Origin: Sipunculus nudus
Taxonomy: Eukaryota; Annelida; Sipuncula; Golfingiida; Sipunculidae
Direction: 5' to 3'
Assembly (NCBI GenBank): GCA_026874595.1
Contig: CM049307.1
Span: 96,880,330-96,944,329 of the forward strand
Length of the DNA stretch: 64,000 bases
The position numbers and the translations under genes are program-made. The stretch's first letter is position 1, and each line of letters opens with the position of its first letter. Positions 1-64,000 of this stretch are shown piece after piece. A model generated the notes under the pieces. That model ran no database searches, was not told the origin of the DNA, and saw nothing but the letters and a program-made list of their open reading frames with translations.

Positions 1-1224
1 CATATACAACTGTGCCAGCGATAAAGCTACCATGTAAGGTCCTATATAGAATTTCTTTTCTAAATATTTTTTTGGTCATTATTATTATTTATATTTTTTT
101 CTTCTTTGATGTTGGACTTGTTGGCCGCAGATATATAGACTCTCATGTCGTTGTGAACGAGGGAAATATATTGCCTCGTTCTGAAATGTCCTTGAGGGGG
201 GGTTGCGGTGATTTCATGGCGTCACGGTCTGAAGATCTCGTATTCATCTCATCAAATAATTTCTCGAGTGACAGCGGGCAAAAAAATGGGACCTGAGAAT
301 CCGTGTCTTGAGCCAATCATATACCTGTTTGATACCACGTGATGCATTCCTGTTATGACGTAATAGCTAATGCCTTTCATTTATACTTCCTCGGGAATTT
401 TTATTGCTTCCATTTTGTAGTACTTGGTTACTGGTGCATTGAAATAGCTTTATTTGGTTTAATAATATTTGGCACGGGAATGAAAAATTACGGCCGTGGA
501 CTTTATATGATTAAAATCAGACCATCGGCAGTAAAAATTAATTATCTATAATGGCTGTGGATCAACAACAGGATATGCTATATGTGTCAAATAAAAAAAG
601 GAGATTAAAATTATCTGATTTAGCACGAGACTTATTTTTTACTACCATCAAAAATGTAAACTTAGTGAGTTAGGTATATCTGAATTGGAAAATGGTCATA
701 TTGAAAAAACTTTTGAAATCTTGGGCAATTAAAAGTATTATCATTAATATTAATATAATTGTTTAACCAGCTGTTTGGACGGATCCATGATTGTTCCTAG
801 TAATTGGGACCATTTTTGTCGTTAGCTATACCGTTCTAGTCAGCCAGCGACGGTCATGATAAAGACAACGCTGCATAGATAGGTCATGGCTTCAGAAATT
901 ATTCCCAACAATTGGTCATTAAGTAACATAATGTGTACACTCAGACCTAAACGGTTGCGAAAAAGAGATTATATATGAGCTGTATATAATGTTGAGTCAG
1001 AATTCACTCCAGACAAATATACCAACTTATACCATGTGTACTCTAAAACCTAAAATGTCCAGAACGATGGTTTGTGTATTGATTTACTTGATAATCACCT
1101 GTGTTCTAAAACAAAATACATAGTTCTAAATATAAACCATTACTTTAATGTAATTATTGTTTTTATGGAAAATTCTTTCCCTGCCTTTATAAGCAGTATT
1201 CCAGGTTTATCCATTGAAACAAAA

Positions 1225-1400
1225 TGAGCTAGAGGGCACTCAGCAGAGCGCTTAACTCCACCAAGGCAAAACATTAAAAAAAGTAACGGAATCTTCCGTT
1301 ATTACCCGTCTGACCCTTCAAAGAGGTTTAGTGAAAATCGGTGTCGTAGTTTTCGCTTAATTCTGCCGTCCGACAAAGAGACAAATAGATGGATGAAAAA
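1225..1400 (+). mobile_element. 3' tail of an RTE/BovB-like LINE or derived SINE (fragment)
   Basis: The segment reads ACTCCACCAAGGC near its start, then, after a variable spacer, AAGAGGTTTAGTGAAAATCGG followed by GTAGTTTTCGCTTAATTCTGC and a run of CAAA-type bases ending in GATGGATGAAAA. This order of motifs is the conserved 3' tail found on RTE-type LINEs and their SINEs across many animals, as I recall it. It is non-coding and degenerate. The assignment to a clade is from memory of the tail consensus and needs a repeat-library search. Confidence 0.5.
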
Positions 1401-2440
1401 TGACCTCATCACAGAAGCATTTTGGTTACTTATTTCCAGACTCAATAAACGTGAGATCTCAGGTATCTGTGTTCTTTTTAAAGAAGGAATATTTCTCGGA
1501 CGGCCGTCTTCTCTTCTCCACCTGTCTTAAAGACTTGTAAATATATTAACAAACAACCCCTTAACATGATGGTTCCGCAGATCACCATTGCACAACATTA
1601 TAGGAAAATGTCCCCCGCCAATAGGAATGCACAAACCTCCTGTTCCGAAAAAAAAGTAAATATAGGTATCAAGTGCGCAAAAAAAAGCAAACAGACCTTT
1701 ATTTTGCTATTTTACTCTTACAAACTAAGCGTTGTTGCGTTTATTGACTTGACATATCAATGGACATCATTGTGACTATGACCCTTTTCTCCCCTCTGAT
1801 CGAAGAATTGAGTCGGCACATAGAAAACTTACCATGATAAGAAAAATAACCAGATTCTTAAAAAAAAAACTAAATAAGAATTTTTTCGGTTCTTCTGTTT
1901 TATCAAACAAACCTCGCAGCTGTAAGTGAATTTGTACTCGAGGTATATTGAATAATTTTTCAGTTTTTCAATATTTACAAACAAAACATTGTGCTAACCG
2001 CTTCTAACAGTTACCGTTCTAACCCACATGTATCAAACAAAGATGAAATAGTGTCCTCTATTACTGTCCGCGTGACCGAGTCATACAGAAGAAACACCAG
2101 GTCAGTATACCTGATATAGGACAAAGTGCAATTGTAGGGTGGCATCTTAACCGGTATAGCATTTCTAGACTTCAAACATGATCAAATGTCGAATGTACAT
2201 CAAATATGTTGCAAGTTCGCTGACTGAATTTGCTTTGAATACCGCGGACTTATTGCAACGTGTCCCGTATACAAGGGGGATATTCCCGTGCCTCGGTTAA
2301 TGGGGCTAGACGAGGTCTAGTCAGCCAGGCGACCTTTAACCTTTAACCCCAGCGTCCCCTAATGTTTTGTAGACATTTTCTTTGACTCCAGGTACACTTG
2401 TCATTTATCTTAATGTAACAATTATGAATGTGCAATATAA

Positions 2441-2520
2441 TACAGTGGAACCTGTCTTTAAGACCACCTATATAATAAGACCCCCTGTCTATTGACCACC
2501 CTTGAGTGATTCGAAAGCAT
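2441..2520 (+). mobile_element. Truncated MITE with TACAGTGGAACCTGTCT terminus
   Basis: The terminus TACAGTGGAACCTGTCT is followed by AAGACCACC and related AGACC-type repeats. It matches the left end and start of the complete element at 60703-60889, but no right terminus is seen, so this is a left-hand fragment. Confidence 0.55.
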
Positions 2521-4442
2521 TGACTGACCTATCTAAAGCCGGGCTCTACAGACTTAAGTCAGCCAACACCAGTCTTCATGCAGAAATCTATGTGAACTTG
2601 TCAAAGACACAGGTTAGGCATTTAAGTGATACTTTCTCTAATGTCGGGGCGGAATAGAGCTTGGTCCTGTTCTCAAAGACACATGTGTGTATACATGAGG
2701 CCTGAATGAGGTTTTAATGAGTTACAAGGCATAGATCCACTGTGTGTACAGCCAAAAAAAGGGAAGATTAGAGCTATAATCGTGAAATTAGAGGTAATAT
2801 TAGGACCAAAAGTTTGTATTTTCTCAGTCTTTGCCATTATTATATTATTCATTGATATTTGATATTGTTTCCCGTTTATTCAGGATCAGATTTAAGAATT
2901 GATAAAACTTTACATAAGTTTATTTCAGTGAGATCTGTTGTGATTAAAATTTAGAGAGGCAAAAATAAAAACAATCACTGACAAAAATTTTAAGTTTCAC
3001 TTTATTGCTTTCTATGAGAAAAACTGTGTATACATAGAGAAATATTTGGTTAGTACATATTTCAGCTAATAATCTTAATTTGCTACTGTATAATAATTCC
3101 ATTAATTTTAAAAACCCTGGTTAACATTATTGGTTACAGGTCTTTGTAAAAAAGTGTAATTCTCATCATCCCAGTATTCCATTACATTGTAAATATTACT
3201 TTTTTAACAAGTGATTTACAAATATAAATTTTCTATATAAGATTATCCTCATACCATTTCACCTTTTTCAGATCATTATACTGCCATTCACACTCTTAAG
3301 TAATATTGATATATTCACTTTTGCCCAGATTAATTTACATATTTTGTTCGTTCTATTTACTTCCTTTGATTTTAGCTCATACTAAATGGGATATACACAA
3401 GCATGTCCACTGACACAAATCTGAAGTCTGAACACTGTCAGCAGACTCATTAAGTGGCCACTGGCCAAGGTCTGCAAGCACATGTCTGTAGTGTGACCCC
3501 GGCTTAACAGGACCGCCTGTGAGATCAGACCGCGTTTTGCCAGTTCCACCAGTAGTCTTATTACACATTAATCCTATCATCCTCTTGATGTATCTTGTCG
3601 CAGGTCTGACATCACTTTTCTTTTCCAAATTCCATTGTTGCTGTAAGGTATAGATCTTTTAATAATGATGTTTGGTGTTGGTTCTGGAGGTCTAGCTGGT
3701 ACTGGAAAGTGATCATTGGCGCTTACTGAATATTCTTCTTAATTTTTATACACACATATTAAGATAAGAAAGAAAACCCAGTATAATGAATCTAACCATA
3801 CGAATCGAATACAGAGAACTTAGCAGTGACAACCCGACTCAGTAAACAATGATAAGCCTACTTGTCTGACAGCCAGTAATCTGGTCGTAATGTCAGAGGA
3901 TTGATATGGCGCTACAGAAAACTGTGAGTGAAGAATTACATCACACCGTGTCATCCCTTACTTCTAACGCTGATATTTTTCATGTTATGCAGTAAGTTTG
4001 GAAACGCTTCATTTAGTATTTGATATTTGATTGAATAATAATATGATAATGATGTGTTTTACTACAAAAAGAAACGTTGTATACGTTTATACTGTGTAAT
4101 GTGAGTGCAACGAAAATAACTCCAGCGTCACATTTTATAACTACGCTGGAGCGATAACATGGTGCTCAACCCGGGACCAGGAAGATAAAATATTAAGTGT
4201 ATCCAGAAATGAATGATTACTATTATTCTTTTACACTTTTATTAAAACCTGAACATGTGGAGATTGTAATTAATATTTTCTTCCCTTAGAGGCAGGAAGA
4301 ACTCCATAAGGATATCATTCGTTAAGCCTTTCTTGTTCTTACAAGTCCAAAATTGAATTCACAGAGAGGGATAGAGAGAGTGTCTATTAAGTTTTGTAAA
4401 ATATTAGAACAGACGAATAAATGCCTGTGTACGCAAGAATAT

Positions 4443-4445
<3 letters not shown>

Positions 4446-4475
<30 letters not shown>
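4446..4475 (+). repeat. (GA)n microsatellite
   Basis: About fifteen uninterrupted GA dinucleotides, followed by a short CAGA-rich run to about 4497. The overlapping open frames are products of the repeat. Confidence 0.95.
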
Positions 4476-4479
<4 letters not shown>

Positions 4480-5003
4480 GCAGACAGACAGACAGAGAGG
4501 CAAACGTTTCATTTACGTCGGATACTTACTTAAAAATCAACGCATGTTTAAACTTTACGTGACCACACACCAGCTTAGGGACATAGGGTGTAATCTTAAC
4601 GCACCATGAAATGATTTATTACGGTTTACACGGTTACTTCGGACAGGTGTGTCTGGGTAAGTGGCGACATTTACACCTGTCAAAGTTTACGACCGGAACT
4701 TGAAAAGATCTGAAAGGCATAAACGTGGACGCCGTGACCTCAAGTGACTGGCAGTAACAACAACCAGACAGGAGGTGACGTCACGCTTCATGACATCCAT
4801 GAATAACTTACAAAATGACGATTTCTCACATTGCGCCATGAACCTGATTAAGTGTAATGTTTCATATCAAGTTTCCTTTCATAAACAAGGTGGTCGACCT
4901 GAAGTTTATTTTCATTTATTACAAGCGAATACAGATAACCGTCCTAAACTAAATTTTCTGAATACTGAAGTACATTTATAGAGAGGTAAAATATCTAAAC
5001 ATA

Positions 5004-5284
5004 GAGGGGCGTAGCCAGGATTTACCGGGGGGGGGGGGGGGGAGTTAAGCACATCCGCTGACCAAGGAAGGCATTTATATATATATATATATAAAGAAAC
5101 AGCCTACTTCAATATCCTTGTACCATTTTAAGACGGAAAACAAGAGGACAATTTTCATGCTTTAATTATCTTAGTAGATATTACTGTATGAAATGTTTTC
5201 CCTCAATACTCAATATTGCATGCAAAGTCGGATGGGGGGGGGGGGGGGGCATGGCCCCTTCCTCATCCCCTGGATGCGCTCCTG
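5004..5284 (+). mobile_element. G-run MITE, copy 1
   Basis: The left end GAGGGGCGTAGCCAGGAT and the right end CCCCTGGATGCGCTCCTG are imperfect inverted repeats. Two runs of sixteen G lie inside, at 5027-5042 and 5234-5249, with an (AT)n tract near 5070-5093 between them. It has the same type of terminus as the elements at 23705 and 56376. No coding capacity is seen. Confidence 0.55.
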
Positions 5285-6904
5285 AAAAATTGCCAGTTCT
5301 TGGATACACACAGCTGACCGATTAATCTCTGTATTTCATGGATCTTCTCCAACATTGAAGCGGCGAGGAGGAGTGTAGAGAGGCGATCCGCTGAAGAAAT
5401 TAACCTGGATCCGTATATGGATGCATATCCCTTGTTTTTTTTTTGATCAATGGATTTAAAATAAGTGTTGATTCATGACCAAAATTTCATTCCGAGTCAA
5501 ACGCTTAAGAAGATACCGGCAAAAGAGACCGCCAAGAACCATGGAAAATTCTATATATAATTTTCACTTTCATCATCTTTTCTCGTATCGAGACACAAAT
5601 GTCCTTTTGTACGGCCACCATTTTCGATGGAACCTCTGGGACATTTCCTGGTGTACATAAACAGATGAGCTCGCACTCAATACTGTTTCCATGAAAGATT
5701 GATTGACCATCATTTGGTAAAACTCGCTTTAATGCCCGAATGATCGTGCTGACAAACACTCTTTGTCTGCTGTCAAGGGAGAAACGATCTCTTTTACGCT
5801 GTTAAAACATAAACTTTGATTAATAAATCAGACAGGTACTACATTCTACTTCAGGTAGACCTGTCTTCTTGGCTTTTTTTAGAATTTGGCAGGGATAAAG
5901 TAACGTCTGTCCCCCTCACGTTTTATAGAAATTACATTTCAATATTTAACATTAATATTCCAACATTATTCAGTAATGAAGATGCTTCACAGTTTCGTTA
6001 TAATTTACTCCATGCAGATTCTTCATGTTGAGGAAACTACATAACATGCATGTTGTATTAATAAAACAAGGAATAAGATACAAGATTTGAATCACCATTG
6101 AATCATGCCTTGTCGTGTTGTTCAATCTTTGTAAACCGGGGTGTTATGAATCAAATTGGAAATATTTTATATAAAGTGTTAAAATTGAGCTCAAATACTC
6201 CACAATATATGGTGCGAGTAAAGAGAGTTGTGATATTCTGTTATAGGAGGGCTTTTACTCTTTCATCGGGGGGTCTTCTTTCCGTATTCCTGTGGATTAT
6301 CCCCCTCACTTTTATTCAGCGCGAGAAGAACATAAGACTATGTTATTTCCTCTGAGTTAAACCGTGTTCGCGAGTTTAAAACTCTAAGTTGGATAAACAA
6401 TGCGATAATCCGCTCTCATTTGTTTGATTACATATTTTTGCCGACTGGTGATACCCGGAAAATCTTGCTGTACAAAGCAGCGGTTAAATGAGATATAAAT
6501 TAATTGCGGGGTATAACCACAGCAATCATGCAGAGTTTAGGTACGGGATGTGTCATATCAGACTATTGCATTCTTTTTGAGTGAAGTTAATTGGCACAGG
6601 GGTACTGTGGTTATGTATATTTTTTATATATAGTATGTGACAAAATATGTAAAAGGAAAATATCTTATTTTTCTTACAAAAAATGACATCGGCAAATATC
6701 TAAATTACATGTGCTCCACATAAATAAATAAGAAATGAGATACCAGCTGCCAGGGCAATACAATGGTTATATATAGACGAGTTATAGTGGACTGCGTGTT
6801 CCCCGGGAGACGAGCTTTATAAATGGGCGGTATATTCTCAGTGCACGCTCCTTCTGTTTATTGCAGTGATTGTTATCTTGCCTCGGAGGAGGAGAGACAC
6901 ATAA

Positions 6905-7062
6905 TAGCGTAATGTTACCGTAATTGATCTAATTACTTAAACATATCCGCCATGTTACCGTAAATAACCGATTCATAAAAAAAGATGCCGCCATGATACC
7001 ATAGTTCAACTAATAACCAAACAGTTGCCACATTGATACCGTAATTAACCTATATATTAAAT
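6905..7062 (+). repeat. Degenerate tandem repeat, about 42-bp unit
   Basis: Four diverged units each carry a version of GATACCGTAATTAACC (for example TGTTACCGTAATTGATC, TGTTACCGTAAATAACC, TGATACCGTAATTAACC) preceded by CCGCCA or TGCCAC. Unit spacing is 41-43 bp. No function is apparent. Confidence 0.55.
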
Positions 7063-9006
7063 AAAGCTTGAATAAGAGTGTCCTATAGTCTTCTGTGCAT
7101 GATAAGTGTATTTTATAACTAGGCAGAGGTAACCAATGAACTAGTGAAGCCCTTCACTTCATCCAAACTTGTCATTTGCCGCAAAGCGGCATCGTCCTCT
7201 ATACTTTTTACGACTTTGTTACATTCTTTATTAAAGGCTATTTTTCTTCCAGGGTCCAGAGTAACGTGTATCTTTTCACATAGACCAGCTTCCTGTCATG
7301 TCCTCCATTCCCACAAACGTTATAAATAAATCATAGTAAACTTTAATATACGCTGTCGATTCCCTTTAAGTCAAACCCCATAGACTGGTAGAATGGATTG
7401 GACTGAGACACGCAAACACTGTATCAGAAAGATTTATGATGAAAATATGCAGATAAAACCTGTACGATAATATACCAAGCATGTTCAAATCATTATTTGT
7501 CATCCAGGATCCGCCATTATTTACAGTATTGTGCTGAATAGATCGACCTTAGTTCAAACATGTAGGTAACATTTAATTCCATGTTATAACGTGATATATT
7601 TTTTTCCGTTGAATGAAAATGGCCCGAATTACTTTAAGGTAAATAGATATTCATCCTTTGAGACTAATGTCAGAAACTGAATAACAGTGATGCTATTTAG
7701 AGAAATCCATTAATCAAATATGGCTGAAACTTCACGTTTCATGTTGCAGCAATCATGCGTGAAGCAGTTGGGTTTGCAGAGGTATGACTGAAGCTATACA
7801 TATAAGTTGCAGTACAAAACGTTTTTCTTCCAATAACATTTAATGGTACTTTAATGGTGCTTTATATATGACAATATTCATAAATATTAAATAAAAAAGT
7901 AAAAAATTATAATATTTCTTATCTTCCAAATTATCATGGAATCTTAGAACATAAGCAAAAAAAAGGCGTAAAATAAGAATTTAATTATTTCGAACGATTG
8001 CGACATTTAAAGATTACTGAAATAAAAGATAACTGAAAAAATCTCTGCTTAGATTTTAGACTTGTTCTGTTGTTAATAAATAATAAACGTATTAAAACAG
8101 AAGTGATGTTAACTCGTGTTTCTTTCCGGGCGCAAGATCAAGCAGATGATTTTGTGTATAATCAAGAGCCATCCAGGTTGTGGCATATCAGTGGCGGTGA
8201 TGCATGTAAACAGTGAGCTGATATTCCCAGAGATGAAAGATAAATGCACGCATGGTAATACCCCAGGTCGACGATACCCTTTTGATCGAACGTTTGATAA
8301 CACTTTTGACAATTCAAACAAGACATGGACAGCTGATTACTGTATGTGGAGCTTTATGCGGAGACCTTGAATAATACACCGTGGTATGTCAAAGTCAGTA
8401 AAAATGATTAATGACTCTTTCTATATAGACTCATCCTTTTGTGTTTGCTACCCTCAAGGTCATGTATACGTATTGTAAACCCATCCACATTATCAGTTTT
8501 ATAAATAAGATGAATGAGGGGGCCATGTTTTATTTGTACATATGAGTATTCGCTACCTTAGACACTTCATCGACCACACACATTTCCTAGTTAAAATACA
8601 TATTTGTCTGTTACTTTTTTCCAGCCAATAAGATTAAAGCGCTACTTTTCTCTCGCCGAGCTCAGTGGCCACAGCAAGAATGAGGTGTTAACTAAAATAG
8701 TTATACCGTCTGTTGACTGTTTTAAGCTCAGCTGATTGAAAGTCGTCTTAGCTAGAGAAATGGGTCTTTGTCCGTCGTCTGGCTGTACGTCCGTTAGCAA
8801 TCCGAAAATCGTAATCGTAAATCCTTTGTAATATAAAATAGGTCAATGCCACTTAAAGAACAATAGTTTTTTTTATATTTCGATAATATTAGGATTATTT
8901 TAATGGTGACTTTATGTTAGGTGGGAATGGGGAAAGTAAGCTTTCCAGATGTAGGACTCATATTTGAATATTTATAAATTAATATATATTTACTTTTCAT
9001 CCACAG

Positions 9007-9158
9007 GTTGGCCAACGATTACGAAAACCACAGTCAAGAAGGTCTAAAAGACGTGAGCAAGTTCTTCCAGAACCCCATCAACGGTTATCTGATAATAAAA
9101 CGACTCACTGCAGACCTCAAGAAACTGAAGAAAGTCCTAACGTCGACGATAGCAGACG
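9007..9158 (+). CDS. P4HA: P4HA gene 1 exon E1: N-terminal dimerisation segment
   Basis: Acceptor ccacag and donor gtacgt. The exon opens with the last base of a split codon and ends with one base of the next. It encodes a lysine-rich helical stretch containing FFQNPINGYLIIKRL, which aligns with GHPVNAFKLMKRL of vertebrate P4HA. Because it starts in mid-codon it cannot be the first coding exon. No upstream partner was recognised. Confidence 0.88.
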
Positions 9159-12100
9159 GTACGTCATATATCAGTGAAAATGTATGTAACATTCATAATA
9201 CTGAAATTTTATGGATAAATGTTTTTAGAAACCTGAATCTATAACTAAACATTTGTAACATTTATGCAATATGTTTATATTTAGTTTTATTACAGAAATG
9301 ACTATTGGTAGTACTAAGTGCTAATAAAAGATCTCTAGATCTCGACAAAATTGATAATCCTGCTCATTTCACTGCTGCCATCATATGTCACAAATATAAA
9401 GAAATCTACATAATTTCATTTTCATTTGGTACTATTCTTCAATCATTTTCCCCAGAATTCAACAAAGCATGGAACCGGAAGTCGGATTTCCTTCCGGACG
9501 AGAAGGACCTGCAAGGGGCGGGCATGGCGTTACTAAGGTTACAAGACACATACGCCCTTTCAACCCAAGAGATCGTCCATGGGAAGATATCTGGGGTTAC
9601 GGAGTCCATAATGTTATCAAGTAGGTATATGTTATCATAAATTAAGTAAATCTGTAGAGTCCATAATGTTATCGAGTAAGTACATGTTATTATATGTTAA
9701 GTAAATCTGGAGAATCAATAATGTTATTGAGTAAGTTTATGTTAATATAAGTTAAGTAAATCTGTAGAGTCCGTAATGTTATCGAGTAAGTACATGTTAT
9801 TATAAGTTAAGTAAAACTGTAGAGTCCATAATGTTATCGAGTAAGTACATTTTATTATAAGTTGAGTAAATCTGTAGAGACCGTAATGTTATCGAGTAGG
9901 TACATGTTATTATAAGTTAAGTAAATCTGTAGAGTCCATAATGCTATCGAGTAAGTGCCTGTTATTATAAGTTAAGTAAATATGTATAGTCCATAATGTT
10001 ATCGAGTGAGTAGATGTTATTTTAAGTTAAGTAAAACTGTAGAGTCCATAATGTTATCGAGTTAGGACATGTTATATTAAGTAAGTAAATCTGTAGAGTC
10101 CATAATGTTATCGAGTAAGTGCATGTTATTATAAGTTAAGTAAATATGTATAATCCATAATATTTTCGAGTAAGTACATGTTATTATAAGTTTGTTAAAT
10201 CTGTAGAGTCCATAATGTTATCGAGTAAGGACATGTAATATTAAGTAAGTAAATCTGTAGAGTCCATAATGTTATCGAGTAAGGACATGTAATATTAAGT
10301 AAGTAAATCTGTAGAGTCCATAATGTTATCGAGTGAGTACAGGTTATATCAAGTTTGTAAATTTGTACCTTTTATCGAAGGGAACTGCAAGGAAAGTTTG
10401 ACTCTAAGCATGACATGTTATCGAGGCTTCTGGGCTTGGTTCACATGCGTGAACAGACATGCGTGAACTAAATCTGTTAATTTAGTTTCGTAAGAAACTA
10501 ATGAATTCCTTTTGGATAAGAATGGCAACACCAGTAACTCGACAAATTTCATAGATTATCATATCTCAAAGCCCTCTGGATCCCAGTTTCTTTATCCTGG
10601 GCTGAGAATAATCTAAATTGCAATTTTCTCCAAGGATTTTTTTTTTCGTATTTCTACTTTATTTGAGGATTTGGGCATGTAAAAAAAGTTAAGGTAGTTG
10701 TCCATAAGTGCGTAGTCCTGAATAGTCCGCGTGCGTAGTCCTGTGTAGTCCGCGTGCGTAGTCCTGTGTAGTCCGCGTGCATAGTCCTGTGTAGTCCGCG
10801 TGCGTAGTCCTGTGTAGTCCGCGTGCGTAGTCCTGTGTAGTCCGCGTGCGTAGTCCTGTGTAGTCCGCGTGCGTAGTCCTGTGTAGTCCGCGTGCGTAGT
10901 CCAGTGTAGTCCGCGTGCGTAGTCCTGTGTAGTCCGCGTGCGTAGTCCTGTGTAGTCCGCGTGCGTAGTCCTGTGTAGTCCGCGTGCGTAGTCCTGTGTA
11001 GTCCGCGTGCGTAGTCCTGTGTAGTCCGCGTGCGTAGCCCTTTTGCGTACCCCGTATCCTCAAACTCGTCAAATTTCGTTATCAATAAGTGCCTATGGGT
11101 GGCCCTCACTCAATCTTGATAGATAACTCAAGAATTTCTAATTGCAAGCCATTTTACTTCGTTATTGCTATCGAATTTATTTTAAAATATATTAACAACA
11201 AAACAAATTATCAATAACTGAAAAAAATCATCTATAATATTTTAGGCAGTAAACTGATATTTACGCTTTAAACATTAAAAAAAAACCAATGTGTATAGTA
11301 GAAAAGGACAACGAATTCAACCAAATACAAATTTTTAGGTTTCTGAAAGATGTCAGATATGCTGTATTTATTCCAATAGAAAATAGAGAATCATCATACA
11401 ACACGCCTGAAAAGGAAAACTGCTTGCTAAAATTTGAAATTAACAATTTGAAGGTGACTAGTATGCTTAGTGCGCAAAAAGATGTTAATATTTGTCAATT
11501 TTTTAGCTGACGACAGTTACCATCTCGGTAAGATCGCGTACATCAAACAGGATTTCCATCAATGTGTTATGTGGATGCAACAGGCCCTGGACACGCTGAA
11601 CACCGGCTCAAATGAATTGAAAAACAAGGCAGATATCTTGGATTATTTATCATTTGCAACTTTCAAGGTAGGTATTTTATATTACGTAATCTTGAATAAA
11701 GTTTATCAATATGATAGTTGGATGGATTTTCTTTCTTTTGACCCTTGCAAAATGAGAATTTCACCAAATAAATTGGTATCACTTACAAAGTGCAATGAAA
11801 ATTTCAATGACAGTACTAATTCCTACAAAGATTACCATTTTACATGGTAAAACAGTGTAAGTACGATATTTTACATACATTTTGTTGATTAGGGGGACAG
11901 TTGCTTGGATCACCTCAACCCGCTGTCAACATAAATGTACATATAGGAGTTTATTTTATTAAATAAAACGGTAATGACAAAAGTTCCAACATAACCTGTA
12001 TTTTTAACAAAGAGATTGTATGTTGAAAATGTGATTGTGTTATGCATTATGATAGGACCGTCGAACTGACCATTAACGGTAGTTTTGTGAAACACAAGTT

Positions 12101-12806
12101 TATAGCACTATTGCATTACTTAGTTACTTCCTGGGTTCCAGAGTAGTTTATTTAAGAGAACCGCTTGAATTTCTAACTCACAGTGATTACAGACTTGTTC
12201 TTTATTAAAAGGGAAATTATGTTAGGAAAAATAAAAATTATATTATTATTATATATGCATATAAGAATATTTATAGACAAAAAATAATCTTGATGAGCTT
12301 TTGATATCTACTTGGTTTGGAAAGAAAATGCTCGTCATATTGAAGCCCAATGTTTTACCAACAGGTCACGTGATATTCTTACCAGATATTTCGATATACA
12401 TACTCAAATTTTATAAAAAAAAGTATTTTATATACATTAAAAGCCTTCCCTAAACCAACCAATCAGCAAATTTCTCTCTCTCGTACCGTGACAAAAATTC
12501 GCAAGGTTAAACAAACGATCATCGAAATTGATCAATAATTACCATTTTATTGATAAATTTGGGGATTCTTTAAAAAAGTAATTTACAATGAAAGAAAGAC
12601 ACATAGGCCTTTTCACTTTAGAATAAAACAAAAACCATACTTTACCCATTCATTTTAGACATGTAATAAGTCAGTATATGAGGAAGCAGTATATTTTGAC
12701 ATTTTAACCCAACTGATGATGGTCAAAGTCAAGGTCCCATGCACAAATAATAATTTTTAAAGCTGCTTGATTGGTTGGGTAGTGCCATAAATATTTGGTA
12801 AATCAC

Positions 12807-12859
<53 letters not shown>

Positions 12860-15800
12860 AATATATAGGTAATATAAAGTATAAATACTGGTTCTTTTCA
12901 TTGGATGTTTCATGTCATATCAGGGGATAACTTCCTTATTCACTTTGCGTCAAACTGTGTGACAAGTTTGAGACAATAATCATTACATTTTTATACACGG
13001 GTGCATACCTGATCCAATTATGGAACAGACCGGAATACCTGTGCCTGGGAGGGGCTCGACGTTGTCTAGTAGTCAAGGCGTTGGACTTGACATTATGGTG
13101 AATTATCGCTAGAACTTCTGAGATTCGCTCTAATGTCTAAACGTCAGGATATGGCTTCTAGTGTATTCCAAACCCCATTGTTATAAAACCTTAAATCTGC
13201 TAGGATTAATTAAAACATATCATTCATATCGCATGGATACCGTAATTTCATACAACAGACAGTGCCATCAAAAAGCCACGGACCTGTCAATAAAAAGATA
13301 CAGGTAAAAAAGGGATTAGTGCTGCTGAAAGGAGTACATGCATGTTTTCTCCTTACTTCCTTGGTCGCTGTCAGGACGTACAACTTAAGGGCAGCGATAA
13401 TAATCAAATAATAAACATGAGAATTACCTTACTGATAATGTATAATAACATCTGTTCCCGTTACGTAATTATACGTCCACGTAATACCATCATGTAAGCG
13501 TGGGAGGATCTCTATGTCACTGAGTCAGACGTTTGCTCGGCTGAATAGCACTGGGTAACATCGTGTATACAAAGGCTCATTCGACTCACGACTACAGACC
13601 GGTACCACCTATAATGACAAAGAACTGGAAGTAATACATAACGTTGTATAATAAAAGTAATACTTAACTCTGTTCAATTTAAACTAAATAAGGAATAAAT
13701 GTATAAACATATACATCTTGGTATATAAAACGTTTATGCAATGACGTCAAAAGCGGGGGAGTGGAATTCTAACCGTTCCATAGTGCCGCCTTTTGAATAA
13801 AACACTAATTGAAGGTCTGTATTTTTTTAAATTATGTTCCTCGGATTTCGTATTATATTAAATTGTCTGGCTCTCTGAGCCTTCGGTCTTTGCAATGATT
13901 TTTTTTATTCCTGAATAAAACATATGCGATGAAAACAGTCCATATCTGTGCCTTTCTCTACAGCTAGGTAATGTCCGCCAGTCTATATTTAAGACTTTCT
14001 TTAAAGCTAGGTAATGTCCGTCAGTCTATCTATGTCTTTCTCTAAAGCTAGGTAATGTCCGTAAGTCTATTTATGTCTTTCTCTACAGCTAGGTAATGTC
14101 CGTAAGTCTATTTATGTCTTTCTCTACAGCTAGGTAATGTCAGCCAGTCTATATTTAAGTCTTTCCCTACAGCTAGGTAATGTCCGCCATTCTATCTATG
14201 CCTTTTCCTACAGCTAGGTAATGTCCGACAGACTATATCTATGTCTTTATCTACAGCTAGGTAATGTCCGCCATTCTATCTATGCCTTTCCCTACATTTA
14301 GGTATTGTACGCCAGTCTGTATCTATGCCTTTCCCTACAGCTAGGTAATGTCTGCCAGTCTATATGTATGTCTTTCTCTACAGCTAGGTAATGTACGCCA
14401 TTCTATCTATGCCTTTCCCTACATTTAGGTATTGTACGCCAGTCTGTATCTATGCCTTTTCCTACAGCTAGGTAATGTCCGCCATTCTATCTATGTCTTT
14501 CTCTACAGCTAGGTAATGTCCGACAGACTATATCTATGTCTTTCTCTACAGCTAGGTAATGTACGCCATTCTATCTATGCCTTTCCCTACATTTAGGTAT
14601 TGTACGCCAGTCTGTATCTATGCCTTTCCCTACAGCTAGGTAATGTCTGCCAGTCTATATGTATGTCTTTCTCTACAGCTAGGTAATGTACGCCATTCTA
14701 TCTATGCCTTTCCCTACATTTAGGTATTGTACGCCAGTCTGTATCTATGCCTTTTCCTACAGCTAGGTAATGTCCGCCATTCTATCTATGTCTTTCTCTA
14801 CAGCTAGGTAATGTCCGACAGACTATATCTATGTCTTTCTCTACAGCTAGGTAATGTCCGCCATTCTATCTATGCCTTTCTCTACAGCTAGGTAATGTCC
14901 GACAGACTATATCTATGTCTTTATCTACAGCTAGGTAATGTCTGCCAGTCTATATGTATGTCTTTCTCTACAGCTAGGTAATTTTCGCCATTCTATCTAT
15001 GCCTTTCTCTACAGCTAGGTAATGTCCGACAGACTATATCTATGTCTTTATCTACAGCTAGGTAATGTTCGACAGACTATATCTATGTCTTTCTCTACAG
15101 CTAGGTAATGTACGCCATTCTATCTATGCCTTTCCCTACATTTAGGTATTGTACGCCAGTCTGTATCTATGCCTTTTCCTACAGCTAGGTAATGTCCGCC
15201 ATTCTATCCATGTCTTTCTCTACAGCTAGGTAATGTCCGACAGACTATATCTATGTCTTTCTCTACAGCTAGGTAATGTACGCCATTCTATCTATGCCTT
15301 TCCCTACATTTAGGTATTGTACGCCAGTCTGTATCTATGCCTTTCCCTACAGCTAGGTAATGTCCGCCATTCTATCTATGTCTTTCTCTACAGCTAGGTA
15401 ATGTCCGACAGACTATATCTATGTCTTTCTCTACAGCTAGGTAATGTCCGCCATTCTATCTATGCCTTTCTCTACAGCTAGGTAATGTCCGACAGACTAT
15501 ATCTATGTCTTTATCTACAGCTAGGTAATGTCTGCCAGTCTATATGTATGTCTTTCTCTACAGCTAGGTAATGTCCGCCATTCTATCTATGCCTTTCTCT
15601 ACAGCTAGGTAATGTCCGACAGACTATATCTATGTCTTTATCTACAGCTAGGTAATGTTCGACAGACTATATCTATGTCTTTCTCTACAGCTAGGTAATG
15701 TACGCCATTCTATCTATGCCTTTCCCTACATTTAGGTATTGTACGCCAGTCTGTATCTATGCCTTTTCCTACAGCTAGGTAATGTCCGCCATTCTATCCA

Positions 15801-18800
15801 TGTCTTTCTCTACAGCTAGGTAATGTCCGACAGACTATATCTATGTCTTTCTCTACAGCTAGGTAATGTCCGCCATTCTATCTATGCCTTTTCCTACAGC
15901 TAGGTAATGTCCGACAGACTATATCTATGTCTTTCTCCACAGCTAGGTAATGTCCGCCATTCTATCCATGTCTTTCTCTACAGCTAGGTAATGTCCGCCA
16001 TTCTATCTATGCCTTTTCCTACATTTAGGTATTGTATGCCAGTCTGTATCTATGCCTTTCCCTACAGCTAGGTAATGTCTGCCAGTCTATATGTATGTCT
16101 TTCTCTACAGCTAGGTAATGTACGCCGGGCCTTGAATCTCACCAATGAATGGTTGAAAATAGGTACGTTGTTCATTACGTAATGTTTATTGTCCTTAATA
16201 AATGTTCAGTTTGTGAACAAAAATATACTTTGATCAGGTTCTACATATGCATATGCATGTGTGCCCATACTTTAAACGTCGTGTTAATTAAAAAATAAAA
16301 ACTGTCACATTTTACTTCCTGTTGAATGTCATACACTCAATATATAACCAGCCGTATTTGGAGAAAAAGAAATCCTCTCTGAAATGATGTAAGCAATTAT
16401 TGGATTATGCACATAGCATATCAGTATTTATTTATCCAGCATTTTAAAATCAAATGTTTCGCATAAAGCATGATAACAGTATGTTCCATAGTTCTGTGTA
16501 TTCTCCTGTTTTCCTTTCTTTTTTAATACTGTATTAATCTAATTAATATAATAAGGCTTTCAATATTTCCTAATTTTACGAATCACAGTTATTGAATATA
16601 TAATTGTTATGGCATATACTATGTAGATGAATTCAAATTTATCGACTTTATTTGTTGTACATTGAATCTTCGTATCGTATGTATAATATTTTTAGTATTT
16701 TCGTTCATAATTACAGAAAATAACTGTCGTCTCTGTTCAATAATGTAAGTCTGTTTTTACCGTTTTTAGAACCAAACCATGCCCGCGCCATTGCAAACGC
16801 GAAAAATTATTACGACATGTTGGGAAAGGAAATCCTGCAAAGGCAACTTCCGCCAACTCCCACGCCGGGTGAGAGCCCGGATGAACAGTATTCTACATCC
16901 AAATTATATGCAGATTATGCCAAACTGTGTCGGGGAGAGGACACACACGTGAGTGCATCATCTATCATTTTTTTTAAATATTGATCCTTTCTACTGTAAT
17001 GACATAAGCAATGCTGTTTTTATTGATACTTGTAATGTTATTAAGTACATGGTTTTTGCAGGCCTGCCATCTACGATACTATATTGTTACTAAACTGGAT
17101 TTAAACAAATAATTGGTCTATGGTGTGTTACTCTTTATTGTAACAAAGTGTGCGGCAAAATATGTCAACAAGGGATGATAAAAAGTATGGAACAGACAAT
17201 TTTATCACCAGGTTGTCTCAGAGAGAGAGAAAGAGAGACAGAGAGACAAAGAGAGATGGAGGGAGGGAGAGAGGGAGGGAGAGAGAATGAGAGAGACGGA
17301 TACTGAGTTGACAAAAGTTCCATTCCCATATAGCAAATTAGCTTTACAACTCCTTTTCGTCACGTGGCATAGCTCTTATCTGCCCTGGTCACGTGACGGA
17401 TATTAAATCAAAGGTACATCAGTTAAGAGATTAAGATTACAGAGCAACCATTTTTGTGTGCAATAAAAACTGATACTGAAGATTCCAAATTAAATTTTGA
17501 CTGAAGTAACTTATTGATACAGAAAACGTCCATACATATATTTAAATTCTATAAAAAAAATTAACATGTTGTTGCAGGTGTATAAATATGCACATAAATT
17601 AAAATGTCGTCTCCGCCAAGATCATCCGATCTTCAAAATCCGTCCGCTTAGAGAGGAGACGTTGTACCTACGGCCACACATCCGGGTTTATCATGACGTC
17701 ATCAGTGCGGGCGAAATAGCCAAAGTCCAAGAACTTTCAATGCCGCTGGTGAGTCTGAAATGTTTACCTTTATTTCATTTAGTATAGTTAATGTCTACTA
17801 TAATTTCATTTATTTTCCAGTATTTAGACAATCATATCTTATATTTTCCTTTATTTCTCCCCTGTAAAATCGTCTTACTTACATAACTGTTATTACTGAA
17901 CAATTATTGTTATTTAGACCCGTTATTAGTGAACACGTTCAGATTTTTATGTATACTTGTAAGAGTACGTGGTGTATAGTTATACATGAACATCCTTCTA
18001 AACCAATTTAATATACCTGTAAATGTTGCTTGGAGAACTGATGGTCCTGGAAAGTAACCAAGTAAAATACAATTGTGCAGTAAAAACTCTAATTATACGC
18101 CTGTCTATGACGGGACGTATTATGTTATACCCACCTTCCTTCCTTTCGATCATCCGTTAACTTTTAGTGTCGCCACGATAACTTACCGGGGCTTTGATGG
18201 GTTTTCACGAAACTCACCATAATAACTTACCAATAGATTTTTTCGCCAGAGTTCAATTATAATAAAACTCAAGAAAAATTTTAATCAATAAAATATCTCG
18301 CCTAATGTTAAATTTCCAGCAAAATCGACGCATACTTAATGTAGTCAGAGGTCACCGCACTTTTGGGGCACCGTGGTTAGTTACCAAAAATCCTATGGAT
18401 TTTCAGGAAACTCATCAATCATGTTTACCAATAGAGTTTCTCGTCTCAATTAAATTCCCAGGGAATTCACGTATATTTAATGAGTTTATAAATGTCCCCA
18501 GGCTGTTTGGTACAGGCCAATTCGTGGCGGTCAGCGGAAACACAATGGCATGAACACATCTGTCTCGTGTTTGACAGACATGCCATGCTTTAGTACCCTA
18601 AGTCTATGCCATAAGGAAAAGAACAATCATGAACATATATAGTGGAAAATAGTTTTGACCTTCTTAGTGGGTTTGCGTCCTCAGAATGTTAACTGCACAA
18701 GGAGCATGGAGCATTAAGTTAAGCAGTCTCTGGATAATGTGCTGAGATATTTAACGGTCTCGTTCTGGAATCCCTCTCTGGGCTCTGATGTATATTAAAT

Positions 18801-21800
18801 GTGCTAATTTTTCCCGAAACGCTCTTCAATGTGGCCCGCTTTTTTGCATGCGCATTACGAATTCAGACCTCATATGTATACATAGAAACACGGTTAAGAT
18901 TTTAGCCACTGTCGACCATGTTTAACCCTGAACATATAGCACGTACTTATTATCCTTTTACATGATTCTTTTCTTCCTCCCTCCTGTCACATTAACCAAA
19001 AGACGGAAATAAATGATTATACTTAAGGATGACCATTGTAAATAACACAGGATATCACACTGAGAGAATTGTAGCAATGAATTTAATCTTGATTGCACCC
19101 AATTATGTCTGTTCTGTATGCAGATGTTCTCTCCAGAAAGACCCTATGCTATTCATAATTATAAGTCGCTCCCTGAGGACGGAAATTCCGTGCCTCACAA
19201 AGGGTTAGAGGCCACGCTGTGACATTGACCAGCAAGTCCTCATAAAAAAAACAATTGTACCTATGTTTTCTATGTGTAATGAAAAATGGCTAATGTGGGA
19301 TGATATGAAAACATACACATTTTAATGTTTTAATATGCCATGTGAAATCTGTGTAACTTAAGTAACTTAAACCATTACCCCAGAGTTGTCGTGAATTTTT
19401 TAACAACTGTGTTTGCATTGTTTTATGTATTTTATGGGCATATTTCTAATGATGAACAGTTAATCAAGGCACTATGAATGTCCTCATACAAATTGATCAA
19501 ATAAAAAGTTGTAAAATATGCTGTTCTATCATAAACTGCTAAAAGATGCTTATATAAACAAATGGGTGTTAAATGAGGTTTAATAAACGCATTCAGTATC
19601 TCAATTAAGCAGAGACAGTTTTTTTTTTTCATTTCCAAAATCCTGACCTAGTGCGATTAAAAATTCAGACACCATACGTCTGAGTGTTTACTACTTTATA
19701 ACTGAACAAGCAAGAAGTTGCCAGTTAACTCTACAGAAGCTGATAAAAATGAAATCCTTATTGTTGGAAGATACCCCAGCACATCTCAATGGACTAACTC
19801 ATTAGTATTTCCTATAACAACTAGCACAACCCCATGGGGACAGCCAATCAGGACCCTTTTCAGCATCCTTACCCTTAAGTATAGAGTGTTCGATAGATCA
19901 CTTGATTTCTGTTACCTGCCAGGGGGGAGTGTGGCCCCTGTCCAACCTTTAACAAAAATGTAGTATCTTGAGGACTTGCTTATTTATAATAAAATTTCAC
20001 ATAGGCAAGTCACTATGAAGTGCAAAGGGGCTAAACGCTACTCGACATAAGCGGAAACTTTGGGGAAGTACCCGCCGCGATTGTCTACCCCTTTAAGCAT
20101 TACGTTTAGTTCAAGCACTGGTACTATAACTTTTTTCGGCTTAGTAGGAACAGTTATTCCAAATTTGGACAAAGTAAAGTGTTGTGTTGTTTTAATTTCA
20201 TTTGTGAGAGAATATACGATTTATATTTACATTAGGCAAATATAATACACGGTATAATGTGGTCTCGGACTCCAGTGTAGATCAGTTACAACTGGGATGA
20301 TATGGGGGTGTTTCGTTGCACAAGAAATGACAAGGGCACTACTTTGTTGCAAATTTTTAAATACCAAACACATCACATGTACAAATTACATAAAACAAAA
20401 TGATACAAACACATTGAGTGGACAATATAACGCACGCAAGTATTATTCATAAAAGAACAATAGAGTATCCAATGTACTTCACATTGCAATACGTAATGAA
20501 TATATGTACTTAATTTCATTATTTCAGATATCTAAATTCTTTATCATATTTTGTAGCATAATAATTTCCATTTATTGTTTCCTTTGTATTAAGTTGCACA
20601 TTCTATTTTCTTCTGATGATAATTTAGATTTTTAAAGTTTTCTACATTAAATACAAATGATTCTTTGGTTTTATAGATATAGGCCTTACCATGAATAAAG
20701 ATTTTATTTTCCTTCTGTATACTGTCTTCTGGTTTCCCCAAGATTATATGTTTTTCTTTAATAACATCTGGTGATATTTTATATGCAATGCAGACGTCTT
20801 GCCAAAATCGCTTTACAATATCACAATTGAAAATATATGTCTGATATCTTCTATTTCTAAATTGCATAATCTACACTTTGAATTATCAGTGATTCCAAAC
20901 TTATGTAGCTTTCCTTTAAGATATAAGAATTATACAATATTATTCTTGAATTCACAAATTTTGTTTTCCTGACACAGGCTATAATAATTTGAATAGAAAG
21001 TATACCCAATTCTTCTTCCAAAATATTATATTTAAGGCTATATTTTAATTTTTTCATAACTTGGTCTTAGATGACCAACAAATTGTCACAAACCTTTTTC
21101 AAAGTTATATTCTCCATACCAGCAGAACCCTATACTGTTTTACATATATCCTTACCAAGAATATCTGTGTCTGAATCATTACAGATCTCTCTTGTGGTAT
21201 GACTGTGCAATAACTGGACTTTTTTTTATCACGGATCTATATATAAATAGTCTCTTTGTTTTGCACCATAAGCTAGCAAGTAATCAAACTTTCTCACGGT
21301 ACCATTATCTTAAAATATCTGATTTACAAGGATCAATCCGCTTTCACATAAAGATTAAAAGAATAAATGTCTTCCTTCAGTTGCTATATATTTATTATTG
21401 TTGCAACTTTAAGTGGCGTCAGAATCATTTGAAGTGTACCAGGCTGACAGATTTCTCCCATTACAGCTCCATCGATCAGGTTTGTTTACCCTGGATGCAA
21501 CCAAACCAAATATACAAATGACCCGGACATCACAAAGGTGACTATTGGGGTCATGACCCCCATTTACATATTCGTGTCTATATGAAGACCCTTTTATGTT
21601 TGTGTATCCTGACGTGATATGAAACACGTAGACGTAATGTGAGCGCTGGGGTGGGAAACCTCACAGAACAAATAATTAAAGGACAAGGAGTGGTGAAATA
21701 CTCCCAGGTTTTAAAAGACCTACAGCATTCATCATGCACCGGGGAACTCCGGAATCAGCTTGGACTATTAATGCACTCTCTGACCTTTCATATATATATA

Positions 21801-24800
21801 TATTCCACTGTTTGTCCTATGTATAGATTCATCATGTCATCTTATTTATCTTCATGAAAAACAAACAAATGATCATCCCGTAATATTTTCTTTCTAATCT
21901 CAAACATATCCTTGTGAACCGCCGATGACCTAAATCATATTTTTTTACAAATTGAAAATGACACTAACCATGGGTCTACAGTTAATTTATTAATGCATTT
22001 ATTGTAAAGCTGCGACAAAATTTCTTCATTTGGATTTTCATGCCATCCTTTATTTTTGTTACAATGAACTTAGCTCCTTGTGTTTCTAATGTGTATGTAA
22101 CATTATCTTGGTTATCATTATAATAATATAGAATTGTTAATTATTTATTTTTTTTTGGTAAAAATCATTAGTTAGAATGCATATATATCATTTATATTCA
22201 AAATGTATGTCCCCAAATCACCAGCCGGTGTTGCACCGCGCCCTAATGTAAAATATTCCCAATGGAACCAAAACCACAAATTGTGAATTTCGGTGCATTA
22301 GCACTAGAGAATCCTGTTAGTGTACAATACACAGGAAGCGGGTATGGGATGGGATGTATGTTTATATACATGCTCTGTGAACCGGAACTTGGCACGGCTG
22401 ATCCAGGGTCCACTGCGCATTGGGGAACAAGTCTAATTTATTGTGGTCCACTGTCATCCCAAATAATCTACTGCAGCGTGCACAAGAAAGTTTAAATTCT
22501 CCTTGTTATTAAGCTCATTGCCCTTCTTACTTTATGTTCTTATGTAATCGTTTATTTAAACTGGCAGTCACGTGACCATGAGTTTCATCGCGTAACCATG
22601 CATGAATGTCACCTGCTGAAATATAAGTCTCAAAGACTAGAGGTTTCGCTCTAAGCACACCTGTTAACTGTTGAGAAATTAGATCAACGCTTAAACTATA
22701 TAGAAACAGTGTGTACTCAATTGGTTCGTTTTTTCGCGTGCTTGTTTTCCTTAAAGTCACTGTGCATTTCCGTTCTCATTTTATTCAGGTCATGCTGCGC
22801 GTAGATAGAAAAAATAATATTGTTTAAATATCTTATATTCCTATTATATTCGACTTTGAATTTGTTGTGATACAGTATTTTTAAAGTAAGGTCCAGCATG
22901 TTGTATTGATTCCAGAATAGGGCTTTAAATTGGACTTTCTTACAATGTGATAACATTTCAAAGGCATTCACAGAAAAAGAAAAGTACTGCCCTATTTTTT
23001 AGAGTTCTTTCGTATGTGATATTCCAAGTATTAAACAAATTAGAATAAATTCTTGTTGAAAGATTTTAAAGACTTTTCTGTTACTATTCACTTAAATTTA
23101 ATGCATTCTTTACAAACTGGATCACTTGTAAAGCATTCCGTATTGTGACTGTAAATATAAGTGTTCTGCGCCTACCTGCGCTCAGTTACTGTTGCTTGCT
23201 GACGTGTCTGCCATGTTGACTCCCCTTGTAGCGCGTGGCTAGAGGACGACATAGATCCACTTATTCGGCGAATCAGCGTCAAGACCGGGGCGCTGTCAGG
23301 TTTAAGTCTACAGACAGTCGAACTGATGCAGGTACGGTGAGCAGACGACAATACTATATATAAATTTAAAATTACCTTTTGCGCTACCATAAATAACCTT
23401 TCCCACCATAACTAAAATATTGCCGTAATGATTCGCACATGCTATAATGTGAAGGGTCTGTATCAATAGGAATGAATGAAATGTTTGTAGCAATATTCTA
23501 AATCAAGGAATTATGTTGAATAAGGTGGATTATCTCTGTAAAATAGGGGATAAGGCAGGTGCGCTTTCTCAGTCCCCGCAGTTGGCCTATTTGATAATCC
23601 GAGACAGTATATATCACACACTTATATATGATCTATACTGACTGACAGCGGTGGTGAGAATGATAAAAAAACATTTAAGATTTGATCTAGGAACATTTCT
23701 TTCAACAGATCCAGAGATTGGGGTGGGGTTGGAGTTCAAACACCCTTTTCAGTCACCACAACCTTTTATAAAGGGTTTCAAACCCTCTTTCCGAATACCT
23801 TTTTTATGTTTTCATATTAGTATTCCTCCGTTTCTCAAATCCTGGATCCGCCCCTGAGAGTTTTTAGCTCAAAATACAGACTATAATATAAATAATTTTA
23901 CTGATATTTTTCTCTAACTCTCTTCAGGTGCTGAATTATGGGATTGGTGGACACTATGAGCCGCACTGTGATTTTGCAAAGGTAAGTAACTGATTAAAGT
24001 ACCACTGTACTAATGAAATTCGGTAATAGAGGTTGACATGGGTATTGAAAAATAGATTTTTGTGTTTGTAAATGATTACGTTTGACTACTACATGATACA
24101 AGACCACATTCCTAGGATGATCCTTATTTGTTTGTATAGGCCCGTGATATTGAAGCCCTCATTGGGCTAATGTATATGTGAAAACAATAGTGTTATTTAG
24201 CGTATAAAATTAGTGATTGGTGTTCATATGAGCAAGTTGATGAATTTGTATTATTAGAAGATTAATTTAAAATATCCATCTTATACAAATAGTCTCTTTA
24301 TTCTCATAAACCCACCGGCTCGTAATTGCCCTAGCATAGATGTTACAAGTCTAATTAATTTTAGATTTCTGCCACAATCTCACACTCTTTATATTTAGAT
24401 TACAGGTTGACTCTCGCCTAGTTTTCTTTCTTGTAATTTTCCAGTAATTTTTTACAATTACTTCGGATAGGGGTAGTCAGAAATCGATTTCAGCTTTCCG
24501 GTTTCAAACTACTTCTTTAAAACAGTTGTTTCTTTATGTTTATTTATTTTAAATTTATTTAAGTCATTTCTTGTTGATTTCGTAAATAAAATATTTGTAT
24601 ATTTTAATTTGGTATGTAATGTGACATACGAGCCTGTCTAAGTGTATGGGTCAATATAAGTATAATTAACAATATAATAAATATTTTGCGACAATTGTAT
24701 TTTTGTATCCGCCAAAACTAAGTTTTGCGGATGCTATGTTTTTGACCGGGTTCCGCCGCCGCCGCCGCTACCGTATTCGTTTCCGGAGAACTCCCTGAGA

Positions 24801-27800
24801 CTACTGGACCGATTTTCCCGAAACTTTGCGACAATTATCGTGTCACATGTGAACTGGTGCCTAACCAATTGGCGTTGACCTTTGACCTTTCCTCTCTCCA
24901 GTGCATCCATCTGAGCGTCTGTTTTGACACATTACCCCACATAACTTCGGACTCGCTTGACCAATCAGGGAAAAAATTGTACAAATGTAGCCCTTGGATA
25001 GCTTTATAACAACACACAAAAAAAAAAAAATGGTGGCGCCACCTGCAACCATTTTTGCACAGCGTCCATCTGTTCATCTGCCTTGGGTTAAAATCAATCA
25101 TATCTCTGCCGTGGTTTGACTAATTCACCTGAAATTCGGCATGCGTATACATCCTGGATAGCTTTCTTGATTTTATGACAGGTGGCGCAACCTACATTCA
25201 CGTTCACGCTGCAGACATCCATGCTTATATCTCCGGACAGGTTTGACGTATCTTCCTGAAATTTGCATGTTAAGATCTCACATAGCTCTTTATCATATAA
25301 AAAGCTGGTGGTGCCACCTGCGACCATTTTTGCATAGCGTTCCTCTGTTAGTTTGAATTGGGTTAAAATCACTCATATCTCGGCAGTGGTTTGACTAATA
25401 CACCTGAAATTTGGCATGCTTATACATCCTAGATAGCTTTCTTGATTTTATGACAGGTGGCACCACCTGCATTCACGTTCATGCTGCAGATATCCATGCT
25501 ATTATCTCCAGACTGGTTTGACCTATCTTCCTGAAGTTTTGCATGTGTTTGGATCTCACATAGCTCTTTATCATACACAAAACTGGTGGCGCCACCTGCA
25601 ACAATTTCTGCACAGCGCCCATCTGTTTGTCTGCTGTGGGATAAAATCACTCATATTTCGGCAGTGGTTTGACTTTTCCACCTGAAATTTTGCATGTGTA
25701 TACATCTTGGATAGTTTCTCGTTCAAATTACAGGTGGCGCCACCTACAATCATGTTAACGTGGCAGACATCCATGCTAATATGTAACGCATCTAACTCTA
25801 TTACCCCTTGCCACTCAATCCATGCCTCACTTCACCCGTCCTACTCTGATTTTGGCGGATACACGTAGTCGCAAGGCGACTACCCGTATCCTTGTTTCAT
25901 AGATTGATTCCATCTTTAAAATCGAATCTTTCACGTGGTTTATTGAAATAATATATCATGATTTAAAAATATAACAACTTCCCATTTATTTAAATCATCG
26001 AGGTAATAATATGAACAGTGTAGGGGTTACCTGGAATTAGGTTCACACTACCCCCGGGGGTAATCGATTTCAGTTTATGGGGGAGTGGGGGCACCTGCAA
26101 GTCTTTACATTTGAGTTTGCGTGTCGCATAGGTGTCTTAGCTGCTTCTGTTTGTATAAGGTCTACTGAAACTCCAGGTACACTTATATTTATATGTGGGA
26201 GGGTGGCCCATCCCCCACCCCCCCTTTCAAAGGCCCTGTAGCCACCCGTCCTGGAAGCCACCTTCCTATAGCTTATGTCGGCAGTCATTATCAAATGTTT
26301 TATGTTATCAATGAATCTACAAATGGCAAACGAAAAACGGTTTGTTATTATAGCATTGATATTTAATAGAAAAAATGGCAAGTCCCGTGGTACAAATTTA
26401 TCTTTTTTTCTACTTGTTTTTTAACATATCCATTGTGTTAAGAAAATGTCTGTGTTATATTTCAGGAGATGGAGAGGGGAGTATTTGATGATATAGTTGG
26501 AAACAGAATAGCTACAGTTCTCTGTTATGTAAGTATTACGTAAAAAAACCCAGGATTTATAAAACTATTGATATTTTTTCCTTAATATTCCTGCGTTTGT
26601 TGGCATCATGCATTTCGTTCTATACTAATTTGGTAATTGTTTTGAAATACATTTTTCTCCTGATGTCCCTTAATATATCTTTAAATAGCGCTATCTATTT
26701 CTTCCGGACATCTGTCAATGTGCGGTCCATGCGTTTCTTCGTACATTTGTTTTATAATATATAAATTTTTGTTACATATATTTGTAGCTGTACATACTGT
26801 GTAAACGGCTTTAATATATTTCTGGCCATTCGTCATTCGGGCTTTCGATATACTGATACTTTTACTCACACACTTTAATTGTAAGTTTTCCGCCATTGAA
26901 AAAAAAACTAAAATGTCTTTCTCCCTATTCAGTGTTATGCCGGGGTTTGTGATTAACTCCTTTTTCTCCTTCCTTAACTTTCTCTGTTGCGTACTTCCAT
27001 TTATTATTCATGTGGCATATTTGAGTCTTTTTTAAGTAATAATTTCGAGACGTGTATGGAACGTTTCAACATTTATCCTTGCATTATTTTCCAGTTCATT
27101 CTCCGGTTAGTTGTCACTTTATTCCTTTATTATATTTCATATTGTGTGGCCTAGATATTTTATGTCTCTCAAATCATTTAATCTCGCTCTCAAGCATTTC
27201 TTCAAATGGATTATAGTTTCAATAAAACATTTATTTATGCTGTTACCTCCTTTAATACATCAAAAACATATATCTCTTTCATTCTAAAGATGTAATATTT
27301 TCCATTGTCATGGGCTGCCTTCGGGCCAGCTTCCAGGTTTTTTTTGTCCACGACCGTTGACCTCTCTTTGATTGATTATTATTTCTCACACTCTTTCTTG
27401 TGGTACAGTGCAGTGCGTGCAGTAATCATGTGTATAATAATATATCATCGGTGTTCTGACATGGCGGATAGTGGGACTATAAAGACGCTTTTATTGAGAT
27501 ATAATGCCATTTTTACCTTCAGGTATGAACTACCAGGTACTGTAGGAATGAAATTCAATTTATATCCCGATATGAAGGAGGCCTTTTGTACAGCGCATTC
27601 CGTTTGGTCATTAAAAGATGTAGATATAATGATTCATGTCACTGGCATGACGTAAGAGGAGTACTCTTTTTGTAATTGTTTTGGTAGAGTCGTTAGGAAC
27701 CAGTGACCATTCAAAGCATTGACACATTGATTCGAATTTAGCAAGGCCTAGGTACCAGAGTCAGCCTCTGGTACTGACACGGACACGGCCTGGGACACTC

Positions 27801-30398
27801 AGTGTCAGCCTCTGGTACTGACAAGGGCACGGCCTGGGGCACTCAGTGTCAGCCTCTGGTACTGACAAGGGCACGGCCTGGGGCACTCATTGTCAGCCTC
27901 TGGTACTGACACGGGCACGGCCTGGGGCACTCAGTGTCAGCCTCTGGTACTGACACGGGCACGGCCTGGGGCACTCAGTGTCAGCCTCTGATACTGACAC
28001 GGGCACGGCCTGGGGCACTCATTGTCAGCCTTTGGTACGGGCACGGCCTGGGGCACTCAGTGTCAGCCTCTGGTACTGACAAGGGCACGGCCTGGGGCTC
28101 ATTGTCAGCCTCTGGTACTGACACGGGCACGGCCTGGGGCACTCAGTGTCAGCCTTTGGTACGGGCACGGCCTGGGGCACTCAGTGCCAGCCTCTGGTAC
28201 TGACAAGGGCACGGCCTGGGGCACTCAGTGTCAGCCTCTGGTACTGACAAGGGCACGGCCTGGGGCACTCAGTGTCAGCCTCTGGTACTGACAAGGGCAC
28301 GGCCTGGGGCACTCATTGTCAGCCTCTGGTACTGACACGGGCACGGCCTGGGGCACTCAGTGTCAGCCTTTGGTACGGGCACGGCCTGGGGCACTCAGTG
28401 CCAGCCTTTGGTTCTGACACAGGCACGGCCTAGGGCACTCAGTGTCAGCCTCTGGTACTGGCACGGCCTGGGGCACTCAGTGTCAGCCTCTGGTTCTGAC
28501 ACAGGCACGGCCTAGGGCACTCATTTCAGCCTCTGATACAGACACGGGCACGGCCTGGGGCACTCAGTGTCAGCCTTTGGTACTGACACGGGCACGGCCT
28601 GGGACACTCAGTGTCAGCCTCTGGTACTGACACGGCCACGGCCTGGGGCACTCAGTGTCAGCCTTTGGTACTGACACGGCCACGGCCTGGGGCACTCAGT
28701 GTTAGCCTCTGTCAGACTCAATAAAGGCTCCTTTCTCTGACATCATACCTGTCAACATGCTTAACTGGTTTTGTCCATCGGCCAAAGCTATCTGCTGAGA
28801 AAATGAGCATAAATATTAGCTCAAAACATAGTGATAATTCCTGCATGATAAACTCGGTTTATAAATGTTGTTCTGAAGATTAAGCTTAGTTCACCTGATG
28901 TATTACTGCAATTTTCTGACATGGTGAAGATCTATAAAATGCATATTTAACCTTTATATTTATTTTAATTTTTTCTTGTATATTTAAATTTAACTTTAAA
29001 CATTAGATTTTTTAAGGTTTTATATAGTTTGTAAAATCAACATAATGTATTTCAGATGACAGACGTCAAATCCGGCGGATCGACGGTGTTTCCGCATCTC
29101 GGGGTGAAAGTAAAACCGATAAGAGTAAGTGATTACATGTCAGTTTATGGGGAAATGGGATAGTTAATCTTGAAATGCCTGATGATTGGCGTAAAGCAGG
29201 CAAAATTCACGTAGTTGCGTATGTTTAAGAAATAAATATTATAATATATGTGGTGACCAGGGATCGATTTAGCGATTGATACCGAAAATAGAGCCAGATT
29301 TCGAATCATTAAGCTTCCAATACAACTCCAGATTGCCGCAGTACAGCTTATATATAAAAAAAAATTTCTGTACTCTGTGGGATTTGGTACCCGTCCCAAT
29401 AATCCCCCCTCTGTACACCCCACCCTTGCCCATTTCTAAAATCCTGACACCGTCCTTGATGACAATCTCAAATTGACTTGCATGTCATCGCTGTAAGTGA
29501 ATTATAAAGGGAATAAACGGAGATAAATGTGTTTTTTATGCAGTCGGGATTCTGCTGACTGGTAAACAGATGAAAATATGTTTTCGATAGAGCAGATACA
29601 CTTCTCATCTGAGACAGACCTTTGAAGCACGCATGAACACCTGATTTATATAGCTCACCCGGTTATTTGATTTTCTTTGCTTCAGGGTTCGTGTGCGTTT
29701 TGGTACAATTTGAAGGAAAATGGCGTCGGAGACGAGGACACGTTACACGCCGCGTGTCCTGTCCTGGCTGGGACAAAATGGGGTTCGTTTTCTTTCAGAT
29801 ATTAACCTCCAAATCATATATTGTGTTATTTTTTTTTTTTTTATTTTAAAGACAATATTGCAATATAGGGTCAGGTAAAGTGACCATTTTATCCAAAATT
29901 AATTCTAGACTGTTCACGGTGACCGTTCTGGAATGCTAATAAATGTGAACTTATAATTTCCTATAGGTTCATAGCGAAAGAAATTCCATCAAATCAGTTT
30001 GTGGCAAGCGATATGGTTATCCAATCAGCGTTCTGTCTCTCCTCTCTGGGTCAGTTGTAATCCGCCCTGTCACAGTATCCATTCCTATTTGAATGAAAAA
30101 TTTAAACTACATTAATCCTACCACTTTAAACTTCAGTACTTTACATTGAAAATTGGCAATTTAAATAAATTTGCCTTTATTTTCAAAGGCATGCATTTTT
30201 TGTTTTATTTATTATTTTTAAATATTTGATTATATTCTGTATTCATATATATATGTTATTAGACTTCCATTTCAGAATCAACTAATTTTGGATTTTTAAT
30301 ATCAAGTGGCCTCTGTTTGTTTTACAGTGTGCAACAAATGGTTCCACGAACGAGGGCAGGAGTTCCTTAGACCATGCGGCCTTAATCCAGATCATTGA
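9007..30398 (+). CDS. P4HA: Collagen prolyl 4-hydroxylase alpha subunit, gene 1 (5' incomplete)
   Basis: Catalytic alpha subunit of the ER-lumen collagen prolyl 4-hydroxylase, which in animals assembles with protein disulfide isomerase and uses Fe(II), 2-oxoglutarate, O2 and ascorbate to hydroxylate prolines in X-Pro-Gly repeats. Twelve exons (about 444 codons) join with consistent phase: 9007-9158, 9456-9620, 11507-11667, 16111-16162, 16770-16948, 17578-17748, 23232-23331, 23928-23981, 26466-26528, 29056-29124, 29686-29782, 30328-30398. Order is N-terminal dimerisation segment, TPR-like peptide-binding domain, then the double-stranded beta-helix dioxygenase. Iron ligands are His and Asp in HYEPHCDF and His in LHAACPV; the 2-oxoglutarate-binding Lys follows the second His by ten residues (TKW). 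The C-terminus is FHERGQEFLRPC. The signal peptide exon and one small exon of length 3n+2 between 17748 and 23232 were not found. The reading frame is otherwise intact, so the gene looks functional. Confidence 0.94.
9456..9620 (+). CDS. P4HA: P4HA gene 1 exon E2
   Basis: Acceptor ttttccccag and donor gtaggt. It joins E1 in phase to give EFNKAWNRK and encodes FLPDEKDLQGAGMALLRLQD, matching the family FPNDEDQVGAAKALLRLQDTY block just before the peptide-binding domain. The last bases TCCATAATGTTATCAA and the donor are the source unit of the tandem array that follows. Reading through the donor meets a stop at 9638-9640. Confidence 0.93.
9602..10365 (+). repeat. 55-bp minisatellite built from the E2 3' end and its splice donor
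   Basis: About fourteen copies, counting the real junction, start near 9609, 9663, 9718, 9773, 9828, 9883, 9938, 9993, 10048, 10100, 10155, 10210, 10263 and 10318. Each repeats GAGTCCATAATGTTATCGA followed by GTAAGTACATGTTATTATAA and an AGTAAATCTGTA linker. The first 18 bases correspond to coding sequence at the end of E2, the rest to the start of the intron. Most copies hold GTAAGT, GTGAGT or GTAAGG at the donor position, several closer to donor consensus than the real gtaggt. One copy (10048) has GTTAGG. Confidence 0.97.
10705..11038 (-). repeat. 23-bp minisatellite in intron E2-E3
   Basis: About fourteen head-to-tail copies of the unit GTGCGTAGTCC plus TGTGTAGTCCGC, itself made of two related half units. 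The unit has no stop codon in two minus-strand frames and is not a multiple of three, so both frames give the same cyclic peptide and open frames of 151 and 127 codons. There is no start context, splice logic or homology for a protein, and the array lies inside an intron of a plus-strand gene. Confidence 0.95.
11507..11667 (+). CDS. P4HA: P4HA gene 1 exon E3: first half of peptide-substrate-binding domain
   Basis: Acceptor atttttttag region ends at 11506; donor gtaggt. Joining to E2 restores a Thr codon, giving MLSTDDSYHLGKIAY. The exon encodes the first TPR-like helices: YHLGKIAYIKQDF, then CVMWMQQALDTL, then DILDYLSFATFK. It aligns with the family sequence FELGKVAYTEADYYHTELWM, the aromatic groove that binds proline-rich peptide. 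It is the only exon whose upstream and downstream introns both contain junction-derived arrays. Its length of 161 bp means skipping would shift the frame. Confidence 0.95.
12809..12856. repeat. (AT)n microsatellite
   Basis: About 24 AT dinucleotides in intron E3-E4. Confidence 0.95.
13945..16126 (+). repeat. 41-43-bp minisatellite built from the E4 splice acceptor and E4 5' end
   Basis: Roughly fifty copies run directly into the real E4 acceptor. A typical unit is CTAGGTAATGTCCGCCA, then TTCTATCTATG, then a pyrimidine tract and CTACAG. The bases TTTCTCTACAG plus CTAGGTAATGTACGCC are identical to the true acceptor and the first 16 bases of E4. Variant units carry ACATTTAG followed by GTATTGTACGCC. 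Multi-unit blocks recur (for example near 14520, 15070, 15240 and 15660), showing higher-order duplication. Each unit thus has a pyrimidine tract, an AG acceptor and, four bases on, a GTAATG donor-like site. Confidence 0.97.
16111..16162 (+). CDS. P4HA: P4HA gene 1 exon E4 (52 bp)
   Basis: Acceptor tttctctacag and donor gtacgt. It continues E3 in phase 0 as FK-LGNVRRALNLTNEWLKI, the second TPR-like helix pair (family YQQGDLDKALLLTKKLLEL). The acceptor at 16110 is chosen because the next AG, four bases on, would give a stop after six codons. Use of any upstream array acceptor would give a stop (TAG at the following CTAG) within about fifteen codons. Confidence 0.93.
16770..16948 (+). CDS. P4HA: P4HA gene 1 exon E5: end of peptide-binding domain and linker
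   Basis: Acceptor cgtttttag and donor gtgagt. The split codon with E4 gives Glu, then PNHARAIANAKNYYDML, matching the family DPEHQRANGNLKYFEYIM. A variable linker (PPTPTPGESPDEQY) follows, then YADYAKLCRGE, the conserved cysteine block (family YEMLCRGE) leading into the catalytic domain. It ends in phase 0. Confidence 0.95.
17222..17300 (+). repeat. GA/GGGA-rich simple repeat
   Basis: Purine-rich imperfect (GA)n tract with GGGA interruptions in intron E5-E6. Confidence 0.9.
17578..17748 (+). CDS. P4HA: P4HA gene 1 exon E6: start of catalytic region
   Basis: Acceptor atgttgttgcag and donor gtgagt; 57 codons, phase 0 at both ends. It encodes LKCRLRQDHPIFKIRPLREE, then TLYLRPHIRVYHDVISAGEI and AKVQELSMPL. 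It aligns with the family LFCRYHDGNRNPKF and RFHDIISDAEIEIVKDLA blocks. The next family segment (roughly 20-25 residues, RATV-type) should follow in another exon, which was not located. Confidence 0.94.
20575..21060 (-). pseudogene. LINE retrotransposon relic (C-terminal end of reverse transcriptase ORF)
   Basis: On the minus strand the translation reads KLHKFGITDNSKCRLCNLE then, after a frameshift, IFNCDIVKRFWQDV and later IILGKP and FIHGKAYIYKTKESF. The Cys-rich block followed by a F-N-C-x-x-V-x-x-F-W motif and a terminal basic helix is the C-terminal tail of CR1/L2-type non-LTR reverse transcriptases, as I recall that family. The frameshift near 20860 shows it is decayed. It sits antisense in the E6-E7 intron of gene 1. 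Upstream RT motifs were not recognised. Confidence 0.75.
23232..23331 (+). CDS. P4HA: P4HA gene 1 exon E7
   Basis: Acceptor ctccccttgtag and donor gtacgg. It is 100 bp, opening with the third base of a split codon, and encodes AWLEDDIDPLIRRISVKTGA then LSGLSLQTVELMQ. It aligns with the family AWLSGYENPVVSRINMRIQD and STAEELQ segment. Length and phase are the same as the duplicated exon pair of gene 2. No second copy was seen within gene 1. Confidence 0.95.
23705..23857 (+). mobile_element. G-run MITE family, copy 2 (degenerate)
   Basis: The right end CCTGGATCCGCCCCTGA is inverted relative to the left end of copy 3 (CCAGCGGATCCAGGTGGGG). Internal sequence matches copy 3: CACCACAACCTTTTATAAAG here against CACTACAACCTTTCTTAGAG there, both followed by a TTTCAAAC or CTTCAAAC segment. 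It lies about 70 bp upstream of exon E8. Confidence 0.6.
23928..23981 (+). CDS. P4HA: P4HA gene 1 exon E8: first two iron ligands
   Basis: Acceptor ctctcttcag and donor gtaagt; 18 codons encoding VLNYGIGGHYEPHCDFAK. The His and Asp of the HxD iron-binding motif are in PHCD (family PHFD). It has the same size and phase as the gene 2 exon at 55480-55533. Confidence 0.97.
24705..25890 (+). mobile_element. R1: about 1.19-kb non-autonomous element with hairpin ends and GGTGGCGCCACC boxes
   Basis: The left end begins GTATCCGCCAAAACT and folds back on AGTTTTGCGGAT. The right end has TTTTGGCGGATAC, inverted relative to the left end, followed by a hairpin with arms GTAGTCGC and GCGACTAC, closed by GGATAC and GTATCC. 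Inside, the palindrome GGTGGCGCCACC or close variants occurs near 25031, 25181, 25308, 25455, 25584 and 25733, at alternating spacings of about 128 and 149 bp. The element has no credible protein: the antisense open frames are translations of this repeated unit. It lies in intron E8-E9 of gene 1. An inverted copy is at 50244-51434. Confidence 0.85.
26466..26528 (+). CDS. P4HA: P4HA gene 1 exon E9
   Basis: Acceptor atatttcag and donor gtaagt; 21 codons encoding EMERGVFDDIVGNRIATVLC and a final Tyr. It matches the family GNRIATWLFYMSD strand, with Cys in place of the usual Phe before Tyr. Same size and phase as the gene 2 exon at 54886-54948. Confidence 0.95.
27761..28711 (+). repeat. 44-bp GC-rich minisatellite in intron E9-E10
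   Basis: About 21 copies of a unit reading CAGTGTCAGCCTCTGGTACT then GACACGGGCACGGCCTGGGG and CACT. Some units are about 6 bp shorter (GGTACGGGCACGG). The array is distinctly more GC-rich than its surroundings. Plus-strand open frames of 62-89 codons here are repeat translations and are not conserved coding sequence. Confidence 0.96.
29056..29124 (+). CDS. P4HA: P4HA gene 1 exon E10
   Basis: Acceptor gtatttcag and donor gtaagt; 23 codons encoding MTDVKSGGSTVFPHLGVKVK then PIR. This is the family MSDVSAGGATVFPEVGASVWP block of the dioxygenase core, with SGGST in place of AGGAT. Same size and phase as the gene 2 exon at 53281-53349. Confidence 0.96.
29686..29782 (+). CDS. P4HA: P4HA gene 1 exon E11: third iron ligand and 2-oxoglutarate lysine
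   Basis: Acceptor tttgcttcag; donor gttcgt, a weak non-consensus GT site forced by phase. It encodes GSCAFWYNLKENGVGDEDTL then HAACPVLAGTKW. The His of HAACPV is the third iron ligand, and the Lys ten residues later binds 2-oxoglutarate. It ends with one base of a split Val codon. Same 97-bp length as the gene 2 exon at 52809-52905. Confidence 0.95.
30328..30398 (+). CDS. P4HA: P4HA gene 1 exon E12: C-terminus and stop
   Basis: Acceptor tgttttacag. The split codon with E11 gives Val, then CNKWFHERGQEFLRPCGLNP and DH, then TGA at 30396-30398. It matches the invariant family C-terminus SNKWLHERGQEFRRPC. No KDEL is present, as expected, because P4HA is retained in the ER through PDI. Confidence 0.97.
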
Positions 30399-31390
30399 TC
30401 CCCGTACTGACGATGTTAACAATATGTATTAGACTAACCCATAATTACATTCCACAAAGAAACAACTAACAAGCGATCATGCAAATGTTGTGTCACTGTC
30501 TGAAAAAAGTGAAACCTGTAGTATTACGTGTCTTTCAGGTGAAAAAAAATGACTTAGATTGAAATAATTATATGGTTACTGTGAATGCCTTTTTGTTCGC
30601 GAGGGTTTCAAATTCGTGATATTCGCGAAGGGAATTATTGGGAATATTTAAACCTTGCGAATATAATGCTTACAACAGAAAAAGGGAGTGGTCATGACGT
30701 ATATCTTTAAGAGAATTATTTTAAATCTAAAAAAATCGTGTACGGATTGATTAAAGGAAATAAAGCCAGAGTTAAAAGGTATACATGTATTTCAACATAT
30801 TAGTTGATGGTGATATAATTACATTTTACAAACAGAATACGTGCTATATAAGGGTTCTTTTCTTGAGCCATGGGTCCTTTATAAAATTATATTTGTCATC
30901 ATTATATGGAGACACATGAATGACGAACTCGCGTGTCAATTGTACCGTCCTTTAGCAGTTTTAACTCTCAATTTCAACTAGTATATAGGGATGTTTCTGT
31001 TATATAACCTTTTTGCGAGCCGTGACTTTTTAAATATATGAAGTTAATACCACAACGAAATTAAGAAAAATAATTAACAATGTTTTCAGTGATAAGGTAT
31101 CTTAACCAGTGAGCTTATTGCTGTAAAAATGGCAACATAAAATGTACCCGCAATGATGAAGAAATTTAAACCTTAACCATAAATGAAAGGTCAGCCGGGC
31201 CGGCTTTTATGATGGTATGTACGTGTTTTGTTTGTGAACGTTGTTATTAGAACGAGATGTATTTTATCGTTACTCAAAAGTTATTTATGTGCCACTGTAT
31301 ATATGTAATATAAATATGTAAATATTTGCATCGGTTTTTTATTATGTATTTAAGAACAAGTTGATATACAGTATTAAATGGAATTTTGAG
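30399..31390 (+). other. Probable 3' UTR of P4HA gene 1
   Basis: AT-rich and non-coding. It contains an AATAAA at 30759-30764 and an ATTAAA near 31373, either of which could set the transcript end. The end is not determined by the sequence. A stretch rich in TTCGCGA-type motifs near 30595-30645 may be a dispersed repeat. Confidence 0.45.
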
Positions 31391-34300
31391 TTTTCCTGTT
31401 TTCTGTATTCGTTCTTTGGCTGAGATATTTGGTTGGAGTTCAGTTTATGTGCTTACTAACTGGTGGGTCTGTCTCCAAACCTGGAGATGGTACGAGTCTA
31501 CAACATAAGTCAAGTGTCAGGGACCTCGCCATCCTTCAATGTCTGCATGAGAGTAAAGCTATGTCGAATTCATAGACTGGAGCTGGCTTTGACGTGGAAA
31601 TGATTAATGTTGTCCCCTCCCCCCCCCCCCCGACAGGATGAAAATTCAAAATTTCTTTGAGAGTTTCTATAAGTTGTATTTGTGACAAAATAGGTCATTA
31701 GATAATTGAGATAATTACATATTATTTAAATCCGGATGAAAGTTAATCCGGATTCAATGTTTTAGAATTGACTCTGAGGTCAGACAGGTGTGTGTCCCCT
31801 GTCATGTTCAATATCCGTTTATATGTAAATGTGAAATTTATTTCATGGACGAATACAACAAGGGGAAAAGATATTCAACCTTAATCGGAACATTCGCGAC
31901 CTCGTGATCTAAATTTGCCTTCTGTTAAAAGGCAATTTCGAAATGTCCAGACGTTTAATGAAGAATATATCCGCTAAATCTTGGATATTAAGACCTATTA
32001 TGGCGGCTTTGTGTTCCCTTTGGATCATTTTGTTTATTCACTTGTACACGTAGCGACCATGAAAACTATTTTTTTTAAGCAAATGGAACTTATGGTAAAC
32101 CGCAGTTATATACATGTATATAGGCCTGATCAGCTCCGTTTGTTTCGTTTACGGCCACTAGGTATTTTTTTTATCAAATATAAAAGTATCGTAACTCTTT
32201 ATGTCTCGTTAATGGTTAAACGCTGCTCTTATGATGTATGAATACCAAGTAACCCGTACCATTGCGGATGAATTTATGATTGAAGGAAAGTAACTTGGAG
32301 GTTATAAAACAATTTGGTTTTTATTATCCGATCCGATACGGGCTTTTAATCTTTACATTATTTACGGTATTAAAGCCCCATTAGGTTAAGTGTCATTTCA
32401 GGTCCGCCAACAGTGAATATTTGCCATAAAAATGCGTGATTATTTAGGTCAAACGACATTTAGTATTTACCATAAAGTTGCTTTTTAAATAAGGTCAGAC
32501 GACATTAAATATGGGAGTTTAAGAGGAACTTGCGATGAAGGTGGTTGGGGGGGGGGGGGATGATTTTCTCTTAGTTTATGCAAGGGTAGGGCAATTTTTT
32601 GCGGCACAATTTACAGTCACATTTCTTATGTTTCTATAACCAGTTAATTTTTGTATGGTGCCTGTCCTCATGTTTGTCTAAATTATTAATTACAGATTAC
32701 ATATTAATTTACCACATGTAAACATACATGAATTCAGTCTCGTGTATATAATTACAACTTCTGATGAGATATCTGTGTTTGGGTACACGATATTTGTATT
32801 CTATTGTTACTCAGTGAAAAGGGTCTAATTTAAGTGATTTTTGCCCTAGGCAATTAAAATGTATTTTGTACATAAACTGTAACTGGCGAAAGAGTTCAAA
32901 CTGTTAATTTTGTTTGTCCCTGCAGACTTTATTTTCGATCCTACCCCCGGTTAGTGTTCTTTTTGAAGACATCACGTCCGCCATCACCAATCTGTGGACA
33001 TTACAACGCTGATTCAGACCGGAACTTTAACACGTACGCTGCAGTACCCGCTGAATACAGCACATTACACGGTATCAAAGGACACGCGGCCTGAACACAA
33101 TATAACCTTTGACAAGCGAAATAATAGGCTTGCTTGAAAGCACTGGCTCATTTAGATCGTAATTTATCTAGAATCACGGTGATTAGACACGTTACGCAAT
33201 GTTTATGAGTGTAGCCCTTTAATTCCTGCGCTGCAAAATACCATACAGATAGCGCATGGTTCATTTACTTGTTCACGGTAATAACTGTTGCTATGCATGG
33301 GACATACCTCACAATTAATTCCTAGATGTTTTCTAAAATATCGGAAACGGAGGAGGTCATGTTTTCACTCGTGTTTGTTTATCAGGCTCTCATATATATT
33401 CGCTTACTCTCAAGTGTAAACATCCTCATTTTGGTATATACATATCACTGATACAAGATGGTTGTGCTGACTGTTCAAGGGACAAATTCAGAGGCAATAT
33501 TATGTCTATTCTTTCAAACAATCGGTTCAGTTTTGCTTTGTAAAAAAAGTTTCCCAGCAAACCATACCAGCACGTACACACTTTCAGTATCTCGCATATG
33601 GCTGTGTAACACCTTGCTATGACTCTGCGTGTTGATAAACGCAGCCAACGTGTGTGTTTACCATAACAAGGCCATTGACTGGAGATCCGATTGTGAGCCG
33701 CAACATGCGATGTTTCAGCAAGCTGGAACATGCATTACATTTTTTAGGCCAAATCAGTCACAGCATCTACTGATTGACACGTCTTGTGGTCTTGTGGCCG
33801 GGGTGATGCACGCGCTGTTGACACCTGTGATCGCGCCCGGTCCACTTTAAACACTCGTTTACAGGAGTGAGCAAACGGTTTCAGGGCAATATTCTGACAG
33901 GTACAAATGTATTTCAAAGGGAAAAAGCTATTTTTCGTGTTAATTCAACATGCTTTATAGGTGATTTGTCCTCTTTAATGACATCAAAGACATCATATTT
34001 CTTCCTCTCTTATAATTACATTATTAAAAAATAATTGGTGGATTACAATGAAATTCAGCGGAAATTTAAGGAGAGTAGTGCATTATGGGTGAGGAAAAGT
34101 TTATTTGTATTCAGATTGTGGGTATCAGGTCATTGTGTCTATTTATTTATCTCTCCAAATATTAATGCTAAAATGCCATCAGTGCTGACATCTGGTGGAG
34201 AAATCTGCTATCATGAGAAAGGAATAAAACTTGAGGATAGGGAATCAAGGTATCAAAACTGTCCTAGGAGCGCGTGAATGCATTATCTCATTAAAATTTC

Positions 34301-34500
34301 TAACCTACTGATGTTTGGCCCTTTAATACTATATTGCATATTATGAAAACTTGTAGCTATATGCTATTAGTTTGTGAAAAGTTAGTTTTCAAATGAGTTT
34401 AAATGATCTACATTTGAAAGCATTCATAAAAATTTCAGGTATCCAATATTCCAATATCATGTATTCCACTAAAAATATTTATACCACCATGGCTGTATAA
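31391..34500. other. Intergenic, no gene seen
   Basis: No family motif or spliceable coding segment was recognised. It contains a run of 13 C at 31619-31631 and 13 G at 32547-32559. Open frames here are short and unrelated to one another. Confidence 0.55.
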
Positions 34501-34529
34501 ATGAAAGTATAGCTACGAACATTACAACT

Positions 34530-36350
34530 CTAACGATACACCGTGGCACTGATACATTACGATACAAAGAAAAATACCGTAACTGTATCGTCAACTGTCT
34601 GGGTATCGATACTATGACGATACGTGATCGTCCAATGGAAAGCAGAATCTGAATTTAATAATAAATAAAGTCCCTCAGCTCCCAACAAATAGTCAAGATA
34701 CAAGGCAATGTAATTGTTTTAGCCCTCAGCCCTAACGCTGATGGGCTATTGTCGTCCCCCAAGCTTTCCGTCCGTCCGACTGTCCGTCCGTCCGGCGTCC
34801 GTTAATTCTTACCTTGTGAGCGGGATATCTCTAAAAAGGTTCACAGTAAAAATTTTATTTCTTCGGTGCAGATGTATATCGACCAAATTTCGGTCAAGTT
34901 AAAAAATAGGTGACCTTGACCTATTTTTAAGGTCACAGAGCCTAAAATAGAAAAAAAAACTTAGAAGCTTATTTCTCAGAAAGCACTAAGTGTTTTTTTT
35001 TTTTTTTTTTATAAAACTTGGTATGGCTATTGGGACTGATGGTCTGTAACTACTGCACGAATTTGGGGGCGCCACCTACAATTTCCTTTTTAATGATTAT
35101 CTATAATATTTTTCAACTTTGGCCTTGTGATCGGGATTTCTCCAAAAGTATTCCACACAGGAACTTCACTTCTTCAGTGCTGTTGCATATCAACAAACTC
35201 TCGGACAAGTTCGAAGATGGATGACCTTCACCTACTTTTCAAGGTCACAGAGCTTATTAAAGAAAAAAAACTTAGGAGCTTTTTTTCCCAGGAACCACTA
35301 AGTGGATTGTTATGAAACTTGGTATGGTTATTGGGACTGATGATCTGTAACTACTGCACGAATTTGGGGTGTCACCTACAATTTTCGATTTTAAATGAAT
35401 TTTTATCTAATTTTTCAAATTTTGCCTTGTGAGCTGAATATCTCCTAAAGTATTCATCACAGGAACTTCATTTCTGTTGATGCATATCAACAAAGGTACT
35501 TTCATGGTCACAGAGCTCATTTCTCAGTAACCACTGGGTGGATTGTTATGAAACATGGCATGGCCATTTGCCTTGATGATCTGTAACTATTGCACGAATT
35601 TGGGGTGTCACCTACAATTTTCGATTTTAAATGAATTTTTATCTAATTTTTCAAATTTTGCCTTGTGAGCTGAATATCTCCTAAAGTATTCATCACAGGA
35701 ACTTCATTTCTGTTGATGCATATCAACAAAGGTACTTTCATGGTCACAGAGCTCATTTCTCAGTAACCACTGGGTGGATTGTTATGAAACATGGTATGGC
35801 CATTTGCCTTGATGATCTGTAACTACTGCACGAATTTGGGGTGTCACCCACAATTTTCGATTTTAAATGAATTTTTATCTAATTTTTCAAATTTTGCCTT
35901 GTGAACTGAATATCTCCAAAAGTATTCATCACAGGAACTTCATTTCTGTTGATGCATATCAACAAAGGTACTTTCATGGTCACAGAGCTCATTTCTCAGT
36001 AACCACTGGGTGGATTGTTATGAAACATGGTATGGTCATTTGCCTTGGTGATCTGTAAGTGCTGCAAAGGTACCACATAACTTTTAGTTCAGATTTATAA
36101 CTTGAACAAGAGATATATATACATCCATGTGAGAACAAATATTTCATACTTGTTGCCGTTACAACCCATTCACAGTGTCCTTTTGGCTGAGGGCTTTTGT
36201 CAGCTTTTGCTGATTTTCTAGTTTCTTCTACTATTAAGAAACATTGGCTTATAATCTAAACTATAAAATACTACAAGTATTGTATCGTGTCATGGGCGAA
36301 GTATCGATATATGTATCGAGACCAAATATATAACGTTATTGCGCTACTGA
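34530..36350. mobile_element. Possible older ATCGATAC-rich element split by R5
   Basis: GATAC/GTATC-rich sequence at 34530-34640 (for example GGTATCGATACTATGACGATAC) and at 36270-36335 (GTATTGTATCGTGTCATGGG, then AGTATCGATATATGTATCG) flanks the R5 block. This suggests one older element interrupted by the insertion of R5. It is an inference from motif similarity only. Confidence 0.35.
34735..36215 (+). mobile_element. R5: tandem-unit repeat element with CCGTCCGTCC head
   Basis: It begins near AGCCCTCAGCCCTAACGCTG, followed by a CCGTCCGTCC-rich stretch, and ends near GGCTGAGGGCTTTTGTCAGC, so AGCCCTCAGCC is present in inverted form at both ends. Inside are five units marked by GTAACTACTGCACGAATTTG or a relative (near 35046, 35347, 35586, 35820 and a decayed one near 36054). 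The 35.35-36.05 kb units (234-239 bp) are almost identical to one another, the earlier ones diverged. The first unit contains GGGGGCGCCACCTAC, a relative of the GGTGGCGCCACC box. No protein is encoded. Confidence 0.7.
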
Positions 36351-38160
36351 AAATCATGTTGAATTGATAAATTCGCGAAGCATACTGACAGTGTCAGTGA
36401 TCAGCTGAGCTTCATGACCCGTGGATCACTTATTGATCTGGGTGTCAACTTTCAAAAGAAATTTATCGGCAATTATACGTAAAATAAAGTTCTTTTCTCC
36501 TTAATTTTCCTCGGTGACATGAAAAATTACATTTAATTTCCATTAAATCTAGGCATTATACCTTGTTTTAGGTGTTTATGTTGAAAATGGAATATTTTAG
36601 CTCCTTTATTGCTGAGAATTATCAGTTGAAAAATGAATATATGAAATCAGTAACTTATTTTTGAATCTTTGAAAGGTCAACCCGTTTTTGGATATGCCTG
36701 TATTTCTATTTACCACGTTGAGCGAGAATATCTTTAGCTTTCAGAATCTTTACATGTCAAGATGTCTCAACAATTTAGGTTTAACATTGAGGGAAAACTT
36801 AAACAGTTTATATGCACACACCTGGGAAAGTTCTTGGACCAAATAGGTTTGCAGGTGCTCTCAAAGTGGCCTTGATTTAGAGTTTATTTCTGTAATATCT
36901 CATAGTTGTACCGGGGAATACATCTCTGCTTGATAGGCATCATAATTACCAGACGATTTTTATTCATAATGGTTTGGGCGTTGAGCGTACACCAGACCTT
37001 TCGAGTTCAAACCTGATTAATAGTGAATTCCAACCTACTTAATAGTACACAAAGATTCACTTATGACTGATGTCAAATTATGTCTCTTCTAGGTTATTTT
37101 CAACTCCCTGGTAATTAAGAAAGTCAAGTATACATAAGGCTTCTTAATAACATATATCATCTATGGCTATACGTGCGACTTCAGCCTTATTCAATAGACA
37201 GTGTTAACAACAGGTCACCTTAGCTTATTATGTTTATTCTCGCGAAGCCTTTGTGCAACGAGCTATGTCATTAAATCAGGTAAAACAGTCGCAAAGTTTC
37301 TCCAAGGTGAATTTAGAGACTGCGCATGCGCATTTTCAAACGTAACAACCAAGGTTTTAATATATATCATTCGTGTTTCCAAATGTCGGTTAATAATCCT
37401 TGGGGATGATTTACTCAAATTAATTGATAACTAAATGCTTATAGAAACTTTCTCTGGTGGAATGAAAATGTTTTGAAGAAAGTGTACGAGTATCTCGTTT
37501 TCATCGGACTAAATCCATATCCTGTGAATCTGCTTTTTGTGTAAAAAAAAAAAGCGCGCTCCGAGCGGACGTATTCTTCAAGTCAAGAATCTTAGCCCAC
37601 AAAATGCATCAACATAATGTCTCCACGCCTCCAGAAGATTCCCCCTGGACGTGTTCCCTGTGGGACTGTAGGACGGTTCGGACATGCACGGGCTTTTCAG
37701 ACCATGACGTTTAATCGTACTTTTTTTGCATAGGAGGACATTTCGGCCAGGTCAACATTATAAGGTTCAAAAGGAACATCAAAAGAATATCAAAACAGAA
37801 AAATCATCTTAAAATACCATTTCAAATATGTATACTCCTTACCCTTAGAAATGAATAGATAGATGTCAAAGTTAAGCTCATTATAAAAAGATTTTACAAT
37901 TTTCTGAGAAAAAGGGTTCAATAAATGGGAATTTTCATAAAGATTATTACTATAGTAATAGTAATATTAAACAAAACACTTCTAGTTGTTAGAAGTATTT
38001 CATTTTAAGGCTATTTTAAGATCAGTATTTAAAGGAATGTGTATTTAAATTTGTTTAATTTCTTTTAATATCTTCACACTGTATACACACGTTGAAGATA
38101 CGATACATATTTTTTCTTTTTATCATTTATCTTGTCTTCTTGTTATTGTGATTGACAGCT
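36351..38160. other. Intergenic, no gene seen
   Basis: AT-rich unique-looking sequence. No coding motif, RNA gene or repeat structure was recognised. Confidence 0.5.
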
Positions 38161-38300
38161 GAAAAGGACAGAACAGAACAGAACAGAACAGAAGTTTATT
38201 CAGTTAAAGGGTCTGAGTCCAAACATTTCAACAAACATTCAATCAAATAATTGCAAAAATAGAACATAGAAAGTAGCAGTCTAATCATTAATTAATAAAT
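38161..38300 (-). mobile_element. 3' end of a non-LTR retroelement, minus strand (fragment)
   Basis: On the minus strand the sequence reads CTGAATAAACTTCTG followed by four TTCTG repeats. A short tandem pentamer tail directly after an AATAAA-containing terminus is typical of the 3' ends of several non-LTR families. No reverse transcriptase motif was recognised in the adjoining sequence. Confidence 0.45.
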
Positions 38301-40285
38301 GCCATTAACATATATAACATGACTGCAAACCTTTGTACACAATGTTCCTATATTTCCATCATCAGTGAGTATGAGACACATAATTTGATTCATCGTCTCT
38401 TAAAAAAGGAATTATATACATATGCAGAGACATTTATAATTTCAACAAGATATTTTATCTGAACATAGGAACAAATTTCTTTATAACAATTTTAATAGTT
38501 TTTTTCCATGAGTTTTTTTCTCATTTCTAATGAGAAGAAAAAAATATTATCTTAAGGAATATTTTCTTTGCCGTAACAAGAAAAATATTCTTGCCTCACT
38601 CCCTTGAAATTTTTCTTGTCAAAAGATTTTTTTCTGATAGTAGGAAATTATTTTTTTATGTAGATGTTTGAGATTTGTGATTCCATTTTGTAATCATGAA
38701 GTTTTGATGTACAAGATATTATAATATATGCTGCCTCTTACTGATCACTTATATTTGGCCACGTCAGCGGTTTGTGTTCACGCCTCACTTGCGCCAAATT
38801 GAGACAACAAGACCATTAGCGCCATCACACGAGTAAAATATGAATTATTATCTGAGCGTCAGGCTTCAGTTTTTACCCGGGTTTCTCGCTGTTATCATTA
38901 TGCCATTTCCATTATTGTAGAAATTACCCAGGTAATATTTTAAGTTACATATCTCGTATGGGGACGTTTCACTTATTTGATCAGCTTTTATGATATATGG
39001 CGGTAAAGGTTCCGACCCAAGGTTGGCGTATATCCTGAAGAAAAGCCCGCCAAATAGGTCCCCCGCAAAACAAACACTGCTCAAAATAAATTTCTTGATA
39101 ATTTTCTAATCAAGAGAAATTTCCTATTGACATAAAATCCTTCAGATATTTTTTTTATGCTTCATGTCATAAGAATAATTTTCTTTACATTAACAAAATA
39201 TTTTCCTCAAGAAAATTTTCTTGCCATAAAATTTTGTTCTTATAGTAAATATATTGTTTTTAGCTATGAGGCTACAATGTATGTTTTGACATATGAACCA
39301 ATGAGAGCTATTCTTTTGTGTCTGAAGAATCAGAACTGACTAAATTTATTAACTTCATGAAATTTGCATATTTGTCATTCTTGTTAATCAGCGAGCGCGG
39401 CCCCCTCGATAATTATGGTAATAAACATGAAGTTTACTGGGCAGACTCCCCAACCAAATCAGGGAGTGGCCATATCAGATATTTTATATACATATTATAC
39501 AATAAACTGTACATTTAATTTATATTTTACACATACAGTATATACCTAGACATCTTTCGATCCTCCCCCGGGTAACAAGGGACATGCGGGTCACGGCGCT
39601 AAGCTGAAATTGATTCTGAGAATATCTGTATATAATCCAGGTGGTTGTGTTGACTGTCACTTTTATAGACTACATTAAAGATGCAAGAGCCTCTCCTGAT
39701 CACATACATGTATTTGTAAAAGTTTTATGAATTTAATTAAGTGACTGTAATATGCATGTAAATATATCCACTGGGAACTTACGAAACCCTGTAAATTATA
39801 GAATAATGGATATGTGCTGAAGCACAATATTAGATTTAATTTCTTAACTGAATTAAACGCTGTAAAAATAAATATTTTCAATTTTCAAATGAGCATAACT
39901 AAATTTATAAGCAAGTCAAAACAGGCAAATTGGTATAGGCCTACACTGCATCTGCACTGGGCAATATATGAAACTTGTTTTCTGAGACCATTTAATGATG
40001 CAATAAGGAAAAAATTATGGGCAAGTGTTATATGTTAGGATACATAAAAAATATGTTAATGTAATCGTTCTTAATAGTTGAAAATATGTGGCCATGTTAG
40101 CTAAAAATGAAATCCCATGAAGTTTGCCTAATATAACTGTTTGAGTGTACCAGTTTTATTTATATATAGGAAAGTCTAGCCAAATTTAAGAGATATGAAT
40201 GAAATGCTGCACCTTGTTATATATATTCACACAAGCCAATGAGCACTGATGTTAGATCATTTATCACACTTGATAATTAAACAAG
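38301..40285. other. Intergenic, no gene seen
   Basis: AT-rich, with many TTTTTCT/AAGAAAA stretches near 38480-38680 and 39090-39240 that look like diverged inverted copies of one another (TTTTCTTG and CAAGAAAA forms). No protein motif was found. Confidence 0.45.
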
Positions 40286-40286
40286 G

Positions 40287-43200
40287 CCTACAGGTCTAAT
40301 GCGAGCCTGTGCAATGGGATATACATCAGGAATAATGCTTCAATGCTGGACACGTGACATGTATATGTACAAACATCTCCGCTGAAATATGTCATGGATA
40401 TGCACAACACAACAAGTTCCTCTTTTAGCCTTGGTATTGAGTCACACCTATTCATGCATCCTGGCAATCCTGGCAATGGAGGCTCAGCTTTCCCCCTGGT
40501 CAAGGTCTACTCCACTAAAATTCATCAAATGCAAACCATTTGAAAACACTTGAGAGGGCTTGCCTCTGGGGTCATTTCTGTAAAATATTGAATAATTTGG
40601 CTGGACCGTACAAGAAGAAGACTTTTAAAAGTTTTTCAGCTTTTTCCCTATAAATCTAAGTATATGCAGATAGCCAAAAAAAAAAAAAAAAAAAAGCTGA
40701 ATCCCACAATATTTGATATGTGACAGATTATTGCATAAAATCTGGGGATGGTAGCTCCTGCTATTCCTGAGAAATTATGGGTTAATGTACAGATGACCAA
40801 TGAACCCTGTACAAAAAAGGGTCAATGCAGGTGGCGCCACCAATACTTGAATTTCATATATGACTCATGTGACAAACACTGGCATAAAATTTGGTGATGA
40901 AAGCTCCGGCCGTTTCTGAGACTGTCATTTTAGTATGCTTTTTGGACAGATGACTAAGTTCAACTTCCTGTAACTCGGCCAAAATTCACCGAACTTGAAC
41001 CATTCGAACAAACTTGAGAGAGATGGTATAAAAGATTGTTTCTGTGAAATATTGAACAATTTGGCTTGACTGTTTCGGAGGAGAAGATTTTTAAAGCTTT
41101 TTTTTTAGCATTTTCGCAATAAGATCTATGAAAATGCAGTCAGCCATAAAATAAGCAAAATCCGATAGAGATTTTGATGACTAATTTTTTGCATAAAATT
41201 TCGTGATGCTAACTCTTGCCGTTTTCAAGATAGTATGGGTTAACGTACAGACGACGGACGACGGACGACGGATGCCAGACGACGCCACACCATCGCATAA
41301 GCTCACAGGTTCGCTAAAAAACATTGTATAAGCTAGAAGTCTAAACTTACATTTCTGCTTGTTAAAAACAGATCAATGTGGTTTGCGCCACCAACACCTC
41401 AATTTTTGGTATGACTCATGTGACAAACATTGGCATAAATTTTGGTGATGACAGCTGCAGCTGTTTCTGAGATTTTAAGTTTACTATGCTTTTTTGCACA
41501 TATGACTAAGTTAAACCTCCTGTAACTCGGCCAAAAATCACCAAACTAGAGCAATTCAAACAAATTTGCGAGAGATAGTTCTAGGGATCATTTCTGTGAA
41601 ATATTGGACAATTTGGCAGGACAGTTTCGGAGAAGAAGATTTTTATATCTTTTGTAACTTTTCCTGTATAAAATTTAAGAAAAATCACTGAATTAAAATA
41701 TATTTGAACATATTTGAATTATCAACATCTAAGGATCATTTATTTGTGAGATTAAAGAATTTGACCCATAGGTTTTTGAGAAGATGATCTTTGTAGCCAA
41801 CTGAGCAGAAATTGGCTGCTATAACATTTGACTATATTCAGCTTCCCATGACTCGGCCAAAAGTCATTAAACATAGACCATTTGAACCAACTTAAGAAAG
41901 CACTATCCTAAGAGCATTTCTGTGCAATATTAAACAATTTGGCTTTATGCTTTCAGAGAAGAAGTGTTTTGTAGCCCCCTGTATGCTTCAGGCAACGTTG
42001 ATCCCAGCACAAAAAGACCAATGCAGGTGGCGCCACCAATACCTCAATTTCAGATAGGACTCAAGTGACCAACATTTACACAAAATTTTATGATGATAGT
42101 TTCAGCCGATTCTGAGATTGTAATTTTAGCATGCAGATGACTAGGTTCAACTTCCCGTAACTCGGTCAAAAATCTTCGAACTGGAACCATTCGAACAAAC
42201 CTGAGAGAGATTGTTCCATGAAACATTTCTGTGAAATATTGGAAAATTCGGCTGGACAACTTCAGAGAAGAAGATTTTCAAAGGTTTTTAAGCTATTTCT
42301 CTATAAAATCTAAATTAATGCAGTTACCCAATAATACGCTCTAGGGCACCCAAGTTTCACATGTGACTAAATTTTTCATGAAATTTGGAACTGCTAGCTC
42401 CGACGGTTTCTGACTTACAGCCATGGACGGCGGACGGACGACGAAGCGCCATCGCATAAGCTCACAGGTTCGCTAATGAATGTGAATTAATAATATAAAT
42501 TTACTATACGTGGAGCTTGGGATCCAAATATCCAGAAAATATATTATCTAAAAGAAAAATAAAAAAATATTCCCTGTCCATGGAGATGGAAGGGGGGGGG
42601 GGGGATGCAGAGGGAAGCCTAGCTCAGCTGAGCAAAGGGAGCTAGCTGCCTGGACATATTAAATGCAATAAAACACAATAGCTGGCTAGGTGAAGGCTCT
42701 GGCACACACTGTACATGCCACTCTACTGGGCTGGCCTGATAAAAACAATGCTTGCCATGGTGGTGCAAAACTTGAATAAAAGCAACAGTTTATGACCAAT
42801 TACTTTCAATTTTCAGATTATAAAAGATTTAAATCTCATGTGTACAAGCTGTGAAAATAAAATTAACAGTGATCATAGGAAAAAAGTGACATGGTCAAAG
42901 TCAGGCAAATTTAAGGCACAGATAAGGTACACAAACGTCACTGCTGAAATACTGGCATGCGTACACATAACACCAAATAATGATTGTAGGTGGCACCACA
43001 AGTATTGTGTATGAGAAAGCCATCAAAGATATATGGACATGCAAAATTTCAGGCAGATACTTCAAACTACACTTCGGCTTTGTGCACAGATGCATGATTA
43101 ATTTGTAGGTGGCGCCATAGGTCTTGTATACAACAAAACTATCCGAGATGTATCGACATTTATAATTTCAGGCTGACATGTCAAATCACTTCCGAGAAAA

Positions 43201-45206
43201 AAGCAACAGCATACACTGCAAAAAAAAAAAAAAACAAACAAAAAAAAAAAAAAAACGTGGCGCCACTTGTCTTGCATATGACAAAATTATCTGAGATGCA
43301 CACATATGCCAAATTTCAGGCAGATATATAAAAATCCCTCCTGATAAATAAGCAGTGTCATACACTGTGGAAGAATTGAGTTGGCTCCACCAAACTTGCA
43401 AACGACGAAGCTATCCGATATGTATAAATATGCACAATTGCAGGCTGATATATCAAATCCCTCTTGAAAAATAAGCAGGTACATACACTGTGCAAAAGCC
43501 ATTGTTGGTGGCGACACCAGTCTTGTTTACGAAAAAGCCATCACAGATGCATGGACAGATCAAATTATCAGGCCAATACATCAAACTACTCTTGAGGCAG
43601 GGGCACTGGGCTGACCAGGCTTTTAGGTGAGAAAGGCAGTTGCCCAGAGTTAAGCGGAACAAATTGCAAGCTTCAGCTACTGCACTGAGTGAATTCTTGA
43701 CCTGCACTTGGCTGCACTGAGTGAACTCTAAACCTGTTGCCTTAACTGATACAGTTGGCAATCTGCCAAAGCAATAAATAGATCCAGACTGACCTTTGGC
43801 CTGTTGCCTTATCTGAAATAGCTAGCAGTCTGCCAAGCCATTTTTAAATACAGACACAATCTTAGCCTGTTGGTAAATCTTTTGACAAACACTGAAAGAC
43901 TTTGGCTACATGTTTTTTTTTCAAGCTGACATATCCATAATATTTTTTTAACAAAATGTTAAAAATAATAAAAGATGTAGCCTTCACTGTAATAAGATCC
44001 AGTTATTTTGGTAAAAATGTAACCTCGAGCAAAGGCCTCCTCAGAATCATTTTTGTGCAAAGTTGCAGAAGTTAAAACAAAAGTTTTACAGAAGATGACT
44101 ATTGCAGCCCTCAGTTTGAAATAGGCTTACTAATGGATACAAGACAAACTTCAGCTTTCTATAACTCTACCAAAAATCAACGAACCCAATCTATTCTTAT
44201 ACAACTGAAATTTAACAATTCAGCTCTAGAGTTTCATCACAAAATAATTTTTAGCTGAAAGAGACTAAAATTATTAGATTTTTGCCTGAAAAAAAAACCC
44301 AAAAAAAACAGGTTGATGGTGGAGCCACAAAAAACTGCAATATTAAATATGAGTCGTGTGACCAACATTTGTACAAAACTTGGTGATGCTAGCACTTGTC
44401 GTTTCTGAGATTGTCAGTTAAAATTCCTGTAACTCGACCAAAATTCATCAAACCTAAACCATATGGACAAACTTGAGAGAGCTTGTTTCTGGAATCATAC
44501 CTGTGAAATATTGGGCAATTTGGCTGAATGAACTCAGAGAAGAAGATTTTCAATTTTTTAAATTTCCCCTGTAAAATGTCAGTTAATGCAGGTGGCGCCA
44601 CAATAAGATTCAATCCCACAACATTTGATATGTGATAGAATTTTACACAAAATTTCGGGATGCTAGCAACCACTATTCCTGAGAAATTATGGGTTAATGT
44701 ACTGATAATGTACTGTACCTTCGTACAAAAAAAGTTTGATGCAGGTGGTGCCGCCAATACCTCAATTTAATATACGAGTCATGTGACCAACATTTGCATA
44801 AAATTATATTATAGCTCCAGATCTTTCTGATTTTGTAATCATAGGATCCTTTTTTGCCATATGACTAAGTTCAGCTTCCTGTAACTCGACCAAAATTTCA
44901 ATAAACCCAAACCATTTGAATAAACGTGAGAGAGCTTTCTCTGGAATCATATCAGTGAAATATTAAGCAATTTGGCTGAATGATTTCAGAGAAGAAGGTT
45001 TTCATTTTTTTTTTCTAGCTTTTTTTGCCTATAAAACCTAAGTTAATGCAGATAGCATAAAAATAAGCAAAATAAGTTTATAAGATGACTGATTTTTTTT
45101 GGCATAAAATTTGGTGATGCCAGTTCCTGCTGTTTTTGAGATGGTATGGGTAAATTACGGACGACAGACGATGCCACACCGTCGCATAAGCTCACAGGTT
45201 TGCTAA
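40287..45206 (+). mobile_element. R3: cluster of non-autonomous repeat elements with GGTGGCGCCACC boxes
   Basis: The block consists of diverged units carrying, in order, GTAACTCGGCCAAAA-type, TTCTGTGAAATATTG, CAATTTGG, GAGAAGAAGATTTT and AATGCAGGTGGCGCCACCAA motifs. GTAACTCGGCCAAAA-type motifs recur near 40970, 41523, 41850, 42158, 44160, 44429 and 44881. The terminal motif CGCATAAGCTCACAGGTT occurs near 41300, 42458 and 45183, each after a GACGGACGACGG-type run or a relative, so at least three elements are adjacent or nested. The start, TCTAATGCGAGCCTGTGC, is partly inverted to that terminus. Palindrome boxes or variants: 40831, 41386, 42026, 42988, 43107, 43259, 43382, 43507, 44316, 44590, 44743. 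No protein product is evident. Confidence 0.75.
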
Positions 45207-45619
45207 TAAAGTCAAATACTGCATGAGGGTACTACTCCCTCGGAGAATTTTTTATGCTTTTTGGTCTTTAGATGAACTTAATTTAAGGTCCATTAAGGAT
45301 CATTTAGTGTAACATTTTGTGCCCTTTATGATTAATTGAATTTACACAGACCCTTCTGATTTAATGCAGATTTTCAGTATTACACAGAGCCACACCGAAG
45401 GGTTTAAAATAAATATTGGTTATTAAAAACCAATGTACTGTTAAATGGAATTTCTATATGTATACATGAAAACCAAACACAACCACATGCATACCTTTTG
45501 TATTGTATATGCAACAAAATTACAAACTTTCCAAGTCAAACGCAACATCATTAAAGACGCTGTAAAAGGTCCACGTGGTCAAAACTATAAACATGCAAAC
45601 TCTAAACAGTAAAAGACAA

Positions 45620-48100
45620 GATCAATGCAAAATACTTTATTCTTTTGATATATCATAAAATATGACATAAAAAAAAATGAAAAATTTCAGGCAGTCAAGT
45701 TTGAAAAAACTTACATACAAATCAATTCTACACATCAACACTTTCAAAATTTATTATTTTTTTTATGCTGCATACCAAAAATATAATTATTATATATAAT
45801 TACAATGTTAAAATACATTTTCACTTTTCCATCCTCTTGGTTAATATACTAGTACCTGCATAAAAATACACTATGGAATGTTCAGTATATATGTACATTT
45901 TTTACATGCATCAAAATGGATTACCTAGTAAGCCGTGATTCATACAATATACACTGTATGTTAGCTTGGAATGATCAGATATAAACTAAGGATGTACATG
46001 AATACTGATATGTGCTATATAAGATCTGATGGACACTTTTTTCTCACAGCAGAACCTTAATAAAAGCACTGGTATTTATAAATACTTCAAAAATATTATC
46101 CTTCATTAACTTTTTAACACCTAACTCTTTCAGGTAAAATGCTAGCAGCAGATAATAGTTTAAAAGCCCCAAAACTTGATGCAAGCAAAGGCAAAGATAT
46201 ATATATTGCTGACTGATTAATATATTGCTGTGAGTGGTATACAGACGACAGTGATCATTGACTGGACAAGATTATTACTGTAAATTCTCTACCTTAAACC
46301 ACAGCTTAAATTAGAAATACAATGTGACAGGACCGGAACTAATAATGAACTGGCAATGATAAAACAACTTAATGAAACAGTCTACAGACAACTCCTTCAC
46401 ATGAGAATGATCATTATCAAATTAGCATAAATTAGTTCACAGTGACCTAGTTCATGCAGAAAATGTAAAGTGCAACTTTATAAGTAAGGAAAGAAGCAAT
46501 TTTTATTGAACCTAATGCACAAAACTCCTGTTTAACAGACAGTTATGGAAATGAGTCTTGTTCTTCAAACTCAGTAAGACTAAGACTAAAAGTCAGCTGA
46601 GGTAAAAACTTTGTTTCACAGGAAATTTAATTTTAAACATCCATTTTATAAATGTTTTTAAAATAGATCAGTACACAAAGATTATCCATAGCTCTATTAA
46701 ACTTAATAGCACCCTTCAACAAGCACTATCTATATTAAAATCAAGTAATATAAGAGAATAGTGTAAGAAAACAATAACTATATTTGAAACTTTAATCTGA
46801 GGCACACTTTACACTCATGTATAACATTGGAAACTCATGCAAACAAACACCATAACAAATATAAGTCACATTGGGATGACTACTGAAATGTTGTTTATTC
46901 AACAAGACAGTAAAACACAAGTGTTATATTGCCAAAAGCAAAGTGATAAGAAGCTGTTTTACTGAACATTAAAAATTACATTCATCTGAAGAAGAAGTTT
47001 TGAAGTGTTTTAATTTGTATAAATTTACCTAATGATTACATTACAGTACCTCACAGCTGACCCTATTTGCTTTTGAGTATTCTGAGAACTGAAACTCAAC
47101 TGGACATCATACTCCTGAATTCAAAAAAGGTATCTTTTTTATTTATCTCTGGTACTAATCTTCCTAATTCCATTTGTTATTTTAAGAATTTTATACACAC
47201 ACAGGTATACAAACTTCCAAGTATCTCTAGATCTGAATCTACTTACACAACCAAACAAGGAAATAACAATGTATAAAAATATATGTAAAATATATAAAAA
47301 CCACCATCAAAGTCTTCAAGCACATACTTAAGGCTACTATCCCATTTTTACACAATATATGGATCACAGTAACTTAAAACAACAGCAAACAAAAAACCAT
47401 GCAGAAAACCATGACACTGTACAGTTAAACAGCAAAGTGTGAACCACTGATGGTGTGTTCTACCATACACATTTCTGTGACCTCTGGTTTCTCATGAATT
47501 ATGCAAATGTTAAACAGACCAATGAAATGACTGAGTTTGTTGGCAACATTCGCAAACATTGCCCACAAAAGCTTTGTTTAATGAGCAATTCAGCAGATAT
47601 GAGCTATCATTGTAATCTTAACTTCTATGGCTGTTCATAGACAACAAAATCAAAAGATTCATGAAATAGTTGATTTGTTGATATCATCACAAAGATAGAT
47701 GTATATATTGCACAGAAACAGGAGAGCAATTCCACTTAACTGTGTAAATATCATTATTATTGCTTAAGGGGAGGGAAGTTAATTCTAATTTTAATCAAGG
47801 TAACAAGCATTTAGTACTTGAACTTTCTGCTCTGCAACATTACTAACCACTTATTCTCTAAAACCTTAATACTTTTAGATTTCCAGTATTCATCCTAAAT
47901 AAACCTGTAAAATCTGACAGGGGACAATTTATGTACACTGATGGTGAAAAATTCCTGTTTTTCAACATTTATGATTCCTGTCACAGTTCTCTAACTAGAT
48001 GTAATATTTTCACCATGCTTAAAAGGTATGTTACTGTTATGGAAGGAGTGAGTTATTTTGACCTTATTCCTTTAGGGATCTTATCCACAGCCAATATCAT
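45620..48100 (-). other. Probable 3' UTR of P4HA gene 2
   Basis: AT-rich, repeat-poor stretch downstream of the gene 2 stop codon. On the minus strand AATAAA lies at 45641-45636 and could be the polyadenylation signal, which would give a 3' UTR of about 2.5 kb. This is an inference: other AT-rich hexamers lie closer to the stop. Confidence 0.35.
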
Positions 48101-48171
48101 CTACAACTTAGGGTCCAAGTTACACGGTCGTTTGAACTCCTGTCCTCTTTCGTGAAACCACTTGTTGCACA
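48101..48171 (-). CDS. P4HA: P4HA gene 2 terminal exon
   Basis: Acceptor tctgtttacag. It encodes VCNKWFHERGQEFKRPCNLD then PKL and TAG at 48103-48101. It matches gene 1 E12 except near the C-terminus. Confidence 0.97.
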
Positions 48172-51100
48172 CTGTAAACAGAGATAATATTAGTTACACT
48201 CATGGCTTACAGATGTCACTGCCTGTAAAAGTGATGGATGAAGCCTCATGCATGACCAATAACTGATGATTCATATCCTGTATGACAGTATTTTAACTTG
48301 AAGAATTCATAGTATAATACTCATAATAATAACTAGTGGCCCATGGGCCACGACGCTCAGCTGAATTCAAGGAATGTTGAACAATGAGTAAAATGACTGC
48401 CAGAGTGCAGACAAATCATAAATATTTTTTTAAGAGTCCTAAGAAAAGGGTTTCAGTGGGCTTTTGGACAGATGACAACTTCATTTGAAGGTCTCATAAA
48501 TAGAAAGAAAAATGCGTAAAAATTTGAAAAAATACAGGTAGTGCCACCAGTCTGCAGGAACTGATGAAACACTCCATGATCAATATATATCCCAAGAATC
48601 ATAGCTATCAGGGCATTAGTTATTCAGATACTGGAGCTTTTTTTGTATCAAATTTTTAATTATTCTTAGGGGTATTTACGAGCCCTATAGCTCAGAGGAT
48701 ATGGGTAACAGAGACCTAATTTCAGATTTCCAAGAAGACTTTTCATGGACCTCCCTAGAAGTCAAGTATGAAGATTCTAGGTCAAGTGGATACGATTTGT
48801 GCACTGTTACAAGATAAAGCTTTATATGAAAGTCTCAAAAAGAGAAAAAAATTCGTAAAAATTAGAAAAAATACAGGTGGCGCCACCAGTCTGCAGGAAA
48901 TGATGAAACACTCCATGATCAATATGCATGCAAAAAATCATGGCCATCAGTACATTAGGTATTCGGATACTGCAGCTTTTGTATCACATTTTTAATTATT
49001 CTTACGGGTTCTTATGAGCCCCATAGCTCGGAGGATATGGGTAACAGAGACCTAATTTCATGTATCCACAGAGACTTTTTATGGACCTTCCTTGATGTCA
49101 AGTAAGAAGATTCCAGGTCTAGTGATTACGGTTTGTATCCTGTTAACAGATGAGGCTTTATTTGAAAGTCTCAAAAAGAGAAAAAATGCATACAAATTAA
49201 AAAATATATATATAGGTGGCGCCACCAGTCTGCAGGAACTGATGAAACACTCCATGATCAATATGCCTGCAAAAAATCATGGTGATCAATGCATTAGTTA
49301 TTCAGATATTGGAGCTTTTGTATCAAATTTTAATTATTGAGGGGTACTCACTACAAAGGATATGGGTAACATAGACCTAATTTCATGTTTTTCACAGAGA
49401 ATTTTTATTGACCTCCCTTGATGTAAAGTTAGAAGAATCCAGGTCCAGTGGTTATGATTTGTGCCCTGTTAACAGATAACAGCCCCTTTGAAAGTCTCAA
49501 AAAGAAAAAAATTTGTAAAAATTGGAAACAATACAGGTGGTGCCACCAGTTTGCAGGAACTGATTGAACATCCCATGACCAATATTCATGCAAAGAATCA
49601 TGGTGATCAATGCAATAGTTATTGAGATACTTGACCTTTTGTATCAAATTTTGCATTATTCTGGGGGGGGGGGGGGTACTCCGGAACCCATAGCTCAAAG
49701 GATATGGGTAACAGAGACCTAATTTCAGGTTTTCAAGGAGATTTTTCATGGACCTCCTTGGATATTAAGATTGAAGATTCCAGATCCAGTGGTTACGATG
49801 TGTGCCTTGTTAACAGATGACAGTTTCATTGCAGGTCTAAAAAAGAGAAAAAATTTCGTAAAAATTGAAAAAAAAATACAGGTGGCACCACCATTCTGCA
49901 GGAAGTGATGGAACATCCCATGATCAATATTCATGCAAAGAATCATGGTGACCAATGCAGTAGTTAATTTAGATACTCGAGCTTTTGTATCAAATTTTGC
50001 ATTATTCTGGGGGGGTACTTTGGAGCCCCATAGCTCAAAGGATATGGGTAACAAAGACCTAATTTCAGGTTTCCAAAGAGATTTTTCATGGACCTGCCTG
50101 GATGTCAAGTAAGAAGATTCCAGGTCTAGCGGTTACGATTTGTGCCCTGTTAATGGACGGATGGCCGGACGGACAATGGACAAAGAGTGATCGCTATAGC
50201 TCAGATGACTTTCAGTCAGCTGAGCTAATAATATTATAAACTAGAATACGGGTAGTCGACAAGTGACTACGTGTATCCACCTAAATCAGAGTGGAACGGG
50301 TGAAGTGAGGCATGGATTGAGTGGCAAGGGGAAATAGAGTGAAGTGTTGCATATTAGCATGGATGTCTGCAGCCAAATTGTATATGAAGGTTGCGCCACC
50401 TACCAAAAATCCAGAAAGCTGTCCAAGTTGAATACATATGCAAAATTTAAGGCAGATAAGTCAAACCACTACATGTATATGAGTGATTTTAGCCTGTGGC
50501 AGACAAACAGATGGACGCTGAGCAAAAATGGTTGCAGGTGGCGCCACCAGTTTTGCGTATGATAAAGAGCTATGTGAGAACTATACACATGCAAAACTTT
50601 GGCCCAATCGGTCAAACGGTTACTAAGATATGAGCTTGGATGTCTGCTGCATAAACTAGAATGCAGGTGGCGCCACCTGTCATAAAATCAAGAGAGCTGT
50701 CGGGGATGTATAAACCTGCAAAATTTTAGGCAGATATGTCAAACCACTGCCGAGATATGAGTGATTTTATCCCATGGCAGACAAACAGACGGGAGCTGTG
50801 CAAAAATGGCTGCAGGTGGCGCCACCAGTTTTGCGTATGATAAAGAGCTATGTGAGATCTAAACACATGCAAAATTTTGGCTGAATCGGTCAAACGGTTC
50901 CCAAGATATGAGCTTGGATGTCTGCAGCATAAACGTGAATGTAGGTGGCGCCACCTGTCATAAAATCAGAAAAGCTATCCAGGATGTATACACATGCCGA
51001 ATTTCAGGTGAATCAGTCAAACCACTGCAGAGATATGAGTGATTTTAACCCAAGGCAGAAGAACAGATGGACACTGAGCAAACATGGTTGTAGGTGGCGC

Positions 51101-54100
51101 CACCATTTTTTGTGTATGTTATAAAGCTCTCCAAGGGCTACATTTGTGCAAAAAAAAAATTTTCCTGATCGGTCAAACGGTTCCCGAGATATGTGGGTTT
51201 ATGTGTGGAAACAGATGCACAAACGGACGTAGAGCGCAGAGGAAAGGTCAGAGGTCAAAACAAAATCGAGGCGCAGCAGTTCACATGTGACCCATACATA
51301 ATCCGGGGTTTTGTAAAATTCCGCCCAGCGGTTACGGAGGAGTTCTCCGGACACCTACGCGTCGGCGGCGTGGGCGGCGTCGGCGGCGTGCAGCTGAAAA
51401 CATAGTATCTGCAAAACTCTGTTTTGGCGGATACAATAATACCGTAATAATAATAATAAAACAGCATTTCTAATGCACCTCATATTCTAAAAACATATAC
51501 TCTAAGCAGCTGTACAATAAATAAAATATACCTACTAGGAACATAAAATATTACAAAAGGATATACAACCAATTAATATTTTCACCTGCTCAAAATGACT
51601 GCATAACATATTGTAAGATTTGGCATGATAACCTGTATATTCTTATTCTTTCATATCACAATAAATAAGTACAATAGGCTTCTCTCTCTAATTTACAACT
51701 TTTTACATTAATATGAATATTTAAGTTATAATTGTAATTCTACTGGTTTTGTGAATTTAATCTTTCCAACATCCAGACCTCTGCATTACCCTGGGTCTCT
51801 GTACACAAAACAATCCTTTGTTCATAGGGGCCCAATACTAACTGCATAATCTCCTAGCCATGGTCACTGGGGCCCTGGTCCTTTCATGTTAATCTACTCA
51901 GGGTAAATGTGTTAATCTCATTGGTGTAAATGCTAATTTGTTGCCACGGATGTTTGGTCTGCAAAGAGCACACACTGATGATATCAGGATAGTGTATAAT
52001 TACATTGTATGTGGTCTTTAACTTGGCATATGTCAGGGCTACAATCAACAAATAAGCCCTTCATTTCATTGGCCAGTACAAGGGGCAGAGTTCACCATAT
52101 CCCTCTGACCAATGGAATGAATGGGGTGTTGTGATTGATTGTACCTGAAAAGGGAGAGAGAACAAAACACCAGCATATGATTTTGTGTGGGACAGTTCCT
52201 TTTTGGCGACTCTGCACCTTGGATAGTTTCTCTGTAGGGACATCTTTTTTATATACTATCTTTTTTATATACTATATACAAGAAGAATAAAAAATGGTTA
52301 CCTAAGTTACTGAATTTGTGTTGTGGCTGTGTGCCACAAGTGCCACAAACATGTGTGTGTGTGTGCATGGGAGTGTGAGTTGAAGTATACGTACCAGAAT
52401 GCAGAATGTAAACTTTACAATATGGGGGCTCATCTGGGATAACACCCAAAGGTGGGGTCTGGGTAAAGATGGTTTGAGTAACTGGGCAATTACTGAACAT
52501 AGTTCACCAAAGTGTGACTCCTGTGTTAAAAAAACCTCATTCTGAAAGCAGAATGCTCTTAAGGAGTGGGTCACAGGGTGCATATAAAAGCAGGAAGCCA
52601 GTGAAGCTTGCTTAAATAGTTTAGTGGTTCAAACGCCAGACATGTGCCCTAGTGATAAGGGTTCAAATTCAGGATTGGACAAATATTTTCTATTGGGCAA
52701 AATGTTGACATAATTTACATAACTGATAATAAAATAATATACTGCAACCTGTACTCCACAAGTTTTATGTTTCCTGTGTCTGTCGGCATGATGAGGAAGG
52801 ACACTTACCCCACTTGGTTCCGGTAAGAACAGGGCAGGCCGCATGCTGGGTGGTGTAGTCACCCTCTCCATTCTCCAGCAAGTTGTACCAAAATACACAG
52901 GAGCCCTGAAACAGCAGCAATGATAAGTACATCTCAAATATATACACAAAGTGAACTCAACATAAGGCAAACATTTATTTCATGACTGATGCTTGTACAA
53001 ATAAACTGGTCATGGCACACTTCTCTGGTTCAACAATAGGAAATGCAGTTGATTGCTCTTGAACTATCAGGAACTATGCAAAGTATATGCTAAGGTGGGG
53101 GCGGAGTTACTGCCCAGAAGCTTAGTTTTGGACAAACATACAGGGTGACCACTACTGGAAACCTGTTATTCAGAGCCAGGCCTTAATTACAGTCAAGGCG
53201 CCATCTCTGTTACTATATCTGAAGCAATTTCCTATCGGACATACATATAGTGCTCTGACACTCTTAGATCTGCTACTCACCTTGACAGGGTTTACTTTCA
53301 CACCAAGCTGAGGGAACACAGTGGCACCACCTGCCTCCACATCGGTCATCTAAAACATGTTTTGAAATAAAATTATTATTGGTTATACATGTATATATAT
53401 AAAACAGAAAAAGCTTTTAGAAATTTGAAATGATACTTAAAACAACTTTTAAACCCTTCTCCAGTAACATCTCACTTTAGAAAAAAAAATTGCCTCTCTG
53501 AAGGTTTTATAATTGAGATGAATATTTTACCTTGCCCTTAAAAATGGACATTTTTTCTATTTTTGGTGCTATTTTTAATGACAAATATCATGACTGTGAC
53601 AGACAGCTGAGGTCAGTAAATGGACCAATGATTTACAACTGAGAACCTGAAAGGTACTCGAATGAATTGGGTAGCACAGTGTCCTCGTGAAACCAAACTG
53701 GTGTACAGGCTCATATTCTCTTTTTTTTCACCTATTTTACATGTGACATCAGGGACTGAATTTTTTCAACAACTCAGATCTAGTAATGCATGTTGTTTTT
53801 ATTCTCTGCTGAAAATTTGGGACTTAAAATGGTAGAAATACTGTGCTTTTACCGAGATCTAGAATTTTTATTCACAGGGGATTTCCCAGTGTGTGATGTA
53901 ACTGCTGAGTTGAAAGTTCTCATGGATGTGCCAATAGTTTTTGAACAAATCACACAACCTCATGTTTTTAGTGGAAAATAGATAGAAAAAATGTTTTTCC
54001 TCCAGGAACTGGGCTAATTTGATGTAAAATCTATATTAATATTTTGTTCATAGGCAATTATGTTATATGATATTATAATGAGATTTGGAATCATTTGCTT

Positions 54101-57100
54101 GACCTTATAATAGAAGTGTAGGACACCGAGTTTGTTTTGTTTTATGCCACTGGTGCAACTTTATTTTTACTGTACACAGGTATAGGAAACCTTTCCAGAA
54201 AGAAATCTTGGCAGGTACTTTTATAATTATATACAGACCACTATATATCACGTACGCCTAATATTCTTGTAAAAGTTGGGCACCTTTAAATAAACTGAAT
54301 TATTAGTAGACCTCTTAATTTAGAAGAAAATAAGTCCTTCACCATTCACACATTCTAGTGCCAAATTTTAAAAGCCTTGTAACAACAGTAGAAATTTATT
54401 TCACTTGGCTCAATTTGCTTAAAAAATTAATATTGAATGTTAAAGGTTGGCTTAGAGTTATTTCAACAGTTCTAGTGAAAGAATTTTAGGTGGACTGCTG
54501 AAAATGACAGCTTTTCTGTTTCCAGATCCTAGGGATCTGTTTTAATAAGATGATGTAATTCATATAGATGGCCTGTATCTGGGGGCATGCGTGTGGTGGA
54601 AACTATGGAAGCCATTAACAAGTTAAAGTTGTAATAAAAGTGTTTAGGTGTAATACGAAGCTTCTAAAGTCCTGTAAAATGTAAAGACTGATACAGACCC
54701 TACACGATTTATAAATGGTCTTTTCTCACATTCAGTTTGAGCAAGAACAGCCTCAAAACTTAAAGACTTCTTGTCACATCAAATACAAGTAAATTATATT
54801 TATATTGTTAACTTAAAATATAAAAAGTGAACTGATTTTTTTGGAAGTGACTAAGCTTCAAAAATGGAAAAGCCATTTTACTCACATAGAAGAGGACTGT
54901 GGCTATCCTGTTTCCTACAAGATCCTGGAAAATCCCAGTTTCATGAGCCTGTAAGGAGAATATGTACTTTAATAAAAGGTAATGTTTTGTTAACAGTGAT
55001 ATCACCAATAATGCCAGTCTCCTCCAACGCTTACACTTGGGTATTTCTGCTTGGTAATTAGACTTGTTTCTTGTAGCTTTTTTCAGCTCCCTGGGGGGCA
55101 TACATACACAACAATGCCATGAAAGGTGATTAAAGTTTATACATTCTACATTTTTGCCTGCTGCCTGAGCACGAACAGTGCCCATTCACTAATGGGTGGG
55201 TAGGGAGCACTCTTGTGGTATAAGCTGTAAACAGAAGTCTTAGGGCAGGAGGCTCTCACAACGAGACTTGAACCCACTACCTTGGAATCACAAGTCTAGT
55301 GCTCCAAGATGCCACCACATTCAGCATACATGTGTGCTATTACATTACACTTTTGTGTTAAAAAAAAAACATAAATGCCAAAATAATCAGTAAAGTTTTC
55401 TTTCATAAAATTAAAAAAAGAAATGTGGATCAATTTGTTTTAAGCTTTCATTTAAAAGATCTCAAAATGATCAACTCACCCTGGCAAAGTCGTGATGTGG
55501 TTCGTAATGGCCTCCAATGCCATAGTTCAAAACCTACAAAAAAAGGCCAATAGAAAATGACCTTAGCTTAAACTCTATTTACATTTAAAAACCCTCATTA
55601 ACATCCAGTAAAGAGCAAGTGTTGAAAGAATTCAAAACCAGGTAGTGTGACTGTGTTAGTACAGATTTATTAGAATTACAGAAGTGAGTCACTTGCCACG
55701 TATTATTCATGCAAAATTCAAATAATAAAAATACAAGTTTATACATGGTAACTGATACAAATATTTAGTTCACACCCTTTCATAACTAAGTTATATGTTT
55801 CATTACACTTATAAATATGTTAATTCCCACCTCAAATTAGTGAAATTTTTAGGAAAGGGGAACAACATTTCACTTTTTTTTTAATTTATGACATCAAAGC
55901 AGTGATCAGCACCTACAAAAGAAATTATTTAATCAATAAATCATATATTTGTTCAGATAATTGAAGCCTATCATCTGTAACTTAACTCAGACAAGGGAGC
56001 CAGTTAATAAGACAAATAATCACAAAAAGATACCCTTTATTATTCCTGCAAGTTTGAACTTTTTTCAATATAACCCCATTTTTGGTATAGAGATCAGCAG
56101 GTGTAAAATAATACAAGTTCAAGCATGTGCCATTTAAAAATCAGTTGGCAATCTGAAAGCAACTCAGCATTTTTCTAAAGTATCTCAATTGACATTACCA
56201 AAAAGGGCTATTTTATAAAAAAAAAAAAAAAAAAAAAAAAAACTATCTGATGATAAACAATCCTTCAAGTGTGTGATAAAGACCACTACACTATACACAA
56301 TCCTACATCCAATGTCCTCTCAGATTCTTTTTCTACAAAGATATAAACCTGGTACTTGATTGAACTTTGAAATCACCAGCGGATCCAGGTGGGGGAGAAG
56401 GGGGGGGGGGGGGGAGGGGCATTCTGCTCTTTTGAGTCACTACAACCTTTCTTAGAGGGCTTCAAACTATTATTTGCAGCCTACTCCCCCCCCCACAAAA
56501 AAAAAAAACTTTTTCTGGACCTGAGGACATTTTTAATGTTTTCTCATTAGTCTTTCTGGGTAAACTCTTCCCCCCTTCCCATTTTTTCAAAATCTTTGAT
56601 TTGCTCCTGAACATGTACATACTGTTTTTATTCAAAGTTGGTCTGCCATGGCTTCCTGTGATCCAGAGTTATTCTGGGGATCTTGCCTGAATAATTCATT
56701 AACTTACCACTGATCCCATAATGTGTTTCACACTGAAGTGTAATTCACCATTAAAATGAAACAGTTCAGTGTTATCCCTGGTGCAAAGACTAAACAAATA
56801 ACCTACTGTGAATTTCACTACATACAGTACACCATCTCCCCAGAAGGTAAAAACATATGTAGTGTTGTAAAAATGGAATACTATAAAATCCCTGTAGATT
56901 TACAGCAAAACATACCTCAATGGTTGTACAGCCCCACCTGGTGTTAATTGCATGAATCAAGAATACCAATGAAGGATATGTCCACAGTGTAAAATTTAAT
57001 TCTATCCCTGTAAAAAAATACAACAATTATAATTTCAGAGAAAAAGGTCATACTGATGTGACGGACTGTAGGATACATTATCCGCTGCATTTTCCAACAC

Positions 57101-59071
57101 AAATTTTGAATGAAGAATTAATTCAAGCTTAAAAAGTCTAGATGTTGCAGTATCTCAACCATACCTTTTACTTTAAACAAGCAGGGATATTTAGGTAGCC
57201 CATTTTCATTATGTTTTCTAGTGTTAAATATCTAGACAGGACGTACAAACTAGTTTAAAATAACAAAGATACGGGGAAACCAGTATTTATTGTAAGACAC
57301 TCTGTTTTGTTAGGAGAACATAAAGGTAAATAAATTAGTGTTAAGGTGGATTAACAATTCTCAGTTATCTCTTATCAAGCCAGGCCGGGTCCAGCATTTA
57401 TTATAACTTTAACCCTTACTGCTCCAAGGTTTACTAAAGCACACTATAAACTGGCACCAGGTACACCTCCTATGGCTAGATTCTCTGAGCTCAAACATGT
57501 TCCATATATATATATATTCAAATCTAAAATTTACACTAACAAAAAGCAAACCCTTTCTGCAGGAACTGTTGAAAATTTGGCAAAGACACAACAAAAGTTG
57601 AGAAAGATATTGGCTGTTAATGTAAGAACAAAGAGTGATAGAATTTGTCAGAAACCTAATAAACATAAACAGTAAAAATCTAAATAAACATGAACAGTAA
57701 AACGTCAAAGAGCAGACAGTCTCTGAGGGTACAGTTCTGTTTGCTATGTGCAGGGTTTGAACTCTGTGGAGTGTTGCCCATTTTATTTACCTTATTTATT
57801 GGTAAAGGTCTTGTGAACAGAGGGAGGAAAATTGTCATCATCCTGGTTCCATCCTGTCTTGTATTAATTAGTCAATTTTTGAATGGTCACCCCTAACCTA
57901 TTGGAGATTAAACACTTCTGACACAATATCATAAAAGCACATCTATAAAAGCCCTGGCTTTTCAAATGGCTTGTGACAATGTATCCTTCTTAAAAAATAT
58001 GTAAATAAACCACCATGTTTCATAGCCAGCAGTTGCAGCCATAGCATATACAGCCTGTCATTGTCAAGTAAGAAAGATTTGGCGTCCTCAGCTATGATCC
58101 TGGGCTCTGATGAAATGATAAGAATTTATGAGGCAGAAGAGCAACAGTTCCGGCCAGTTTATCACAGCAGCATAAATTTACATGCAACTTTGAGACTTTG
58201 TGTGAAAAATAATGAACGTTTACAGCCTTATTGCAGATGTTTTTTTGAGAAAGGTCATACTTTAGTAGGCTAGCTAGCCGTAACTTGGAAAATGCACATG
58301 CAAACATTAAAGGCCTGGATTAGCTAGAGAAGACATGGCAGGAATAGGTCACCAGGTGGCAGTACTTGTCAGTGATGGGACCTACAAGGGAGAAATGATT
58401 ATAGGATGAATGGATTAACTGTTTAAGCATGCATGAAGGCTTGCCTTGGCTCATGAAGCAGTTTTTATCATTATATCATTGTTGAATACCATGGTTATTA
58501 CTAGGTAGTTCCATTAGATATTGACATCACCAGAAACACCATTGAGCGGGAGACCGAGGTAAGGATAGCCCAATGTGAAAAAGCCTCGGAAACAACGGTC
58601 CTTTCCTGTTGTTAATCAGCAGTTGTCATGCACTTAGTAGCGGTTTCCTATTGGCTAACCATCCAATAAGTAGGGCTACCTGCAAGGATTCAACAGTGGA
58701 CAGACTCAGGTCTGCAAGTGCCCCCGCCTTTTTGCTGATTCTCCGGATCAAGGAGTCTTCCGCATCATTTAGCCACGAGCTAGAAAGAAGATGGAGTTAA
58801 CATCAAGATGCTCATGCCAGTTTACTAGATTTCACATTTAAAGCCAGAACATGTGGAATGTTAACGAGGTCTTCCATCTTGTTGGAACCTAATCCCAGGT
58901 AACCCACTCTGCTTCTATGAAAGCATATTATACTGGAGGCATATTATGATACTAGGTTTTGTTTGCGATACCTGTATCTCCTCGGCAGTTGAGATACTTA
59001 GTCCAGAGACTGCTCCAGCTTTTTGGCTGATACGGCGCATTAATTTATCTTCATCATCACCAAGCCAAGCA
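48101..59071 (-). CDS. P4HA: Collagen prolyl 4-hydroxylase alpha subunit, gene 2 (5' part outside window)
   Basis: Second P4HA alpha subunit, convergent with gene 1. Recognised exons in transcription order are 59071-58972 or 58779-58680 (alternatives), 55533-55480, 54948-54886, 53349-53281, 52905-52809 and 48171-48101, giving about 151 codons of the catalytic domain through TAG. Exon lengths (100, 54, 63, 69, 97 and 71 coding bases) and phases equal those of gene 1 exon for exon, so the two are paralogues with a conserved intron pattern. Catalytic residues are intact: HHD in HYEPHHDF, the His of QHAACPV and Lys of TKW ten residues on. Upstream family exons were not found between 59072 and 64000 and must lie beyond the window. 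The last intron (4.6 kb) carries elements R4 and R2. Confidence 0.93.
48335..50222 (+). mobile_element. R4: element with five units of about 320-340 bp and GGTGGCGCCACC boxes
   Basis: It starts near GGGCCACGACGCTCAGCTGA and ends near GACTTTCAGTCAGCTGAGC; the CTCAGCTGA/TCAGCTGAG ends are inverted. Five units each contain ACAGGTGGCGCCACCAGTCT or a variant (near 48537, 48876, 49215, 49536 and 49877), followed by GCAGGAACTGATGAAACA, CATAGCTCAGAGGATATGGG and AACAGAGACCTAATTTCA. A GGACGGACGGACAATGG-type stretch precedes the right end. It lies in the last intron of gene 2. Open frames on both strands are repeat translations. Confidence 0.75.
50244..51434 (-). mobile_element. R2: second copy of the 1.19-kb R1 element, inverted
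   Basis: Read on the minus strand it begins GTATCCGCCAAAACAGAG with a fold-back TTTTGCAGAT. It ends with the hairpin arms GTAGTCAC/GTCGACTAC closed by GGATAC and GTATTC, the same architecture as R1 and within a few bases of the same length (1191 against 1186). Palindrome boxes occur near 50389 (GGTTGCGCCACC), 50536, 50665, 50815, 50943 and 51093, again alternating near 128 and 149 bp. It lies in the last intron of gene 2, in the same orientation relative to that gene as R1 has to gene 1. Confidence 0.85.
52613..52680 (+). mobile_element. tRNA-like SINE head (possible)
   Basis: TAGTTTAGTGGTTC resembles a Pol III A box and GGGTTCAAATTC a B box about 45 bp later, as in tRNA-derived SINE heads. 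It does not fold cleanly as a functional tRNA. Confidence 0.35.
52809..52905 (-). CDS. P4HA: P4HA gene 2 exon with third iron ligand and 2-oxoglutarate lysine
   Basis: Acceptor gctgtttcag and donor gtaagt. It encodes GSCVFWYNLLENGEGDYTTQ then HAACPVLTGTKW. Family His and Lys are in place, and DYTTQHAACP is closer to the vertebrate DYSTRHAACP than the gene 1 version is. Confidence 0.97.
53281..53349 (-). CDS. P4HA: P4HA gene 2 exon, AGGATVF strand
   Basis: Acceptor catgttttag and donor gtgagt. It encodes MTDVEAGGATVFPQLGVKVN then PVK, with the canonical AGGATVFP motif. Confidence 0.97.
54886..54948 (-). CDS. P4HA: P4HA gene 2 exon, GNRIATVLFY strand
   Basis: Acceptor tctccttacag and donor gtgagt. 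It encodes AHETGIFQDLVGNRIATVLF and Tyr; 63 bp as in gene 1 E9. Confidence 0.96.
55180..55328 (-). mobile_element. tRNA-derived SINE
   Basis: On the minus strand GTGGCATCTTGGAGCACTAG contains a Pol III A box-like segment and GTGGGTTCAAGTCTCG a B box about 40 bp on, the layout of a tRNA-derived SINE head. A body of roughly 90 bp follows. It lies in a gene 2 intron, in the sense orientation. Confidence 0.6.
55480..55533 (-). CDS. P4HA: P4HA gene 2 exon with HxD iron ligands
   Basis: Acceptor ttttttgtag and donor gtgagt. It encodes VLNYGIGGHYEPHHDFAR, with His and Asp iron ligands in PHHD. Eighteen codons, phase 0 at both ends, as in gene 1 E8. Confidence 0.97.
56376..56609 (+). mobile_element. 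G-run MITE family, copy 3
   Basis: The left end CCAGCGGATCCAGGTGGGG is followed by a run of 15 G (56400-56414). The right end is a decayed TTTGATTTGCTCCTG. Internal CACTACAACC and TTTTCTCATTAGT segments match copy 2 at 23705-23857. It is in a gene 2 intron. Confidence 0.6.
58680..58779 (-). CDS. P4HA: P4HA gene 2 alternative exon B (downstream of the pair)
   Basis: Acceptor tctttctag and donor gtagcc. It is 100 bp, opening with the third base of a split codon, and encodes SWLNDAEDSLIRRISKKAGA then LADLSLSTVESLQ. By my alignment 20 of 33 residues equal those of exon A, 192 bp upstream, and 21 of 33 equal those of gene 1 E7. Identical length and phase mean either exon, but not both, can join the flanking exons without breaking the reading frame: including both would add 100 bp and shift it. 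Confidence 0.92.
58972..59071 (-). CDS. P4HA: P4HA gene 2 alternative exon A (upstream of the pair)
   Basis: Acceptor ttttttttcag and donor gtatcg. It encodes AWLGDDEDKLMRRISQKAGA then VSGLSISTAEEIQ, equivalent to gene 1 E7 and to the family segment AWL through STAEELQ. It forms a tandem duplicate with exon B. Both copies have intact splice sites and no stop codon. Confidence 0.93.
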
Positions 59072-60702
59072 CTGAAAAAAAATATAACATTAACAACAGA
59101 GGGAGCCAGGTACACCATTATATACTTTAGTATTTAGGAGACATCTGTATGTTTATTTATACATGTACCACCACCCCTGTCCACCTATTATTTAGTTTAA
59201 TTGACAGCTTACTGTTTTTGAAGTATGAAGTAATAACAAATATTAAAAACAAAAATTGAAATATTTTTTCATATTAATATATAAATACATAATTTTACAT
59301 CTTCCAATATTGTGTCCTGTGTTAGTGCAGGATCAAATCTTATGTGGTGTTTAGCCATACATTACACTTAACAATTTCTTTTTTGTTATTTGATGTTACC
59401 AACAACAATAAGTTTATAAATGAATGAGAACAAGACTACATTTGATTCCTAATTGATGGGTTATGAAATGACACTGATAATGGACTGCATTAGTCTGGAT
59501 GGAAGCGGACAGGACTCGTAGCCAGAGAGACTGGGAGTTTGAATTTTAGCAGAGGTGCGTTGAGACATTTCATTGGCAGCCCCAACCTATGGTGTGTGCT
59601 CTTCAGGCTTAATGGGAAGGCTGTGCCCTATTAGAGCGTTTCACTCACAGAGGAATGTGATTTCAGGGTTATGACCCACCAATGGGTAAGATAAAAAAAA
59701 GACTCTCAAACAATTTTTTTCCTTGTCATTAGTAAATTTGACTATTTTAAACTGATAAAAAAGTAATGACAAATGAAACTTTTCTCACATATATTCAAAT
59801 TAGCATTAATACCAGTATATATACAGGTTTGTACCATATTTGTTACACTTCATAAATCAGTATTTACACATTATGACCAATATTCTGAACAACAGTTTAC
59901 TTAACCCTTAAATGGTGTTATGAAAACAAACATATCAAGGCAGACACAGGGTGGTGATACAGTTGTTTGTTTATATCATCTTCTAATTATCTCAGTCATG
60001 CAACCAATCATACTATTAGCATTAAGGAAAAGACATATTTATTCTATAGAAATTTTAATTCTGTTACGAAAACTGTAACTCTCTGAAAATGATTAAAAAA
60101 TACAATTGAAAAAATAATAAAATTATATGGATATTAATAATTTAGTTGTAATATTACTTGTAATTCTCCAAAAACTTATGAAAACTTACTCAAACATCAT
60201 TTTTATAATTGAGTATTACTAGTTACTCTAAGGAAAAATACAAAAAATAAACAAATAAACATATACAATTATTACAGTGAGAAGCATCTGAATACTAACA
60301 TACAGACTAACATGTAGTCATCTTGAAAATTCACAAGTTTAGGAATGAATCAGTTTTTTTTTCAAATTGATTCATTAATACACAGCAAACATTCCACATA
60401 GTTTATAAGTGCATTTCGTGTATTATATAATGCAAACAAATGCACATCAGACCACTGTACACTGACTGCACTACACAAAATACCCACATGCAATTGGAGC
60501 TCAGTCAGTGTACTACCGTACATGCACATCCATACAATAAGGACCTCATGCATGCATGACACATACTCAACTGCGCCCTGAACAGTAGTTCACTAATCAC
60601 AACACTAACTGCACTATATTTACTAAAAATACCCAAGGATCAAGTGCACTTTTATGCCATGCTAATATCTGATAAGCCTTAAGTGTCGATACAATACCTA
60701 TT

Positions 60703-60889
60703 ATACAGTGAAACCTTTGTTATAAGACCACCCATGGGACTGGCTGAAAGTGGTCTTAATTCACAGGTGGTCTTATAAGACAGGCCAGTTTTAACTAATA
60801 TGAATGCTTTTGGTTCCCTGAAGGGTGGTCTTAATAGACAGATAGTCTGATTAGACAGATGGTTTCTCAGACAGGTTCGACTGTATATA
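60703..60889. mobile_element. Complete MITE with TACAGT termini
   Basis: Left end TACAGTGAAACCTTTGTTAT; right end, read inverted, TACAGTCGAACCTGTCTGAG. The body is rich in AAGACCACC/GGTGGTCTTA inverted pairs. TA flanks both ends, consistent with a TA target site as used by Tc1/mariner-type transposases. A truncated relative is at 2441. Confidence 0.7.
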
Positions 60890-63131
60890 TATCCAAAAAT
60901 ATTTAGTTACTGGTAAATGAATTGCTGGTATATCTTTAATACCTAACAAGCCAATTTGTTCATGAGTGATACCCAATTCATGCAGCTTCAAAGCTGGAAC
61001 TGTGCACTACTGTTGTTATTTGTGAACTACTGTCACGATGCCATCACACATATCGACCAGATACCATTTGATAGGGAAATAAGTGGCTGGCACTAAATAA
61101 TATCACATAAACCCCAAAGAAAAAACCAAATACCAAGCATCAATGTTACTAACACCGAATATGCACGAGTAATTAAAGATGCTGGACTTGATGTGACAAC
61201 ACACCATACAACATATTTATATATATATCATCATAAATAATGCATGGGGTGGCAGAAATTTGGGTAAACCACCATACATATATAAACACAGTCATTGCTC
61301 ACTTGAAAGTTGTCTAGTGTAATTCTATTTATAGTAACATTTCACGGTCTGGCCCAGTGGAAGCCAATCAGCTGCAAATCACCCTGAAATATGTACATTT
61401 AATAACATGGCAGATATTAATGGAGTCACTGAAAAGTTAAAACCATATGCAAACAAATTTTAAAATTTAATAAAATGAATGCAAATTCATCAAAATTGAA
61501 AACAAGTTTTAAAATTGGAAAAAAAATTTAATACATACATTGCTGCTGGAAAGAAGTATAAATTTTGTCTGTTCATAAATGTATTAAGAGTAAAACTTCT
61601 GCTTGTGCTTATCTCATAACATAAAATTCTTTTCTGTACTGAAATTTTGTGTTAACTAATCATGATAAAATCTGCTCAAGCCAATGAATGAGAGTGCCTC
61701 TTTTTTTCTATCAGGACCACGCAGACCCAGGACAAGTTCCCTCTCAACTGATAACTATGACACAAACCAAAGGTGTCTGTGTTAGACTATAGTGTCTTTT
61801 ACTTAAAAAAATCTGAGGAAAACCATGCAGACACATATACTGGTATAATACTAGTTGTTTCTTTACCATTTAGTAAATGAAATCTCCAAATTGATAAATT
61901 CAATGTGATCAGTTTAGACATTTCAAGCAATGTCTTTTCCACCTCCACAAAGTTTACTATTTGCTGGTCTCTATATCTGTGTATCCAAACCTTACATTGT
62001 ATGAGCAAATTTTCAACATATATTTATTTGACATTAATTATCAGTTTAAGAAGATAGATAAATGAGTCTGTGGGGGAAACATTTGGTATTCTAAAATATC
62101 TGTATCACATTCCATCCAAAATTTGAATGAAAAAATATATTTGTTACATAATTTTATGGGCTTTTGTGCATCATTTCATAACTGCTTAAATGTACAAGTT
62201 CAAGGATAGGCTGGGACAAGGTTTAAAGCAGGGTATAATAAGTTTAATTTTAAATCAGGGAGGATTTCAGCAAGGATTTTGAAAGAAATGATTTCCAGTT
62301 AAGCAATAAAGAAGGCTTTGGTAAGGTCAAATATGATATTAGATGGAAGGTTGGCAAGCAGCAGTTTTAAATGTTTCAGCACTAAGCTGAACAAGTTTAA
62401 ATGAATTCTACAAGACAGATAGCAAAACTGCTGTTTTCATTTAAAATAAACCCCTCTTGTTGATGCTTTAAACTTGCTTGTGTTACCAAGTAAAAATAAA
62501 TGAATGAAATATGAAAAACACTACTGTGGGACGGGGAAACCTGGCCACAATACAGAATAGATGAGTGGCCGCATTTGACAATCAAAAGAACATGAAATAT
62601 AAAGTTTGTGAATTTGCGACCAGAAAATCTGACCGTTATAGAAGCCATGACTGGTATTGAGGAGTGACTGTAAGCTGTAGTTCTACTGTATCTTATAATT
62701 ATGACTGATGCCAACAATGGCCATCTGGTGTCAACTAATGAGACCCTTCCTCCATGACAGAAGGGTATCTATAATTATGAAACCCCTATGAATATCAAAC
62801 AAAACACAGCTTATGCTATTCCACTACCCCTAATGTTCCCTTTATACCTTTTTCAGTATTTTTTGTAAAAAAATAAATTTAATTGTATACAATTTTCCTT
62901 TCTATCCCCAGTAACAGATAAGAAGGTGATCGCACATGCCAAAAGTTGTCCAAAGGAGAAGTTTAAACTAGTTTATTATATTCTGATTCTATTAGGCACA
63001 TCAATATAGTTAACTTAAAATTAAAAAAAAAGACTGAATTGAAAATAATTTTAAATCTGAGGAGTTACTCAAGCTTGAATAGTTCAAGATGATACGGAAA
63101 TCACATCCTTTCTTACTGGTTTTTATCAGAA

Positions 63132-63148
63132 GGGGGGGGGGGGGGGGG
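63132..63148 (+). repeat. Homopolymer run of 17 G
   Basis: Uninterrupted G tract, the longest in the window. Others of 13-16 occur at 5027, 5234, 32547, 42592, 49663 and 56400, and a C run at 31619. Confidence 0.95.
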
Positions 63149-63649
63149 TGAGAGTGGGAAGACTCAGTTTTCTATCTGTCTCAAAAATTTCAGGATTTTC
63201 ACATTTAGAAGACTATTGCTTTTACCTTTTGCTAGTTCTGTATTCATCAGTCAACTTTTTTCCAAACAGCTCCGATCGTAGAAGCTGAAAGCAGATGTAC
63301 AGATCAGGGGGTTGCTGATTGGCTGATATGGCTTTCGAGAAGTCATCCCACTGGCCGATGTTCAACTTTGAAAATCCTTCAAGTTGCACGTGTCGATTTT
63401 TTGTGCTATGTCAACTTTTCTTTTATCATAGATTTCATTTTGTGGTTTTCAGTCTTTGGAACAATAATATGACATCATTAAAATGACCAGTACCATAATG
63501 TATAATCCAAATGCAATGGGACAATGGGACTAGTATAGAGTCAATTTAAGAAATAGGTTAATTGACAAAATTTGGTTAATTGAAACAAAAGTTGATTACA
63601 ATGCACTGAGGTATTGGTGCCTCTATTCCACACAGCAAGAAAAAAAAAA

Positions 63650-63657
<8 letters not shown>

Positions 63658-63685
<28 letters not shown>
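63658..63685. repeat. (AT)n microsatellite
   Basis: About fourteen AT dinucleotides after a GTGTAT-containing lead. Confidence 0.95.
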
Positions 63686-63690
<5 letters not shown>

Positions 63691-64000
63691 TTTAAAGTTT
63701 CTGAGAAAAAAAATGTAAGAAAATGATTTTGAAGGTAAAAAATTGTGTTTCGAGTGTTAACTCCCTTTCGAAGTTTGTATATATACAGTTTTTCATGTAC
63801 AGGACCTTGAAATGCAGCAATGACCTTTAAGTGTGACCGTGACCATGAGGCATGACCTGGACAAACATTGTACTACACAAGCACCCCCAAGTGAGCAATG
63901 ACCATACTGGAAACTGTACCAGTACAGTAACTATCTATGGTTAAAGAGTTAGGGCTGTATTACAACAAGAAAATATACACCTCAAATCCAGGAAAGCATG

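Follow-up and report, generated by a model that had tools for sequence, protein, structure and literature searches.

In Sipunculus nudus, the intron preceding exon e4 of a gene that, judged from its encoded domains, is a prolyl 4-hydroxylase alpha (P4HA) gene (gene A, plus strand), coding for an enzyme that modifies collagen, ends in a minisatellite made of its own 3' splice junction. The 52 copies follow one another head to tail, most of them 41 or 43 nt in length, and the last one coincides with the start of the exon. We consider it to be quite probably a "mirage", i.e. a junction minisatellite, whose presence would be tolerated because the outermost copy is the one finally chosen for splicing. 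Positions below refer to the window, the whole stretch of 64,000 nucleotides that was analysed, and a slash within a motif marks the splice boundary. The array and its last unit are located as follows.

13943-16126, plus strand: acceptor-junction array, 52 copies of intron end plus (C)AG/CTAGGTAATGTNCGCC, eight of them variants with ACATTTAG/GTATTG
16084-16126, plus strand: last acceptor unit, with the putative working acceptor (AG at 16109-16110) and the first 16 nt of e4

To define the units, the array was cut at TAGGTA, which is unchanged in all 52 copies. The parse yields one partial first unit (13943-13979), 23 units of 41 nt and 28 of 43 nt, which fall into 25 distinct types in irregular order. 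Each unit combines the intron end and the acceptor with 16 bases that are equal or nearly equal to the start of e4. Tandem Repeats Finder recovers the same interval, 13943-16126, with a period of 84 (one 41-nt plus one 43-nt unit; score 2876) and, in a second call, 13935-16121 with a period of 295 (score 3125). The first-pass annotation had described about fifty copies of the e4 acceptor and the first 16 coding bases beginning at 13945; the unit parse supports this description, the last copy being the exon junction, and moves the start to 13943 and the count to 52.

The splice signals are retained throughout the array. An AG stands immediately 5' of CTAGGTAAT in 44 of the 52 units (41 with CAG..GTAATGT, two with AAG and one with CAG..GTAATTT), the remaining eight read ACATTTAG/GTATTG, and AG and GT are directly juxtaposed in every unit. 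The CTAG/GTAATG layout, described earlier for every standard unit, holds for 43 of the 52. Two units, at 14357-14399 and 14652-14694, are letter-for-letter the same as the last one, and this identity spans 76 nt. When the whole genome (1.43 Gb, 153 contigs) was searched with a unit dimer, the array in gene A was the sole matching place, with counts that are lower bounds since the search skips very common words. An Rfam scan of 11000-17500 returned no RNA family.

The exons of the host gene that bear on this interpretation are listed below.

9008-9159, plus strand: exon e1, N-terminal P4Ha_N region (PF08336), acceptor CCACAG, donor G/GTACGT
9456-9620, plus strand: exon e2 (PF08336), its final 19 nt forming the first copy of the donor array; the true donor, A/GTAGGT, is at 9621
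11507-11667, plus strand: exon e3 (DDSYHLGKIAY...DYLSFATFK), from alignment to the P4HA1/2 structures and PF23558, donor AAG/GTAGGT
16111-16162, plus strand: exon e4, 52 nt, phase 0 at its start and phase 1 at its end, donor TAG/GTACGT
16770-16948, plus strand: exon e5 (EPNHARAIANAKNYYDMLGKE...CRGEDTH), from alignment and a Pfam match
23925-23975 and 29680-29790: catalytic exons (HxD; H..K), read further downstream

The joined protein of gene A matches P4Ha_N (PF08336) with 82.1 bits and the peptide-substrate-binding TPR domain (PF23558) with 96.5 bits, and its catalytic domain, joined from pieces, reaches 24.9 bits, just under the Pfam cut-off of 27 bits. Neither the coding frame nor the P4HA domains are interrupted between e1 and e5. 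Exon e4 encodes LGNVRRALNLTNEWLKI, and across the 11667/16111 junction the protein aligns with the peptide-substrate-binding domains of human P4HA2 (FQLGDLHRAL vs FKLGNVRRAL) and human P4HA1. Frame and homology therefore point to the last acceptor, 16110/16111, as the working site.

Other members of the family were seen in the same genome. Gene B is a neighbouring P4HA paralogue on the minus strand. In a P4HA gene at C2:7.88 Mb the exons are paired (e3/e3', e4/e4' and e5/e5'; L043 1447-1611, 2571-2731, 5530-5580 and 5803-5854; L039 1501-1701 and 2978-3037), an arrangement that suggests mutually exclusive exons or an interleaved duplication. A P4HA-like gene at G000:C7:70557463 (L021 1501-1899) has a 561-aa open frame in one exon and is perhaps an expressed retrocopy.

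The mirror image of the acceptor array, which was absent from the first-pass annotation, sits in the intron preceding e3.

9602-10367, plus strand: donor-junction array, 14 units of 54-55 nt, each made of the last 19 nt of e2, an A/GTAAGT donor and the intron start, Tandem Repeats Finder score 1110

Copy 1 of this array is the real end of e2. The e2-e3 frame closes only with its donor, and all 13 downstream donors run into a stop. By a manually entered scoring matrix that gives the consensus 12.6 bits, most of the extra donors score 7.2 bits vs 6.7 for the true one. Since they are equal or stronger, simple strength does not explain donor choice. Between the donor and acceptor arrays, no complementarity that could loop out e3 was found.

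The two arrays have in common two features of mirages. In both, the repeat unit straddles an exon-intron boundary, with the true junction as the copy at one end, and the splice signals are kept (AG at the acceptor position in 44 of 52 units and AGGT in 52 of 52; donor GT in 14 of 14). We suppose that repeated tandem duplication of the intron-exon junction before e4 built the acceptor minisatellite. Exon definition would then pick the outermost copy, as this copy alone is immediately followed by an entire exon whose donor, 52 nt further on, is fair (TAG/GTACGT, 7.7 bits), and most other copies would present a weak GTAATG 4 nt after the acceptor and no definable exon. Splicing to a wrong acceptor would lead to a premature stop and to loss by nonsense-mediated decay; the array may thus cost expression and would leave the protein unchanged. 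A similar tolerance may apply to the donor array at e2. Exon definition seems to be the simplest account of last-acceptor choice, and the array is most likely neutral or mildly costly.

The consequences of alternative choices can be read from the frame. Use of any of the 51 upstream acceptors, with the rest of the array retained, gives a stop after 12-16 codons. The first-pass annotation had predicted a TAG in the following unit; a stop does arise in 51 of 51 cases unless further splicing intervenes, although it is TAG or TAA. Insertion of 4-nt CTAG micro-exons before the true exon likewise ends in a stop each time (1-4 inserts tested). Full protein is obtained only when splicing goes straight to the last acceptor or proceeds by zero-length ratchet steps at CTAG/GTAATG. 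The frame is also kept when CTAG is spliced directly to e5, which removes 16 codons of a TPR domain helix, and a by-product of this kind, originating from any unit, is possible. Exons of a normal size would also result from units 49 and 51 (179 and 95 nt, respectively), and a certain amount of leakage is therefore to be expected. RNA accessibility as a cause of last-acceptor choice was not supported, because folding of the 52 acceptors does not set the last one apart (rank 18 of 52 for openness).

Leakage of a larger extent would turn the array into a rheostat. In this case a considerable share of the transcripts would be spliced into upstream units and lost via their stops, and array length would tune the P4HA level. 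All 51 upstream acceptors and all 13 extra donors indeed lead to stops, two units match the true one over at least 43 nt, and block duplications imply that array length changes; amphioxus mirages, however, are reported as not disturbing splicing, and we regard this reading as unlikely. It is more doubtful still that the paired arrays act together on expression, with splicing into units set by array length and the products mostly rescued by ratcheting or destroyed, thereby tuning the P4HA level.

Ratchet points of recursive splicing in long introns have AG/GT juxtaposed, and the first-pass annotation noted that the units resemble a site of this kind. In such a process the intron would be removed stepwise, each AG/GTAATG serving first as acceptor and then as donor up to the last unit. 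The juxtaposition in all 52 units is consistent with this reading, and zero-length steps would be invisible in the mRNA and are thus compatible with the frame. The regenerated donors, however, are not strong: TAG/GTAATG scores 5.7 bits and TAG/GTATTG, in the eight variant units, 2.8 bits, vs 6.7-9.9 bits for the real donors of gene A. Moreover, the CAG or AAG located 4 nt upstream in 44 units would likely cause a 4-nt CTAG insert, always with a stop before the true exon. At a unit spacing of about 42 nt, only about 37-39 nt separate a donor from the acceptor of the next unit, and usual animal introns are longer than this. The GGT AAT GTA at the start of e4 represents ordinary Gly-Asn-Val codons, of which the Gly-Asn pair is common to paralogues B, C and E. 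The same AG/GT motif is unchanged in the true, retained exon, which an efficient ratchet would remove. The ratchet reading was therefore not supported, GTAATG being a set of codons and a poor donor, and we consider recursive splicing here to be very improbable.

It is hardly credible that the copy number, or the entire array, was inflated during assembly, an error to which the exact 294-nt internal repeats might point, since 25 unit types in irregular order with graded divergence at the 5' end are unlike simple stutter and the gene contains a second, independent array built from a different unit.

The copy count of 52 does depend on the assembly, because the 294-nt repeats, which occur at lags of 295 and 590, are exact. 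As read from the assembled sequence, these repeats show that the acceptor array expanded several units at a time. Among the full units, divergence is greatest in unit 2 at the 5' end (mean identity 0.76 vs 0.82-0.89 for most), and the 3' end does not stand out in this way. Variable columns are fewer in the splice core of the unit than outside it, a comparison based on a small count and on units that are not independent. At the equivalent intron position, the acceptors of paralogues B and C are ordinary (GACAG/CAAGGAAATG and TGCAG/CAAGGGAATA), and neither paralogue has a junction array there. By this comparison, the acceptor array is a derived state that arose in gene A. The equivalent intron of gene B contains a minisatellite of another kind (64 nt x 24; L042 4118-5641), which is separated from the acceptor by about 300 nt and does not derive from a junction.

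A small junction duplication, likewise absent from the first-pass annotation, was found in gene B at the acceptor of the e3 equivalent, where the junction TTGTTGTAG/CTGATGACAGTT is preceded by a partial copy of itself at 78% identity and by traces of another, more decayed copy.

L042 (reverse complement), about 1075-1142 vs 1159-1239: gene B partial junction copy

This copy and the 14-copy donor array show, at the level of sequence, that junction duplication recurs in the gene A/B pair. Among the P4HA-family exons tested, only three such duplications were detected, namely the two gene A arrays and the gene B partial copy, with the paired exons of the C2:7.88 Mb gene set apart. Two of the four gene A minisatellites end 1-40 nt inside an exon, for which random placement gives a probability of about 0.004 for at least two, a post hoc value derived from no more than four arrays and an approximate list of exons.

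Further minisatellites in gene A introns, at 10708-11041 (23 nt x 14.5) and 27756-28711 (44 nt x 22), touch no known junction. Elsewhere in the window, three arrays with long units (275-340 nt), at 25024-25782, 48468-50153 and 50351-51118, have in common a palindrome-like motif, GGTGGCGCCACC. With regard to the remainder of the genome, an FMRFamide precursor is encoded that contains about 20 FMRFG(K/R) units and SPFLRFGR, a type of gene that is known from molluscs and is not known from cephalochordates; on this ground an amphioxus origin of the sequence was rejected. The hemocyanin model PF14830 had no match, a result that says nothing on the phylum. Small contigs C61-C138 (G000, PF00005 search) bear intron-free, bacterial-looking ABC-transporter frames, and the assembly therefore apparently includes symbionts or contaminants.

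Gene A constitutes a natural experiment in splice site choice, as 52 near-identical acceptors, at least two of which are the same as the true one over 76 nt, occur together with 14 equivalent donors two exons earlier. Because local sequence cannot explain site choice, the contributions of exon definition, distance and decay could be separated by RNA sequencing. That this one gene pair contains three junction duplications raises the further question of whether tandem duplication is preferentially seeded at splice junctions in this genome.

Structures of this kind are already known; it is the copy number and the pairing of donor and acceptor arrays that are unusual. Junction minisatellites have so far been reported from amphioxus and, on the donor side, from one human gene. 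In amphioxus, tandem repeats over intron-exon boundaries were named "mirages" and occur in the Adh3, globin, TnC (troponin C) and PGBD5 genes (PMC3087553, PMC3902484). They are minisatellite-like, affect 5' or 3' boundaries, contain AG or GT in their units and end in a copy that is the real junction; among the affected globins BflGb6 and BflGb9, the BflGb6 mirage has 3-6 copies of 150-160 bp units (PMC3087553, PMC3902484). These reports give 10-72 bp for the Adh3 units, and the RT-PCR and Adh3 data presented there suggest that regular splicing is undisturbed by mirages (PMC3087553, PMC3902484). The first-pass annotation knew of no described junction-derived array of this size; as a kind, junction-spanning minisatellites are described in these reports (PMC3087553, PMC3902484).

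The gene A arrays resemble the amphioxus mirages in that the unit lies over an exon-intron boundary, carries splice signals and ends in a real copy. They differ in scale, with 52 copies of about 42 nt compared with the few, longer units of BflGb6, and in the presence of donor and acceptor arrays in two successive introns. Within the literature searched, the papers that cite the original mirage report concern amphioxus only. The reported hosts thus belong to Cephalochordata, and the genome of gene A lies outside that group.

A related event is known from potato, in which a new intron of RdRp originated from a tandem duplication across an intron-exon boundary, in line with the model of Rogers 1989 (PMC4974935). 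As in gene A, an intron end and an exon start were duplicated, and the exonic piece could supply a donor, as GTAATG could in the acceptor units. The potato gene, however, underwent one duplication and gained one new intron, whereas gene A has dozens of copies and no sign of new intron use. On the donor side, a minisatellite in human IFI6 (6-16), attributed to Turri et al. 1995, reportedly gives multiple splice donor sites. The donor array of gene A at 9602-10367 is similar in that it repeats a splice site and thereby presents many equivalent sites; the human array is restricted to the donor side, whereas gene A has both.
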